Shown piece by piece: positions 1-64,000 of a DNA stretch of 64,000 nt. Each line of letters opens with the position of its first letter. Position 1 is the first letter of the stretch. A model generated the notes under the pieces. That model did not search any database. It was not told the origin of the DNA and worked only from the letters and a program-made list of their open reading frames with translations. The stretch is from Xylogone sp. PMI_703 (lineage: Eukaryota; Ascomycota; Leotiomycetes): contig JAJTUQ010000011.1 of assembly GCA_021399445.1 (NCBI GenBank), positions 186,001 through 250,000 on the forward strand. Reading direction: 5' to 3'. Both the position numbers and the translations under genes were made by a program.

Positions 1-317
1 TTCCGTGTGAAGAGTAACTCCCATTTGTTGTGCCTTGTACCACTTCCTCGTAGGAAAACCAGTGGTGCTATGCATATACACCGTCTGTCTACTTGTGGTA
101 ACAAGATCTGTACGGGCATATAGTAGGTTCCCGGCCCATGGTTCTATCTTATAAGCTGTATGCCTAGTTTAAAGTATTAGTTTAAGGAAGTCCAAGCAAC
201 AAACAGCACACTGCTTATATTCCTACTATTAGAAGTGCTTTCCCCATTGTATATTACGAGTTGTCTCACCTCTTCACCTATCACTCTGGTATAGTTTTTG
301 ACCAAATTAACGTCGAC
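1..317. other. intergenic / upstream region of the KSI-like gene
   Basis: No coding pattern is visible. It should contain the promoter of the KSI-like gene that starts at 318. An open frame extends upstream of that ATG to 261, but only from a TTG. Confidence 0.5.
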
Positions 318-1152
318 ATGGTTGCCCTTAATCATCTGTTACTCAGACTTTCTCTCGCCAATCTCCCCATCTTTACATCCGCCAACCCTCTCTCCAACCG
401 TGACCCCAGCAATCAACGTCCCCTAGGCTGGAAGCACCCAGACGTTGAGGCCGCCGAACATGATGGTTTCTATTTTGAAAACCCAGAGACAGACTGCAAA
501 TACGTCTCTCAACCCTTCATCTATAAAGCCTTTAAGACTCTGGAAACGGACATGAGTAGGCTCTTCACTCTCATTTACAAAGACGTGCATTTCACTATCG
601 TCGGCAACCATCCTGGTGCCGGCGTGTATCATGACTTGATGCATTTCTATGTAAATGCATTACGACGAGTTGCCATTGTGGGGAGTGAGCACCCGGATAA
701 ATTTCGTGTGATCCCCAAGGCAATTCATGGGGGCTGCAACCAGGAATGGTCTGTGCAAGAAATGAATTTTCAGGGCTTGTCAAATAGCGGTACGTTTTCC
801 CTTTCTCGATATTTCTCATCTTCGAGCTACTCTGTACTGATGAGTTACCAAAGGAACCCCGTTCGATATCATCAACGTCTGGATAACTCGCTGGTCTGAA
901 AAGGAGCAGATGGTTGAGGTCCGTACCTACATCGATTCGATGAAAGTCACACAGCTCTTACATGAGAATGAAAACTGGTGGAACTCGACCCGTCATATTC
1001 ATCACTACGAGTGGATGCCAGGTCCAACTGGTATGCCAAACTTAACGGAGCTGTACTCACTAATGCCCGAAGAGGATAGACCAAGGGGACATGCCCCTGG
1101 TGAGGGACTCGAGGGGAGAGTTCTGGGGTATCTACCTCCGCAGTGGGAATAA
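318..1152 (+). CDS. ketosteroid-isomerase-like (SnoaL/NTF2-fold) protein, maleidride dimerisation type
   Basis: Two exons, 318-789 and 854-1152, with a 64-nt intron (donor GTACGT, acceptor AAAG) give 256 aa. The ATG at 318 is the first in frame. The C-terminal half reads like a SnoaL-like/NTF2-fold domain: GAGVYHDLMHFYVNALRR, then HGGCNQEWSVQEMNFQG, then across the splice GTPFDIINVWITRW and VEVRTYIDSMKV. This order of motifs is typical of the family. In published maleidride clusters a KSI-like protein works with a PEBP-like protein in dimerising maleic anhydride monomers; the same role here is inferred from context. The first 22 residues are hydrophobic and could be a signal peptide. It is convergent with the alkylcitrate synthase gene. 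Start and intron are unproven but the splice restores a continuous domain. Confidence 0.85.
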
Positions 1153-2160
1153 GCTCTATATGGTTATGAAAGGAATATGTGCAAGGTGATAACATTGGAT
1201 CTGATGGAGGATGGAAATTCCATATTGATTTCTATAGAGTGCCATTCTTATATTGATTGTCATAGAGATGATATTTTCAAACAGCATTTAAGCACAAATA
1301 TTCAATGCAAGCAATTTACTATTCATGATGCAGGCCTCTATTTATCATGACAAGACGCCGCAGCGTATAGCCATCTACCAATGTCATGTCTGGGAGTTTC
1401 TGATCTCTAATAAGTTTTCCGATCGACTAATCTATGAATTTGGAAACCTAAGGCCCTGGTAGGGGACTTTGAGTCTGCTAGTTTCAAAATAATGAAGCAT
1501 GCCATCCTTCTACAATAGCGTAAATATTAGAAAATGTCATGACTGTATGCAATTATCTAAAGAGGACGAGGGTACCCTGCTGGAGACAACCTGTAGGGTG
1601 CTTCGTCGCGGATTCTACGGCTGCCACACCTCTACTGAGGAGCCTAGGCAGAGATTGGAGGTATTAACTTAGATGGGATGTAAAGAGAGCTGGGCGAGTC
1701 CTCAACACTGTTGACGATCTGGCTGTATTACATTAGGATTATCATGCCATATTTACTTTGAAACATAAATTTTATATACATCAATCTACCAAATAGAACA
1801 AATATTATAGTATTTCTTTTAAATATGTAGCTGTGGGTATACTACGCTCCCACCTGCTCACAGTACGTATTGTATACGTACGGGTGAACTTGGTGGTTTG
1901 GTAGTAAGATGGTGATGTATTAGAGTGGGTGCGGGTGGAGGAGTAGAACACTCCCCCTTCCCGATTGGGACTAGCTCTAGGTACACGTGACCGGATCCCA
2001 ACAGTAACCATTGACTCTACGCCCATCAAGCCGTCTATGTTTCACGAGTAGTCTCTTTTTAATAAAGATACATTGATTTTACTCGAGTTATTATAGCTTT
2101 GACAACTGATCCGCTACTGGAGTGATTGTCCCAGTGTATATATGCGATGGCCGGAAGAGT
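1153..2160. other. intergenic region between convergent genes
   Basis: About 1 kb between the stops of the KSI-like gene and the alkylcitrate synthase gene. Short open frames on the minus strand lack any family pattern. I see no RNA gene or repeat. Confidence 0.5.
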
Positions 2161-3645
2161 TTAATATCTCGAGCTACGTAATGTATCAGCCGGTATTTTA
2201 CAAATGGTATTTTGAGAAGGAATCTTACTCATAGACTCACGCCAATGTGCCATAATTCCAGCTAGGCGTTGAGCAAGCATCATGACCGGAATGAATTCAG
2301 CTTCAAAGCCACTATTTAAACAATTAGGCACGTTAGATGAACATATTGTTATCAGATTTTGACTTACCATGCGATGAAAAAGAAAACCCCATAGAAATCA
2401 GCGTTTGCGTTTAGCCCTCTCTTCGTAAAGTACTCGTCCTTCGCGGCAATCCGATCAATCTCCTGGGCTACTCTCAAAAGTGGGTTCGACCCAGCATCCA
2501 GTTCCACGAGCAATTCTTTAATAGGAGCAAGTCTTGGGTCGATCGTTTTATACGTCCGATGCCCATATCCGAAAAGCCTCCGCTCTCCCCTTTTGACTTC
2601 ATCAATCAAGGCCGGTACATTTTCCGGTTTCCCAACTTTCTCTATTACCTTATATGCGGATTCTGTAGCGCCAAAATGAAGCGGACCATATGCAGCTGCC
2701 AGGGCGCTGATGAGGCAAGAGATTGGATCGGGAAGAGAAGATGCAGTCGCGAGCAAGACGAAGGTAGATTGGGTCATGCCGTGGTCTGTGTTTAGAACAG
2801 CGAAACGCCGAAAACAGGACAGTATTCGAGGGTCTGGCTGGCCCGTCATTGGATCTACGTGACCCATCATATTGAAAATATTCTCAAAGTAAGTTTTGTC
2901 AGGAGACGCAGGCGTAGGCTTGATACCCTTTTTGTGGCTGGCGGCTAAGCCAATACACACCCCATAAGCTGCCACAGTTCTAATGATAGCTCGACCCACC
3001 TTCTCTTGATTTCCGTGATAAATATTACCACCGTTGGATGCTGGGATGAACTCAGGATCGCATCCAATGTATGCCGCTAGACCAGCCAGGATCATTGGCA
3101 TCGGCGGACCTGAATTACTTTTTTAACGAGCAACTATTAATATCTCTTATCATGACAGACCAGAAGATGCTACTCACGGAAAGCTTTGCACAGCTTTGAT
3201 TACGGAATCGGGAATTTTAGACATAGTGAGAGCCAAAGTTCGGCGAAGAGCCTCCTTCTGCGATGAGCTCGGATATTTCTCCCAAACCATAAGATGCAGC
3301 ATTTCCTCGAAGTCGCTCTCCCATACTTGCTCTAGCCTATAACCCCGATACAGAAGTAGACCATTGTCACTGTCACTGTGTATGGAATATGTTAATCATT
3401 TTTCATCATCTTATAAGTGTGATGTCATCGTACGCAAATGTAGTTGAAGTCTCTACCACGGCGGTATTTTGAAGACCTGGATCGTATATTTTCAAACCAC
3501 TAGAGACTTTGTCCGCCCGATTAGCAGAAGTTGATAGTCCCTTAATTTTCTTGAAATCCATTGCGGACACTGCATTGCGATTAATAGGTATCTCGTACTC
3601 CAACGAGGTACGAGTATCTTTCACGAGCAGCTTCCCCTTAGGCAT
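2161..3645 (-). CDS. alkylcitrate synthase (citrate synthase family)
   Basis: Four exons on the minus strand, 3645-3434, 3375-3178, 3117-2368 and 2311-2161 (introns 58, 60 and 56 nt), give 436 aa. The product would condense an acyl thioester, here the PKS-derived chain, with oxaloacetate to give an alkylcitrate. Citrate synthase landmarks are present in order: LYRGYRLE, PPMPMILAGLAAYI, the substrate histidine region TDHGM, GPLHFGATESAYK, the histidine of GYGHRTYKTIDPR and the aspartate of NADFYGVFF, followed after splicing by FFIACGFEAEFIPV and MAHWRESM. The second intron uses an upstream AG that gives PNSGPPMPM; the nearer CAG would break the frame. It is divergent from the ECH-like gene. 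A decayed second copy lies at about 22387-23130. The context argues for an alkylcitrate synthase rather than the mitochondrial enzyme. Confidence 0.93.
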
Positions 3646-4427
3646 CTTGAAAATCTAGGACTGATCTTTACTTCTTCACGATAATTTAGGCAATAAGTCT
3701 AGTATATGGATGATAATGGCCCAGTACATTTGAATGAATGAGGAACGATACGATTAGAGTGCAAAATTAATGGAGTCGGGTATATGGTTTCCCTCATAGC
3801 TATGTTATTACTTGCTTTAATACTGCGTTATAATGTTATTGGATAGCCAATAACCGGAGATCGCAAATAAAACGTTACAAGCTGGTTTCAATTGGAAGCA
3901 GGGGGGTTTTTTTGAAGGCCGAATACACACAAGTGCCGAGGACAAACTGGAGCGAATAGTAGTGGGCGGTTCTATGATAAGTCTCCGAAAAGTGGTCGCT
4001 GTGTAGACGCTCAACTTCGAAGAGCGGATGCATTTACATAAGCTAAGTGGGCTCTTAACTAAGCTAACTATCTAAACGAAACCCATTTCCAGTGATACGA
4101 GTCAATACTAACAAGAGAGCATGCACAAAGAGTAGTATTGGGCCGGAAACTTTCATAGAATAGATGACGTAAAAGAAGGGGGGGGGGGGGGGGGGGGATA
4201 AGCAACGAGACCAGTGGCATCGCAAATGCAGTGTAGAGAGATACATATTATTATGGTGTATTTACCGTTTGTAGCTCATACGTTGCCTCGCAAACTGCAA
4301 ACCAAGCTCGAGACTATAGCTTACATAAAGCCTATATCTAGTAACGCCTTGATTCTATAAAAAGTCCCGTACTACATACTATTTACCCTGGTACTTTCTG
4401 TAAGTGGAAATTCACAGAAGATACAAT
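3646..4427. promoter_or_regulatory. divergent promoter region, alkylcitrate synthase / ECH-like
   Basis: 782 bp between two divergent starts. It should hold both promoters. It contains a 20-base G run (listed separately). No binding site can be assigned with confidence. Confidence 0.45.
4178..4197 (+). repeat. homopolymer of 20 G
   Basis: An uninterrupted run of 20 G residues follows AAAAGAA. Runs of this length are prone to slippage and to sequencing error, so the true length may differ. Confidence 0.9.
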
Positions 4428-5232
4428 ATGCACAGCCCTACTTCAAACATACAAGTCCGATACCCCTGGCGGTACGTGTTGCACATTCAGTTAATCCAGC
4501 CCACACAAAGTGGCAGCTTGGAAAATGTATTCGATGAACTAGGTGCAGTCTTCACTTCAGTCACAGATGATAATAAGGTTAAGGCGGTCATCTTGTCTGG
4601 AGTTGCCGATGCCACTCTCCAGATGGATTTGGAAGACGCCGAAAGCGTTCAAAAATGTATTTTTGCTGTGGAATCATGCAAGAAGCGTATGTGCTAGCCT
4701 ACTTAGTTATTGTATCCTAGATCTTGAAGGTGGCTAATGCGGTAGCCCAGCTGTCGTCTGTATCACTGAGGGTGTGTGCAGTGCCACAAGTACTGCACTC
4801 GCATGTGTTTGCGATGTACGCATTTCCACGTCTGATACAACTTTCATGCTCAAGGGAGCTATTCCAAGTAGCATAAATATTATAGGAATGTTGGCAAAAC
4901 AGGTGTGTAGTAGCAGCTGGATACGAGATATCAGCTTGACTGGGCGAAAGTTTCAAGCTGATGAAGCCTGTCGGTTTGGGTTTACGAGCTACGTCCACGA
5001 GTCCAAAGCGAAAGCTTTCGAGAAAGCTCGGCACTTATCGCTGATGGTCATAGAGAAAAACTTAGATACAATACAGACGATCAAGGCAACATTTGTTCGT
5101 GAACTGCAGACAGGAAGCTCCACTACGGCAAACAAATTATCATGGTACACGGAAGCGCAAGCAGATAAGGACCTGGACCAAGTATTCGGTGTCGGAACAC
5201 TTCCCCCCACTCTGATATCAGCAAAGCTATAG
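4428..5232 (+). CDS. enoyl-CoA hydratase/isomerase-like protein, reduced
   Basis: Two exons, 4428-4686 and 4751-5232, with a 64-nt intron (donor GTATGT, acceptor CCCAG) give 246 aa. The splice joins ESCKK to PVVCITEGVCSAT, matching the crotonase core around the oxyanion loop. Other landmarks are KVKAVILSGVAD, CDVRISTSDTTF and SWIRDISLTGRKFQADEACRFGF. The protein resembles peroxisomal dienoyl-CoA isomerases but lacks the usual segment between the two halves of the N-terminal domain. The glycine-rich oxyanion loop is replaced by CSATST, and the acidic catalytic stretch of that subfamily is not recognisable (GAIPSSINIIG instead). It may be catalytically dead, repurposed or decaying. It sits between the synthase and hydrolase genes of the cluster. 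Confidence 0.72.
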
Positions 5233-5578
5233 GATCATAAGTTGCTATATAGGTGGTGGATATTGATCTACTGGATAGCCGTGACCCATTATGGTTGCCC
5301 AAAAGCGGCGTTGGGGCTGGTGGGCAACTGGTCAATGTCTTGATATGCGAGGATTATATAAAGTACCCGGCGTAGCTTTCGCATAATATAGAAAGATAGT
5401 ATAAACTACCCAGTACGCTTTTTTGAGATCTTGTAAAAATAAATGATATAAGTCGCCACGGTGACCTCTGTGCACTAGACATAAAAAATTAATCTTAAGT
5501 GGTCTTCGTCTCGATACACTGCGCAATATAGATCTTAATCACCAATACGGTTTAGAATAGTTTGCTGCCGTACTTAAA
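5233..5578. other. intergenic region upstream of the hydrolase gene
   Basis: 346 bp between two genes in the same direction. It should hold the hydrolase promoter. I see nothing else. Confidence 0.45.
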
Positions 5579-6298
5579 ATGCCTGCTTTGAAGTTTCTTT
5601 GTCTGCATGGAGCGGGAACAAATTCGCAAGTAAGTTATGGCTACTGGCATACTGCAGCATAATCTCAATCAGCTGTCTCGCAGATTCTTGACTCTCAGCT
5701 CGGTCCTCTTATACGAGAGCTCAAAAAAGATAACAGTGCAATCTTTCATCTTATCGAAGGAGAAGTCGAATCACCACCAGGTCCTGGTGTGGAAGGATTT
5801 TATGAAGGCCCATTCTTCAGCTACTATAAATGGCCACGCACTTTTCATGATGACGAGCAGTCCATTATAGAGGCTTATGAGATGTTGTATGAAACTCTCG
5901 AAGAAGAAGGACCCTTTGATGGCATTCTCGGCTTTTCACATGGCGGTGCTTTGGCGGCTGGCTTTATAGCCCACCATGCCACCCACAACCCTTACGACTC
6001 TTCCCTCTTTAGATGCGCCATCTTCTTTAGCTCACTCCCTCCTTTTCGAATGAATGATGAGCAGATTCCAATTTTTGAAGAGGGGTTAGAGGGCAAAATC
6101 AATATTCCAACGCTTCATGTGATAGGAAATCAGGACTTCGTATATAATTATTCTATCAATCTTTACAACCTGTGCGACTTAAAATCATCAACTATTTTGG
6201 TACATAATAAGGGACACGAGATCCCCACAGATGGAAAGACAGTTATAAAAATGGCAGCTGCAATTAGAGACTTGAGCAGCAGGTCAATGTTTCTTTAG
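5579..6298 (+). CDS. FSH1/LovG-type serine hydrolase
   Basis: Two exons, 5579-5629 and 5684-6298, with a 54-nt intron (donor GTAAGT, acceptor CGCAG) give 221 aa. The very short first exon encodes MPALKFLCLHGAGTNSQ, the usual N-terminal strand and HG motif of the FSH alpha/beta-hydrolases. The nucleophile elbow is GFSHGG with Ser102; the acid is Asp168 in GNQDFVYN and the base is His195 in NKGHEIP. Members of this family such as LovG release chains from highly reducing PKSs, and a hydrolase of this kind is part of every described maleidride core. Its position 1 kb upstream of the PKS, in the same direction, fits chain release. No motif argues against catalytic activity. Confidence 0.91.
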
Positions 6299-7278
6299 AC
6301 ACTGAAATCTGAAAACAGCTGAACAAAATAAAATAAAAATAAGTTATGAACTTCAGGGTTTACATTTAGGATTATAGGGACCAAAGACTATTGTTTCAGG
6401 GCATTTCCTTGTGTTAGTATTGTTCTGGTGACTCCGAGCCAAAGGACAGAATGAGTGACAATTGATCCGCTACCATATAGGCTTGCCTATTGTTTCATAA
6501 AACCTGTTACTCCCTACTTTTGTACATGCTGTGTAAAATTGTTAAGTTGAATGAGATTCGCAGTTAAAGGCTAGTCTAAGAGACTATTAGTCATTCTTTT
6601 GGAATTGACACCAGGTATTGAAGCTCCCTTCCTCCGCACAGCACACCTGGCGTTCATTGTGGACTTGGCTATATACCGATTACGTTCTCTAGCGATACAA
6701 TTCGCCAATAATCTCTTCTGCGATATTAAGCTCGCAATTCTCCCACTTTTCGAGCATAACGGCGGTGCTCAGCTTCGGGTTCCCCTGTGCATTGGCAAGG
6801 GGAAAGAACTACCCGGTGAATTTTTTAGTTCCCGGGGGCTTAGAAGATGTAGCCGTACATGACTAGATGCAAGTGACTACACAAGTCTAATTCTTACCAT
6901 TGAATTTAAACTTGAACGATGATTGGTCCTTACGAACCGCGAGATAGCGGGCGGAGGACAGGAAATACTCACAAGTCAATCGGTTGTAATGATGATATGC
7001 TCGGTGATAAAGTAAACCTTATTTATTTATTTCTATGTTATCCCATAATTTAGTTAAAAGGTACCAGTGCCTCTAATCTAAACAGTTCGAGCCCTGACGA
7101 CCCTCATATTTATCAAATCTGAGCGTTCCGAAGGATAGCAACGTCTCAGCAGTTCCAAAGACTGAGATCTAAAAGAGCTTTATTTGGGTTTAGCTATTCC
7201 TATGGTTTGAATATTTTAGTCAAGTAAGCGGTCTACAGACGAACATATACCGCAAGTTTACTTGGTAGATTCCGCACT
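6299..7278. other. intergenic region upstream of the PKS
   Basis: 980 bp. The open frame at 6599-6862 starts at a TTG and has no family pattern. The region should include the PKS promoter. Confidence 0.45.
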
Positions 7279-10200
7279 ATGGCTCCATACCTTTACGGTC
7301 AGCACGGCGGTTCTTCGGACGCTCTCATTGGGCCACTCGTGGTCAATGGCGCTGCAAATCTCTCAGAAGACAAGTCTATGCCCATTGCGGTGGTGGGAAT
7401 GTCTATGCGGGGCCCAGCAGATGCGACTAGTGTTGAAGGTTTATGGAAACTAGTCTCCGAAGCTCGCGAGGGCCGTAGCAAGATCCCCGAGGAGAGGTGG
7501 AATAACGATGCATTCTATCACCCAGATTTCAACAGAAACGGAACTCATAATGTAGATGCCGGTCACTTCATGACGGAAGACCTCTCACGTTTTGATGCGC
7601 CTTTTTTCAACATGACCAATGCAGAAGCTGCAGCACTTGACCCTCAACAACGTTTGCTGCTTGAATGCACCTATGAAGCTTTGGAAAATGCTGGAACTTC
7701 GCTTCTGGAAGTTCAAGGAAGTAAGACATCCTGCTTTGTTGGATCATTCTGTGGAGATTACACCGATATGTTGATGAGAGATCCTGAGACGGTACCTATG
7801 TATCAATGTACTAACAGCGGACATTCGCGGGCTATTCTTGCCAACCGACTTTCGTATTTTTTTAATCTTCAAGGTCCCAGCGCCACAATTGACACGGCCT
7901 GTTCTGCCAGTTTGGTTGCCCTCCATCTGGGTTGCCAGAGCTTACGGACGGGTGATGCGAAGAGAGCGGTAGTTGCAGGTGCCAACGTAATATTAAGCCA
8001 TGAGATTATGATCACTATGAGCATGATGAGGTATGGACACATCAATCACAGTGAGGATCTGGCTAATATAAATCTAGATTCATGTCTCCGGATGGACGTT
8101 GCTACACATTTGATGATCGTGCTAATGGATACGCCCGGGGTGAGGGCGTAGGCTGTGTTATCCTTAAGCCTCTTGAAGACGCTCTTAGGGACGGTGATAC
8201 AATTCGCGCAGTTATCAGAGGGACTGGCTCAAACCAGGATGGTAAAACTTCAGGCATTACGCTCCCAAGTGGCACCGCACAGGAGTTGCTGATTAGAAGT
8301 GTCTATGAATCAGCCGGTCTTGATCCACTTGAGACGAGCTATGTCGAAGCTCACGGGACGGGTACTTCTGCAGGGGATCCACTTGAGGCCGGTGCACTTT
8401 CGCGGGTATTCTGTCCTGCCCGTTCCTCTGATGAGCCCCTACGCATTGGGTCCATCAAGACAAATATTGGTCATCTCGAAGGTGCCAGTGGCATCGCGGG
8501 CGTCATCAAGACGATCCTCATGCTTGAAAATAAGATTCTGCTCCCACATCGAAATTTTAAGAACCCCAATCCTCGTATTCCATTCCATGACTGGAAGTTG
8601 AAGGTGAACACTGCATTAGAGCCTTGGATTTCTCGGGGCCCACGTCGTGCTTCCGTGAACAGCTTCGGCTATGGAGGCTCCAATTCTCACGCCATCCTCG
8701 AGAGTGCGGAGGACTACCTCTCTTCACATGGATTGAATGGCTCCTTTAGGAAAGCGAAGTCAATCCTCGATTCAGAGTCGGGGGATATCACTAGTGATTA
8801 CAGTATCCGATCTGCCAGCGGGAATACAAACAGTAACTTAGAGAGCCACACAAATGGCCGCAGCAATGGTAAGGTAGACAATCTACTCCCAGAAGGGCGG
8901 ACAAGGCTTTTCATCATTTCTGGATTTGATGAAGCTGCCTCCGAGCGACAAGCGAGAATATTGGGTAGCTACCTTGAATCAAGGCAAGGATTGGATGATG
9001 ACAATTACTTGGACGACCTTGCCTACACCCTGGGCGAGAGACGAACGGAGTTCACCTGGAAAGCCGCCGTACCAGCTTCATCGAAAATTGAGCTGAGTAA
9101 AGCTTTGTCAAGTGGCGTCAAATTCTCCAAGGCAAACAAGAAGACAGCTCTTGGATTCGTCTTTACTGGTCAAGGAGCTCAGTGGTGTGGTATGGGTAAA
9201 GAGCTAATCACAGCTTATCCAGTATTCCGAAAGACAATCAATAAAATAGGATCGTACTTGGCCAGTATAGGGGCGCCTTTCGATGTAGAGGACGAACTTA
9301 CCAAAGATCCCAACGACTCCCAGATTGGGCTCGCGCTTTATAGTCAACCGCTATGTTCAGCAGTTCAGATCGCACTCGTTGACCTCCTTGCTTCGTGGGG
9401 GATTAAACCCGCATCTGTTACCGGCCACTCAAGTGGTGAGATTGCTGCTGCTTATACCATGGGTGCATTGAATATGGAAGATGCAATGGCAGTGGCCTAC
9501 TACCGTGGTTTGGCGTCAAGTAATATGCAGAAGACGGGTACCGTGTCAGGATCAATGATGGCTGTTGGCATGTCTAAGGAAGACGCACTGCCTTACCTCT
9601 CTACGCTAACGAAGGGAAAGGCGGGAATTGCTTGTGTTAACAGTCCCTCAAGTGTCACAATTTCTGGTGATACTGCAGCAATTGATGAACTCCAAGAAAT
9701 ACTTGAAGAAAAGAAGCTTTTCGCTCGAAAGCTCGCTGTAGAAGTCGCATACCATTCACATCATATGGCACTAGTCGCTGATGAGTACGAAGCTGCCCTC
9801 TCAGGTATCAAAATTCGAGAAACAGGTGACATCGAATTCTACTCATCTGTTTATGGTAAGCGTATTGACGCTTCTGAGCTCGGCCCTTCTTACTGGGTAG
9901 CCAATATGTTGGGAGAGGTTAAGTTCGCAGATTCTGTACGTCTTCTTTGTCTGGAGACTTCCAGTAGCAAAAAGGGGCGAAAGCGGACCTCTTCATTGGT
10001 CATTAGCACGATTGTTGAACTTGGACCTCACTCTGCACTTGCGGGGCCTATCAAGCAGATTCTACAAGCCGATGATAAGCTCAAGGGGGCAGGTATTAGT
10101 TATGTTCCATCGCTCGTTCGCAAGGTCGATGCAACCAAGACTACGCTTGATTTGGCAGCAAAGCTGCTGCTTGGAGGATATCCAGTCAACCTTTCTTCTA

Positions 10201-13200
10201 TTAACCGTCCAATTGGCACAGAAAGCCGCAGCGTTCTGGTTGATCTCCCACCATATCCATGGAACCATTCCAACAGCTACTGGGCGGAGCCTCGATTGAG
10301 CAAGGTCTTTCGCCAGAGAAAATACCCCCGAACTGATCTTCTTGGCGCATTGGACAGGAATTCTAACCCATTGGAACCGCGGTGGCGTAATCATATCCGC
10401 ATATCTGAAATTCCTTGGGTCAAAGATCATAAGATCCAGTCAAATGTAGTGTACCCCGCCGCTGGCTATATTGTCATGGCCATCGAGGCAGCATTCCAAC
10501 ATGCAACCGAGAAATCGTTAACAATAGTCGGTTATAAACTTCGAGAGATTGCTATTGGATCTGCCCTTGTTATCCCAGAGCAATCCGATGGTGTCGAAAT
10601 ATTAGTAACATTCAAACCGCATACTGACAGCATTCGTGCACCATCGGATCTGTGGGACGAATTTTGTGTCTACTCAGTTACGGAAGATAACCGCTGGACT
10701 GAGCACTGCAGAGGTCTGATCATGGTACAAACACCACAAAGGAGTATCAACGTCATCGATGGTGATGTACAGGAAGTTGCCGAAAAGAAATCCCATACCG
10801 AAATCATCACTGAAATGGATGACAAGTGCAAACTCGATGTTGATATTAAAGAGTTCTACGAAAAACTCACTCAACTAGGCCTTGAGTATGGCGAAACATT
10901 TGCAAACATGATCAGAGCCCGTGCCGCTCGTAACAGGTGTATTGGGACCATCGCCATCCCTGACACTGCTGCAGTCATGCCGATGAACTTCCAATTTCCT
11001 TTCGTATTACATCCATCAACCCTTGATGCAATCTTCCATCCAATCTTTGTGGCTTTAACTGCAGAAGTGGGACCGTTGAAGGACCCTGCCGTGCCGGTCT
11101 ATGTTGAGGAAATATACATATCTCACGATATTAATTCTAAGCCAGGGGACGAATTAGTGGTTTATACCAATACCAAGCAAAAGGATAACAAGTATTTGAC
11201 GGCGTCTATGATTGTCATGGATGGAAGCAGCAGAAATAGCAGGCCCGTTGTTACAATTAGTGACCTTACTTGCACCACACTTGCGAGAGAAACTGCCATA
11301 GAATCGGGCGAGGAGACTAAGCGTATTGCCTATAACTATGAATGGAAAGCAGACGTCAGCCTCCTCTCCATCAAAGATGCATCTAATCTATGCGCTTATC
11401 CTACTCCACCTTCGCAGGAGAGACATGATGTTCGAGCGTTGGAGCAAACTGCATATTATTACATGGAATGGACTCTCTCCAAGATCTCTCCCAATGAGCT
11501 ACTTAGTATGGAACCCCATTTCCAGAAGCAGTATGCTTCTATGGAGAGATTTATTAAGAGCGTTCGAGAGGAGAAGCTTAGCATCCCGACTGAATTGTGG
11601 GTGGCTGCAGACCAAGCGGAAAGGGCCAACTTACGACATGCTATTCGAGACTCAGGACCGGAGGGCCGACTTATGTGTCTTATGGGGCGAAACCTTCCAG
11701 CCATCATGAAAGGAGAGATTGATCCATGGTCTCTACTTATACGAGAGCAAGGTCTCGAGGCCTATTTTAGGGAGACGGCTAGAATCGTCCGAACCTACGA
11801 TGCTGTGGCTAGATATTTTGACCTCCTTGGCCACAAGAACCCCCATCTGTCTGTTCTCGAAATTGGGGCTGGCACTGGAGGGGTTACCTTCCCTATCCTG
11901 GAAACACTTGGTGGCGCTGATGGTGAGCTTCCACGCTTCCAGAAATACGACTGCACAGACATCAGTAGTGTTTTATTTGATGCACTAAAAACGAGAGCCG
12001 CACCTTGGAAAGACCTAATTGCTTTCAAAGAGCTTGATGTTAACCATGACCCCATTACTCAAGGTTATACTGCTGAGTCTTATGATGTTGTCGTTGCTGC
12101 TTACACACTCCATACGAGTAAGTCGTTGCATGCCGCGTTGGACAACGTTCGGAAACTGCTGAAGCCCGGTGGAAAGTTGGTCATTATAGATGTAACTAGA
12201 GAACGCATGGTCCCTTTGGTGATTTTTGGTACTCTTCGGAATTGGTGGTCTGCCGAGGAAGAGAATAGGCAGGTGAACCCAGTCCTGTCAGAGGAAGAGT
12301 GGCAGAAGGCTCTCTTGGCTAGCGATTTCTCGAACTTAGATGTTGTCGTCTGGGATACCCCCCATGAGCCTGAGCATCAGAGCTCCATGATGGTTGCCAC
12401 TGCTCCGCTCAAGCAGACTATCGATACTCCAAATGTTCTTGTTATCACAGAAGAAATCGATTGCGGAGTGTCTGTGGCTCGCCTCCTTGAATACCTAACG
12501 AATCTCAGGATTGACTTCGAGGTGACTTCCTATGCCCTGGCGAATCCTACGGGCAAGGTATGCATCGTTCTTAGTGAACTTGCCGGGTCTATCTTTAGTG
12601 ATCCCTCACTAGAGCAGTTTGACACTGCCAAAGATATTTTTACTAAAAGCCGTGGCGTTGTTTGGGTCACTCGAGGGGGTATTCTCTCATCTACAAATCC
12701 TAACTCAAACCTTGTGACCGGCTTCGCTAGAACTTGCCGCGCGGAGACTGAGGCAACAGTCATTGCTACTCTCGACCTTGATTCTCAGCCACTACTCTCC
12801 CCAGATTCTGCGGCAGAAACTATCTTCAACCTATTCAAGCACCTCTTCATGTCTGATCATTCGTCACCAAATGAGATTGATACCGAGTATGTCGAGAAAT
12901 CCGGCCAACTGCTCATTCCTCGTCTCATGGAGAACAGTAAGCTAAGCAAAAATATCCTCTCATTCTCCTCTAGGCCTGTTCCCGAGTTGCAGCCATTCCG
13001 TCAGCCTGGGAGGCCGCTTGTTATGCACGTTGGCCAGCCTGGTCTTCTGGACACCATCCACTTCATTGATGATGAGAGGATGGCTCAAACTTTGGAAGAT
13101 GATCAAATCGAGATCGAAGTCAAGGCTACTGGTCTTAACTTTAAGGACGTCATGATGGGTCTTGGACAGATCCAAACGGAAACACTCGGCGGAGAGTGTG

Positions 13201-15275
13201 CAGGTGTAGTGACAGCCGTCGGCAAGGATGCCAAAGGCTTCGTAGTTGGTGATCGCGTCTCCACTTACGGCTTCGGCACCCTCTCCAACTTCTATCGTGA
13301 GAAGTGGACTGCTTTCCAAAAGATCCCTGACGATATGTCTTTTGAAATGGGAGCCGCTCTACCAGTAACCTATGGCACAGCATACTATTCGGTCTACCAT
13401 CTCGCCAGGGTAGAGAATTGTGACTCTGTACTGATTCATGCTGCAACGGGCGGTCTCGGCCAGGCTCTCATCGAACTCTGCCAACTTATCGGTGCGGAAA
13501 TCTACGCTACCGTCGGGACACAGGAGAAGAAAGAACTTTTAATGAAGCAATTCAAGATCGCTGAAGATCATATTTTCTACAGCCGTGATGGTAGCTTTGC
13601 CAAGGGTATTATGAGGATGACTGGTGGTAAGGGTGCGGATGTAATCTTCAACTCTCTTGCTGGGGAAGCATTACGGCTTACTTGGGATTGTATTGCTCCA
13701 TACGGTCGCTTCATTGAGCTAGGCGCCCGTGACCTCACGATCAATACCCGTTTAGAAATGAAGAACTTCATCAAGAACCCAATGTTTGCGGCTTTCAACC
13801 TTGTCTACTTGATCAGGGCCAGACGGGAGGTTGGAGATAAGGTCTGGGCAGATGTTATGGATCTGTTCCGCAGTAAGTCCATCAAGGGGCCATCTCCACT
13901 ACACGTGCACCGCATTTCAAAAGTTGAGGAAGCCCTGCGGATTATGCAATCTGGGAAACACATGGGCAAGTTAGTTGCGGTGGCCGAGCCGGATGAGGTT
14001 GTTCAGGTATGTGTTTTCACGCTAGGAATAGCAGTTATCTAACTGGCTCCTATCTAGGTTACCCCTAAAGATATAAGTAAGAACCTGCTTCGCCCGGATG
14101 CATCCTACTTACTGGTAGGCGGCCTCGGTGGCATCGGGCGAGCTACTGCGCTCTGGATGGTGAATCATGGCGCCAAGAATCTCATTTTTGCGAACCGCAG
14201 CGGCTTAGCATCTCAGGAAGCTCAGGATACTGTTAGTGCTCTCAGATCAAAAAATGTCTCTGTTGCTGTCTACAGCTGTGATGTCAGCCAGTCAGAAGCG
14301 CTTAGTGAGTTAGTAGCGGAAAGCAGCAAATCCATGCCACCTATCCGCGGTGTTATCCAAGGAGCCATGGTCCTACGTGTAAGTCCTCCTTATCTCCCTC
14401 AATTTCCTTGACCTCATACCAGGAAAATATACTAATGCCTCATTTAGGACGGTTTGCTCGAAAAGATGCCCCTTGCTGACTACCTTGCGGTCATCCGTCC
14501 CAAAGTTCAAGGCACCTGGAATCTACATAACCTCCTCCCTAAAGATATGGATTTCTTTCTTATGCTCTCCTCAATCAGCGGCGTCATCGGCAACGCTACC
14601 CAAGCAGCCTATGCTGCAGGCTCTACCTTCATGGATGCCTTTGCCGCATACCGCAACACTCTCGGACTCCCTGCCGTAACTCTTGATCTTGGGGTCATAA
14701 CTGAGGTTGGGTATCTGGCTGAGACGGATAAGGAGTTGGCCGCCGGTATGCAAAGGCAAGGCTTCGAGGGTACAAGTGCGGAGAGCCTTATGACATTGAT
14801 TCAATCCGCCATTGTCAATCCCAGGCGTGAGGGACTGCTGGCACAAACGGTTACAGGCCTGGGCACCTGGAGGGAGGGCGAATCGCTTGCTACATTTGAC
14901 CTTCCTATATTCAGCCACTTCCGACGCCAGACCTTCAAAAAGGATGGAGCCACTTCCACTGGGGCGCGTGTGCGAGATACGCTCAAGGCTGTAAAGACAC
15001 TGGACAAGGCGGCCGACCTGATCTGCGTGGCGCTCATCGATAAGATCAGCTCCAGGTCAAATATTCCGGTGGATGATATCTCACGTGAGAATCCAATGAG
15101 CAATTACGGGATTGATTCACTGGTGGCAGTTGAGATGCGGAATTGGATTGTGAGGGAGATGGATAGTACAATGCCGATTTTAGAGCTGCTTGCGAACCAG
15201 AGTTTACAGCAGCTGAGTGCGAAGATTGCGCAGAGGAGCCGGTTAGTGGATTTAAAAGTAGCAGAGAAGGATTAG
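7279..15275 (+). CDS. highly reducing iterative type I polyketide synthase
   Basis: Four exons, 7279-8030, 8078-14006, 14058-14378 and 14448-15275 (introns 47, 51 and 69 nt), give 2609 aa. Domain order is KS-AT-DH-CMeT-ER-KR-ACP. The KS triad is Cys208 (DTACSAS), His343 (EAHGTGT) and His383 (NIGHLEG). The AT serine is Ser702 in GHSSGE. DH has His1035 (DHKIQSNVVYP) and Asp1234 (HPSTLDAIFH). The methyltransferase keeps its SAM loop EIGAGTGG at 1512-1519. ER starts near GLNFKDVMMGLGQ and has its NADPH loop at 2040-2045. KR has GGLGGIG at 2248-2254 and its tyrosine in AAYAAGS. The ACP serine is Ser2558 in GIDSLVAVE. There is no C-terminal release domain, which fits the separate hydrolase. All active sites look intact, so this is expected to make the reduced acyl chain used by the alkylcitrate synthase. 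Whether the methyltransferase acts cannot be judged. Confidence 0.97.
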
Positions 15276-15446
15276 AATAAGAGCATAATGCATGTAATCG
15301 CTCCACTCGCTGTAACAGGCCATGGTCGCGAGCTTTACTCACTGTAAATAGTTGGGAGCATCAGCTCCATTCATTACAGTCATTCATAACTATAGACTTA
15401 TAATCTTTGTATCCGCCTACGAGTACATCCCTTTATCACTATTCCC

Positions 15447-15494
15447 ACCTATAATCATAGGTACTCACAACGGATGGAGCCCATGATTATAGGT
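15447..15494. repeat. short inverted repeat downstream of the PKS
   Basis: ACCTATAATCAT at 15447-15458 and its exact reverse complement at 15483-15494 form 12-bp arms around a 24-bp spacer. It could fold in the PKS transcript, but its function is unknown. Confidence 0.7.
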
Positions 15495-15559
15495 AATTAT
15501 AGAGAGTCAAGCCTATAATTAGCAGTGGTTGCACCATGGTCGCATTAGCCTAGCAGTAT

Positions 15560-15738
15560 CCCTTCGCCTGGCAAGCCATGGCCAATTGTGCACCCGTAAC
15601 TATTGCACACAGCAATTTCACGCAATCAGATTTGAAAGGTGTTAGCCGGTATCTGATTGGGTAATATATCCCTATTTAGCCATAGTTGAACATAAAAAAC
15701 ATAAATGCACAATCAGCCATGGCTTGTCAGGCGAAGGG
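15560..15738. mobile_element. foldback/MITE-like element with 33-bp terminal inverted repeats
   Basis: The arm at 15560-15592 (starting CCCTTCGCCTGGCAAGCC) pairs almost perfectly with 15706-15738 (ending TTGTCAGGCGAAGGG). A second inverted pair, CAATCAGAT and ATCTGATTG, lies inside. The element is 179 bp and has no coding capacity. I do not see a clear target-site duplication, so a simple hairpin is an alternative. Confidence 0.65.
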
Positions 15739-16004
15739 AAAGTTCAGTTCCTTCTTTAGTTCAACTTTTTATTACTCTTCTACCCATACTTTAACTTTTA
15801 CTATTATCTAAGGATAGCTAGTGTGACACTTAACATGATTAAGATCCACCCTAGTATCGATTTTATACAGAGCTGAAAGAAAAAAGAGTCATACTCCAGA
15901 TATTATAGAGGGCATTCAAAAAAAATTCTTTGCTAATAAGAGTTATCTTAAAAGATACAACAATACCGCACCCCTCCTTGACCTACTTCATTCAAACTCC
16001 ATCC

Positions 16005-17084
16005 TTAGGCGTCAGTGGGGTACGTAAACAAGAATGCCCGGACTTCACAGCTCTCTCTTGCGGGAGTATCAGGAGCTGCGTTAGGCAACTCGACAGAAGT
16101 ATGTGGGATCCCTAAAAGTGATTAACACGATATCGACTGATTTTAGAAATCTTGAGACAAACCTTGAGCAACTGAATTATCTGAGTCGTAATTTTTGAAA
16201 AGTAGAACTTCGTTTTGCTGTTGCTCATTCAAGTAATACCACTTTGTATTAGGATCTTGTATACCATACCTCGCCGTGATTAGTTGGCCTGGTAGTACAC
16301 GATCAAACTCTAAGATTTTATCTGGAGAGATAGATTGTGCATCAGATACAACAAGTGGCCAATTTTTTACAGGGCCGGAGATAGGGCGCCAAATACTATT
16401 TTTTGTAAGCTTTATAGTGACAATAAACGTAAAACAAAACGAATACATACTTAACCATCCGAACACGACCTTTCAGAAGGTAATCTGCTCTATCTGGAAA
16501 GATTTTGCGGATTCGCTTTTCGATCTCCGGTTTTGACAGATCTAAAGTATAATTTAGTAAAGAAATAAGAAATATGAGCATTAATTTTACTAAAATCTTC
16601 AGCATACATACCAACATGTACTTCTTTACTTACTTCCTTAGATATTCCCCCCATTCCATTATCACTACTTCGGTTCTCAAGTTAAAAAGATCTTAGTAAA
16701 GTTCATAAAAATTATAAGATTATATATGCTTACTTGCCAGTTCACAATATGTATTTCGTCAATGTTATCTATGATTGCTTTAAACAAAGCAATTGATTCA
16801 GGAAGATAACGTGATTCGACTATGGCATGATCTTTAAACTCTTCAGGAGTAAGACCAGTCTCGTGCTTTACAAATTGAAAGCCATTAGTATCAAGAGTAT
16901 ACTCGAATTCCTTTCCCCGGACATCATATATCATTTCTTCGAGACCTTGATGCATAACAACATTTGTCTTTCTAGGGTCATCCTTTACTCCAACAAGTAA
17001 CAATTTTTCAGTTTTATAATAATCTTCCCATTTCATATAATTCAACTTAGTAGTGATATCTCTAGGGGCCAGAATTGTAGACAT
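16005..17084 (-). CDS. CmcJ/NvfI/AsaB-family oxygenase (non-haem Fe/2-oxoglutarate type)
   Basis: Five exons on the minus strand, 17084-16734, 16675-16612, 16541-16451, 16395-16163 and 16111-16005 (introns 58, 70, 55 and 51 nt), give 281 aa. The N-terminal exon has the family features MKWEDYYKTEK, DPRKTNV and DTNGFQFVKHETGLTPEEF. Splicing exons 2 and 3 creates HVDLS, the expected metal-binding His-x-Asp. Then come NIWRPISGPVKNWPL, NTKWYYL, the distal histidine in PHTSVELP and the RESCEVRAF end. Members hydroxylate or desaturate secondary metabolites, and 2OG-dependent oxygenases tailor some maleidrides. It is divergent from the first isochorismatase-like gene and paralogous to 20419-21515 with the same intron positions. 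The substrate is unknown. Confidence 0.82.
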
Positions 17085-18074
17085 AATTTTATGGAAAGTC
17101 CAATTGTAGTAAGCTGAAATATTTTCAATAGCCAATAGATGAACAGTGACTGAAGTTTAACAACACTTGGGTCGGTAAACAGAATGATCGATCACTACCT
17201 TAAGAACTTAGGATGTATTCACAACAAGGCAATGCTATCATACAAAAGGTCTTTGTCTTTTAACATGCCTTTATAAGTGGAGATGAACAGAACTTGACAA
17301 CCGATTGGCGGAATTAAGACATCCTAACAGCGTGTAACATGTGCTCTTTATCTTTCGGTGCAATAAGCTAAGAAGGAATCGGTGTCAAATGTTTAGTTGA
17401 CTCAAGTATATACCCGGCGAAGTGCATGCAATGTGAGAAGGTAATGAAAATGTGCCTCGGACGGTGATAAAGTCCCAGATTGAAGCACTAACGCCCTGAG
17501 CCCTCATTGATCAATAGCAGAGTGTTAGCCTAGCCACAGGAACTACCAACTTTGTCCGGTACTTTCCTTCCACTTGCATGCACTAATCCTCAAAAACTTT
17601 CCGTTTGTAATAAAAGGTGTAGTGTACCATCTTATTCTCGGATTCCGGCGCTAATTATTATGCTATATTTAGATATAATATTATGTTGATGGCCGGGAAT
17701 GACGATACTTATTATGAGAGAGCTTTATTCTCAATGATTGACGTCTAAATCGCCGCAAAATTTGAAGTATAGCCTTCTAAAGGATGGATATCTTGCTATG
17801 TGATAAGTCGCCGGCTATTATTCCCCGTTGGCAAAATGGTACAGCATAGGAGCAAGAAGCAAGGTAGGCAATTTATGGACGGTTTACAAGTCAATGATTA
17901 TTACCTACCACCGAACGTAACTCTAAATCGCCATCTATAACTTCATATAAATAGCTTCTTACTGTCATCTTATGGGAGAATAAGTTCCTTCAAGTAACAT
18001 TCCTCATTTGTCTCATATCATCCTTTGTACTTGAGGCCGATTCTCTTACAATCCTCTTATTGCCAACTTTCAGA
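17085..18074. promoter_or_regulatory. divergent promoter region, oxygenase 1 / isochorismatase-like 1
   Basis: 990 bp between divergent starts, AT-rich, without a coding pattern. It should hold both promoters. No specific site can be assigned. Confidence 0.45.
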
Positions 18075-18632
18075 ATGAATAAGACAGCTCTTCTTATATT
18101 GGATGTACAAGCCGGTCACGTTTCCCGCCTCAAGTTGCCACCTACTTACTTTCCTCTTCTCTCCAAAACAATTGATACTGCTCGCGACTCTGCCAAAGTA
18201 ATATACACAACTGTTGGCTTTCGCCCAGGCCACCCTGATGTTGCAGCTTCGAACTTTACCTTTTACCCTTACGCGAAACGAAATGTTTTCGTCAGCGGTT
18301 CTCCGGAAACACTTATCGACCCGGCCATCACTCCACAAAAAGATGACATTATTGTGGAGAAAAAGCGCATGAGTGCATTTTCTGGGGGTGGGCTAGATGT
18401 TATTCTAAAAAGCTTGGGCGTTGAAACAGTAGTATTGACAGGAACAAGTACTGCAAGAGTAGTGCTGTCGACCCTCTGTGAAGCAGCAGATAAAGATTAT
18501 AAGGTTATAGTTTTGAGGGATCTGTGTGCAGACGGTGATGAGGAGTTACACAATATGCTAATGGACCAGGTGTTTAAGAAGAGAGGAGAGGTAATAAATG
18601 CTGACGAGTGGTTGGAGAGGCTGAAAGCTTGA
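18075..18632 (+). CDS. isochorismatase-like hydrolase-fold protein
   Basis: A single exon of 185 aa. The ATG at 18075 is preferred over an upstream TTG. The fold is recognised by NKTALLILDVQ with the first catalytic aspartate, the lysine-bearing stretch VEKKRMSAFSG, and VVLTGTSTARVVLSTLCEAAD. The position where cysteine hydrolases carry their nucleophile (loop after TGTST) has no cysteine. It is therefore unlikely to be a nicotinamidase-type amidase. Isochorismatase-like genes recur in maleidride clusters, with unsettled roles. Its paralogue at 26472-27032 shares almost the same layout. It is divergent from oxygenase 1. Confidence 0.9.
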   Translation: MNKTALLILDVQAGHVSRLKLPPTYFPLLSKTIDTARDSAKVIYTTVGFRPGHPDVAASNFTFYPYAKRNVFVSGSPETLIDPAITPQKDDIIVEKKRMSAFSGGGLDVILKSLGVETVVLTGTSTARVVLSTLCEAADKDYKVIVLRDLCADGDEELHNMLMDQVFKKRGEVINADEWLERLKA

Positions 18633-20418
18633 GACTTAGAGGTTATGGTTGATGACAGGAGGAAATTGGTCGTCGACAGTGGTCCGGCGAACGTGATCAA
18701 ATAAGAAAACGCAATCAAATTTGTTTCTTGCTATCGTCATTTATCCGAACTCATTCTTTAACTAAATAAATATGTCAACTATCTTGGAAATGTTATAACC
18801 TCCCGTAAGAGCTTTGCCTAAGATAAGAAAGAAGTAGAGTGTATAGGACGTACAATTTGTCATGAAAACCTAGTATAGAACCATTAGAGATCCAATCAAA
18901 GACTCAAACTGCTATGTAACCTGGACTCATATGCGGTAAGACTGATATCAATTACTGTAGCAATAAGGACGATATCACCTATAAAGAAGTAATGACATTA
19001 CCTAGCGACAGTACAAATTAATTCAGTGACATCACTAACAGTCGGACGGGCTAGCCTAAGCTAGATATACGGAATAACAATAACCCTACAGAAGTAACAA
19101 ATAGAATTTAAGGTAAAATGGGTACTAAAAAAGGAGGACTTTAGCTTAATGGAAGAGGATTAAAGCCAGGCGTGAGAAGCATCAAAGGAAAGGGGAGAGC
19201 CATGGATAGAGATCTATCAAGTGAAATCAAGAACAACGAATGTAACGATAAAAGCTGGAAAGACACAATCACCCAAAAAGCTAAGGTAATCCCTTAAGAA
19301 ATTTGACTGAGTATTATTAACAAAGCACACACGAATGGTATGTGGCAGCCATGATAAGATCTAAGCCGAATACTAGCATAACACTGGCGATACGTACAAG
19401 AAGGTATGGATTAAAGCCACTTGCTTTCCATTGTGCGCGTGAGCACTTCTTGATAGACCCCCAAATATTTCATTTTTAGCTAACTATCATGGAAATGGGA
19501 TAAAGTACACATAATTCAGAAGGCTACGGAAAATCCCGGAAAGCTATCATACCACTTAGAAGAAACAGCAGAGGCGAGAGAACCGAAGTCCAGATATAGC
19601 AACGGCATGTACAGTAATCAAATATTGGATAACCATGAAGTGACTAAGTTATGAAACGATTGGACGCAGTAACCTATGATGGTAGCCATGATTGCAACGC
19701 TAAACTGATGCACATGGCGTCTGCATCATAATCATATTATAGTGAGCACTGCAGGGTCGAAAACGAAGCACTTTATCATTAGTATCGTCATTTCCGGCCA
19801 TCGACGTAATATGAGATTAAAATAATATAGTATTATTACCAGAATCCGAGCATCAAACACCAAAACTAAGCCATTCATTCTAATCGGCAGGTTTCTAAAG
19901 CTTAATGCATGTCAGTGCAGGGAAAGAAAGTACTGAGTATAATGATACTAGAGTGAAAGTATCCGAATAATTACCGTTGCCTGGAACTAATTGTGAAGAT
20001 CACCGCTGTTCGGCCAATATTCGTAGAATAGTGGTCACCTCGTAAAATGTGCCATGAACGGTCCCATGCCGACCAGCAACGAAGGGTAATAGCAGACAGA
20101 TCGGCTCTGCATGCAACGGCGTAAAACTATCGATACACCGGCTCTAAAGCAAAGCAATTGATAAAAAACCAAGCGAAAGTCTAATGCCGAGTGCTCCTTA
20201 CCCGCATCCGGGAATACACATATCTACTATTATCTTTTAATTTCCCTAATTGGTTTTTGAGTCCGTTTACCTCCACCTATGAAGCATGTCAGAAGATAAA
20301 GAATTTTGTATAATAATCTTGGTCCTGTCTTGCTTAAATTGTGCTGTTGACTCCAAGAATTGCTAAGTTGCTGAACATCAACGATATCCGAAGTTATTCC
20401 AACTCATACTTTCACAAA
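18633..20418. other. intergenic region, 1.8 kb
   Basis: No frame of useful length and no recognisable repeat. The last few hundred bases should hold the promoter of oxygenase 2. An eroded gene or transposon cannot be excluded. Confidence 0.45.
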
Positions 20419-21515
20419 ATGAGCTCTACGGTTACCTCTACAGTCACTTCCACAAGCCCGTCTTCTAAAGACATTACAACTGCATTCACTTACCTAAAAT
20501 GGCAGGATTGTTATAAGACAGATGGGGTGCTAGAAATTGTGGCAAAAGAAGATCCTAGAAAAACAAACATGGTCTTTCATAAAGGCCCTCCAGAGATTAT
20601 TCATGACGTTCGAGGATACGAGCCCGAGTATAAACTTGATACCCATGGCTTTCAATTTGAGAAGCATACAACTGCTCTTACTCCCGAAGAGTTTAAAGAT
20701 CGTGCTATAGTCAACTCTCGCTATTACCCTGAGTCAATCGCATTATACAAAGAACGTCTGGAAGGCGTTGACGAAGTCTTTATCTTGACCTATGAGGTTA
20801 GTACAAACTTCCAGTAGTTAATTTACATAGATATCATTAATTCTAATTTGTTAGAATCAAACCTCCGCCGAACCTGTTGGGAGATTGTCCGAAGATGGGG
20901 ATAAAGAAGCACACGTTGGTAAGTTGATTGTTACTGCAATAGAGTAATAGCTTTGTTTACTGAAGTTAAAATCTAGATCAATCAGCAATCGAAATCGAAA
21001 AACGTATACACAGAGTGTTCCCAGATAGGGCAGATTTTCTTCTTAGAGGCCGTATTCGAGTTATCAAGTACACATTCCACCATTGTACTTTTCAATTTCA
21101 AAAGCTTACTAGAAGCAGTTTATGGCGTCCACTTCAAGGTCCTGTTCAAAATTATCCAATGATTGTGTCCGACGGGCGGAGTATTTCTCAAGACTGCCTT
21201 GTCGAGTTTGACCGTGTGCAGTCACATAGAACAAATAGAGCAAGACTGGTTATGCATGATCCCAATGCAAAGTGGTATTACATGAGCGACCAACAACGAG
21301 ACGATGTACTGTTCGTTAAATGTTATGATACGGATACGAATAACCCAGTGACAAAAGGTTAGTTTTTAATATTCATAAAGTTCATTAATAGGTGTTAACT
21401 ATCTCTAGGATGTCCCCACGCTTCTCTTAAGTTACCTACTGCAACGCCAGATACTCCTTATAGAGAGAGTTGTGAAATTCGGGCTTATGTATTCACGTAC
21501 CCCATTGAAGATTAA
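20419..21515 (+). CDS. CmcJ/NvfI/AsaB-family oxygenase, paralogue 2
   Basis: Five exons, 20419-20796, 20855-20918, 20977-21067, 21119-21357 and 21409-21515 (introns 58, 58, 51 and 51 nt), give 292 aa. Exons 2, 3 and 5 have exactly the same lengths (64, 91 and 107 nt) as those of the gene at 16005-17084, which supports both models. Landmarks are LKWQDCYKTDG, DPRKTNMVFHKGPPEIIHD, DTHGFQFEKH, the spliced HVDQS metal site, NLWRPLQGPVQNYPM, NAKWYYMSDQ, PHASLKLP and RESCEIRAYVF. The N-terminus adds a Ser/Thr-rich stretch of about a dozen residues. It lies upstream of the alkylcitrate synthase relic and the dehydratase in the same direction. Reaction and substrate are unknown. Confidence 0.83.
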
Positions 21516-22386
21516 ATAGAATTGTTGTACAAGGATTTCAGGGGGAGACTTTCGTTCAATGATAAATTGGCTTAGCTGGCATACCTCTCCTGAAAAAGCA
21601 GAGAAGTACGGAAACTGCAGTGCGTGTACTTTCATGTGGCAGGCAAATCAGCATATAGTTTTATTGAGCCGTAAATATTCTATGTTTTCAACTAAGTAAT
21701 ACAATTTTGATATTGTGAACGCTTTTTTTCCAGTGGAACTCCTGTGATTTCAGGCAACATCTTTTTGAGTCCGCCTGTAATAGCTACCCGATTGACGCTG
21801 CCTATTCTTACTCAGTTGAACTGGCCCGGTAAGATTCAGGCGCCTTGTATCAGTCTTCTAAGCTGTCTCTCTAAGCTGCTGGATCTCGACTTTATCTTCG
21901 CACATCATCTTGATACAATATATATCCCTGATTTTCCCAATTACTTAAGCACAATGTAAGAGTACTTGATAGTGCAAAGTACAGAAAGGTCAGGTACATA
22001 GCAAGTAGATTTCAGGGCGTGAAATCAGATATATGACAGTGAGCTTTCCAGTTCATAGGCTAGTATAGTCTACCGGCTATACCGTCGGTCAATGGTCTAA
22101 TATTTGGTATATGCATATGGGCTGGGATAGTTACTACAACTGTTTATCGTATAGCCTCACATATACCTAGGGATTTGGACGTCATAGTGAAGAAAATATC
22201 CGAACCCATCTCAAAGCAGATTCTTTCGCAAAAGTATAGCTAAAACCTTTCCGTAAGCAATTTTTTCCAGGTGCCAGGGAATATGATATGCTAATCATGC
22301 ATTGAAGACAAGAGTACCCGCTGCTACCAATACTCAACACCGATATTATTGCATATTAGACGAATAATCTTAGTTTAATTTCTTTT
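21516..22386. other. intergenic region before the synthase relic
   Basis: No gene recognised. The open frame at 21744-21959 shows no family pattern. The missing 5' exons of the citrate synthase relic could have lain here, but I cannot detect them. Confidence 0.4.
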
Positions 22387-23130
22387 AATAGAGGCAACAC
22401 TTCCCTTGTAATTGGCCGAAATACGGACGAACCCCGTTCACAAGACTGTTGCGGCGTTCGTGTCTATTATGGGCATCGTCGATAGTCACCAAGGAGGAAT
22501 GAAGTCTATGCCACCGTCAAAAGAAAAGAACTATCTTAAGAATCCTTTACTATGATGGGACTAGTGAGCCCAACAACTGAAACTTCTAATCTTACAAAAC
22601 TCTCTGTTTTCCGCCACTTTACCAATATCAACAAGGATAACGGCATGGCAGTATCTGCTTTTGCACATCTTGTCGCAACTTCTTCATGAACAGATCTCGT
22701 ATTGGGGCTTATTGCCTCTCTCATTGCAGCATATAGCCTCCACTTTGGAGCTTCTGAAGTGACATACAACGCCATTATCAGGATCGGAAAAATCAAGAAT
22801 GCTCCTGCGTTTTCCGATGAAGTTGAGCGTAGAAGTTGTAGACTGTTTGGTTATAGATACTTTACTCATAAAATTGTGGATTCGAGTCGCAGAACTAAAC
22901 GTCGAGTCGGCCTGCCTCTGAGGATTGCTACTGAAATTGATCTTCTTTCAGCTATTAACGTGTATTTTATAAAATGAGGACTTCACACAAATAGAGATTT
23001 CTAAACCCTGTGGTCTTCCATTGCTGTCTAAGTCATTTCCAAGATTCCTTTGCTAACGATCCACTTATTAATTATGTAGTGTTTTTTAACCGGAGGAGTT
23101 TCCATTTGCAACGCCAGCACAACGTCCTAT
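22387..23130 (+). pseudogene. decayed second alkylcitrate synthase
   Basis: Translated pieces align in order with exons 3 and 4 of the intact synthase at 2161-3645. MMGLVSPTTETSNLTKLSV matches its MMGHVDPMTG region. NKDNGMAVSAFAHLVATSS matches NTDHGMTQSTF. SLHFGASEVTYNAI matches PLHFGATESAYK. RRSCRLFGYRYFTHKIVD matches ERRLFGYGHRTYKTID. IATEIDLLSAINVYF matches VAQEIDRIAAKDEYF. Stops and frameshifts interrupt it, for example the TGA at 22687 and another after VYFIK. Active-site histidines are changed (DHG to DNG, GYGH to GYRY). The splice donor after the TLWSSIAV region has become CTAAGT. Faint similarity to exon 4 runs to about 23130. It ends some 620 bp upstream of the dehydratase. Confidence 0.88.
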
Positions 23131-23746
23131 TGGTATAATGGCGCACTAGAGAGGCCCATGGGTAAGCACTTCCGAGTACCTAAATCCCCCTCCTGATAGG
23201 CCAACATTACACAATTAAGCCCGAAATACTAAGCTACTCCGCCCAATACACATCTACACTAGAGGGACAGAGGTAGCAAATTATATAAAGACGTCGTCCA
23301 AACTGCAAGCTAGGAGGCTAAAATTAAATTGGTAACGGCGACATAAATAGACAGAATATCAGTGAGGTATGTTGGCTTGCAGAAGCAAAGTTGCCCCCGC
23401 TGATGTCGGAGAGTCAGCACGGAGTTAAATTGTATGAAGTCTCCGACACACATGACCGGGAAACACATGCGCTCTCTATATGTGATTTAAACTGACCGAT
23501 TGGCGGTTAAAAGGTGAGGCTATTTTAACTTCAGCAACTCCTCGAAAAATTCATTCGTATAAAAAACAGCAATCCATTTGTACTAAAATCTTTAGTTTCA
23601 ATATCCTATCAGATATGACCTGGGTTCTCTCAAGCCGCAATCATAAAGCTATCAGAATTGCTTTATCATTTTACTGGCCAAAGGTTCAATCGAGGCTTAA
23701 ATATCCAAGATATTGAACACAGTTAGACTAGGAAATTGGGACGCTA
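23131..23746. promoter_or_regulatory. region upstream of the dehydratase gene
   Basis: 616 bp between the synthase relic and the ATG at 23747, without a coding pattern. It presumably contains the dehydratase promoter. Confidence 0.4.
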
Positions 23747-25276
23747 ATGGCCCCTCAGGAGTATGATCAGATAATCGTCGATATCAAAGATTACATCTTC
23801 CATTATGATATCAACTCTCCTAAAGCATGGAATAATGCTCGGATTGCACTTCTAGATGCAATAGGCTGTGCAATTGAGACAGTGTCGAGAAGTGAAGACT
23901 GTAAACGGATGTTTGGGCCTATAGTCCCTAATTCCACTATACCTCACGGCTTTCGGCTACCCGGCACATCCTACATTTTAGATCCGTTAAAAGGATCTTT
24001 TGATATGGGCACAGCAATCAGATACCTTGATCACAATGACGCAATAGCTGGAGCAGATTGGGGACACCCTTCAGGTGAGTATCAGAACTTTGATGAAACG
24101 AGAAACAGGCTGATACAGGACCTTTCAGACAACCTTGGAGCTATTCTTTCTGTTGCCGACTGGCTCTGTCGTTCTTCGGAAGCCGGCGTTATTAAATACA
24201 ATGGCCCATCTTTGACCTTAAAGACGATATTGATAGCTCTCATAAAAGCGTATGAGATTCAAGGCTGCATGCTATTACATAATGCTTTCAACACTTATGG
24301 GCTAGATCACGTTATTCTTGTTAAGTTAGCTTCAACAGCTGTCGTTAGTTGGCTACTAGGCTTAACGGAAGATCAAACAATGGCAGCGATATCGCAAGTC
24401 TGGATGGACGGGCATGCTCTACGAATCTATCGACAGAAGGGAAACGCGATCTCTCGCAAAGGCTGGGCTGCCGGAGATGCATGTATGAAAGCTACCCAGC
24501 TTGCTCTTTTAACTAAGGCTGGACAACCGGGCTCTCCAACGCCTTTGACAATGCCGCGTTGGGGATTTTATGCTAACTCCTTCGGCAATAACCACTTCGA
24601 TCTTCCGAAGGAATATGGAAGCTGGGTGATTGAAAACATTATATTCAAAGTCATGCCAGTAGAAGGTCATGGCATTACATCAGTCCAAGCATCAATGGTG
24701 CACTCCAAGACACTACAAGCTAGGGGGCTCCGGGCCGAAGGGGATATAAGGAGGATAGTTATTCGAACGAATGCGGCGACAGATATGATAATCAATAAAA
24801 CCGGATCACTTACCAATGCAGCTGACCGAGATCATTGCTTACAATATCTTGTCGCTCTTACTTTCTTGAAGGGTGCACTACCAGAAGCGGCTGATTTCCT
24901 TGATAGTAGCATATGGTCAACCAGCTCTACCTTGAATAGCCTCAGAGAAAAGATTGAGATTTTTGTGGACAATCAATTAACTGAAGATTATATGGATTTG
25001 GATGTTAAAAGTGTTGCATCTGGAGTGATGGTCGAACTTTCAAATGGCGAAAAATTAGAGGAGGTACTGATACACTTTCCAGTAGGCCACGGAAAGAACT
25101 CGCAAACACTAGATATTGTCAGGGAGAAGTTTCAGAAGAATATGGCGCTTATGTTTTCACAAGACGAAATTGACAATATTTCAGCTCTGGTAGAAGACAT
25201 GGTAAATGAAGAAAAGACTATTTCCAAACTTTTGGATTTACTGGTACGAGAGAGTGCGGTGAGCTCGAAGTTGTAG
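23747..25276 (+). CDS. MmgE/PrpD-family alkylcitrate dehydratase
   Basis: The frame is open for 509 codons, but I propose two exons, 23747-24074 and 24129-25276, giving 491 aa. The 54-nt intron (donor GTGAGT, acceptor TTTCAG) is in phase and free of stops, so it is easily missed. Removing it turns an odd insertion into GHPSDNLGAIL, the continuous family motif after YLDHNDAIAGADW. Other landmarks are EIQGCMLLHNAFN, WLLGLTEDQTMAAISQ, RKGWAAGDACMKA and AGQPGSPTPLTMPRWGF. The family dehydrates 2-methylcitrate; in maleidride pathways its relative dehydrates the alkylcitrate on the way to the maleic anhydride monomer. It follows the dead synthase copy in the same direction. Confidence 0.93.
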   Translation: MAPQEYDQIIVDIKDYIFHYDINSPKAWNNARIALLDAIGCAIETVSRSEDCKRMFGPIVPNSTIPHGFRLPGTSYILDPLKGSFDMGTAIRYLDHNDAIAGADWGHPSGEYQNFDETRNRLIQDLSDNLGAILSVADWLCRSSEAGVIKYNGPSLTLKTILIALIKAYEIQGCMLLHNAFNTYGLDHVILVKLASTAVVSWLLGLTEDQTMAAISQVWMDGHALRIYRQKGNAISRKGWAAGDACMKATQLALLTKAGQPGSPTPLTMPRWGFYANSFGNNHFDLPKEYGSWVIENIIFKVMPVEGHGITSVQASMVHSKTLQARGLRAEGDIRRIVIRTNAATDMIINKTGSLTNAADRDHCLQYLVALTFLKGALPEAADFLDSSIWSTSSTLNSLREKIEIFVDNQLTEDYMDLDVKSVASGVMVELSNGEKLEEVLIHFPVGHGKNSQTLDIVREKFQKNMALMFSQDEIDNISALVEDMVNEEKTISKLLDLLVRESAVSSKL

Positions 25277-26471
25277 TATAATATCCATAACCTGTGGCAT
25301 CTGGAAGTTCAAATTGATCTCACATTGCAGACCGTTCTTTCAGCACAATCATCTATTACATGCGTGCAAAGTTTAGAATCACAATTAGCTTGAGCTTCCA
25401 TAGAAACTTAGACTGAAAGTTATATTATATATAGCCTATATCTTAAAGGAACGTAGCTGGCTAATAATTTTTAGGCTAAGAAATTCCCAGTGGCTCTTTC
25501 CCCAGCGCCTAGTTTGTCCTAAAAGCCCGCACACAACTTACATCACATAGAAACAAATTTATTAGCTGCGCCTAGACTCAATGGTGGCATTTAGAGAATC
25601 GAGAGCTTCATTCGGTGGTGTTCATTTGCATCGACAATTTCCAACATGTACCATTGAAAATGCCACGGTCGCTGAGCAGGCAGATGGACAGTAGGGACTG
25701 AACATATCATCTGATAAAGCAGAGAGTTTTGAATCCAGCAGACCGAGCGAGAACCGAAGAATTCGAAGATAAGTTCTTCTCTACATTGTTATAACTTACA
25801 GGCTTTACTGTCTACCGGATAACTAAGCCGCACTAGAAACTCGTAGAATGGCGCAAAGATGTTGAATTTCTAACTTATTCTTAAAGTGTACTATACTTGC
25901 GTCTTATTGTTTCTCTTCACACCGAAGTATATCTTACGATATAATTTGGCACGTACGTTAACATTCCAATCTCTTCATTCCAAGTAGACTATGTATCAAG
26001 ATACTGCATCGAAGATACTGTCATAGTATATTCATGGCAAGTCGCGATATGAAAAGGCTTTCTGACAAACACAATTCATAGGATATCCTCCCCTCAGACT
26101 GGGGTAAGTCCGACATAAAGGCCTTTACTCATAGGAACTATGTAGAAGCAGGGCTTTAATCTTTTAAACCTAACCAAGTCACGATAGATCACTACCAATA
26201 TCTTTTCAAAGTTTTTATAGCATAATGGAGCTTAGCTCATCTATTTCAAGCCGCCACTATTGAAAATCGGTGACCAGAAGAAGCTAAATGACATACTTCT
26301 AGGCTCGTGCAACACTTTTAATTATTATTACTATAGACCTTGTATTAATTATCATATCAAGCTTGCTATAAAAACGCTGGTATTGTCCATCTCCTACCCC
26401 ATCATATTCCATCTGAGAGATCTTGAGGCACTGTGTGCTTGGCTCTTTTCTAGAATCAGAATCAAGAGATC
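25277..26471. other. intergenic region between convergent genes
   Basis: 1.2 kb without a recognised gene or repeat. The open frames at 26260-26496 have no family pattern. Confidence 0.45.
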
Positions 26472-27032
26472 TTAAGCCTTCAAGCTTTCTAGCCACGTGT
26501 CTGCGGGCAGCACATTGCCCCTCTTCTTGAATATATTATCCATCAGGGTGTTATGCAGAGCCTCATCAGTATCTAAACACAGATCTCTGAGAATTACAAG
26601 TCCAAAGTCCTTATCTGCTGCCTCACACACTGTCGAAAGGACTACACCTCCCGTACTAATCCCTGTTAATACCAAGTTCCCAATACCTAAACTTCTCAGG
26701 ATCATATCCAGCCCACTTCCAGCAAAGGCGCTAACGCGTTTCTTCTCTACGAGAATATCACCTTCTTGTGGGGCGGTAGCTGGGTCAATACGAGTTTCAG
26801 GAGACTTAGCCACGAAGGCACCAGCCTTTTTGCCGGCGTAAAAGGTCGGGTTTGAAGCCGCAATTTCAGGGTGGCCTAGGCGGAAAGAAATAGTTGCATA
26901 GATGACTTTAACAGATGACGAGCGTGCCGCGTTAATGGTCTTAGAGAGGAGCGGAAGATAGGTTGGTGGCAGTGCCATACGCCCGGTGACACCAGCTTGC
27001 ACGTCCATTACCAGAAGGGCTGTTTTGTCCAT
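26472..27032 (-). CDS. isochorismatase-like hydrolase-fold protein, paralogue 2
   Basis: A single exon of 186 aa starting at the ATG at 27032. It matches the protein at 18075-18632 through its length: DKTALLVMDVQ, PPTYLPLLSKTINAAR, SFRLGHPEIAASNPTFY, VEKKRVSAFAGSGLD and LTGISTGGVVLSTVCEAADKD. The nucleophile position after GIST is glycine, again no cysteine. Aspartate and lysine of the family triad are present. It is divergent from the MFS gene, with 981 bp between their starts. It may act together with one of the two oxygenases. Its substrate cannot be read from the sequence. Confidence 0.91.
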   Translation of the reverse strand: MDKTALLVMDVQAGVTGRMALPPTYLPLLSKTINAARSSSVKVIYATISFRLGHPEIAASNPTFYAGKKAGAFVAKSPETRIDPATAPQEGDILVEKKRVSAFAGSGLDMILRSLGIGNLVLTGISTGGVVLSTVCEAADKDFGLVILRDLCLDTDEALHNTLMDNIFKKRGNVLPADTWLESLKA

Positions 27033-28013
27033 TGTGGAAATAAACTGTTTTCAGTTTTATGGAGTTTTTCTAAAGGTAGCCACTGACAAGTTCAAGAGAG
27101 GTGAGCCTGAGTGCTACGATGTGAGGATGGAGGCTCTTGGTGATGCATACCCGTACCTAGGTGCATCTTATACGGGGTTTAGAACGGTAACGGAGATAAA
27201 AAAGTTTGGCCGCTAGTCGGCAGCTCTTCACCGAAAAATCCGCCAGTAATCTATCGTTAACTCAATCATTTTCGGTATCAATATTGTTGGTACAATCTAC
27301 GGGTCCTAGCCCAGATTACCAATTTACCTATAGTTTGAAGGATGAAGCACAAAAATCCTCGCCAACTAATCTAATCTATATGCGGATTCAGTTCCATCAG
27401 TCACCAGTAATACTGATAAGACTGAGCTATAGCTTTCCATTCATGAGACCACGCGGTAGCCAAGGTGTACCTGATATAGGGATAACTACCCGTACAGTAC
27501 AACCAGGCCCCTTGACTACCTCTTGCATTTCGATGCATTATATTTTTCCTTGCTGCTTTAACTTTGAAAAGTATGCGTCTCGGCCAGTTTTCAATAATGT
27601 GATTTGCCCGTCCTTAGTCTTCACGGCAATCAAAGTTCGGCTAATCCATGCTTATCTGAACTGCGTGCTTGAGCTTCAGTTCGGACTTAAGCCGTAAGAG
27701 TAAATCAAGATACAAATACATTGCTTCAAGTTAAAGATGGTTTTCTGACAGTTGGTTCAACTGGAATTACTGGTTCTGTAATATAATAGGTTGAAACCTT
27801 CTGTATCTGAGCAGACCATCACTTATATGCAAACAATCACATAGTTGGGAACATAAATTTAGATACGGATTTCAAACTCAAAAATTTACCTATTTTTCAT
27901 AAACCCGGCAACTTTAACTAAAAGTTTGACTTTAACCTCAACCTAAAATTTTTGTGGTATCTCTGCTTCTAAGCTATTGCATGTGTTCATAACTTACCCA
28001 TACTCTCAGTTTT
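27033..28013. promoter_or_regulatory. divergent promoter region, isochorismatase-like 2 / MFS
   Basis: 981 bp between divergent ATGs. The open frame at 27206-27697 starts at an ATG but shows no family pattern and covers promoter space, so it was not accepted. Confidence 0.45.
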
Positions 28014-29678
28014 ATGGCCAATATGCCTCGTTATGCCGAGCGCTCTGACATAACCCATAATAATGGAGCTGTATCTGGAAGCTATGGGACGGTCACTAAG
28101 GGGATTGCGTACCAACCACTATCTGAAGTGGCGGGAACTGTTCAGCCAGAAGACTCAACTCCCCTTCTCCCACCGCAAAGTGACGAGTATTCAAGCTTCT
28201 CTACTGCTCAGAAGACTTTTATCATTTTCACTGCAGCATTTGCATCAACATTCTCACCCTTATCATCAAACATATACTATCCGGTGATCAATTCAATTGC
28301 CCACGATTTGCATGTTACTCCCGCCATGATGAACTTTACTATCACGGCTTACATGGTAAGTTGAATAGTAACTAGACGGAATAGAAAGATTGAGCTCTGA
28401 CTTTCAGAACAGATTTTCCAGGGCCTTGCGCCAACCTTTATGGGGAACCTGTCTGACACTGTGGGCAGAAGACCTGTATACGTGCTTTGTTTTGGCATCT
28501 ACCTCTGCGCAAATATTGGTCTTGCGCTTCAACGCAATTACTGGGTTTTACTGGGGCTTCGAGCATTGCAGAGTACCGGAATCAGCGCCACTATTGCGCT
28601 CTCCAACGCCGTGGCAGCAGATACAGTTACTTCAGCCGAAAGAGGTACATACCTAGGAATTGCTGCTCTTGGAAGCATACTTGGACCGGCTTTAGGTCCT
28701 ACTCTTGGTGGTATTACTAGCAAATACTGGGGTTGGTACGGGATATTCTGGGTTCTAGTAATATCCTCCGGGTTCATCTTCATCTCCATACTCTTATTCT
28801 TTCCCGAAACGTGTCGGCTTATAGTTGGTGATGGCTCCATTCCTCCTCCGTCTTGGAACCGTTCCTTAATAAATATTCTCTCGGAGCGCCGCAAACGAAG
28901 AGAAGGAATAGATATGGAAGAAGAATACGCTCATCGTGATGAGCTATCCAAGAAACGGAGGATTGCTTTCCCTAACCCACTGACCACACTTCGCCTCCTA
29001 TTCGAGTTGCCAACCGGCTTAGTTCTGCTTGTAAATGGAGTATTCTTTGGCACATATTATGCGATCACTTCGAGTGTGCCCGTAGAATTTGCACGTATAT
29101 ATGGTCTTAACGACCTACAGATAGGCTTGACATACATACCAATCGGGGTTGGGACGATCTGCTCATCTTTCACAAATGGCTGGGCAATTGATCGGAACTT
29201 CAAAAGAATTGCTGTCAAAAATGGAGGTATGCCACAAATCAAGAATGGAAAACAAGACCTCACCGAGTTCCCAATTGAACGTACAAGACTTCAAATTGCG
29301 ATTCCCGCCTCAATTGCTGGTGCTATCTGCATCGTAGTCTACGGTTGGGTTTTGCATTATAAAGGACCACTGTGGGTTTCGATTGTATTTCTCTTCTTGA
29401 TTGGCTACTTTATGACCGCAAGCTATAACGTCATGAATGTGTTGATTGTAGATCTAAATTACGATGCACCTGCTACAGCAACAGCAGCCAATAACTTCGT
29501 TCGATGTTTTATTGGAGCCGCTTCAACGGCAGTTATCGTACCACTGCTAGACAACATGGGAAGAGGTATAAGTTATACCATAGTAGCCGGAATATGTACC
29601 AGTATTACGCCTCTCTTATTTGTAGTATATGGGTATGGATTACAGTGGCGACGAGAACGAGACGCAAGAAAGATATGA
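28014..29678 (+). CDS. MFS transporter, DHA1/Qdr-like
   Basis: Two exons, 28014-28355 and 28413-29678, with a 57-nt intron (donor GTAAGT, acceptor AACAG) give 535 aa. The splice restores TAYMIFQGLAPTFMGNL, typical of the Qdr/DHA1 group. Motif A is GNLSDTVGRRPVY. About 12 hydrophobic segments follow a hydrophilic N-terminus of about 70 residues, and a long charged loop (around ERRKRREGIDMEEEY) separates the two halves. An H+ antiport exporter in the plasma membrane is expected. Its place in the cluster suggests export of, or self-protection from, the product. The nearer CAG acceptor would put the second exon out of frame. Confidence 0.94.
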
Positions 29679-30369
29679 CCCATCGAGATCTCGATAGTTT
29701 GTGCTTAGACTTGCGATTGCTCCAAGCGAGCTTTAGAGAATATCAAACTCTCCATTTCTAGATGCAAGATCACATTTTGTTAGTATTGGTTTAGATTGGC
29801 GGTTCAGAATTGGCATAACTATTCTAAAAGCGTGTATTGGCTCAAAGGAATGCCTGGACTATGAGCGCTGGAGATACACATTGCTAGAGATAGGTGCATA
29901 AACGGTAAAGTTGTCTAGAGATTAGGTAGCAGGGCTTCTAATGGTTGAATATTATTAGCACAGGTTTCAGATATTTACTTAGCTTGATGGATATGTAGTA
30001 ACCTATGGTACATTTGAATGAAGAGCTTGGGGTTTTGGCAAGCTGAGAAGGGTTGAAAAATTAAGACCTACTGGGTATCTAATATACCATGGCATAAGAA
30101 ATATCCCACAATAGCTAATCCTGAGGTTACTTTTATTTAAATATACGTATTTGCAGTATGATTAGGGGTAATCCGTTCGTCCCTTTCAACATTTCCCACG
30201 GTGAGATAGAAAGCCAACGAATCTAACCGAGGAGGTCTGCAAAAGACTATATATACGCCACCACGCACTCAGGTTTTATATTCTCCCCAAATTACTCATT
30301 TTCCACCGCTGGAGGAAGTTGACCCTTCTTAAGACTTATCTACTTTGTTCTTGATACTATATCGCCACA
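29679..30369. other. intergenic region upstream of the PEBP-like gene
   Basis: 691 bp with no coding pattern. A TATA-like ACTATATATA lies near 30245, about 120 bp upstream of the PEBP-like start. Confidence 0.45.
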
Positions 30370-31126
30370 ATGATTCTGAATATCAAATCAAGGAAACTTG
30401 CAACTTTGTATACACTCTTGTGTTCGTCATTAAATTTTGACCCTGTTCATGGACGTACTCCCCCAAGCTACAGTCCGTCTACATCAAATACACTGAATGT
30501 CACATTTAATGAGGATCTTTCGATCTATCCGGGGCAGCCTCTACATCCTACTGGTAGGAAAGCTTTCCCTTTGCAATGGAAATGTTTACCCCTGTCCACA
30601 GGAGACAAGTACTTATTCGCTGATAGAAGCGGCATCCATACCTACTCTGGCTGCACACTTAGACCCCTTTGAGCCTCACATTGCCTTCATGATTGACATA
30701 GAAATAATTCAATCCGGTCTTGCTTACCCACTTCTCCATTGGTATCAAGCAGACTTATGGGTCGACAATCTGACTGGTGAATCTATTCTGCGCAATCTCA
30801 CCGATAATGGAGCAGCATATGTTGGACCTCAACCAAAACCCGGTCCTAGTCACACTTATGTAATTCTCCTGTTCCGACAACCATTGAACTACAAGTTTCC
30901 CCCATGCTTTAGCGACATGCTCCCGTTAAGTATAGAGGCCAGATCTGGATTTGATCTCCACCTCTTTATGAAAATAGCAGGTCTAAAGGATCTATTGGCC
31001 GCAAACTATTTCACCTCTCAAGAACCCAGGAGCCGTCCCACCACCACATCATTGAGCAGGCCGCCATGTGCCACAGCGACTGGGACTGGGAAGATAGTGA
31101 CTGAAGAGCTGCATGAGGATCTATAA
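30370..31126 (+). CDS. PEBP-like protein, maleidride dimerisation type
   Basis: Two exons, 30370-30553 and 30627-31126, with a 73-nt intron (donor GTAGGA, acceptor GATAG) give 227 aa. The splice joins SIYPGQPLHPT to EAASIPTLAAHLDP, which restores the phosphatidylethanolamine-binding-protein fold. Other landmarks are IAFMIDIEI, YPLLHWYQADLW and the CR2-like stretch VGPQPKPGPSHTYVILLFRQP split around the ligand pocket. A nearer CAG acceptor at 30601 does not give a continuous frame. The N-terminus (MILNIKSRKLATLYTLLCSS) is hydrophobic and could be a signal peptide, so secretory targeting is possible. PEBP-like proteins act with KSI-like proteins in maleidride dimerisation in described clusters. 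Here the two partners lie at opposite ends of the cluster, about 29 kb apart. Confidence 0.9.
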
Positions 31127-34100
31127 ACATGGTTATAGCATCGACTTGTTGAACTCATTTGTCATACCAGGGAGGAAAATTTTGGCATCAGGGTAATAAA
31201 AGAGTAAAGATATCAGTAGATGATTGAAGTTGATGGTGTTTTTTCACGAGTTCCTGATAATATTATGGCATTCACTGCGTGCTGCCCATCCCTTCTGTAC
31301 CAAATATTTTAGGTATAGCTTTGTCATTGTTTCAATATCACTGACCCACTGTGGGAGACCGAATTAAACTCTCTGGGCTTTGTGACGCTGGAACCGTTTG
31401 TGAAGGAAATAAATCGCACTACTACACTTAATAAGGCTTCCAAATGATCCTGTGAAAATGCCATGTGCTGAAGTAATGGCGACCGCTGATGCTTTCTTCG
31501 TCAGACTGTACCCTCGACAAATATACCAAGATGGATGTTGCTCCAGTAGCACTTTGAACGTCTCGGCCCCAAGAAGTATGGCTCCGTTACAGACATCAAA
31601 GATTAAGCTGAGGTTGAGCTTGTGTAGTATGAGCTTGGAGTTGACCATTTATATGATAATTTGGGGAACCTGGTATTGGTAATGATGAGCTTGATCCATT
31701 AGCTGCTTACTGTATTGAGAGCAAGAATAGTAATGGTTCTCTCCCATTCCGATCATTTGTTCTGAATCCAGATAAGTTCCTCAGCTGAAGCTCTCGCAAT
31801 GAAGTCAACTCGATAAGCATAGTATAACGGGACAGAATAGAATCCAGCATGTCCTCTAATTCTGGCGGGCAAAGATACCCACACTAAAGAGCTCAGGCAT
31901 ATTTGACTATAATCCTTTCTAATTAAATGGTAAAAGAATGGATGTATGCTCTTTCCTAGACAAAAGCTTTCACTTGGTAAGGTGCCGGTATGATTTCCTT
32001 CCTTAGGTTATAACTAAGTAGTCATCCTCATTACTCTTGATAATTACATGGTTGTAATCCTCTTCACTTTGATATGGGTGCAGAGTGATTGTCTGTATTG
32101 TGCTACATACATACCCCACGACCTTCATACCTCATAGTGGCCCGAATAAACCCCCATTTAAAATCTGTGCCCATCCGTAGAATAGTATGGAAAACCAATT
32201 CTGCAGACACAAATGCACAGGCTTCGAATACGTGTTTATTTCGACTTTCATGAAAGTAGAAGGATCTCCGTCCTTGTGCCCTGGAGAGATTGTATGATAC
32301 TCTGACCGAGCGATACGGATTGCGCAAATAGTAAATTGATCCACAAACTATCATTGCCTATAAAAGGTTATAACTAGTACTTTAGGAGATCGGAATTTGC
32401 CTTCCCAGTTTACTAGATTTACCTAGCCATTACGGGTAGGAGCTCTTGATAAGGCTACACACCTAGATCCGCCGATCTAGATTGATAGCTATAGACTAAG
32501 CATAGAATGACAGCGCCTTTAGATCCCCAATTTAGTAAAGATAATCATTTACAGTACCGTAGATACTCAAGGCAACCGCTTTAGAGCCAACAGTATAAGG
32601 TATAGCGTTAGCCATCCACGCCCCTCTGTTAAGTATTAGTGCCCCAAACTATACCTTAAATATGGGTGTTTAACGGATCGATCCACCCGGTAATTGCCTT
32701 GAGTATCTGCCGTACGGAAGTATTGTCTCTGTATGGTTCATTCGGGTCCGAACAAATCCCCTCCACAGTCTGTACCGAACCCTGCTCACCTCGGTTACCT
32801 CGCATACTATTAATTACCTTAGCCCTTCAATTGACAGATAGGGAAGGTGCTTATCCAAACAAATAACTCTCCGGTATAAGCTGAATTGCCGCTGGGGTTA
32901 GCTAATAAGTCGCCGGCAAAGTCCAGTAGCAATCCTCCCGGACAGCCGGCCCCAGTTCTCGGTATTTAATTTGGTTTGATCTTCATATGGGTAAAATCCT
33001 TAGCCCTAGGTAAAAGCTTTCAGCCTTACTGGATTTTCTGGTTCATCAAGACCATGATTCCGCTAAAATCTTCACTACTGTACAAAAGCCCTCCAACCCA
33101 AGCCAATACTTACTGTTCGGATAATTTTCTTCAAGTACTAAAATTTGGAGAATTCCCGCTCACTATAAAATGACTAACGCTATAACATTATTATCTCCCT
33201 CTTAAATGCACCCCTAGTAGGGTAAACAAGCTCAATCAGTGCTCTGATCACTTGATTCCTAGTATTGTAGATACTTTTCCCATAGGAAAAATATTACCCT
33301 AAACAAGGGAATGAGATCTTTGCGGTACTCGCCAGATCTCACTAGATACCCACAATAACGCCCACTGTAACCCTCGTTGTTACGCTGCGGGGGGGGGGCG
33401 CATTTTTGGGCGGGAGGAGCGAAGGACGCGTAGTAGTTCTAAAACTCCGGTTAATCCGTATTATTTCAATGCAATGTTTCGCCGGCAGTAGAAAATGGTA
33501 GGAACATGGGGAAAATCGTATTACGAAATCTGTTAATTCTCTAATGTATCCCGGCCTAGTTAACCGTTTCCCTTATTATCCATAAATATTCAAAACACTA
33601 ATTGCTTTACAAGCTTAACCCAGGGAGTGAGTAATAGCTTACAATCAAAGCAAAACGACCTGTTAAAAGTTAGCGGGAATTTTGCGGTTAAAGTTGGTTG
33701 TTCGTATATCAATTTGGGTTTTAGGGCCATTGACCACATTTTGTGCCAAGAGACTCATCTACCGCGCATGAAACGTTCGCCTTGGAAGGGAGCCGGGAAG
33801 GCTGGTGTAACCCTGTATGTATGGCTGCAGAAATGAGACACTAATTCATGCATTACTCGATTAGTGACTTGATCCCGTTCAAGAAACTGTAGCCATATCG
33901 TTAAGTCATGCGCCCGGTAGCCCAATTCTTGAACAAGATTATACTTATTATACACAGCGGTACACAGCGGTATTCCCACGCACGATGATTGATATATTAA
34001 TCAACGCGTTTTGCGTGCGTGCGCGTAACCTGCCCGGCTAGGTACCGATACCTCGACATCGGTCTTGGCAAGCAGGTCGAGCAAAGGCCAGTACCAAGTA

Positions 34101-34182
34101 CCTGTGCGAAACGCTTGGCTTGAACTAACATTCCATCTAGAGCACTGTCTAATGTAGTGTGGCAATTCGTCTGTTCTAGTTT
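31127..34182. other. gene-poor interval, 3.1 kb
   Basis: Only short frames occur, none with a family pattern. Part of it (about 32.5-33.4 kb) has a GC-richer, eroded look that could be an old transposon, but I cannot name it. A G-rich run (8 G) occurs near 33390. Confidence 0.4.
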
Positions 34183-36013
34183 CTATATTTGGACCTTCTC
34201 AAGCTGATCAATAATGTCATAAAGTTTTGAAGCGGTTTTGAGACTCTTCCTCGTATCCTTCTCTACCGAGCGGTTTACTGTGTCATCATCGTACGATACA
34301 GAGGCGTCTTCACGCCTTAGCGTTACGCGTAAGTCTTGCATGGCCCGGATTAAACCCTCTAACACATTTGACAGCCCACATAAGCGCCGCCGCAACAAAT
34401 GCATTAACAAAAACTTTCTGTCATCGCCAACAATAGAGTGCTGATCGACGAGTATACGCCAATCGCGGAGTTCGGAGTCGGAATTCATTTGCAGAAGGTG
34501 GTTGCTTGAAACAGTCCTTGGCGGAGAGGGCTGTTGTTCAATATGCTCTGTGCCGGTGCTGGTACGCTTTACTGATTCACTTCTTCGCCTAGGGTGTCCG
34601 ATACTATGGGAATAATACCCGTGTATGTGTGACATAGGCCTCAGAATATTGCGTTCATGAGGTATTAGCTGATGCGAACTGGAAAGAAGACGCTCGCGCG
34701 GCTTTTCCTGGAGCCATTCGAAGCCATCAAACATTGAAGATGACCACGGTTGTTGTAATTCTGGCAAGTCGCTGCTATTGGAGAATTCGGCATTACACAA
34801 TCGCTGAAGCAAATCCACCACATCGCTCATGGTATTAGAGAACAATTTAAGGATCTCTCCGCGACGGGCTTTACACGTATTGCATTGCACCGCAAGCGGA
34901 ACTGCTTCACGCAGCTGCGCCTCCACATCCAGTGCGAGACTTATTGCGCCCGGATAAGGGAATATATGGCCCTGCTCGATGCTAAGCGTAATGCTGAGGG
35001 CCGACTCGAAACATCGACAAACACTTTCTCGTTCTGGCAGCATAGCTCTATTTGAGAACCAACTGTACTGCCCAGAAACGTCCACTCCGTGCTCACTTGG
35101 TTCAATATGTTGCCCGAAGTTATGTAACGAGCTGGAATTATTAGTCAGGTGGTTCATGTCAACTCGGCGCGGATGTTCTCACCTTGATTGTCGATCTATG
35201 TCTGAATTATCTAACCTTCGCTGCGCACGAGCATAATTCTGGGGCGCCTGGATATCTTCAGTTAGCGATGACGCTATAGACGAGGTTGATATCCCCGAGA
35301 AATCCGCGGTCTCGAGGAATGAATTGAAAAGATCTAAACACTCTAAGTCAATTCGAATACACAATATGCAAGGAATAGATATGGGCTTGACTAGAAACGA
35401 ACCTTGGTCATGTAATTCCCATGTTGATAGTCGAGCTGAAGAAGGTGAAGCTGCGAGGAATCGCTTAACTCTCGGTGTTATTGAACAGTCATTTTGGCTC
35501 GTCTCTCGCCCCACGACATTATTCGAAGTATTGGACACAGCCTCCCTATCCTGTAAAATCGATCAAGCCGTTAGCCACAATCCAAAGGTCTGAACTAGTG
35601 GGGGCTTTTAAGACCAATCTCCAAATTTGAAGCGTGCCTCGGAAACATACATCCGTAATTACTCTGTCGTCGTCGAGTTCAACACCACTCCAGTCAACAG
35701 TACCAGAAGAGCTCTCTGGCTGGTTAACGCATGTACTTGCTGTGGGCTGAGGTGCCATTGGAATCGGCTCATCTGTTCGTCTCGCATGCAAAGGAGAGTC
35801 TGGTGTCAGTTGAGGCGCAAGGCGTCGAGGTCTGCCCATGCGTCGAGAAAGACTATAGTGACATGGTATATTCTGGGCCAAGCATCTTGCACAGGATGGC
35901 TTGCCGCGAGAACATCGCGTTTTGACCGCTTGACAAGCATCACAGGTTTGGCGTAGTTTTGCCTCAGTCGAGGTTCGTTCATTTGTGTTGGCACGGAGCG
36001 CCTTAGGTGTCAT
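34183..36013 (-). CDS. Zn2Cys6 transcription factor, AflR-like
   Basis: Three exons on the minus strand, 36013-35651, 35550-35183 and 35131-34183 (introns 100 and 51 nt), give 559 aa. The DNA-binding cluster has Cys24, 27, 34, 41, 44 and 51 in CX2CX6CX6CX2CX6C spacing, followed by a basic linker SRRMGRPRR. This layout near the N-terminus, with C-terminal [18 protein letters not shown] and MHLLRRRL helices, resembles AflR-family regulators. The second intron has a canonical branch site (CTGACTAAT) and removes an in-frame TGA. The ATG at 36013 is chosen over an upstream TTG. It is the likely pathway-specific activator of the maleidride-type cluster and marks its right border. The 100-nt intron is the weakest part of the model. 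Confidence 0.9.
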
Positions 36014-38275
36014 TTGTGATCGTGCCGGCAACAGTGGTAGGAGAGGTGGTGAGAAGGTGAACGGCTAAAGTAAGCGCAATCGACATTCGTGTAGCACTGG
36101 AGGTGAACTGTTAAAATATCGGGTAGAATCCGGGGTTCATCGTTGAGCAATGATTAGATGGCTGGAACCTCTTATAGCTACCCCTCCTTAGAAAACTAAA
36201 TGTCAGACGGATTCTTCCGCAGGCCCCAAAGTGATAGATTTGCCCAGCCGGAAACTATGATCGGAAGAGAAAACGTTCTGGGGAAACTGGACCCTGCAAA
36301 GAGGTGGTATCGCAGGAACTCGCATTTTCAACAGTGGAGCTAAGGCCCCTGTATTTTGTTATATGGCATCTTTACCGAACGAGCCGAATTGCTTGCTTGT
36401 TTACGCTGAATAGCATTACATTATCTCTTGGCTCAATTATGTAAAGCTTAGCAAGTTACTATCGAAACTCTATCCGATTATATTTGCAGACAAAGTCTTT
36501 GTTGCAACAAGACAGAAACCAATTCAAGAGCATTGCACAGCTCAGAACCATTCTATCCGTTGCGAATTGTCCTATCTTACAAACCATGGATGCGCACGCC
36601 GGTGACAAAAAGGTTGGCACAATCCCACCTTGTCGTTATCATGAACCTCGCAGAGATTCAATATCGAACATTGGTGATATGTACGCGTTTCGCCCTTTCC
36701 CTCGGAATAATCATGCAGTGATCCCAGCAAACGCATACTATTTCTTACACAAACACGTAAAAGGAGAGGGGCAGTATGGGAGGGGTGATAGCAGGGTTGC
36801 TAATCTCAAACGCACTTTTATGTTCTCTTGAGTACTATGCATATGAAAATCTGCATTGTTCACTCAACAAGTTTATGAATGAGTAATCCACTAGTGGATT
36901 CGCATTTGATTGTAATTCACTTCATACTACAGTTTGCTGCAGTGATCAACAATTTTCACTCTACTTTGTAGAACTTCAAAGACCGCTATTTCGACGATAT
37001 GATTAGCGGGGCCTTTTAGGAAAAGATGTACAGAGTAAATAAGCACGTGAATCATCTGTGTTTGCTGTTCAATTCGTGCTTTTGGATTGATGAGCCGATC
37101 CCTAAGTTGCGTAAGCAACATAAACGCAACGTATTGGACAAAGGACGATGTCACAATTTCAATCCTTGTATCTAATCGCCGTAGGATCTTCAGTATACGG
37201 AGATGCAGCGGTTAAGTATCTGCGCAGCACTAGCAGGGGAGAGGCTCGTTTGCCCTTATCAGTAGTTTCTCAATTCTTTCATAGCATTTGTAAATCGTAT
37301 GCCCGCTTTCTTGAAACTGGTGGCCCTTAATACTAGATATAGATAAGGTTGATGTTCGGGGATCAATCCCCTGCTAGTGCTGTGCAAATACGTAATCGCT
37401 GTCCCTCGGTAGTGACATATACGCTCTTGAGAACTCAACTATTGTCTAGTATATCGTCTTACTCATGCTGGGCCATAAAAACCGGTCTTGCCCGGAAAAG
37501 AGCGCAGTCCGCAGTCGGCAGTCCGGAGTCCGGAGTCCCCGTAACGGTCCGACAAGTCTACATAATATCAAGGATATCAATACCACATATCGTCATGCCG
37601 AGTTTGTACTATATTATTAAGCGTGCACTAGATCTACACTTGTGAACGGCTACAGGGTCACCCTCAGCTGGGAACCACATACAACAATTGCTTTAAAATG
37701 ACTCAACTCGAGGAGGAATCGCTTGTACAATGAATAATCTCCATGGCAAAGCGGGGATTACCCCCCAGACCTTCTAATGTAATAACAATGGCACGGTGAA
37801 CTTATTACTCTTTCCTCTGTCGGTAAGAACTAATTTAGTCCCTTCTTGAAGTGTCACCCTGAGCTTAAAACCGAATATATTGAGAAAGGGAATGAGTGAG
37901 TGCTATACAGGCACGTGATCTCTGGTAGCCGGTATGTAGGTGTGCAACGAACGACAACAACAACACCATACAATACGATCACCAATATCGTGATACTGTA
38001 GCAATCGTAAGGGAACCAATCAGAACTCGTATATCAGTAGAATAGGAGTGCAAATCGTTGTTGTATTACAATACCGTACGAACCCCTCCATATTGTTACG
38101 AACCTAAGTCTCTACCTAGGTCCTATAGAGTGTATAGGTATATACTAAGGTCGTAAAGGGGTTAGTGAGAGCTCGGGGATCAGTGCAATATAGTATATGA
38201 TCGTAACTACAATTGTATGGGTAACAATTATAGGCCGTCTACAGTACCTTGGCATACGGTTTAGGGTCAGAACGG
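36014..38275. other. gene-poor interval between clusters
   Basis: The first few hundred bases should contain the regulator's promoter. Beyond that I find only short frames without family pattern. Near 37500 there is a small run of near-repeats (GCAGTCCGCAGTCGGCAGTC). Confidence 0.4.
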
Positions 38276-38380
38276 TGGCCCCTGGGGGCCATTCTGCGTT
38301 GGACAGTCGGTGTTGTTGGTGGGAATATCATACTCTCAAAAACAACTGCGGTTGTTGCAAGTGGTGGCCCCTAGGGGCCA
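38276..38380. repeat. pair of GC-rich palindromic boxes
   Basis: TGGCCCCTGGGGGCCA at 38276-38291 and the perfect palindrome TGGCCCCTAGGGGCCA at 38365-38380, 89 bp apart, stand out in an AT-rich stretch. Related copies occur at 40128-40198. Confidence 0.75.
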
Positions 38381-40127
38381 TTATTGTCATTAGTCGCCTC
38401 ACATTCTATAAATTGAACATAACCCACACAACTAGAGATAAATTAACTATATATAAAATCATGTATTATAATCAAAGTAAGTCAACTAAACAAAGACAGG
38501 TTAATTCAGTATCAGATGTCTTTAGTTAAAAAAGCGGTAGACCGTATGACAATGCCCTAGCAGCATTAATTTCATAGTGACCTCAAACCTCTAAGAACCA
38601 TCCTCTTTTATTGTCCCAATATAGTCTATCATCGTCAAATTTATACTAACGTACTTGTAGTAAGCCACTATATGGCTAATAATTTCATATGTAGCTTAGT
38701 TACAAAATTTTAGAATACTAATCTAATTGGTTGGTCCGGAAGGACACCATATGCATGTTTACTGACAAAGTATTCCAAGCTAATAACTTACTGTAAGATA
38801 TACAATTTTGCCAAATAAATATACTTAATAATAAGTATTTTTCAATAAGTTATCGATTATATGTTCACTTCTGCTTAATACACACAGATATACAACAAAA
38901 CTTAATCTTAGCTATAATTAATTAGTTGTTTGAGTGCAACGATATAGCAGAATATAAAGTCTTATCATAAGATAAATAAGAAAAGCGTCGTAATACGTTG
39001 TTAAAACTGATAGTATTTTAATTATTGTTCTGGAATATATATATTTTTAAGCATTAACTAAAATTAAATAATTAGAGTGAAAATAAACAGTTAAATATAC
39101 TAGAAACATAGTATTGTACTATATCCAGTATCGGATTAAACAAATATTAAATAATTAATTTATTATACAGATCACTCTAAGAATGCTGTAAGTAAAACCG
39201 TATGCTTGAAGAAGGGCATGGAAGTTTTGGCATGACTCTGGCACATAACCATGGAACAATAAAAAGCTGTAGGGTCACTGCGGACTTGTTACAGGTATGA
39301 ATAGAAGGGATTTCTTCTTCATTTTGGGGGTCTAGAGATTAATCTTGTAAATAAATAATGTTTATAAGAACTTATTCTACACCCCGTTTGTTTAAGTATT
39401 ACCTTGTTGGTGACCTTTACTGTGTCTCTTGACTTATAAACAACTTTGACATCGTACTTTTTGTTATTATTGCGTTATTATTATGAAACTTGTAATAGCT
39501 TACAAAATCCTAATTAGATATTTCAGATAAATCCATAAACCATAAACCATGTCCTTATAAGGTTAAATGATTGACCTCACAACTGAATTGTTTGGGGGGA
39601 TAAGGAACTTAGAGCTAGAACCGAGATTGAGTCCACAGAAAAAAAAGACTAGTCATAGTGTAGTAGCAAGCAGATAATCTCTATTAGACAGTATTATTGT
39701 GTCTATGTTATAAGGGGTGATCAATGAATTTGGTTAAGGGAATTTTAAGTCGTGGCTGTTAAGTCCCATCGGCGACTACCGGCCGTTATGGATGTAGTCA
39801 CAATCCGTGATGGAGTTTACGAAAGAGTTCGAGATTGAAAAGCTGAAATAAATTATAATCATTCAGGCAATGAGAATTAACGAATTAGTGATTACTAATA
39901 AGAATGCGAAATGGCTCTTCATAGACAATAGTTGTTATTGAATATGCAAGAGATATATAGTTTTAAAGAGAGTAGGACGTTCGACAGATTTACATGTTCG
40001 ATAAACGTAGGTTGTCGCGATACAGTGTTGCACGACGATGGATTACAAGAAACCGTCCGGGCCTGTTGACTAGAAATTATACTTTGAGTTTTAATCAAAT
40101 AAATGTCAGGACTTTTTACGAGCTCGG
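38381..40127. other. AT-rich, gene-free stretch
   Basis: Very AT-rich, especially 38430-39960, with almost no open frames. This looks like an AT-isochore of the kind left by repeat-induced point mutation. I recognise no element in it. Confidence 0.6.
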
Positions 40128-40198
40128 TGGCCCCTGGGGGCCATCGTTGTCAAAATATCATTTCGGCGGTTTCATGGAAGCGTGGTCCCTGGGGGCCA
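40128..40198. repeat. second pair of GC-rich palindromic boxes
   Basis: TGGCCCCTGGGGGCCA at 40128-40143 and a one-base variant TGGTCCCTGGGGGCCA at 40183-40198. They lie about 160-230 bp upstream of the ATG of the decayed gene at 40357, so they could belong to its promoter. Confidence 0.7.
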
Positions 40199-40356
40199 GC
40201 CCCGCTTGGCTTATGCAGGGGCCAGTGCAGCTAATCTCGCATGGCTTATATATGACCTTAACTAACTTTTTGCCCTCTTCTCCCTCGACCGATTTCTTGT
40301 ACCTTAAACATATTTTATAACCTAAGACGTATTTATTGATTTGTTTTGTCTACAGA

Positions 40357-41870
40357 ATGAAGCGACAGCGAGGACCTGAATCTGACAGCCGAGAGTCAAA
40401 ACCTAAACGGTCCAAAAATACCGAAAAGCTTTCGTCCAATGGAAAAGAGTTAAGCGGAGCAGCTAAGCCAAATCCTCCTCGAGAGTTATCAGTGGAGGAG
40501 TAAGCCAAAAAATATCTCCTGGGATACGCAGTAGTTTACGTGGGAATCCTTGACTCGAAGTGGAGTGATAACACTAATTGTAACTCTAACTTGACGTATA
40601 TTAAAGATTTACAGGAGAAGTTTCAGAGTCAAGGTCTAGACAGGAAGAATCCCAAGCATTACATCATTGCAAAAAGCAACGAAAAAGATGTTAATTGCAT
40701 GTTTACACATTTATGTTAACAAAAGAAGACTATAGCTCAGTTCCCCTTGATCGATCCGAATGCGGGTGAATATGTCTCCTTTCGTGAATGGAATACTGTC
40801 AACACGGAGAAGTTCTGATTAATCAATGGACAGTACTGCCTTGCGGCTCTCAGAGAAATTTGTCGTCAAAACCAGTGGCCGGACGATGAGTTATGGTGGG
40901 TCTGTCGAATATATAACAGCACGCTGCCTCGTGACCTCGAGGTTAGGCTTTAAGTCAATCGGGAGGATGCTACATTACGTGATAGCTGGGGCCGGATCTG
41001 GAATGAAGCAGTCCTGCTGGCAGAATGTAACTCGGAATATTTTCGGGGCAACAGCAACAAGATCAGGGAGGAAATGACCTGGCAGCTGCAGTTAAGTGGT
41101 GGCACTTCGATCAAACGACTTGTGACCTTCTCGCAAAATACTGGGTGGAAAGAGATGATCACAGATTGGTGTACTGCTGATCTGGGGGAAGTTACATTTA
41201 ATCCGTCAATCTGGGATGCAATGGCCCGATGCTGAACCGATGAGGTATATTACATCCATCGTCGTCGTAGAGTTTGCTAACGGATATTTAGTATTAGTTT
41301 TCCTTTCTTAATCAAGTTCTCGAAGTGATTCGGGCATTCGAGGATAATAGGATACTCGTTTCAGTTAAGGATCTAGAAATCTTGAGTTTTCTCTCCTGGC
41401 CCCGGTCTGCTGATGATGTCCAAGAACTATTTTATCCTAAAGAGTCAAACAATCCTGCCGAGGAAGTCGATGGTCCAATCCACCTGCGCACCCGGAAAGC
41501 CCACTTCCTGGCTCGTCTCGATGATGGTCAATATCAAGAGGCATGCGAGCTCGTCCAGAGGCGTAGTGAAATGAGGTTCATTGATATTGATTCTTATTTC
41601 ATCAACATCAAGAAACAGCAAGAAGTCATCCTCCCGGTTATGACTCACGTTGCGCACTGGTTAAACAAAAAGCCAGCTAAATGCAAACCCAAAGATCCTA
41701 AACAATATGGTTCAACGGATTCAGCCCCGACTCCGGGTTTTCTCACCGTCTTCGCTACTTCAGGCAGGCGGTCTCCTTATTTCGCATCTCAATTTTATTC
41801 TGCCTACTTTAATAAAGTTAATTGCAGTAAGATGATCGCTCCAAGGATACACGGACGCGTGTGTCGCGTT
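40357..41870 (+). pseudogene. decayed gene with a DGQHR-like motif, possibly DUF3723-like
   Basis: From the ATG at 40357 one reading frame runs without indels to a likely 53-nt intron (41245-41297, GTATAT...ATTAG). It is broken by five stops at 40501, 40717, 40816, 40951 and 41233. All are TAA or TGA and could derive from CAA or CGA by one C-to-T change. Around the third stop the protein reads LINGQYCLAALREI, close to the NGQHR-type motif seen in some fungal mobile-element proteins. Further pieces are WWVCRIYNSTLPRDLEVRL and VNREDATLRDSWGRIWNEA. The frame continues after the intron to about 41870 (FLNQVLEVIRAFEDNRILV, DVQELFYPKES). I cannot fix the family. The 3' limit is approximate because the frame stays open into the next gene. 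Confidence 0.6.
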
Positions 41871-41990
41871 ATGATGATCTTTCTTGTGCTTACTCTCATT
41901 TCATTGTATTCTTCTACAGAATTTCTCTTCTTTTTAAATTACATTTTGAATATATTACTACCCTCTTTATTTTTGTTCTTTATCTACATA

Positions 41991-44093
41991 ATGGACTTCT
42001 TACAATATAACCCCACTTATAAAGTCCTTATTTGCACTTCTTGCGGATATGCTCTCGTGAAGAACACGGTCAAAAGTCATCTGCTGAATGCGCACAAAAG
42101 CCAGCTGACTCTGAAGGAAAGGAAAAGCTGTCTCAAAGTTGTCCAGACGATGGATCTTGAAAAACCTGAGCTGATTCAGCAGCTGATTCTGCCCCCGAGT
42201 AGCCCGCCAATCCCTTACCTCACACTGTACTCTAATGGGATGGCATGCCAGCTCTGTGAGTTGCGGCCTTACGTCTGTTGCAGCGACCGGTCAATGAGGG
42301 AGCATTTGAAGGTGAAGCATGGCTGGACTCCTGGCGAGAAGGGTGGCCGGCCGACCAAAGCATCTCAGGCGGCACGCGCGCTTTCTAAAGTCACGATCGG
42401 CCCGGTCGCCTGCCAGACCTTTTTTCGGTGTAACTATTTTCGATTCTTCATCGTTACTCCGGTGAAAGACTTACAAGCTTCGGGTACTGTCGGTAGCCAC
42501 GACGCTAACACGGGGAGTTTGACGGTGCCTTGTCTCGAGGACCAGATCGCTCTTCAGCTGGCTCAGAAACTCGATAATGGCAATGCAGTATCTAGCCATG
42601 ATCGGCATTACACCCAAGTCTCCCCATGGCTGGATACCACTCAATGGGCTCGTTATACCAAGGGACACGATCTTCTAAAGGCTGCTCAGCTTATTCGCCT
42701 CCCAGACTACTGTCAACAAGTTGGATCTTCAAGGAAGAACACCATAAATACGGCAGACTATCACCTTCCTGTCATCCTAAAATCATTTGACCGTGTCATC
42801 GAGCAAGCCCGCACTTCACTCCAAGAAGATCGGATCAATGTGTTTGATCAACACCGAGTCAATGGATTTCTCCATCGTCGAAATGCTCCTCGCCCGTTGT
42901 TGTATAAACTGAAGGAAGAAACGTATAAAACATACAAGAAGGTCTGGAAACAAACAATTTCTCTGTTTCCTTTATCGACTTGTTTGGCAACGTCGACAAC
43001 CAGCATTGCATTGCTGTCTCACTGCTTCGCAAACTGTAGCACTTAGTACTGTTGTTGAGCGAGCTGCAGCAGTAATGCAACTGCAAGACGATGCAGATGC
43101 AAGCCACGAGTCAGGCGCTGCTCAAATCCAGGCTCTTGACGAGGCCACCCTGTTGCTAGGAATTGCTTTGTTAGATCATGCCCTTTATGGGGATATCTAC
43201 GATAGCGTTATCGTCGGGTTTCTGGCGGTCCTGGGTATTGGCAAAAATGGCTGTTTCGTCGAGCCTGCTAACTATACCTCCCATCTCTCTGCATTTATCA
43301 AGATTGCTCAGTTGCTTGTTGTCCAGAGATCCGTGCTTGCGGTAGACCTCGATGAGGTAGATCACGCGGCCGATATTCTCGATGTTATGCAAGACCGTTT
43401 TATAGTTTATGGGACCCGCTCGCCAATGAACTGGGCACAGAAGCTCCGGACGTATGGCAAGAAAATCCAGGATACAACCACGTCCTTAGGCCACATTGTC
43501 TGGACAGATGATGGCGAACAACTTACATACAAAGACTTTGAGGTGACGATGTCCAATCTTAAGTCCTTTGTCGCAAAGCAGGTAGGGCTCGCGCAGCAGC
43601 AATTACACGACCTGCTCCTGATTCACGAGGATGAGGATCGTGAGATTGTTGTCCCCAAATTCAACCTCCGCAATCTCAAGGACGATGCAAGCATTAGTGA
43701 GCCAGGATGGAACTTCCTTAAGCACAAAGATAATTCGATCTTGCAAGGCTATGATAATTGGCTCCTGGGCCGAGTGACCAAAATTGACTGGCTACACGAC
43801 GAGTTTCTCGAAAGCCAGCAGATTGTGAAGTGGAAAAAGAAGGCAGTTCGCCGTTATCTTGAGCAGGTAGATTCTTTCTCGAGCGACTTCTCCTGCTTGT
43901 CCATATGACTGCTGGTCAACCTGCGCGGGGCACTGAGCTTACGAGTCTGCAATTCTGCAATAGCATGCATGGAATCCGTCGGAGCATCTTTCTCGAGAAT
44001 GGCCTGGTTAGTTTTGTGACTTTCTATCATAAAGGCTATAGCATTCAAGGCTCAACCAAAATCATCCATCGGTACTCTACTCACTGCACTAAT
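41991..44093 (+). pseudogene. OrsD-like zinc-finger / telomere-linked-helicase-like fragment
   Basis: Starting at the ATG at 41991, the protein has an OrsD-type (DUF3505) cysteine/histidine region: YKVLICTSCGYALVKNTVKSH and later GMACQLC with MREHLKVKHGW. The frame shifts by one base near 42960, continuing as QRRQPALHCCLTASQ, then FIVYGTRSPMNWAQKLRTYG. It shifts again near 43885 into LLLVHMTAGQPARGTELTS and GLVSFVTFYHKGYSIQGS. That last block resembles the part preceding the helicase domain in fungal telomere-linked helicases. The helicase domain itself is absent; the frame stops at 44093 in unrelated sequence. It directly follows the decayed gene at 40357, so the two may have been one element. 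Confidence 0.65.
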
Positions 44094-44770
44094 TAATACA
44101 CTACCACACCAACGCTGCACTACATCACACTACACCAACCACGCCGCACCGCATCGGAGGAACGATCTCTCTCGGAGCCGCAGAGATGAGATTCGGCGCG
44201 GCCAACGGACCGGCGTCTTTGCAAGGTGGAGAGATCGTTAATGCCGATGCATCAAATTTGGTTTTCATTGTCTTTGGTGTGCTTATATATATATGAACCA
44301 GAGAGAGAAATGGAATCAAAGTGGGTAATTGGGTATTTACGATATATGGCATATCTAGCGAATATAATGTAATCTGTACAGACTATTTTTCACCGTATAA
44401 AGTAAAAACCCCAGCTACTGTATATGAGGGTGGTTCTGCTAGAAATTTCTGCAATATGATGCACTTTCAGCCCGTCCGATCCCTCCGGAAGATAGCATAA
44501 CGAAGGAAGGCAAGCAGAGAGATCGAAAGGGGATATTACAAGAGACTATAACTAAACATATTCAACGTTCACGTGAAGAAGAAGAAACCGATTCAGAGCG
44601 ACTTGTTTAATACTTCAAGTGTTTAAACAAGTGTTACAGATCTTGATGGATATATTTTTGTTAGATGGAGTGTGTCGCAATATCGAGGCTACACTGTACA
44701 TCATTACCACTTTCCACAGTCCAATTCTTCCACCAATTAAACAGGTTTATCGTAGGAGCCACTTAGATTA
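44094..44770. other. intergenic region, with an 11-bp inverted repeat
   Basis: AACGATCTCTC near 44161 is repeated in inverse orientation as GAGAGATCGTT near 44229. Otherwise there is no pattern I can name. Confidence 0.45.
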
Positions 44771-45930
44771 CTACGGCACCTGGTCACGTTGGTTTACAAA
44801 CTCTCGGATTTGACCGTAGTTTCGACAAGTATGTATCTGGTCACTGTCAGTGTAATCACGCCCCAAGCTCGGATACCATTTGGTAGGAACGGGGGTTAAA
44901 TCAGCATTGCACATTATATATTGTCGAAGATGATCAATACAGTGATCTAGTAATAATTAGATCCAAGTCTAGGAGGATAAGTTTGAGAGATGGGGGCATA
45001 CCATAATGCAACCGGCCGAAATGGGGTTGGGGAAAATTCTCATAGTATTCCTTGTCGAGTGTTCTCCTGAGCATATCCTGAATACAAAATTAGTTCAAAC
45101 AATCAAGCAGCTTTCTTGTTTATAGGGGGCTGCAAGCCCTTACATACCACACAGTGAAGTGTATGCATGACGTCAAGGCTAGTTCCAGGTTACCGACATT
45201 AGTCTCTTCCTTTTCAAATCTAACACGTATAAAGCATGGTTGTGGTTATCAGTTGTTGAGTTCTTACCCCGCCACATAAGAAATATCTCCTCTCATTTCA
45301 TAGTGAAAAGCTTTGTATGAATCACCCCATGCGTCTTTGGCTTCATCTTCTGTTATGTAAAAATAACGACCTATTGCAATCATTTTATGATCATAAGTTG
45401 TAATAACGAAGGAACTTACCTCCAATCAATTCTTCCCATGCCTCATCAATTTCAGGGTTGGCTGGTCCAGCATACGTCTTCCCCCCCCGATCAAAAGTGC
45501 GACGCATGGTACCATTCCCATCCATCTCGATACCACCATAAAATTGTGTCGAGTGCAGAGATATCGTGGAGCGGATAGGAACTAAAAGGTAAATAAATAT
45601 TAGCGCCGATTATATATATTGCTCGTCTCTACCAGTTTATTTTGTAAAGGGGAAATAGGTTTCCTTACAAAACTCCGTGGAAAACTCGTGCTCATATGAA
45701 CACTGAGTCCTGCTAAAAGATCTGGCCGATAAGACTAGCAAAAGACACAGTGATAGAATCACACATAGTATCCAAGGCAAAAACACACTCAGGGACGACC
45801 CATCGCGGACTTTGGACAATTCATGTTTCTCTATACAAGGCGAATTAGATTCATCATGAGCAATATCATCATCGCGAATAGGATTGTAGGGAAAATCAGT
45901 CCAGGGAAGGACAATAGAGGGAATCTTCAT
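44771..45930 (-). CDS. UstYa-family (DUF3328) oxidase-like protein 1
   Basis: Six exons on the minus strand, 45930-45669, 45581-45420, 45370-45268, 45178-45148, 45077-45002 and 44946-44771 (introns 87, 49, 89, 69, 70 and 55 nt approximately), give 269 aa. A single membrane segment (SVFLPWILCVILSLCLLLV) follows a cytosolic N-terminus. The two signature HxxHC motifs are HTLHC, in a 31-nt micro-exon, and HYDHC, created by the last splice. The end is typical of the family: IDHLRQYIMCNADLTPV and IHTCRNYGQIREF. UstYa-type proteins install side-chain cross-links in fungal ribosomal peptides such as the dikaritins. The gene lies 4 kb left of the repeat precursor at 50232 in the same cluster. Every motif falls in frame only with this splicing. 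Confidence 0.88.
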
Positions 45931-46109
45931 GGTTTTTCTCCTGTTGCTCGTGTACTTTTGCAATAGATTCAACTTGTGATGTTGCCTGGGTAAGACAGCT
46001 GAGTATGTTATGTGGTACCGTGTTCTTTCTCTTTGATTAACTAATGTTGTTTGGGACTGAATGACCGTTCTTATGCAATAGTATCACGTCGGTCTCGCTT
46101 CTTCTTTAA

Positions 46110-46190
46110 TGTAATTCCCGCTTGGTCGGGACACCCGGTCTAACGGGACACTGAAAATTTACCGCAAAATCGAGCAAAACTGGCCCCCCA
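46110..46190. mobile_element. remnant end of a Fot1/MITE-type element
   Basis: The stretch starting TAATGTAATTCCCGCTTGG and continuing through CACCCGGTCTAACGGGACAC and TTTACCGCAAAAT resembles the terminal repeats of the elements at 51144, 57384 and 57831. I do not find a matching opposite end nearby. Confidence 0.6.
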
Positions 46191-46666
46191 GCAAACTCTA
46201 TAATTACACTATTACATGCAATTTTGGAATCTAGCTATATTATTACTATAAAATAATTCTATGAATTCTAATGTTACCACTATTTGTAGATTATGCTGTA
46301 TAATCAAATAGACTGGTATTCAGAGTCTAAAAACAAGTCTAGTCATATTACAAATACTTAAAGGTAGTAAAGTTGATATTTCTACTCCGCTCCGTATGTG
46401 TCATCATCGGACTAACACCGATCCCTGTCGATGATCTGTCTCTAAGAGAGCATATACTACATTAGGTATAACTAGAATTCCTGAAAATACAAGGCCTGAA
46501 CAACATCTTCTTATCAAGTTTAGACTGTAATGGTTATACAGTCCCCTTGTCTCTAGTTTCGGCCCTTCAGCTTGTACACATAATTCTAAGCTCTGAAGTG
46601 TAACGTATTTCCAACTCTCGGATTACCCAACTAATATTGTTAATTAGCCTACAAAGTGTTATTCTA

Positions 46667-46702
46667 TACTGTGGTACGGACGTACAGGCCCGAATAATCC
46701 AC
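46667..46702 (+). repeat. partial copy of the hairpin repeat at 55225-55341
   Basis: TACTGTGGTAC, then GTACAGGCCCGAATAATCCAC, matches one arm of the 55225-55341 inverted repeat with few changes. Only one arm is seen here. Confidence 0.5.
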
Positions 46703-47085
46703 TATTACTCTGCTGTATGCTTCCGAAGGGGCGGCACGCAATCAACCGACCGGGGTCTGATATCCTCCTCGGCTCTTTTCACTTGATAAAATGTACGTCT
46801 TAGGTGGTTAAATTTCTCGCTGACACTTTTAGAAACCAGCCGCGAACATATGCAATTAATGCGTCAGTTTACATTGCCGGGTGCCAGATCGTTCTTAACC
46901 GGACCTTGCAGGTCATGCTTTTTAGTCGCCAGTCTATGCTGTCCCGATAATGCGTGAAAGTCTAAGTATATCGTCTAGGGTCTAGTCATGATGCTATTAA
47001 TTACCATATGTCTGGTATCTATTTTATTTAAAAGGCATTGAAAGAGGGGCTGATTAATATCTCCCAACTTTTTCGTCGTGGATCC

Positions 47086-48127
47086 CTAATCTACAATGGT
47101 AAGGCTACCGTTGACTACGCTTTCGATAGTATCAAACCGAGTGCTATGTGATGTTGCCCAAGCATGAATCCTGTCGAAATTTCTACAAGTATGGGGAGTG
47201 TCCGTCTTTAGTATAATCTTAGACCCATCAAGTAACCATTCCATGGGTGTCAAATCTGCATGGCACTGAAGGGCTTGTCGGATCTGGTTGATACAGTGGC
47301 CTACGCTGATGGGTTATTAATCATTCATGGTATCGAAAGTATATGTAAAACAAACCTATGTGGTGTACGCGTGATGGATCTGTGGGATTGTTGAAAACCT
47401 TTTTATAATAATCAGGGTATAGTGCTTGACGGAGACGATTCTAGTAAAAGCTATCAGCCGTGGTATCCTTGAAAATGTTCAGATGAAGGGCTGTGTTACC
47501 AAACAATGGAGTGAATGATATACATCTAGCCCGCTGAAATAGAGGCCTGATTCTGGCCATTGGAATGTTGAATTAGCGAGGTCTACCTCATTTTTATTCA
47601 GATCAAGATTCAGGCCTAGGCGGTTGTAAGAATATCTCTTTTCAACTTATTTGGAGACTAACCATCCATGAGCTTCCCCCATGCTTGATCAACCGCTGGT
47701 GAGGGCCGTCCAACATATTCGTGTCCATTTTGGTCTGCGACAAAGTTGCCTTCGCCGTTTAATTCGATCCCTCCAGAGAAAGGTTTGACAACTAATTCGA
47801 TCTCACTTTTGATGGGTCCTAACAAGGGGTCAATTCTAGAACAAATAAAATATCAATATCAGTATGAATACTGATCTGTATGTACATACCTAAGTCTGAA
47901 GTGAATCCACTCTCATATGATACTTTAGCAGCTAGTTCTGGTTTATAAGTCACAGAGAAGAAAAGGCCAAGAATTATTAAAAATACATTCAATGAGACTG
48001 AGATAATGAGAAAGAAAATTAAGAAACTTTGGTCTCTCTTTGGTGATACTATTGACATCTCAATAGCTCCTAGCAGATTCTCCTTCTCTTCTTCTCCCAT
48101 ATCGTTATTGTACGAGACGCTAGACAT
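47086..48127 (-). CDS. UstYa-family (DUF3328) oxidase-like protein 2
   Basis: Five exons on the minus strand, 48127-47890, 47818-47663, 47615-47500, 47440-47356 and 47300-47086 (introns 71, 47, 59 and 55 nt), give 269 aa. A membrane segment (FLIFFLIISVSLNVFLIILG) lies near residues 35-60. The first splice gives TSDLGPIKSEIELVVKPFSGG, the family entry motif. HSLHC ends exon 3 and continues as LNRLRQALYPDYYKK; HIGHC is created by the last splice and leads into INQIRQALQCHADLTPMEW, then DTPHTCRNFDRIHAW. This is the most typical UstYa protein of the window. It is likely to modify the peptide encoded at 50232-50622 in the secretory pathway. The first intron must use the second AG (GTTAG) to keep frame. 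Confidence 0.91.
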
Positions 48128-50231
48128 AATGACCTAAGAGGGCAAGGGTAATCAAAGCTGCCTTTCGAGGAATCAACGATAACCTTGATAAATATTTGGT
48201 ATGCTGTCTTTGGTAGTCAGGGACAGGAATTGGTTATTTTGCATGTCGTTGTCTCTGGTTAGTCAGCCTGGTTTATAGAGTGAACAGAAACATGTAGTCT
48301 AGAAAACTTCTAAGCTGACAATAGAAGGATGGATTATAAATCGGAATTAACGGAAAGCATATATGAGGACCAAATACACTGTCAGGATATATGAAATAGC
48401 AGGTTTTAGTATTTGCTGGATCGACCAGTTACTGCTCGATACACCCTACAATAGTACTTACCCTACTTGTGTCGTTACTCCTTACTTCTATATACGGTTT
48501 AGCCTACTAGATGAGACGATCTGCATCGTAACGGATTTCCACAGCAATAACTGGTTGCGGAAATGCCGAGAGATGCGTTCATGCAACAGTAGCGAGAGTG
48601 TATTCCCTGCATACAATATATCAATGTTTACAAGGAATAATTCAGGTATATAATATAATTGAGTAAGCTGACATCCTAATTGAGGAAAGATATAGTCACT
48701 ATCATCCAATGGAAACGATATACGTTGTAAAGATAAGCGATCCTGTTCTCTGATTAGTGTTGAACTTCTCATTTACTCCTTCAGGTAATTGAGGTCTTTA
48801 CACTAAGCCTGTAAGCATTTTGTACTCCGTAACAGCGATGCAACGCCGGTTCTTCCGTTTCTTCCGTTTCTTACGTGTACTGAACGAATGTAACACTAGC
48901 AAGGGCGCTCTTTACACACCATCCTTAACACGCCTCCTGTGTTGCGAAGCTGTCGGAATATATGCCAGCTACACTAGTTATGCCTAGCTAGTAGCTTGAT
49001 TTACTACACTGTAACATTTGGTGGTCAAGTTAAGATTTGCACACTATTGGCTTCATGTAGAAAGTACCAACAGTTGTGTCAGTTGGTTAATTAAACGTTA
49101 TCTTGTGGCGTAGACTAGTATTGTATCTACGGAGTATTTATGGTGAATTTTAAGACAAGCTTCACTCAGAACTTGCTACGGTCATGAGCGAGCAGTCCCC
49201 AAATGAAGACTTCTCGAAATCCCTCCATTTGTTAATGTAAGATGCTAAATTATGTGAGCAAGATCCACTGTCGGAGATTTAAGCGTAAGAAAGAGGTTAG
49301 TTCGCATTTATGCGAACTATGGTGATATGATTCTAGAGTGTGTAGTATGGGATTGCCTAAATCTTCCTAGGTCAAGGAGCCAACTGTAAAGTAATTTCTG
49401 ACATCCACAGTTAGTATTTGCTTTAAAAAAAATAGATTTGTAAATCTACTGCTTCATAAAGAAAGTAACCGTACCTGTTTCAATATTAGTAGAAGATAAT
49501 TTAAAAGCCGCCTTTCAATCTGTCAGATTTAGTTAAACCTACAGTAAATGTACGGGGGTTCTTCCATCCTGGGCCATATTATAGTACTCAACCACACCTC
49601 CACATCTCTGTACACTCCTAGGAACAATAGAGCTTCCCGACTATAATATTAAAAATCCGGAAGATAAGCGTGCTCATCAATGTGGAGATGTGAGTTTTTC
49701 CGTCCTGTCACGTAGTACATAATATTCACTCTCACATTTCCTCCTCCCTCACAAGGATCGTAATGAGAAGGAGATAACGCTAGTTTATCCTCTACTTGAA
49801 ATATGGGTAGTGCGGTACTTTTGCTATTGGATGAACAAACTTCCCTTTCAAGAACGTGTCATTTATCTCCCGTCCAGTCTATTCAGGACCTCATGGTGAC
49901 CGAGGTAAGTGAGACACTCATGCCGGTTTGAGCCTTTTACAACTCGCTTCATGGATAGATAATAGCGGTTAGCAGGTTTATCTCTATCTAAACTATGCGA
50001 ATTTAACACTAGTGTAATCGAGTGAGAAAGCACGTAAGATAGCCTTTCCAAGATGGGATATAATGAGCAAGATAGACACCCCAGATGAGAGGAACATGAG
50101 ACTGCATATAAATGACTCTTATTCCCCAGGTTTTAGAGGATTCAGAGTCTACACACAGTTTTATCTTGAGGTAGAAATTTTTACATCCATTTAGAACCCT
50201 TACCTTCAGAACCGCATAATAACCAGCAATC
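48128..50231. other. intergenic region between UstYa-like gene 2 and the precursor gene
   Basis: 2.1 kb between divergent genes, so it should carry both promoters. Short pyrimidine-rich near-repeats (TTCTTCCGTTTC) occur near 48850. The open frames at 48363-48772 have no family pattern. Confidence 0.45.
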
Positions 50232-50622
50232 ATGAGATTTTTTGAGTACAGCATCGTGGCAGCAGCCTTGTTTGGTAATGCTATTGTAGCAGCACCAACT
50301 GAGAAGATGGCTTTGGTTCGTGGATCACTCGCTCGTTCTCGTTTCCTTAACTTGTCCGTGTCTGACCTTGATGTAGAGCATCGCACAGCGTGAAGCAGAG
50401 CCCCAATTCAGCAACAAAGATTGGAAACGAGAGGCAGAAGCCCAATTCAGCAACAAAGATTGGAAACGAGAGGCAGAAGCCCAATTCAGCAACAAAGATT
50501 GGAAACGAGAGGCAGAAGCCCAATTCAGCAACAAAGATTGGAAACGTGAAGCAGAAGCCCAATTCAGCAACAAAGATTGGAAGCGCGAGGCGGAGCCCCA
50601 ATTCAGCAACAAAGATTGGTAG
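50232..50622 (+). CDS. repeat-containing, Kex2-processed secreted peptide precursor (RiPP-like)
   Basis: Proposed exons 50232-50315 and 50377-50622 give 109 aa. Exon 1 encodes a signal peptide (MRFFEYSIVAAALFGNAIVA, then AP) and TEKMAL. Exon 2 encodes SIAQ and six repeats of 13 residues, KREAEAQFSNKDW; the first begins with R after Q and the first and last have Pro in place of the second Ala. KR is a Kex2 site and EAEA a Ste13-type dipeptidase spacer, so mature peptides would be QFSNKDW or EAEA-extended forms. The exon 1 frame alone stops at 50391. A 61-nt intron (donor GTTCGT, CTGAC branch site, acceptor TGTAG) joins the frames; its weak donor is the uncertain point, and a frameshift is the alternative. 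Four UstYa-type genes flank it, as in dikaritin clusters. A pheromone precursor is the other reading. Confidence 0.78.
50389..50619 (+). repeat. 39-bp tandem repeat, six copies
   Basis: The 21-bp core block (CAATTCAGCAACAAAGATTG plus G) is identical in all six copies. The 18-bp spacer is identical between copies 1-4 and differs synonymously before copies 5 and 6. The first spacer is partial. Confidence 0.95.
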
Positions 50623-51143
50623 ATTGCAAGATAGTGTTAGCAAGACCGTTATATAGGCTCTAGACAAGCCAAATTATCGTTGTACATTTCGATGATAGCC
50701 TATTTTATTGCTCAGACTTCAAATTTACACTATTATGGATCTATATTGTTTCATAAATGGCATAATGTTGACTTGTATAAATTTTCGATAAGAATTATTT
50801 GATTTGCAATAAGTACTCTTATAAGTAGGCACCACATATGTATGCATAACATATATAATCACAGGCATGTATGTGAAGGGTTTTATACATAACTGTATTA
50901 AATATTAATTTGTTTCTAACTCCGGAATCGTGTAATGGGACTATATTGATTCAGCGCCTCGAAGCCGGACTTCGGCTCCAGGACGAATAATTCGCGCCCC
51001 GGCCAATCTCAAATTCCTTGATGTTACAGTAGTAATACAATTAAGTGGAATTCTTTATAGCCAATAAACAGGGCGCTAAATTGCGTGTCCCTGTTATGCT
51101 TACGCAACCGTAGACTCGCAGCGACAGTGGAATAAGTCATTTG
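50623..51143. other. intergenic region downstream of the precursor gene
   Basis: 521 bp, AT-rich near the start, then GC-rich around 50955-51005. Nothing recognised. It ends at the transposon stack. Confidence 0.45.
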
Positions 51144-51419
51144 TAACGTAATTCCCGGTCTCACCGGCCACTTGGTCTGCCCGGCCACTTGAATTTAGGG
51201 CAAAATTGAGCAAAATCGCCCCCTAGCAATATCAACAACTACACAACTACATACAACAAAGGCAATTTTACTTAACTATATACTTACTATTAAGTATGTA
51301 CACTGATTTTAGGATAACTAACGTAATTCCCGGTCGGTCGAGCCACTTCCTCACCAAAACACCAATTCTATGAACACCACCAACTTTACTCAATTATTAT
51401 TCAACCACAACACGTCAAA

Positions 51420-53500
51420 ATGCCTAAATTGCCACCTCCAGAGCAAGAAGGGAGAATCCTTTTAGCTATAAACGCGATAAAAAGTCAACAAATCAAGTCT
51501 ATTCGAAGTGCAGAACGTATTTATGACGTCCCTCGTGCAACACTTAATGCGCGTTTGAAAGGCCGGGTCCAAATAGCAACTACCTACAACAAAAGCTTCA
51601 GAATGACTCAAACAGAAGAGCAATCGTTAAAGCGATGGATCATCTTTATGGGGAAGCGCGGATTATCTCCCAGACCTTCAGGCGTACAAGCAATGGCTAA
51701 TTTGTTGATTTCTGAGCGTGGTGAATCTACTCCTTTATCTCCAGTGGGCAAAAATTGGTTCAGTGACTTTGTGAAACGTCATCCTGATCTCAAAACTGAA
51801 TATATACGTCGATATAACTATAAACGGGCTAAATGCGAAGATCCGAAGATTATTCGACACTGGTTTGAGCAAGTATTAGCAATCAAAGCTGAATATGGGA
51901 TTTTGGATGAGGACACTTACAATTTCGACGAGACTGGCTTTGCTATGGGCACAATTGCTACTACTAAAGTAGTCACATCTTCTGATTGTTTTGGCAAGCC
52001 TCCGCTTTTACAATTTGGCAGTAGAGAGTGGGTTACTGTAATTGAAACAGTGAACGCTACTGGATGGGCAATACCACCTGTGATTATTCTCAAAGGCAAG
52101 AGAACTCTTTGTAACGTTCCTACAAGGGTATGGGGTTATCTATCACTCAAATGATAGATGAAGGTAAAGGGCAAGAGAATAGCTTCACAATCTTAGGATA
52201 GTTACCATGAAATGCAGGTATGCTGTAAGTCAATTGAATTGAGCACAAGGCTCCTATCTAATGTAAACTATCTACTTATATAGAGAGTGGATTTCTTAGA
52301 GTCTCATTGATCCTTCGGATCAGAGAATCTAGTCGGATCATTAGGTTTCGTCCTGATCCACTTGCCTAATCCAGGTGCTCGCTTAATTGCTAGTACTAGC
52401 TTTCTGCACGTACAAGCAAATAGTTAGCACAAGCGGAAAGGTAGTACTATTTCTCCGATAGTACTACCAACCTAGTACAGAGGCCGTAGAACCTGGTCGC
52501 TTGTTACAACCCTGCGGGGTCGTAACACTCTTGAAGGGTGGTATGACAACTTACCACAAGGTTGGAGGCTTACTGCAAGCGATAATGGCTGGACAAACAA
52601 TGAAATTGGTTTTGAATGGCTTCAAAAAATATTCGATCCATACACCAGATCTTGTACGAAAGGTCAATATCGCATGCTGATTCTTGACGGCCATGGGAGC
52701 CATGTGACCCCTCAGTTTGACCAGTATTGCCTCCAGAACAAGATAATTGTGGTCTGTATGCCTTCACACTCATCCCATATCCTTCAGCCATTGGATGTGA
52801 GTTGTTTTGCTGTTTTGAAGCGATCATATGGTGCCATGGTAGAAGGCAAAATGCGACTGAAGATTCACCATATTGATAAGTTTGATTTTGTGGATGTATA
52901 TCCAATTGTACGTCAAGCCACTTTCACAACGAACAATATTCGTCAAGGATTTGTAGGAACAGGCTTGATTCCATACGATCCGTGTTATCTAAATTGCGCG
53001 TAGAGGTGGAGGAGACTATTACCCCCCCTGGGAGCGCCCATAACAATACTAATACAGTTTGGGCCCCTGAGACACCTCATAATTCAATCCAATTGCAAAA
53101 GCAATATGAAGTGATTCAATCTATGCTCAAACAATGTGGGAATAACCCTTCTACGCCTACTAGAGCGGCCCTACAGCAATTAGTTAAGGGGTTCGAGGAG
53201 GTCTTGCATAACGAGATATTTTTGACCAAAGAAGTACAGCAATTGAAGGACGCTGTTCAATCTTTACAGCAAAAATCTAAAAGATCTAGAAAGCCAATAC
53301 CTCAAAGTGGCTTGTTAACGGCAGAGGAGGCCCAGCAAGCACTTCAATCGCATACAGTAGCTCAGGAAGGAGTAGTGGGGTCAAATCCTTCAGCATCTGA
53401 AGGCGATTTGTCAGCACCAAAGCGACGGCCACCAAAGTGCTCAGAGTGTGGAATTGTAGGCCATAAAAGGAACAAGTGCCCTAATTTAGCTAATAACTAG
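51420..53500 (+). pseudogene. Fot1/pogo transposase, interrupted
   Basis: The N-terminus has helix-turn-helix/CENP-B-like DNA-binding regions (IRSAERIYDVPRATLNARL and WFSDFVKRHPDLK). The DDE domain shows Asp in YNFDETGF, Asp in LILDGHGSH and Asp in LQPLDVSCFAVLKRSYG. The C-terminus has a zinc knuckle, CSECGIVGHKRNKCP. The solo LTR at 52110-52527 splits the gene after KGKRTL; beyond it the frame resumes as EGWYDNLPQGWRL. A separate single-base frameshift near 52980 moves the end of the protein into another frame (from IPYDP to LSKLRVEVEE). The copy therefore cannot make a full transposase. Confidence 0.9.
52110..52527 (+). mobile_element. solo LTR inside the transposase gene
   Basis: The 418-bp insert begins TGTAACGTTCC and ends GTCGTAACA, so it has TG...CA ends with a short imperfect inverted repeat. 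It is flanked by a perfect 5-bp duplication, CTCTT, at 52105-52109 and 52528-52532. No internal retrotransposon sequence remains. Related fragments lie at 58333-58530 and, inverted, at 59030-59090. Confidence 0.9.
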
Positions 53501-54019
53501 ATATATTGTAATATAGGCGTTGGTGGTTGAATATTCAGTATTTTAGATTCAGATGGTGGTGAAAGTGGCTCGACCGACCGGGAATTACGTTAGTATTAAT
53601 CGATTATGTAATACTAGCATATCTGCACAGTTTTGCGGCCTGAAATCATGACTAATAGTATTCTGGATATTTAGGAAAAGAACGGAGAATATATTCGTAG
53701 TTAGATTGGCTTAATTAGCTCTATACCAAAAGTATATCTTGCGTGGCCGTGTAGTTGTTGATATTGCTAGGGGGCGATTTTGCTCAATTTTGCCCTAAAT
53801 TCAAGTGGCCGGGCAGACCAGGTGGCCGGTGAGACCGGGAATTACGTTATGACAGGCTTACCATTAGTCAGGGAACACGGATGAAGCTGCTGCATCAAGA
53901 TGAAAGTAGGCAGGCTTAATAATGTGGTCAGATAGCATACTGGCAGTCGCAGAGAGATTTTCTAACTGCTCAGTTCAGTCGTTATTTTCTTCTACCTGGC
54001 ACTTCATAACAATTCTAAA

Positions 54020-54736
54020 ATGTGGTTTACAAAAGGAAGCTACGGCTCCCTGAAAAACTACGAGCCGGATGAAGACCAGACCGAAAAAGAAGACGTTTCC
54101 AAGCGTGATTTTTTTTCACCGCAGCCCGTGGAACGACGATTTCTTGGTTGGATATCTGCCCTGCTGCTTCAACTTGTTCTTCTCGGTTCTGGGCTTCTGA
54201 TATTTTCAAAATCGTTCACCATACCACTCACAGATCTCACCTACGCAGTCCTTACTGCAGACAATAAGTCTTTTCCTTCAGGCCAGCTGACCTGGTCACA
54301 ACATTTCGAACCTCTACCGTGTGGGACGACGCCTTCAGAAGCGCTCGCTCGAGGATGTCACTTTGATATGATCGCAACGGCGTGGTTGCCACCTAGGTGT
54401 ATCGATTTCCAGCTTATCGATGAGTTCATGGCAGCAGGTCACTGGGATTTCTATACTACAAGGAATGGGACAACGCGATACTCCAATGAGCCGGACGTAC
54501 TAGGCTCTCAGACAGGCCTTATTTGGACGACAAATCGCTGGCACGCTGTACATTGCCTCTACATGTGGAAGAAACTCAATCGCGCGCTGGTAAATGGCTG
54601 GTCGACGGACGCTGAGACAGTCACGCAGTCTCACACCGGGCATTGTATCAAGACAATCGAAGAGCTCTTCCTCGATCGGACGGTCGACCCAGATAAAAGA
54701 CAATCAATCATGCAGGTCATTTATCCCCCATGTTGA
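54020..54736 (+). CDS. UstYa-related single-pass membrane protein with two HxxHC motifs, 3
   Basis: A single exon of 238 aa. A hydrophilic N-terminus of about 45 residues precedes a membrane segment (WISALLLQLVLLGSGLLIF). Then follow CGTTPSEALARGCHFD, ATAWLPPRCID and WDFYTTRNG, features of a common fungal family that I cannot name with a symbol. It ends with HAVHCLYMWKKL and HTGHC, the paired HxxHC arrangement shared with UstYa proteins. I infer a distant UstYa-like oxidase acting in the secretory pathway. It starts 170 bp to the right of the transposon stack and could belong to the peptide cluster. The link to UstYa rests on the motifs and topology only. Confidence 0.75.
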   Translation: MWFTKGSYGSLKNYEPDEDQTEKEDVSKRDFFSPQPVERRFLGWISALLLQLVLLGSGLLIFSKSFTIPLTDLTYAVLTADNKSFPSGQLTWSQHFEPLPCGTTPSEALARGCHFDMIATAWLPPRCIDFQLIDEFMAAGHWDFYTTRNGTTRYSNEPDVLGSQTGLIWTTNRWHAVHCLYMWKKLNRALVNGWSTDAETVTQSHTGHCIKTIEELFLDRTVDPDKRQSIMQVIYPPC

Positions 54737-56482
54737 GCTTTCTGTACAGTTAGTGAGCGATAAGGATATACGGAATCCGGGCGAATTTCTGTCTCAGCGA
54801 CCCTCTCACCCTGTCTTACACAAGTTCACTTATCTCAAATGCAAACAGCTTTATAATCACGAAGTCAAGTGAATCAATCTTTAATACAGAAATATTTTAA
54901 AGGCGAAAATTCTATTTAATTGAAAATATTTAACTCTATATTATTTACCAATACAGTACTACTGGTCCACTGGGCAGAATCTCCTATGACACATCTACAA
55001 ATCGCGGAAAAGGGTCTTGTACTTATAGGAATAACAATTGCTACAGTGCAAAGCAATAAGACGAAAGAGATAAAAGACTTTTTGTCTAAAGCCTAAGGAT
55101 GTATGAATATCAAAACCCTTAACTTTTGAAGTCAAAGACCTGATTTACAAGTATTGATCTGCAGCCGATATAGTTTTAGTAATAACCGGGCCGAGATGTA
55201 AGTAGTTTACGGCGACTGTACTTCGTACAGGCTCGAATAAACCACACTTTCCTGTCTGTGCTTTATTACCCAAGAAGCACTTTTCCGTAGTATTCTACGA
55301 TTGTGCACAGACAGTAAAGTGTGGTTCATTCGGCCCTGTACCACAGTATTCACACAAACACCACAGTATTATAAGCGGATTTCAAAGGCGTTGATGGCTG
55401 AGTCTTGTCTTGATTATTGCTAGAGTAAGTGGTGCCTGGTACTTTTGTGAGTTCGGTCGCGGCGCCTCGGTGAAAATGCTCCACATGCCCGTACTAAGCG
55501 CTTACGCTACTCCAAGCAACAATGATGCCCTACCATCAGTCAAGAATAATCCGAAAATTAAATTTATCCCCTCACATAAGCAGGCGAGCGGGGCAGCAGA
55601 GACCCGTGACGATTGGTGGACACATGGGTGAGTTTTGAAACTAACTGCCCACTCAATCATTCTATGTAACCCCGAGCCGGAGCAAACCCCTCAATTTACA
55701 ATAGTACAACACGGTATTCCTTCCCGGTTGGTGCTATTTTACTTGGAATTCCGGAACGATTTTCCCTGGATACTTTGTATTCCAAGCGTGATCGAACATC
55801 CAGAAAGAAGACTGGAAAGATCCGCAGGGCATTGACCCATCTATGGTACATGCTTACTGTGCATTAGCGTTCTACGGTATTGCGTACCTCTGTGCTATTG
55901 TGCACTATTGTGCTACTACATACTCCGTAGGTTAATCTTGCGAAGACGATCGCCGAGTAGGCCGGAGATCGGACCTTAATATCGTTACCTATTGCCTATT
56001 GGGACGTCTCTCGTCTGCTGTTTGAAACGGCCTAGTTCATTACTCTTTCGCTACCCCTTAGTACAACTCCAACCAGGAATTGTAATACAGTCGCGTTGTG
56101 TGAGCAGGGTAGTCGATTTAGTTTAATTCTTTCCGAGTATTTGTCATAATAATCAGTCCCGTAGTCGATCAGCACAGTGAGACATGAATAGTACTGTAAA
56201 CTACAGCGGCAAAACATTCATGCAGCACCAGCAAGGGAATATTATGCTTGCCTATACCAGATAGTAGTCTTCACAACTCTCAGCTCTTCTGGCTGAAATG
56301 GTGTAAATCTTACCGTTAAATACGAATCACAATACTAAGTAAAAAGGGGCACTCCCATACTCACCAAATTTGCATCATCTCTCTCTGGTCCTTCATCGGC
56401 CAACCGGATACTGGCAGTTAGCATTGAAGTCTTCACCACACGAAAGCCGAGCTCATTTGAAGTCGCAGTTCATACGAAGATT
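54737..56482. other. intergenic region, 1.7 kb
   Basis: It contains the hairpin repeat at 55225-55341 and should carry the promoter of the next gene. The short frames at 55410-55835 show no family pattern. Confidence 0.5.
55225..55341. repeat. hairpin/MITE-like inverted repeat of 117 bp
   Basis: The arm at 55225-55261 (GTACAGGCTCGAATAAACCA...) pairs with 55305-55341 (...TTCATTCGGCCCTGTAC) with few mismatches over 37 bp, leaving a 43-bp loop. A single-arm copy occurs at 46667-46702 on the other side of the precursor gene. Confidence 0.75.
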
Positions 56483-57121
56483 ATGGCACAATATTCACCA
56501 CTAAGATCAGGGATTAGTGAGGATAATCACGAAACCCATGTTGAATCCAGCACTCGAAGATCTATTTATTTGATCCTAAGAGTAGTAGTTTTTTGCCTCG
56601 CACTGTATGGCTCGCTGGATCTTGGGAGGAAGGCCTGGCTGTCATTGAGTCGCCGAAGTTCCTGTTCTTGTGGTCAATCACCAGCTGAAGCTATTGCGCG
56701 AGGCTGTAAGTTCGATCCCTATGCGGCCGCTTGGTTACCAGATCATTGTCGCGATGATAGCCAGATACGGGAATTTGGAGAGATGGAGGCACTCGGGAAT
56801 AGTTCCTGGAACTTCTATGATTATTCCGGTAGAATCAAACTCACGGTTGAAGAAGTCGCGATGATGGCTGGGGTGGTAAGTATCAGTGATCACCAGAAGG
56901 GTGAAGCGATGGTCAAAACTACTACGAAGTGGCATCATATGCATTGTCTCTATATTTTATTGAAGGCAGCTCGGTTAAAACGTACGGGATTAGCAATGGA
57001 GCCACGATATACAAAGGAATCACATACTACACATTGTGCTAAAAGCATCTACGGCTGGATTAGCGCACAGCCTGCGGCACACATATTGGATAGTGAATCT
57101 GAAGTTGATATATATGCATAA
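56483..57121 (+). CDS. UstYa-related single-pass membrane protein with two HxxHC motifs, 4
   Basis: A single exon of 212 aa from the ATG at 56483. The membrane segment is IYLILRVVVFCLALYGSL. It shares CGQSPAEAIARGCKFD, AAAWLPDHCRDD and WNFYDYSG with the protein at 54020-54736, and ends with HHMHCLYILLKAARL and HTTHCAKSIYGW. Thus both HxxHC motifs are present. It is a diverged relative of that gene in the same orientation, 1.75 kb away. A role in modifying the peptide precursor is inferred from motifs and position. Confidence 0.75.
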   Translation: MAQYSPLRSGISEDNHETHVESSTRRSIYLILRVVVFCLALYGSLDLGRKAWLSLSRRSSCSCGQSPAEAIARGCKFDPYAAAWLPDHCRDDSQIREFGEMEALGNSSWNFYDYSGRIKLTVEEVAMMAGVVSISDHQKGEAMVKTTTKWHHMHCLYILLKAARLKRTGLAMEPRYTKESHTTHCAKSIYGWISAQPAAHILDSESEVDIYA

Positions 57122-57383
57122 TCATGTCATAGACCCTTTTTGTATTCATACCATTTTTCAGCTATTAGCTATGTAGATAAAATTATTATAATACAATCTT
57201 AATCGACTTCTTCTTGTAACGGAGAGGTCTCTAAGGATTACGGTTCCCACTTGCTCAAACTTTGGTTTGTCAATAAATCAACCTAGCTATCCCCCTAAGC
57301 TTGAATTTGCTGTTAGGTATATCTAAACCTATGTACTCTTAGCAAACAACACATAACATTTTTTTACTCAATCTAAGTTTTAT

Positions 57384-57817
57384 TAACGTAATTCCCGGTC
57401 TCACCGGCCACCTGGTCTGCCCGGCCACTTGGATTTAGGGCAAAATTGAGCAAAATTGTCCCCTAGCAATATCAACAACTACACCGTCGCACAAGATATA
57501 CTTTTGGTATATAGCTAATTAAGTTGATCTAACTGTGAATATATTCTTCTTTCTTTTCTTACATATCCTGAATACTATTAGACATGATTTCAGGCCGCAA
57601 AACCATGCAGATATGCTAGTATTACATAATTGATTAATACTAATTATCTTAGAATCAGTATACATACTTAATAGCAAGTATATAGTTAAGCAAAATTGCC
57701 TTTATTGTATGTAGTGGTGTAGTTTTTAATATTGCTAGGGGACGATTTTGCTCAATTTTGCCCTAAATCCAAGTGGCCGGGCAGACCAGGTGGCCGGTGA
57801 GACCGGGAATTACGTTA
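57384..57817. mobile_element. intact 434-bp MITE
   Basis: Terminal inverted repeats TAACGTAATTCCCGGTCTCA at both ends, with long subterminal complementarity (through GGCAAAATTGAGCAAAATTG). Its inside corresponds, in inverse orientation, to both halves of the split copy at 51144-53849. It has no open frame. TA flanks both ends. Confidence 0.9.
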
Positions 57818-57830
57818 TCAGTAAACACTT

Positions 57831-58270
57831 TAACGTAAATCCCTGTTCAAGCGAACACCCGGTTCTAACGAACACTGAAGTTTACCGCAAAATCTAGAAA
57901 AAATCACATCTCAATAAATCGATATATATAACACCAAATAAAATAAATATTTGCAAGTACGTTAATCATACTAGGATAATATTAAATATTAAAATTAAAA
58001 TCTATTTAGATATTTTTATTCGCTACAATCTAAATTATTTTGTTTTTAGACTACAAAATCCAGTTTATTTCCTATAACATTTAAAATATAAATTACAACA
58101 GTACTAAAATTTCCATATTTAGTAAATAATATTATATAAATATAATTTTTAAGTTTCAAGTTGGAATTCAATATAATAGTTGAGTTATTTAGAGGTGATT
58201 CTGCTCAATTTTGCGGTAAATTTCAGTGTTGGTTAGAACCGGGTGTTCGCTTGAACAGGGATTTACGTTA
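57831..58270. mobile_element. second MITE family member, 440 bp
   Basis: Terminal inverted repeats begin TAACGTAAATCCCTGTTCAA at 57831 and end at 58270, followed inward by CACCCGGTTCTAACGAACAC and TTTACCGCAAAATC. The first six bases match the 57384 element, while the rest differ, so it is a related but separate family. The interior is very AT-rich. The two MITEs are only 13 bp apart. Confidence 0.88.
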
Positions 58271-58332
58271 ATAAGAACATATATTAATATATATAAGAAT
58301 TATTCATAACACTTTAAAAGTTTTAATATAAC

Positions 58333-58530
58333 TGTAACGTTCCTACTGGGATTGGGGTTCTATTACTCAAATAATAGAAGAAGGTAAAGGGCTGAAGAAT
58401 CACTTTCGCAGTGCTCGGTTGTTACTATGAAATGCAGGTATGCTGTAAATCAATTGAGTTGAGCCCGAAGCTCCTAACTACTGGGAATCTATCTACTTAT
58501 ATGGTAATGAAATTCCTTTGGACCCTTGGA
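58333..58530 (+). repeat. truncated LTR related to the solo LTR at 52110
   Basis: It begins TGTAACGTTCCTACTGGG and follows the solo LTR through GAAATGCAGGTATGCTGTAA and ATCTATCTACTTATAT. Similarity fades by about 58530. Many small differences show it is an older copy. Confidence 0.8.
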
Positions 58531-58674
58531 CCCAGAGGTCCTAAGGTCCATCACATGACCTAGCCGCCTGGGCGTTTCTACTAGTCAGCTCCTGCCAGTG
58601 GACTATCACTAGCAGCGACCGCCGTTAGTAGTGTCTCTGCCGCCGTCTCATGTTTTACTACTAATTAAATAAAC

Positions 58675-58760
58675 TCAATTTGACGTTGGTTATGGTTGAA
58701 TATTTGGTGTTGAACATTCAGGTGGGTAGAAAGTGGCCCGGTGGACAAGGATTTCCGTTA
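58675..58760 (+). mobile_element. 3' end remnant of a Fot1-like element
   Basis: TTGGTTATGGTTGAATATT and GTGGCCCGGTGGACAAGGAT, ending TTCCGTTA, resemble the last 80 bp of the transposon that ends at 53592. The rest of the element is missing here, possibly replaced by the LTR fragment to its left. Confidence 0.55.
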
Positions 58761-59572
58761 TATTACTATTAGTTAAGACGGCTATCGGGGATTTGATTAT
58801 GGTCTCGCTAGTACTATCGCATTATTAATACTAGCGAAAGGATAGTACAAGTTCAACACTAGTACTATCCCCTCGGGCTCCAAACGGTCAAATTGACCGA
58901 TTTTAGCGTTGTTGCCATATGAATACGGCATCAAAAGTGCCAACTGTGAAACCTGAGTGGACAATATCCTTGCATATAATTTTGGCCTGACGAGCTCAAC
59001 CGAATGGAGCCCGAGAGGATAGAAAGGATCGTACTATCAGAGAAATAGTATTACCTTTCCGCGCTTGTGCTAGCTATTGGCCGCTACCCAATTAGGACTA
59101 GCTTATATGTGACCGCAATCCCACGTGACTAGCTCACCAAAGTACAGAGCTGTAAAACGCTCAATCCGCTGTGTTTTCCTGATCGTATACTGATTTCCTA
59201 TTCGGGACTGGTCCTGAGGTCAAGTCTATCCTTAATACCTGTGGCGTCTGGACTAACTATTCCGCTTAAAGCAATAAGCAATCTACATCCTAACCTCTTC
59301 CTTTATTAGACTTGTGATATAGTAGATGACTAGGACATGCAGTAGTGGAGCGCCTTACAACACCAACGCAGAGTCCTTGTATGAGCAATGTAGGTGATCA
59401 TCATGCATATCCAGCACACTTTTTTCGGGCTTATCGTGATAACAGATCGTGCAAGACTAAGGACACAGCAAATCTGTATAACAATCCACTACTCGCAGGT
59501 GACTTCCCAAATAGGATTAGTAAGAGATTGACACAACAATGATGAGGAATTCTAACTTTCAATAATGTAAAC
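58761..59572. other. repeat-rich interval without a gene
   Basis: Inverted LTR-like sequence is present at about 59030-59090 (ATAGTATTACCTTTCCGCGC, the complement of a block in the solo LTR near 52430-52465). Several CTAGTACTATC-type short repeats occur near 58800-58870. No gene is recognised. Confidence 0.5.
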
Positions 59573-60250
59573 CCGGTCTGATCGGACACCCGGTCCCACC
59601 GGACATCAAAATTTAGTGCAAAATTAAACATAATCACCCCCTAGAAAACTCAATAATTATATGTGTCGCTCTACCCGGAAATGATTGGACGGCAGCTTCA
59701 ATTCTGATTTTCCTTTGCCAAAAATATTCTATTATGTAAGGCTATTTCACACCCTTTAACCAATTGCCTTAATGGTACTCTAGTACGGAGTAGGTGTAGA
59801 AGCATTTCTGCGTGCCCGGAGCGTTGTTGAATAGCCTCATATTGCTTTTGTAATTGAATTGAATTAAGGTGTTTTAGGGAGCCAGAATACTCCTAAATTA
59901 CTGTAATTGCTCTTAGGAGGGGTAGATCTCTCTTCCGCTCTAACTTACAATTGAGAAAGAACATAGTTTGATTATACGGAGTCAACCCTGCCTCTGTAAA
60001 TCCTTGACAGATATTGTTTGCTGTGAATATATTTTGACGTAGAATTGGATATATTTCCAGGAAATCAAACTTGCCAATATAGTGAATATCCATTCACACT
60101 TTCCCTTCCACCATAGCCATACATGTACTTCAGAACAGCAAAACAACTCGCATCTAGTCGTTGAAGGATATAAGATAAATATGTAGGGCATATAAAGCGT
60201 GATAATGTTATCTAAAGGCACAAACTGTCTTCCTTGACTTTGACAACGAG
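59573..60250 (-). pseudogene. decayed Fot1/pogo transposase with one terminus
   Basis: A transposon end lies at 59573 (TAATGTAAACCCGGTCTG, then CGGACACCCGGTCCCACCGG). On the minus strand, IHYIGKFDFLEIYPILRQ matches the C-terminal DDE region of the copy at 51420-53500. Further upstream (plus-strand 60110-60200) come ILQRLDASCFAVLK and YGYGGKGK in a shifted frame. The N-terminal half is not recognisable. It is an old, inactive copy. Confidence 0.75.
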
Positions 60251-60699
60251 AGGAATATACATAACAGGTGCTCAATAGAGAGACGGTGCTAGCTACCTCC
60301 ACTTTCGCAGGTGGCTTCCTAAAAAGGACTAGTAAAGCCTCGTTGCATTAGAACATGTCTCCTAATGCCGCAACATACAAAGCACAAGCTTACTGTGGAT
60401 AAATATGGAGTAATTTAACCCCTCGTAAATCCGGTGGATTCTGATTATGCGGATTAGCGTCACAAACTCCCCCTTCTGCTCTACCGATTCTCCGAAAATC
60501 TACTGTAGAGAGAAGTTATGTTAATTCTGTCGGATCCCGGTTCCGAGTAGCTGAATAATCTCTCTGGCACAGTGAATTGTTTGTCCAGGTAATGATTGGC
60601 AGTACCCGTTACTCCCTTACTCTTTGAATATGTCTCCAACGTTGCATCGTTCAGACTACCACGATTACAGGAATAAAAACATAGGTAAAAAGCAACATA
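60251..60699. other. intergenic region
   Basis: 449 bp between the transposase relic and the decayed gene. Nothing recognised. Confidence 0.4.
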
Positions 60700-61513
60700 A
60701 GACCATTGAATATGCACAAGCTATAGTCAGTCGCTTTATGGAGTTGTTTTATCAGGGCCCTCGCAATCGAAAATCTACCTTCCTTCTGTACGGGTGCCAT
60801 GGCAGCTATTGATAGTTTACACTTATTTTGTGACTTGCAGAGCCTCACGGAACAAATTTGGATAATTCAAGTTCTTCAAGATTTTGCCTTCTTGGAGGCA
60901 GAGCACTGCTACGGAGGATGTTGCAGAGTGGTGTCACAGACCGTGGCTAAAATTGCTTGAAATATATCCAGAGAATGTACAAGGTGTGGCAGGTGAACTT
61001 CCTGTGATGTGACCACTGAGTAGTTATGTTTGCTGGTTGGAAATTACTAAAACTAAAAGGTAATTAACGTATCGATGATACAAGTCTCGTGCGTTATTGA
61101 CTCCAAATGGTGCAGAGAACACTAGGAGAAACTGAACAATAGAGAGCAAGTTTTCAAGCGATAGCAGTAGACCGAACAGGTAAGATACTAATGTAATGAC
61201 AGATTCGACGGGTTAGTGGGTTTTCTGATAGAGTTTAGACCAGTACCTTTGGCGCAATATCGTCGATGGACCTGCTTATGTCAAAGCTCGCAGTTACCTG
61301 CAACCAGCTCTAGATTTCTACTCCAGAGCAGTTGCCGTTGGCAATGCTGACGGTGATATCATTTGCTACGTAAGCTCAGCTATCCTTTATTCTTCAAATA
61401 TGCCTGTGCGATCCACGCATTTAGGCTGCAGAAGCACAGATAACTAGTGTCGAATGGTCCATGGGCTGTGTCACCAAAGCGGTCAACCATAACATTTGTA
61501 AGGCTGTAGAGTA
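60700..61513 (+). pseudogene. decayed multi-exon gene of unknown family
   Basis: Several coding-like blocks follow each other in the same direction in different frames: ALAIENLPSFCTGAMAAIDS near 60750, EDVAEWCHRPWLKLLEIYPE near 60915, and YVKARSYLQPALDFYSRAVA with VGNADGDIICY near 61285-61370. After a likely intron (GTAAGC...TTTAG) comes AAEAQITSVEWSMGC. The alternation with intron-like segments (for example GTAAGATACTAAT...GATAG at 61181-61231) looks like an old spliced gene. I cannot make a continuous reading frame, and I do not recognise the family. Confidence 0.42.
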
Positions 61514-61734
61514 GCTACTACGGCTGTCAATTACCGCACCTATTATTAGCTATAGACACCGATATTCTGTACATATTACGCCTAGCCGCAGCTCTCCCAT
61601 TGCATAATCAACTCTGCCGTTCTAAATCAGTTACCTGACCCTGATTTCAATAAACAATATAAAAACTTATCGACTTTCTAGCTTCATAAAAACGCCTAGT
61701 TTGGAATCACTTTCTAGCACTCATTCTCAAAATC

Positions 61735-62280
61735 ATGGAAAATGGGCAAATTACTTTGCGGCTGGTGGTGCAGCCTTCGTCCAACTCCCTTACTGGCGTT
61801 AGGCTTTGGCCTCCCGTCATTGGCATCTTAAGTAGCAATAATTTCCAGACTGCCGTAAATATATTACCGCAGATCATCGCGATAGTCACCATTATCGATG
61901 AGAACTCTGGCAAAGCTTATCCTATCCAGAAAGGAATCTATAGCGATTCTCTGCACCCTCTAGAAGAAGATACACGTAACAGCATTGTAAAGGGTTACCA
62001 AGACGTGGCATATATTCATTTTCCTTATTTGACTGTCAATACACCTGGGCGGTACATTATACGAATTTCTTTGGCACAAAGAATATTCATGTTGAACAAC
62101 AGCGTTTATGAATACATAAATACAGTTGATAGTCACCTTATTACTGTCAGTGAATGCTCAACAGACATCTACAATCCGAGTAAGTTATTTTTGTGATTGT
62201 ATAAGTACAAAACTCTAACGAGAATGTATATAGCTCCTGATGAACAATCTTGGCTGAGAACCATTGATGGAGATGACTAA
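61735..62280 (+). CDS. small velvet-domain protein
   Basis: Two exons, 61735-62179 and 62234-62280, with a 54-nt intron (donor GTAAGT, acceptor ATATAG) give 163 aa. The pattern fits a velvet domain: ITLRLVVQPSS near the N-terminus, PQIIAIVTIIDENSG in the middle, then VAYIHFPYLTVNTPGRYIIR. The second exon encodes TPDEQSWLRTIDGDD and is lost if the frame is read through to the stop in the intron (62196). Velvet proteins (VeA, VelB, VosA, VelC) are DNA-binding regulators that couple development and secondary metabolism. This one is much shorter than VeA or VosA and lacks an obvious activation or nuclear-localisation tail. It may be a minor family member or a shortened paralogue. It has no clear cluster partner. 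Confidence 0.72.
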
Positions 62281-64000
62281 CATCTCCTAAACTGTCTAGT
62301 ATAGAAAATAACGTCTAAGAGGATTAGCTAAGGAACGTTCTCGGAGACTCTGATTTGAGCGAGTTCGTAGAGGAAGTGACTGGAACTTTTATATAACGAG
62401 TACCGGTAGCAATACTGCAGGCGGGGCAGGATCAAATGAGGAAGTAATAGTTGTCATTAGAGAAGGATAAAACCAGATTAAAAGCATGAAGATAGATTGA
62501 AAGGCGCTGAATTCATCGATTATTATGAGACTTACAGGAGATCTATATATAGATGTAGACTGATTATATAGCTATAGCAACTTTACTCACCGTAAGTACG
62601 GTGATATCACATGCAAAGTCTGTAGACCCTCAAAATAAGCCCTAAGCTAATAGCCTCCAATGTGCAAATACGGTGAAAAAACGGTCGGTGATAGCATTGA
62701 TTATAATTATGCATTTATGTACCTGAATTTGCTTGTATCCCTGGAGCACTAATAAATTATGTGAGGGGACGAGATGTGTCACAATGGTGGTACCGATTCT
62801 TGGCAAGTGAAAATAACAACGCACCCAAGTGGTGTGGGAATACAGGGTCCGATTATGGTAGAATGCAAAGAATTAGATTGAATTATCTATCCTCCAGTGC
62901 AATTACAGTACAATTTATAGTGGCAATTGCACTGCTGGTAACGGTCGGTAAAAGAGAAGAGTTTTACCGGTTCACCCCTATGTATAGTACATCATCAAGA
63001 CTAGCAGCGAATAGAGTCTCTGTACCATACAATTTTATATGTGGAGTAGCCTAACCACTGCGCCATAACCTTTGACATTATTATAGTATTACGTAAGCTA
63101 GTATTGCAATAACTAAGTTAGGTTACTCGTGCCTTGATTAGATAATTCTTGCCTCCTCGCGCACCAAAAAGAGCTTACTGCTTGCGTTAATAATGATACT
63201 TAAACTTAAGAGTATAAAACAGTAGCAAGCTCGGCTTCTAATCACTGGATATGAATGCTATAAAATGGAATGGGAGCTCTTGAATATATCCGTTGCTATC
63301 AGCATTTGAATCCTTTAACTTTTGTCTCAGCCCCTTTGCTATTACAACTAATTTGAAACTGAATCAAAACATCTGGGGTCTGAGGTTGGGTTAGGGGGAG
63401 GAAAGTACGGCCTAATGCAGATCTCAGACTGTCACTCGTAAGTAACTGCAACATCAGCAAGATAAATCTGATCAAACGAGTGGTAAAATAGCTTTTATGT
63501 CTTCAGATTTCCGTCTAGGTTACCAGCTTCGTACGGACTAAGTAACCAGTCGAGCGCAGGAAAGAATTATCAAGGGTATTGCTATTTGATTCGAGAGCTT
63601 TAGTGCAGTAAGCAGGATTCAAACGATGATTACCTTATTCTAACGTCCTCATTAGGTAGACAAAGAATAGTAGTACGAATCCAATTTCCTCTCATTTGGC
63701 TCTATGAATACAAGCAGCTAAGCCTGATAATCGCTTAAACCTTGATTAGTGATCTTTTGACCAGGTGCATATAGCCATAAACTTACCCCTTCGGTATGAA
63801 CCAGGTCTACCTTATGTTAGGCCGGTGCTTGGAAAACTATGCCTATTGTAGTAATTGCTATTTGCCAATCAATATAGGTTACCGTGTCAGCTGAGGAGCT
63901 TGCATCAGGAATATCCTCCCCTAATCCCTGTTCAGAACTCACTTGCGAGCAGTGGAACTGTGGGTAGCTTGTTTGTGTTCTTGACCCTGCATAATCTGCA
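62281..64000. other. 1.7 kb without a recognised gene
   Basis: Only short frames occur, such as 62761-63054, with no family pattern. I see no transposon ends, RNA genes or longer repeats. Confidence 0.45.

Follow-up and report, generated by a model that had tools for sequence, protein, structure and literature searches.

The window analysed here is the whole stretch of 64,000 nucleotides shown above, on the contig of Xylogone sp. PMI_703 that we call C3; the other contigs of the genome mentioned below are C1, C5 and C21. It holds a gene for a repeat precursor and four genes, G1 to G4, for HxxHC proteins (Table 1), and our gene models agree with the coordinates proposed in a first-pass annotation of the sequence. 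G2 and the precursor gene are oriented head to head. Nested transposons lie between the precursor and G3, with outer arms at 51133-51244 and 53749-53860, inner arms at 51317-51348 and 53563-53594, and a Tc5-type transposase frame (HTH_Tnp_Tc5, 35.3 bits). Xylogone sp. PMI_703 is a soil fungus.

Table 1. Features of the locus (positions in the window)
Feature	Positions	Strand	Description
G1	44771..45930	-	classic UstYa-family protein, 269 aa, 6 exons; PF11807 143.1 bits
G2	47086..48127	-	classic UstYa-family protein, 269 aa, 5 exons; PF11807 141.1 bits
Upstream 20-mer	49811..49830	+	TGCGGTACTTTTGCTATTGG; -421 to -402 from precursor ATG; common to three precursors
Precursor gene	50232..50622	+	exons 50232-50315 and 50377-50622, intron 50316-50376; 109 aa
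Tandem array	50395..50619	+	39-bp unit, 5.8 copies; codes KR, EAEA/EAEP spacer, core
Nested transposons	51133..53860		between precursor and G3; inverted repeats; outside the cluster
G3	54020..54736	+	short intronless HxxHC protein, 238 aa; PF11807 25.8 bits
G4	56483..57121	+	short intronless HxxHC protein, 212 aa; PF11807 24.0 bits

Precursor gene

The spliced precursor model encodes a leader, with a signal peptide assigned by eye, and six QFSNKDW units. The frame opened by the ATG is only 53 codons long (stop at 50391-50393) and the repeats sit in a different frame; the two are united by a 61-nt intron with a GTTCGT donor, a CTGAC branch-like site and a TAG acceptor. Other splice pairs would unite the frames as well (28 were tabulated), and this one was picked for its splice signals and because an intron at the identical position, after codon 28, is possible in both paralogues described below. 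The transcript is predicted to be spliced here in vivo. A broken frame or pseudogene was judged unlikely because all three precursors can be opened by an intron at one and the same codon. A signal peptide followed by repeats had been proposed for this gene; the secreted precursor stands, although leader and repeats need the intron to be joined.

Tandem Repeats Finder reported the array with 94% matches and a score of 387; the window has two other arrays, with scores of 51 and 67. The array had been read as six KR-EAEA-QFSNKDW units. All six cores are present, but the spacers run EAEP, four times EAEA, EAEP, and QR, not KR, stands before the first unit. With its leader and its repeated cores between dibasic Kex2 sites, the product qualifies as a Kex2-processed repeat protein (KEP). 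Across the three precursors the spacers consist solely of X-Ala or X-Pro dipeptides (20 of 20 units). This implies trimming by a Ste13-type peptidase, so that of the two products originally envisaged, with and without EAEA, the likely one is QFSNKDW alone, with Gln at its start.

HxxHC proteins

Each of G1-G4 has a single N-terminal hydrophobic segment (by eye) and two HxxHC motifs, as the first-pass annotation had stated. In the structure models the N-terminal helix spans residues 33-60 of G2 and 16-45 of G4, and in both the paired motifs lie on two successive helices. The description of all four genes as UstYa-type needed revision, however. Against the curated PF11807 cut-off of 25 bits, G1 and G2 score far above, G3 just over and G4 just under. 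The G2 model is identical to the public protein F5884DRAFT_869229 (P0015; 100% across the full 269 aa), and a relative, P0016, matches at 79%. G3 and G4 belong to a divergent type without introns that scores close to the Pfam cut-off. Profile comparison of G4 with the classic proteins aligned 65 columns (E 1.9e-5, probability 77.5%). Past the second HxxHC motif, classic proteins carry a C-terminal block (C211, D214, P217, H235, C237 and R238 in G2 numbering) that is invariant in 35 of 35 rows of their alignment and was not seen, by eye, in the 10 rows of the G3/G4-type alignment. The latter rows have C-G, A, G-C, D, W and C in common ahead of the first motif, and the C-terminus of G4 lies 27 residues past its second motif.

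Solved structures gave no convincing match by sequence or by fold (none at E <= 0.001), and NCBIfam gave no match for five proteins. A protein search with G4, sensitive only to 5-residue words in common, brought up the protein encoded in the window itself, two proteins of Xylogone PMI_703 and a single metagenome protein. Throughout this genome, 26 of 41 G3/G4-type matches lie within 5 kb of UstYa matches (0.52 expected), and 30 of 48 UstYa loci are without a G3/G4-type match. The closest paralogue of G3 (73%) is at C1:818729, with the nearest PF11807 match 194 kb away; the membership of G3 in the cluster, without comparative support, is doubtful.

Related loci in the genome

Two paralogous precursors, with the cores QYRNADW and QFRNTDF, lie at C1:8783333-8783742 and C21:2829929-2830388; in both cases a classic UstYa gene and an orthologue of G4 are no more than about 8 kb away. 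When frames of 35 codons or more were compared, the convincing matches common to the window and these two loci were the precursor, the classic UstYa gene and G4. The G4 orthologues (C21:2837638, 74%; C1:8790945, 70%) complete a set of three G4-clade genes (>=70%), the only ones found in the genome, one next to each precursor. Gene order varies, G4 being on the opposite side in the window, and the G4 pairs have dS values of 1.08-1.55 with dN/dS of 0.11-0.15. The changed order and a dS above 1 indicate that the linkage has outlasted a long divergence. Conservation of the precursor without UstYa neighbours had been named beforehand as an argument against a cluster; all three close-family precursors have such neighbours. 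The dikaritin-like cluster first proposed is supported in part, as precursor, classic UstYa gene and G4 at three loci, but not as four enzymes of one type.

Several observations count against the cluster reading. The G2 type proper is present at only two of the three loci, and the UstYa gene of the C1 locus looks nearer to a first exon, now decayed, at C21. On C5 there is a G2-like gene with no G4-type or precursor match in 9 kb. G1-like, G2-like and G4-like genes occur together at C21:2511001-2520000 (locus L034; the trio at C21:2513-2519k), and no repeat precursor was found there in 14.5 kb. Apart from these observations, a frame with -GADW/-GSDW repeats at C1:2620707 was left out of the family as a weak match (E 0.038); a UstYa match lies 2.4 kb from it.

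Promoter comparison yielded the upstream 20-mer, which has three genome sites at up to 2 mismatches, against none for the reversed-pattern control; no fourth copy was found in 50 Mb. It was not found before G1-G4, so joint control of precursor and enzymes is at best hypothetical. A 24-nt segment that occurs upstream of both G2 (C3) and G4 (C21) was set aside because it has four more copies, at 2-3 mismatches, which point to a dispersed repeat.

The annotated lack of a tyrosinase partner was confirmed: of 13 PF00264 matches genome-wide, none is on C3. In lacking a tyrosinase match the locus departs from the older five-gene dikaritin definition, which names tyrosinase, methyltransferase, transporter or peptidase genes (as cited in PMC12048977). 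At the C21 locus a tyrosinase match is found some 26 kb from the precursor, and this locus may therefore include a tyrosinase. Among the window frames of at least 130 aa that were scanned (10 of 33, plus G1-G4), methyltransferase domains were found only inside a polyketide synthase; the same 10 frames include an MFS transporter (28401-29675), 15 kb from G1.

Discussion

The locus is probably a small, tyrosinase-free dikaritin-type ribosomal-peptide cluster, with an oxidised Q-[FY]-x-N-x-D-[WF] heptapeptide as its putative product. This reading is strengthened because precursor, classic UstYa gene and G4 recur as three intragenomic copies and no tyrosinase match lies on the contig. The precursor would enter the secretory pathway, where a Kex2-type protease would cleave after KR and a Ste13-type dipeptidyl aminopeptidase would take off the X-Ala/X-Pro spacers. 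Six copies of QFSNKDW would be set free, possibly with an N-terminal pyroglutamate, and membrane-anchored UstYa-family proteins, presumably copper oxidases, would then modify them. The likeliest sites are the conserved aromatic residues at core positions 2 and 7; a cross-link, and an activity of the product, are conceivable. Among the enzymes, G2 and G4 have the best support for acting on the core, and G1 is a probable cluster enzyme.

The precursor might instead give a linear, hormone-like -DW peptide through Kex2 and Ste13 processing only, as in mushrooms, with the adjoining UstYa genes acting elsewhere. Of 14 precursor hits, seven carry an organism name, and all seven are mushroom-forming or related basidiomycetes. 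Basidiomycete repeat proteins of the Ste13 type are described as giving linear or pyroglutamated peptides such as QYKAPSW or those ending in AADW (PMC9769878), and a more distant -NPDW repeat protein of the same genome (C1:422597) has no UstYa match in the surrounding 10 kb. However, all three close precursors are accompanied by a classic UstYa gene and a G4 orthologue, in changed order and at dS above 1. Furthermore, DUF3328 neighbours are listed for 17 of the 76 repeat proteins that are related to putative basidiomycete pheromones (PMC7329392), so a pheromone-like precursor and UstYa neighbours are compatible. We regard a purely linear product as possible but rather unlikely.

It is improbable that the three loci are old segmental copies whose enzymes were carried along and do not act on the precursors. 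Block duplication would place paralogous genes at three loci, and the upstream element is confined to the precursors; but the neighbourhoods have little else in common, their gene order is not the same, and purifying constraint acts on G4. A mating pheromone of Xylogone sp. PMI_703 would have the same Kex2 and X-Ala/X-Pro architecture, and no canonical pheromone gene was located: the exact WCxxxGQxC pattern, a weak test that ignores introns and variants, has one genome site, and the frame in which it lies does not encode a repeat protein. Ascomycete alpha-pheromone cores are Cys-paired, of the WCxxxGQxC type, whereas QFSNKDW, QYRNADW and QFRNTDF contain no Cys and come from three paralogues with differing cores. 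Moreover, UstYa neighbours, present here, are absent for 213 of 216 putative fungal pheromones (PMC7329392), and we consider this explanation extremely unlikely.

Returning to the dikaritin-type cluster, three cores with common enzyme types in one genome offer a natural comparison for the role of each UstYa-type protein. The short UstYa-like family falls mostly near or below the Pfam cut-off, and PF11807 surveys would overlook a large part of it. Should the core prove to be oxidised, the chemistry of dikaritins would reach Tyr-less cores and Ste13-processed precursors. At the speculative end, and with low expectation, G3/G4-type proteins might make up another half of the UstYa system that has mostly escaped annotation, as short partners of classic UstYa proteins in hetero-oligomeric copper oxidases; one Xylogone pair would oxidise a Q-Ar-x-N-x-D-Ar peptide resembling basidiomycete -DW signal peptides, perhaps imitating or disturbing mushroom signalling.

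By the 2021 definition a DUF3328/UstYa protein with two HxxHC motifs is the class-defining enzyme of dikaritins (as cited in PMC12048977); such proteins are present here, most clearly as G1 and G2. The ustiloxin, phomopsin and asperipin-2a clusters resemble the window in leader, repeated cores, Kex2 sites and a UstYa/DUF3328 gene beside the precursor. Compared by description, the window differs from them in a core without Tyr, no tyrosinase match on the contig, X-Ala/X-Pro in every unit and two short G4-type proteins. The same gene partnership was surveyed by Umemura 2020, where DUF3328 genes are reported to adjoin 1758 of 7878 Kex2-processed repeat proteins (PMC7329392); what differs here is the core family Q-[FY]-x-N-x-[DN]-[WF] with three intragenomic copies. 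Neither 'KDW' nor 'NDW' occurs in the main text of that paper, which deals with 838 types. The basidiomycete Ste13-type peptides (QYKAPSW, MSGVAADW; PMC9769878) share X-A/X-P spacers, a C-terminal Trp, often as -DW, and in some cases the N-terminal Gln, but they are described as linear or pyroglutamated, and DUF3328 has 0 occurrences in the text examined. CctR is described as a copper-dependent DUF3328 hydroxylase with paired HxxHC motifs as its site (PMC12435403). Like CctR, the G2 and G4 models show a single membrane helix and carry HxxHC(x)nHxxHC on a pair of helices; CctR differs in its non-ribosomal peptide substrate and disulfide-linked homodimer, and G4 in having no classic C-terminal block. 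Among the literature matches listed, with preprints and supplements outside their scope, no description of the cluster was found. The kind of system is already known, and the peptide family and one enzyme type appear to be undescribed members of it.

Results

The precursor gene and its predicted splicing

A tandem-repeat search of the window returned a 39-bp unit at 50395-50619 (5.8 copies, 94% matches), and a hydrophobic leader, MRFFEYSIVAAALFGNAIVAAPTEK, begins at the ATG at 50232. The first-pass annotation, which had reported a signal peptide followed by six repeat units flanked by four UstYa-type genes, was right in its observation, with small corrections: the leader frame ends at a stop (50391-50393), the repeats are read in a different frame, and a predicted intron joins the two. 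This intron (61 nt, 50316-50376) was picked among 28 listed donor/acceptor pairs because its donor is GTTCGT and a CTGAC site precedes TAG. The predicted spliced precursor has 109 aa and contains six cores. The close precursors on contigs C1 and C21, found by genome search with the window precursor, can be spliced likewise: the donor follows coding nucleotide 84, a TCTGA(C/T) site is present, and after the acceptor the reading frame continues with S[IA]A[EK]REA. Alternative acceptors are possible in the window and C1 genes; the C21 gene has one under the filter used. A protein search with the precursor, limited to 7996 candidates, gave no match to the public gene set of this genome among the matches listed.

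Three gene sets in one genome

The precursor and a UstYa gene are arranged head to head in all three loci, with G4, a short intronless HxxHC gene, on the opposite side in contig C3, which holds the window. When the three neighbourhoods were compared (frames of at least 35 codons), the convincing matches were the precursor, the classic UstYa type, the G4 type and one UstYa first exon, besides a few short weak ones. The first exon is common to C1 and C21, and the C21 copy has no recognisable further exons. Thus a gene of the G2 type is present at two of the three loci and a classic UstYa gene at all three. The next-best genomic match to G4 by score has 38% identity, against 70% and 74% for the orthologues listed in the table. 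G4 pairs gave dS of 1.08-1.55 and dN/dS of 0.11-0.15 by a simple Nei-Gojobori count, which is rough at such distances. The G2 model is 100% identical over 269 aa to a public Xylogone sp. PMI_703 protein, and a related public protein (P0016) shares 79% identity with G2. The C1 locus has two further UstYa genes, along with a Zn2Cys6 regulator.

Features of the window and of the paralogous loci
Feature	Location	Remark
Polyketide synthase gene	window 7228-15272	ketosynthase, acyltransferase, dehydratase, methyltransferase, reductase domains
MmgE/PrpD, isochorismatase-like, MFS genes	window 23.7-29.7 kb
Zn2Cys6 frame	window 35549-36064
OrsD-type frame (PF12013, 64.5 bits)	window 41298-43043	immediately left of G1
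Short element, 102-nt inverted arms (97%)	window 57384-57817	immediately right of G4
C1 precursor	C1:8783333-8783742
Classic UstYa gene beside C1 precursor	C1:8786.3-8787.5k
G4 orthologue beside C1 precursor	C1:8790945-8791574	70%
C21 precursor	C21:2829929-2830388
First-exon remnant of another UstYa gene (locus L027)	C21:2833.0-2833.4k	between precursor and G2 orthologue
Classic UstYa gene beside C21 precursor	C21:2834306-2835340
G4 orthologue beside C21 precursor	C21:2837638-2838267	74%

The large polyketide synthase gene and the MmgE/PrpD, isochorismatase-like and MFS genes probably form a separate cluster. The arms of the short element belong to the same type as the outer pair of the nested transposons (51133/53860).

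Spacers, cores and the upstream element

The three precursors carry 6, 6 and 8 units. Their predicted cores are QFSNKDW, QYRNADW and QFRNTDF (QFRNTNF in one unit). All keep Gln at position 1, Asn at position 4 and an aromatic residue at positions 2 and 7; position 6 is Asp, and Asn in the one unit. The units were split with an expression that presupposed such cores, which left the spacer test as the only one that could have failed: in 20/20 units the stretch from cut to core Gln consists exclusively of X-Ala and X-Pro dipeptides, the specificity of the dipeptidyl aminopeptidase Ste13 as described in passages of PMC6339444 and PMC9769878. An -NPDW repeat protein with GSTGSNPDW units was also seen (L028, C1:422591-422914), with no UstYa match within the 10 kb read, and is among the observations that do not fit (below).

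Upstream, TAGTGCGGTACTTTTGCTATTGG is identical between the C3 and C1 precursor promoters. The 20-mer TGCGGTACTTTTGCYATTGG occurs at three places in 50.1 Mb with at most two mismatches, one preceding each precursor at -375 to -421, its strand constant relative to the gene; the reversed control pattern occurs at none. Since the pattern was derived from these promoters themselves, the informative result is the failure to find a fourth copy. The 20-mer was not found upstream of G1-G4, and this distribution suggests shared control of the precursors and not of the enzymes. Separately, a 24-nt segment is common to the upstream regions of G2 (window 48661-48684) and the C21 G4 gene (C21:2837414-2837437), with four more copies elsewhere at 2-3 mismatches.

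Two types of enzyme and their association

Against PF11807 (cut-off 25 bits), the classic genes G1 and G2 scored 143.1 and 141.1, and G3 and G4 25.8 and 24.0; 7/10 aligned G3/G4-type proteins matched at E <= 1 (best 1.1e-5). Genes of the G3/G4 type lack introns. Their HxxHC motifs start exactly 30 residues apart in 10/10 two-motif frames (at least 60 aa, window and 13 fetched loci); one of these frames is 410 aa long and lacks the Cys signature. The spacing is 29 in G1 and 32 in G2. Both motifs, C63-G64, A70, G74-C75, D78, W84 and C89 (G4 numbering) are common to ten picked alignment rows. An additional C-terminal block is common to the classic proteins (35/35 rows), in which the first His of the second motif falls just short of full invariance. 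Profile comparison aligned the two types in the region of the motifs, over 65 columns (E 1.9e-5, probability 77.5%), and AlphaFold2 models of G4 (5 sequences, pLDDT 66.4) and G2 (35 sequences, pLDDT 78.0) place the motifs on two successive predicted helices in both. The G3/G4-type proteins may be equivalent to an InterPro group that takes its name from phomopsin biosynthesis; a literature search on its identifiers returned nothing of use.

Genome searches with G3 and G4 found 41 distinct places, including a few fragments. Measured between midpoints, the distance to the nearest of 108 PF11807 matches is at most 5 kb for 26 places, where 0.52 would be expected from coverage; widening the limit to 10 kb and 20 kb brings the count to 31 and 33. 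Duplicated places are not independent and binomial values therefore exaggerate significance, which makes the count by locus (18/24 within 10 kb) the safer figure. The converse association is weaker, with a G3/G4-type neighbour at 18 of 48 classic loci and none at 30. At L035, an unrelated repeat precursor (C19:2206849-2207340) with five SSGTAVGPVAEEVV-type (SSGTAVGPVAEEVVE[TN]YD) units has a G3/G4-type gene on one side and a UstYa gene on the other (C19:2205-2208k).

Several observations do not fit. The closest G3 paralogue (C1:818729, 73%) lies 194 kb from any PF11807 match, with no repeat precursor visible in 9 kb, and a G2-like gene on C5 stands alone in 9 kb. On C21, a tyrosinase match is located some 26 kb from the precursor. 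A trio of G1-like, G4-like and G2-like genes was seen at C21:2513-2519k (L034, C21:2511001-2520000), with no repeat precursor in 14.5 kb, where an intron-split or single-core one could escape. Separately, tyrosinase matches near UstYa matches at C1:8096533, C1:8102267, C19:6466760 and C5:319853 mark candidate fuller dikaritin clusters.

Discussion

The first-pass interpretation is well supported as to the kind of system, a repeat precursor with UstYa-type partners; its chemistry is unproven. The family member CctR is described in PMC12435403 as a binuclear copper enzyme working through these motifs. A further point that fits poorly is that the seven of the 14 listed precursor matches which carry an organism name are all basidiomycete; such peptides in basidiomycetes are reported as linear or pyroglutamated in PMC9769878. 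Xylogone is a genus of Leotiomycetes, one species of which is termed a mycoparasite in PMC10381127.

According to sections of Umemura 2020 (PMC7329392), 1758/7878 repeat precursors adjoin UstYa-type genes, as do 17/76 relatives of putative basidiomycete pheromones. A repeat precursor with UstYa-type neighbours is already known, and the cluster is therefore not categorically new. Its variant features are the lack of a tyrosinase match on contig C3, a precursor family of three copies that has a core pattern of its own, and a short G4-type enzyme kept as partner in 3/3 copies.
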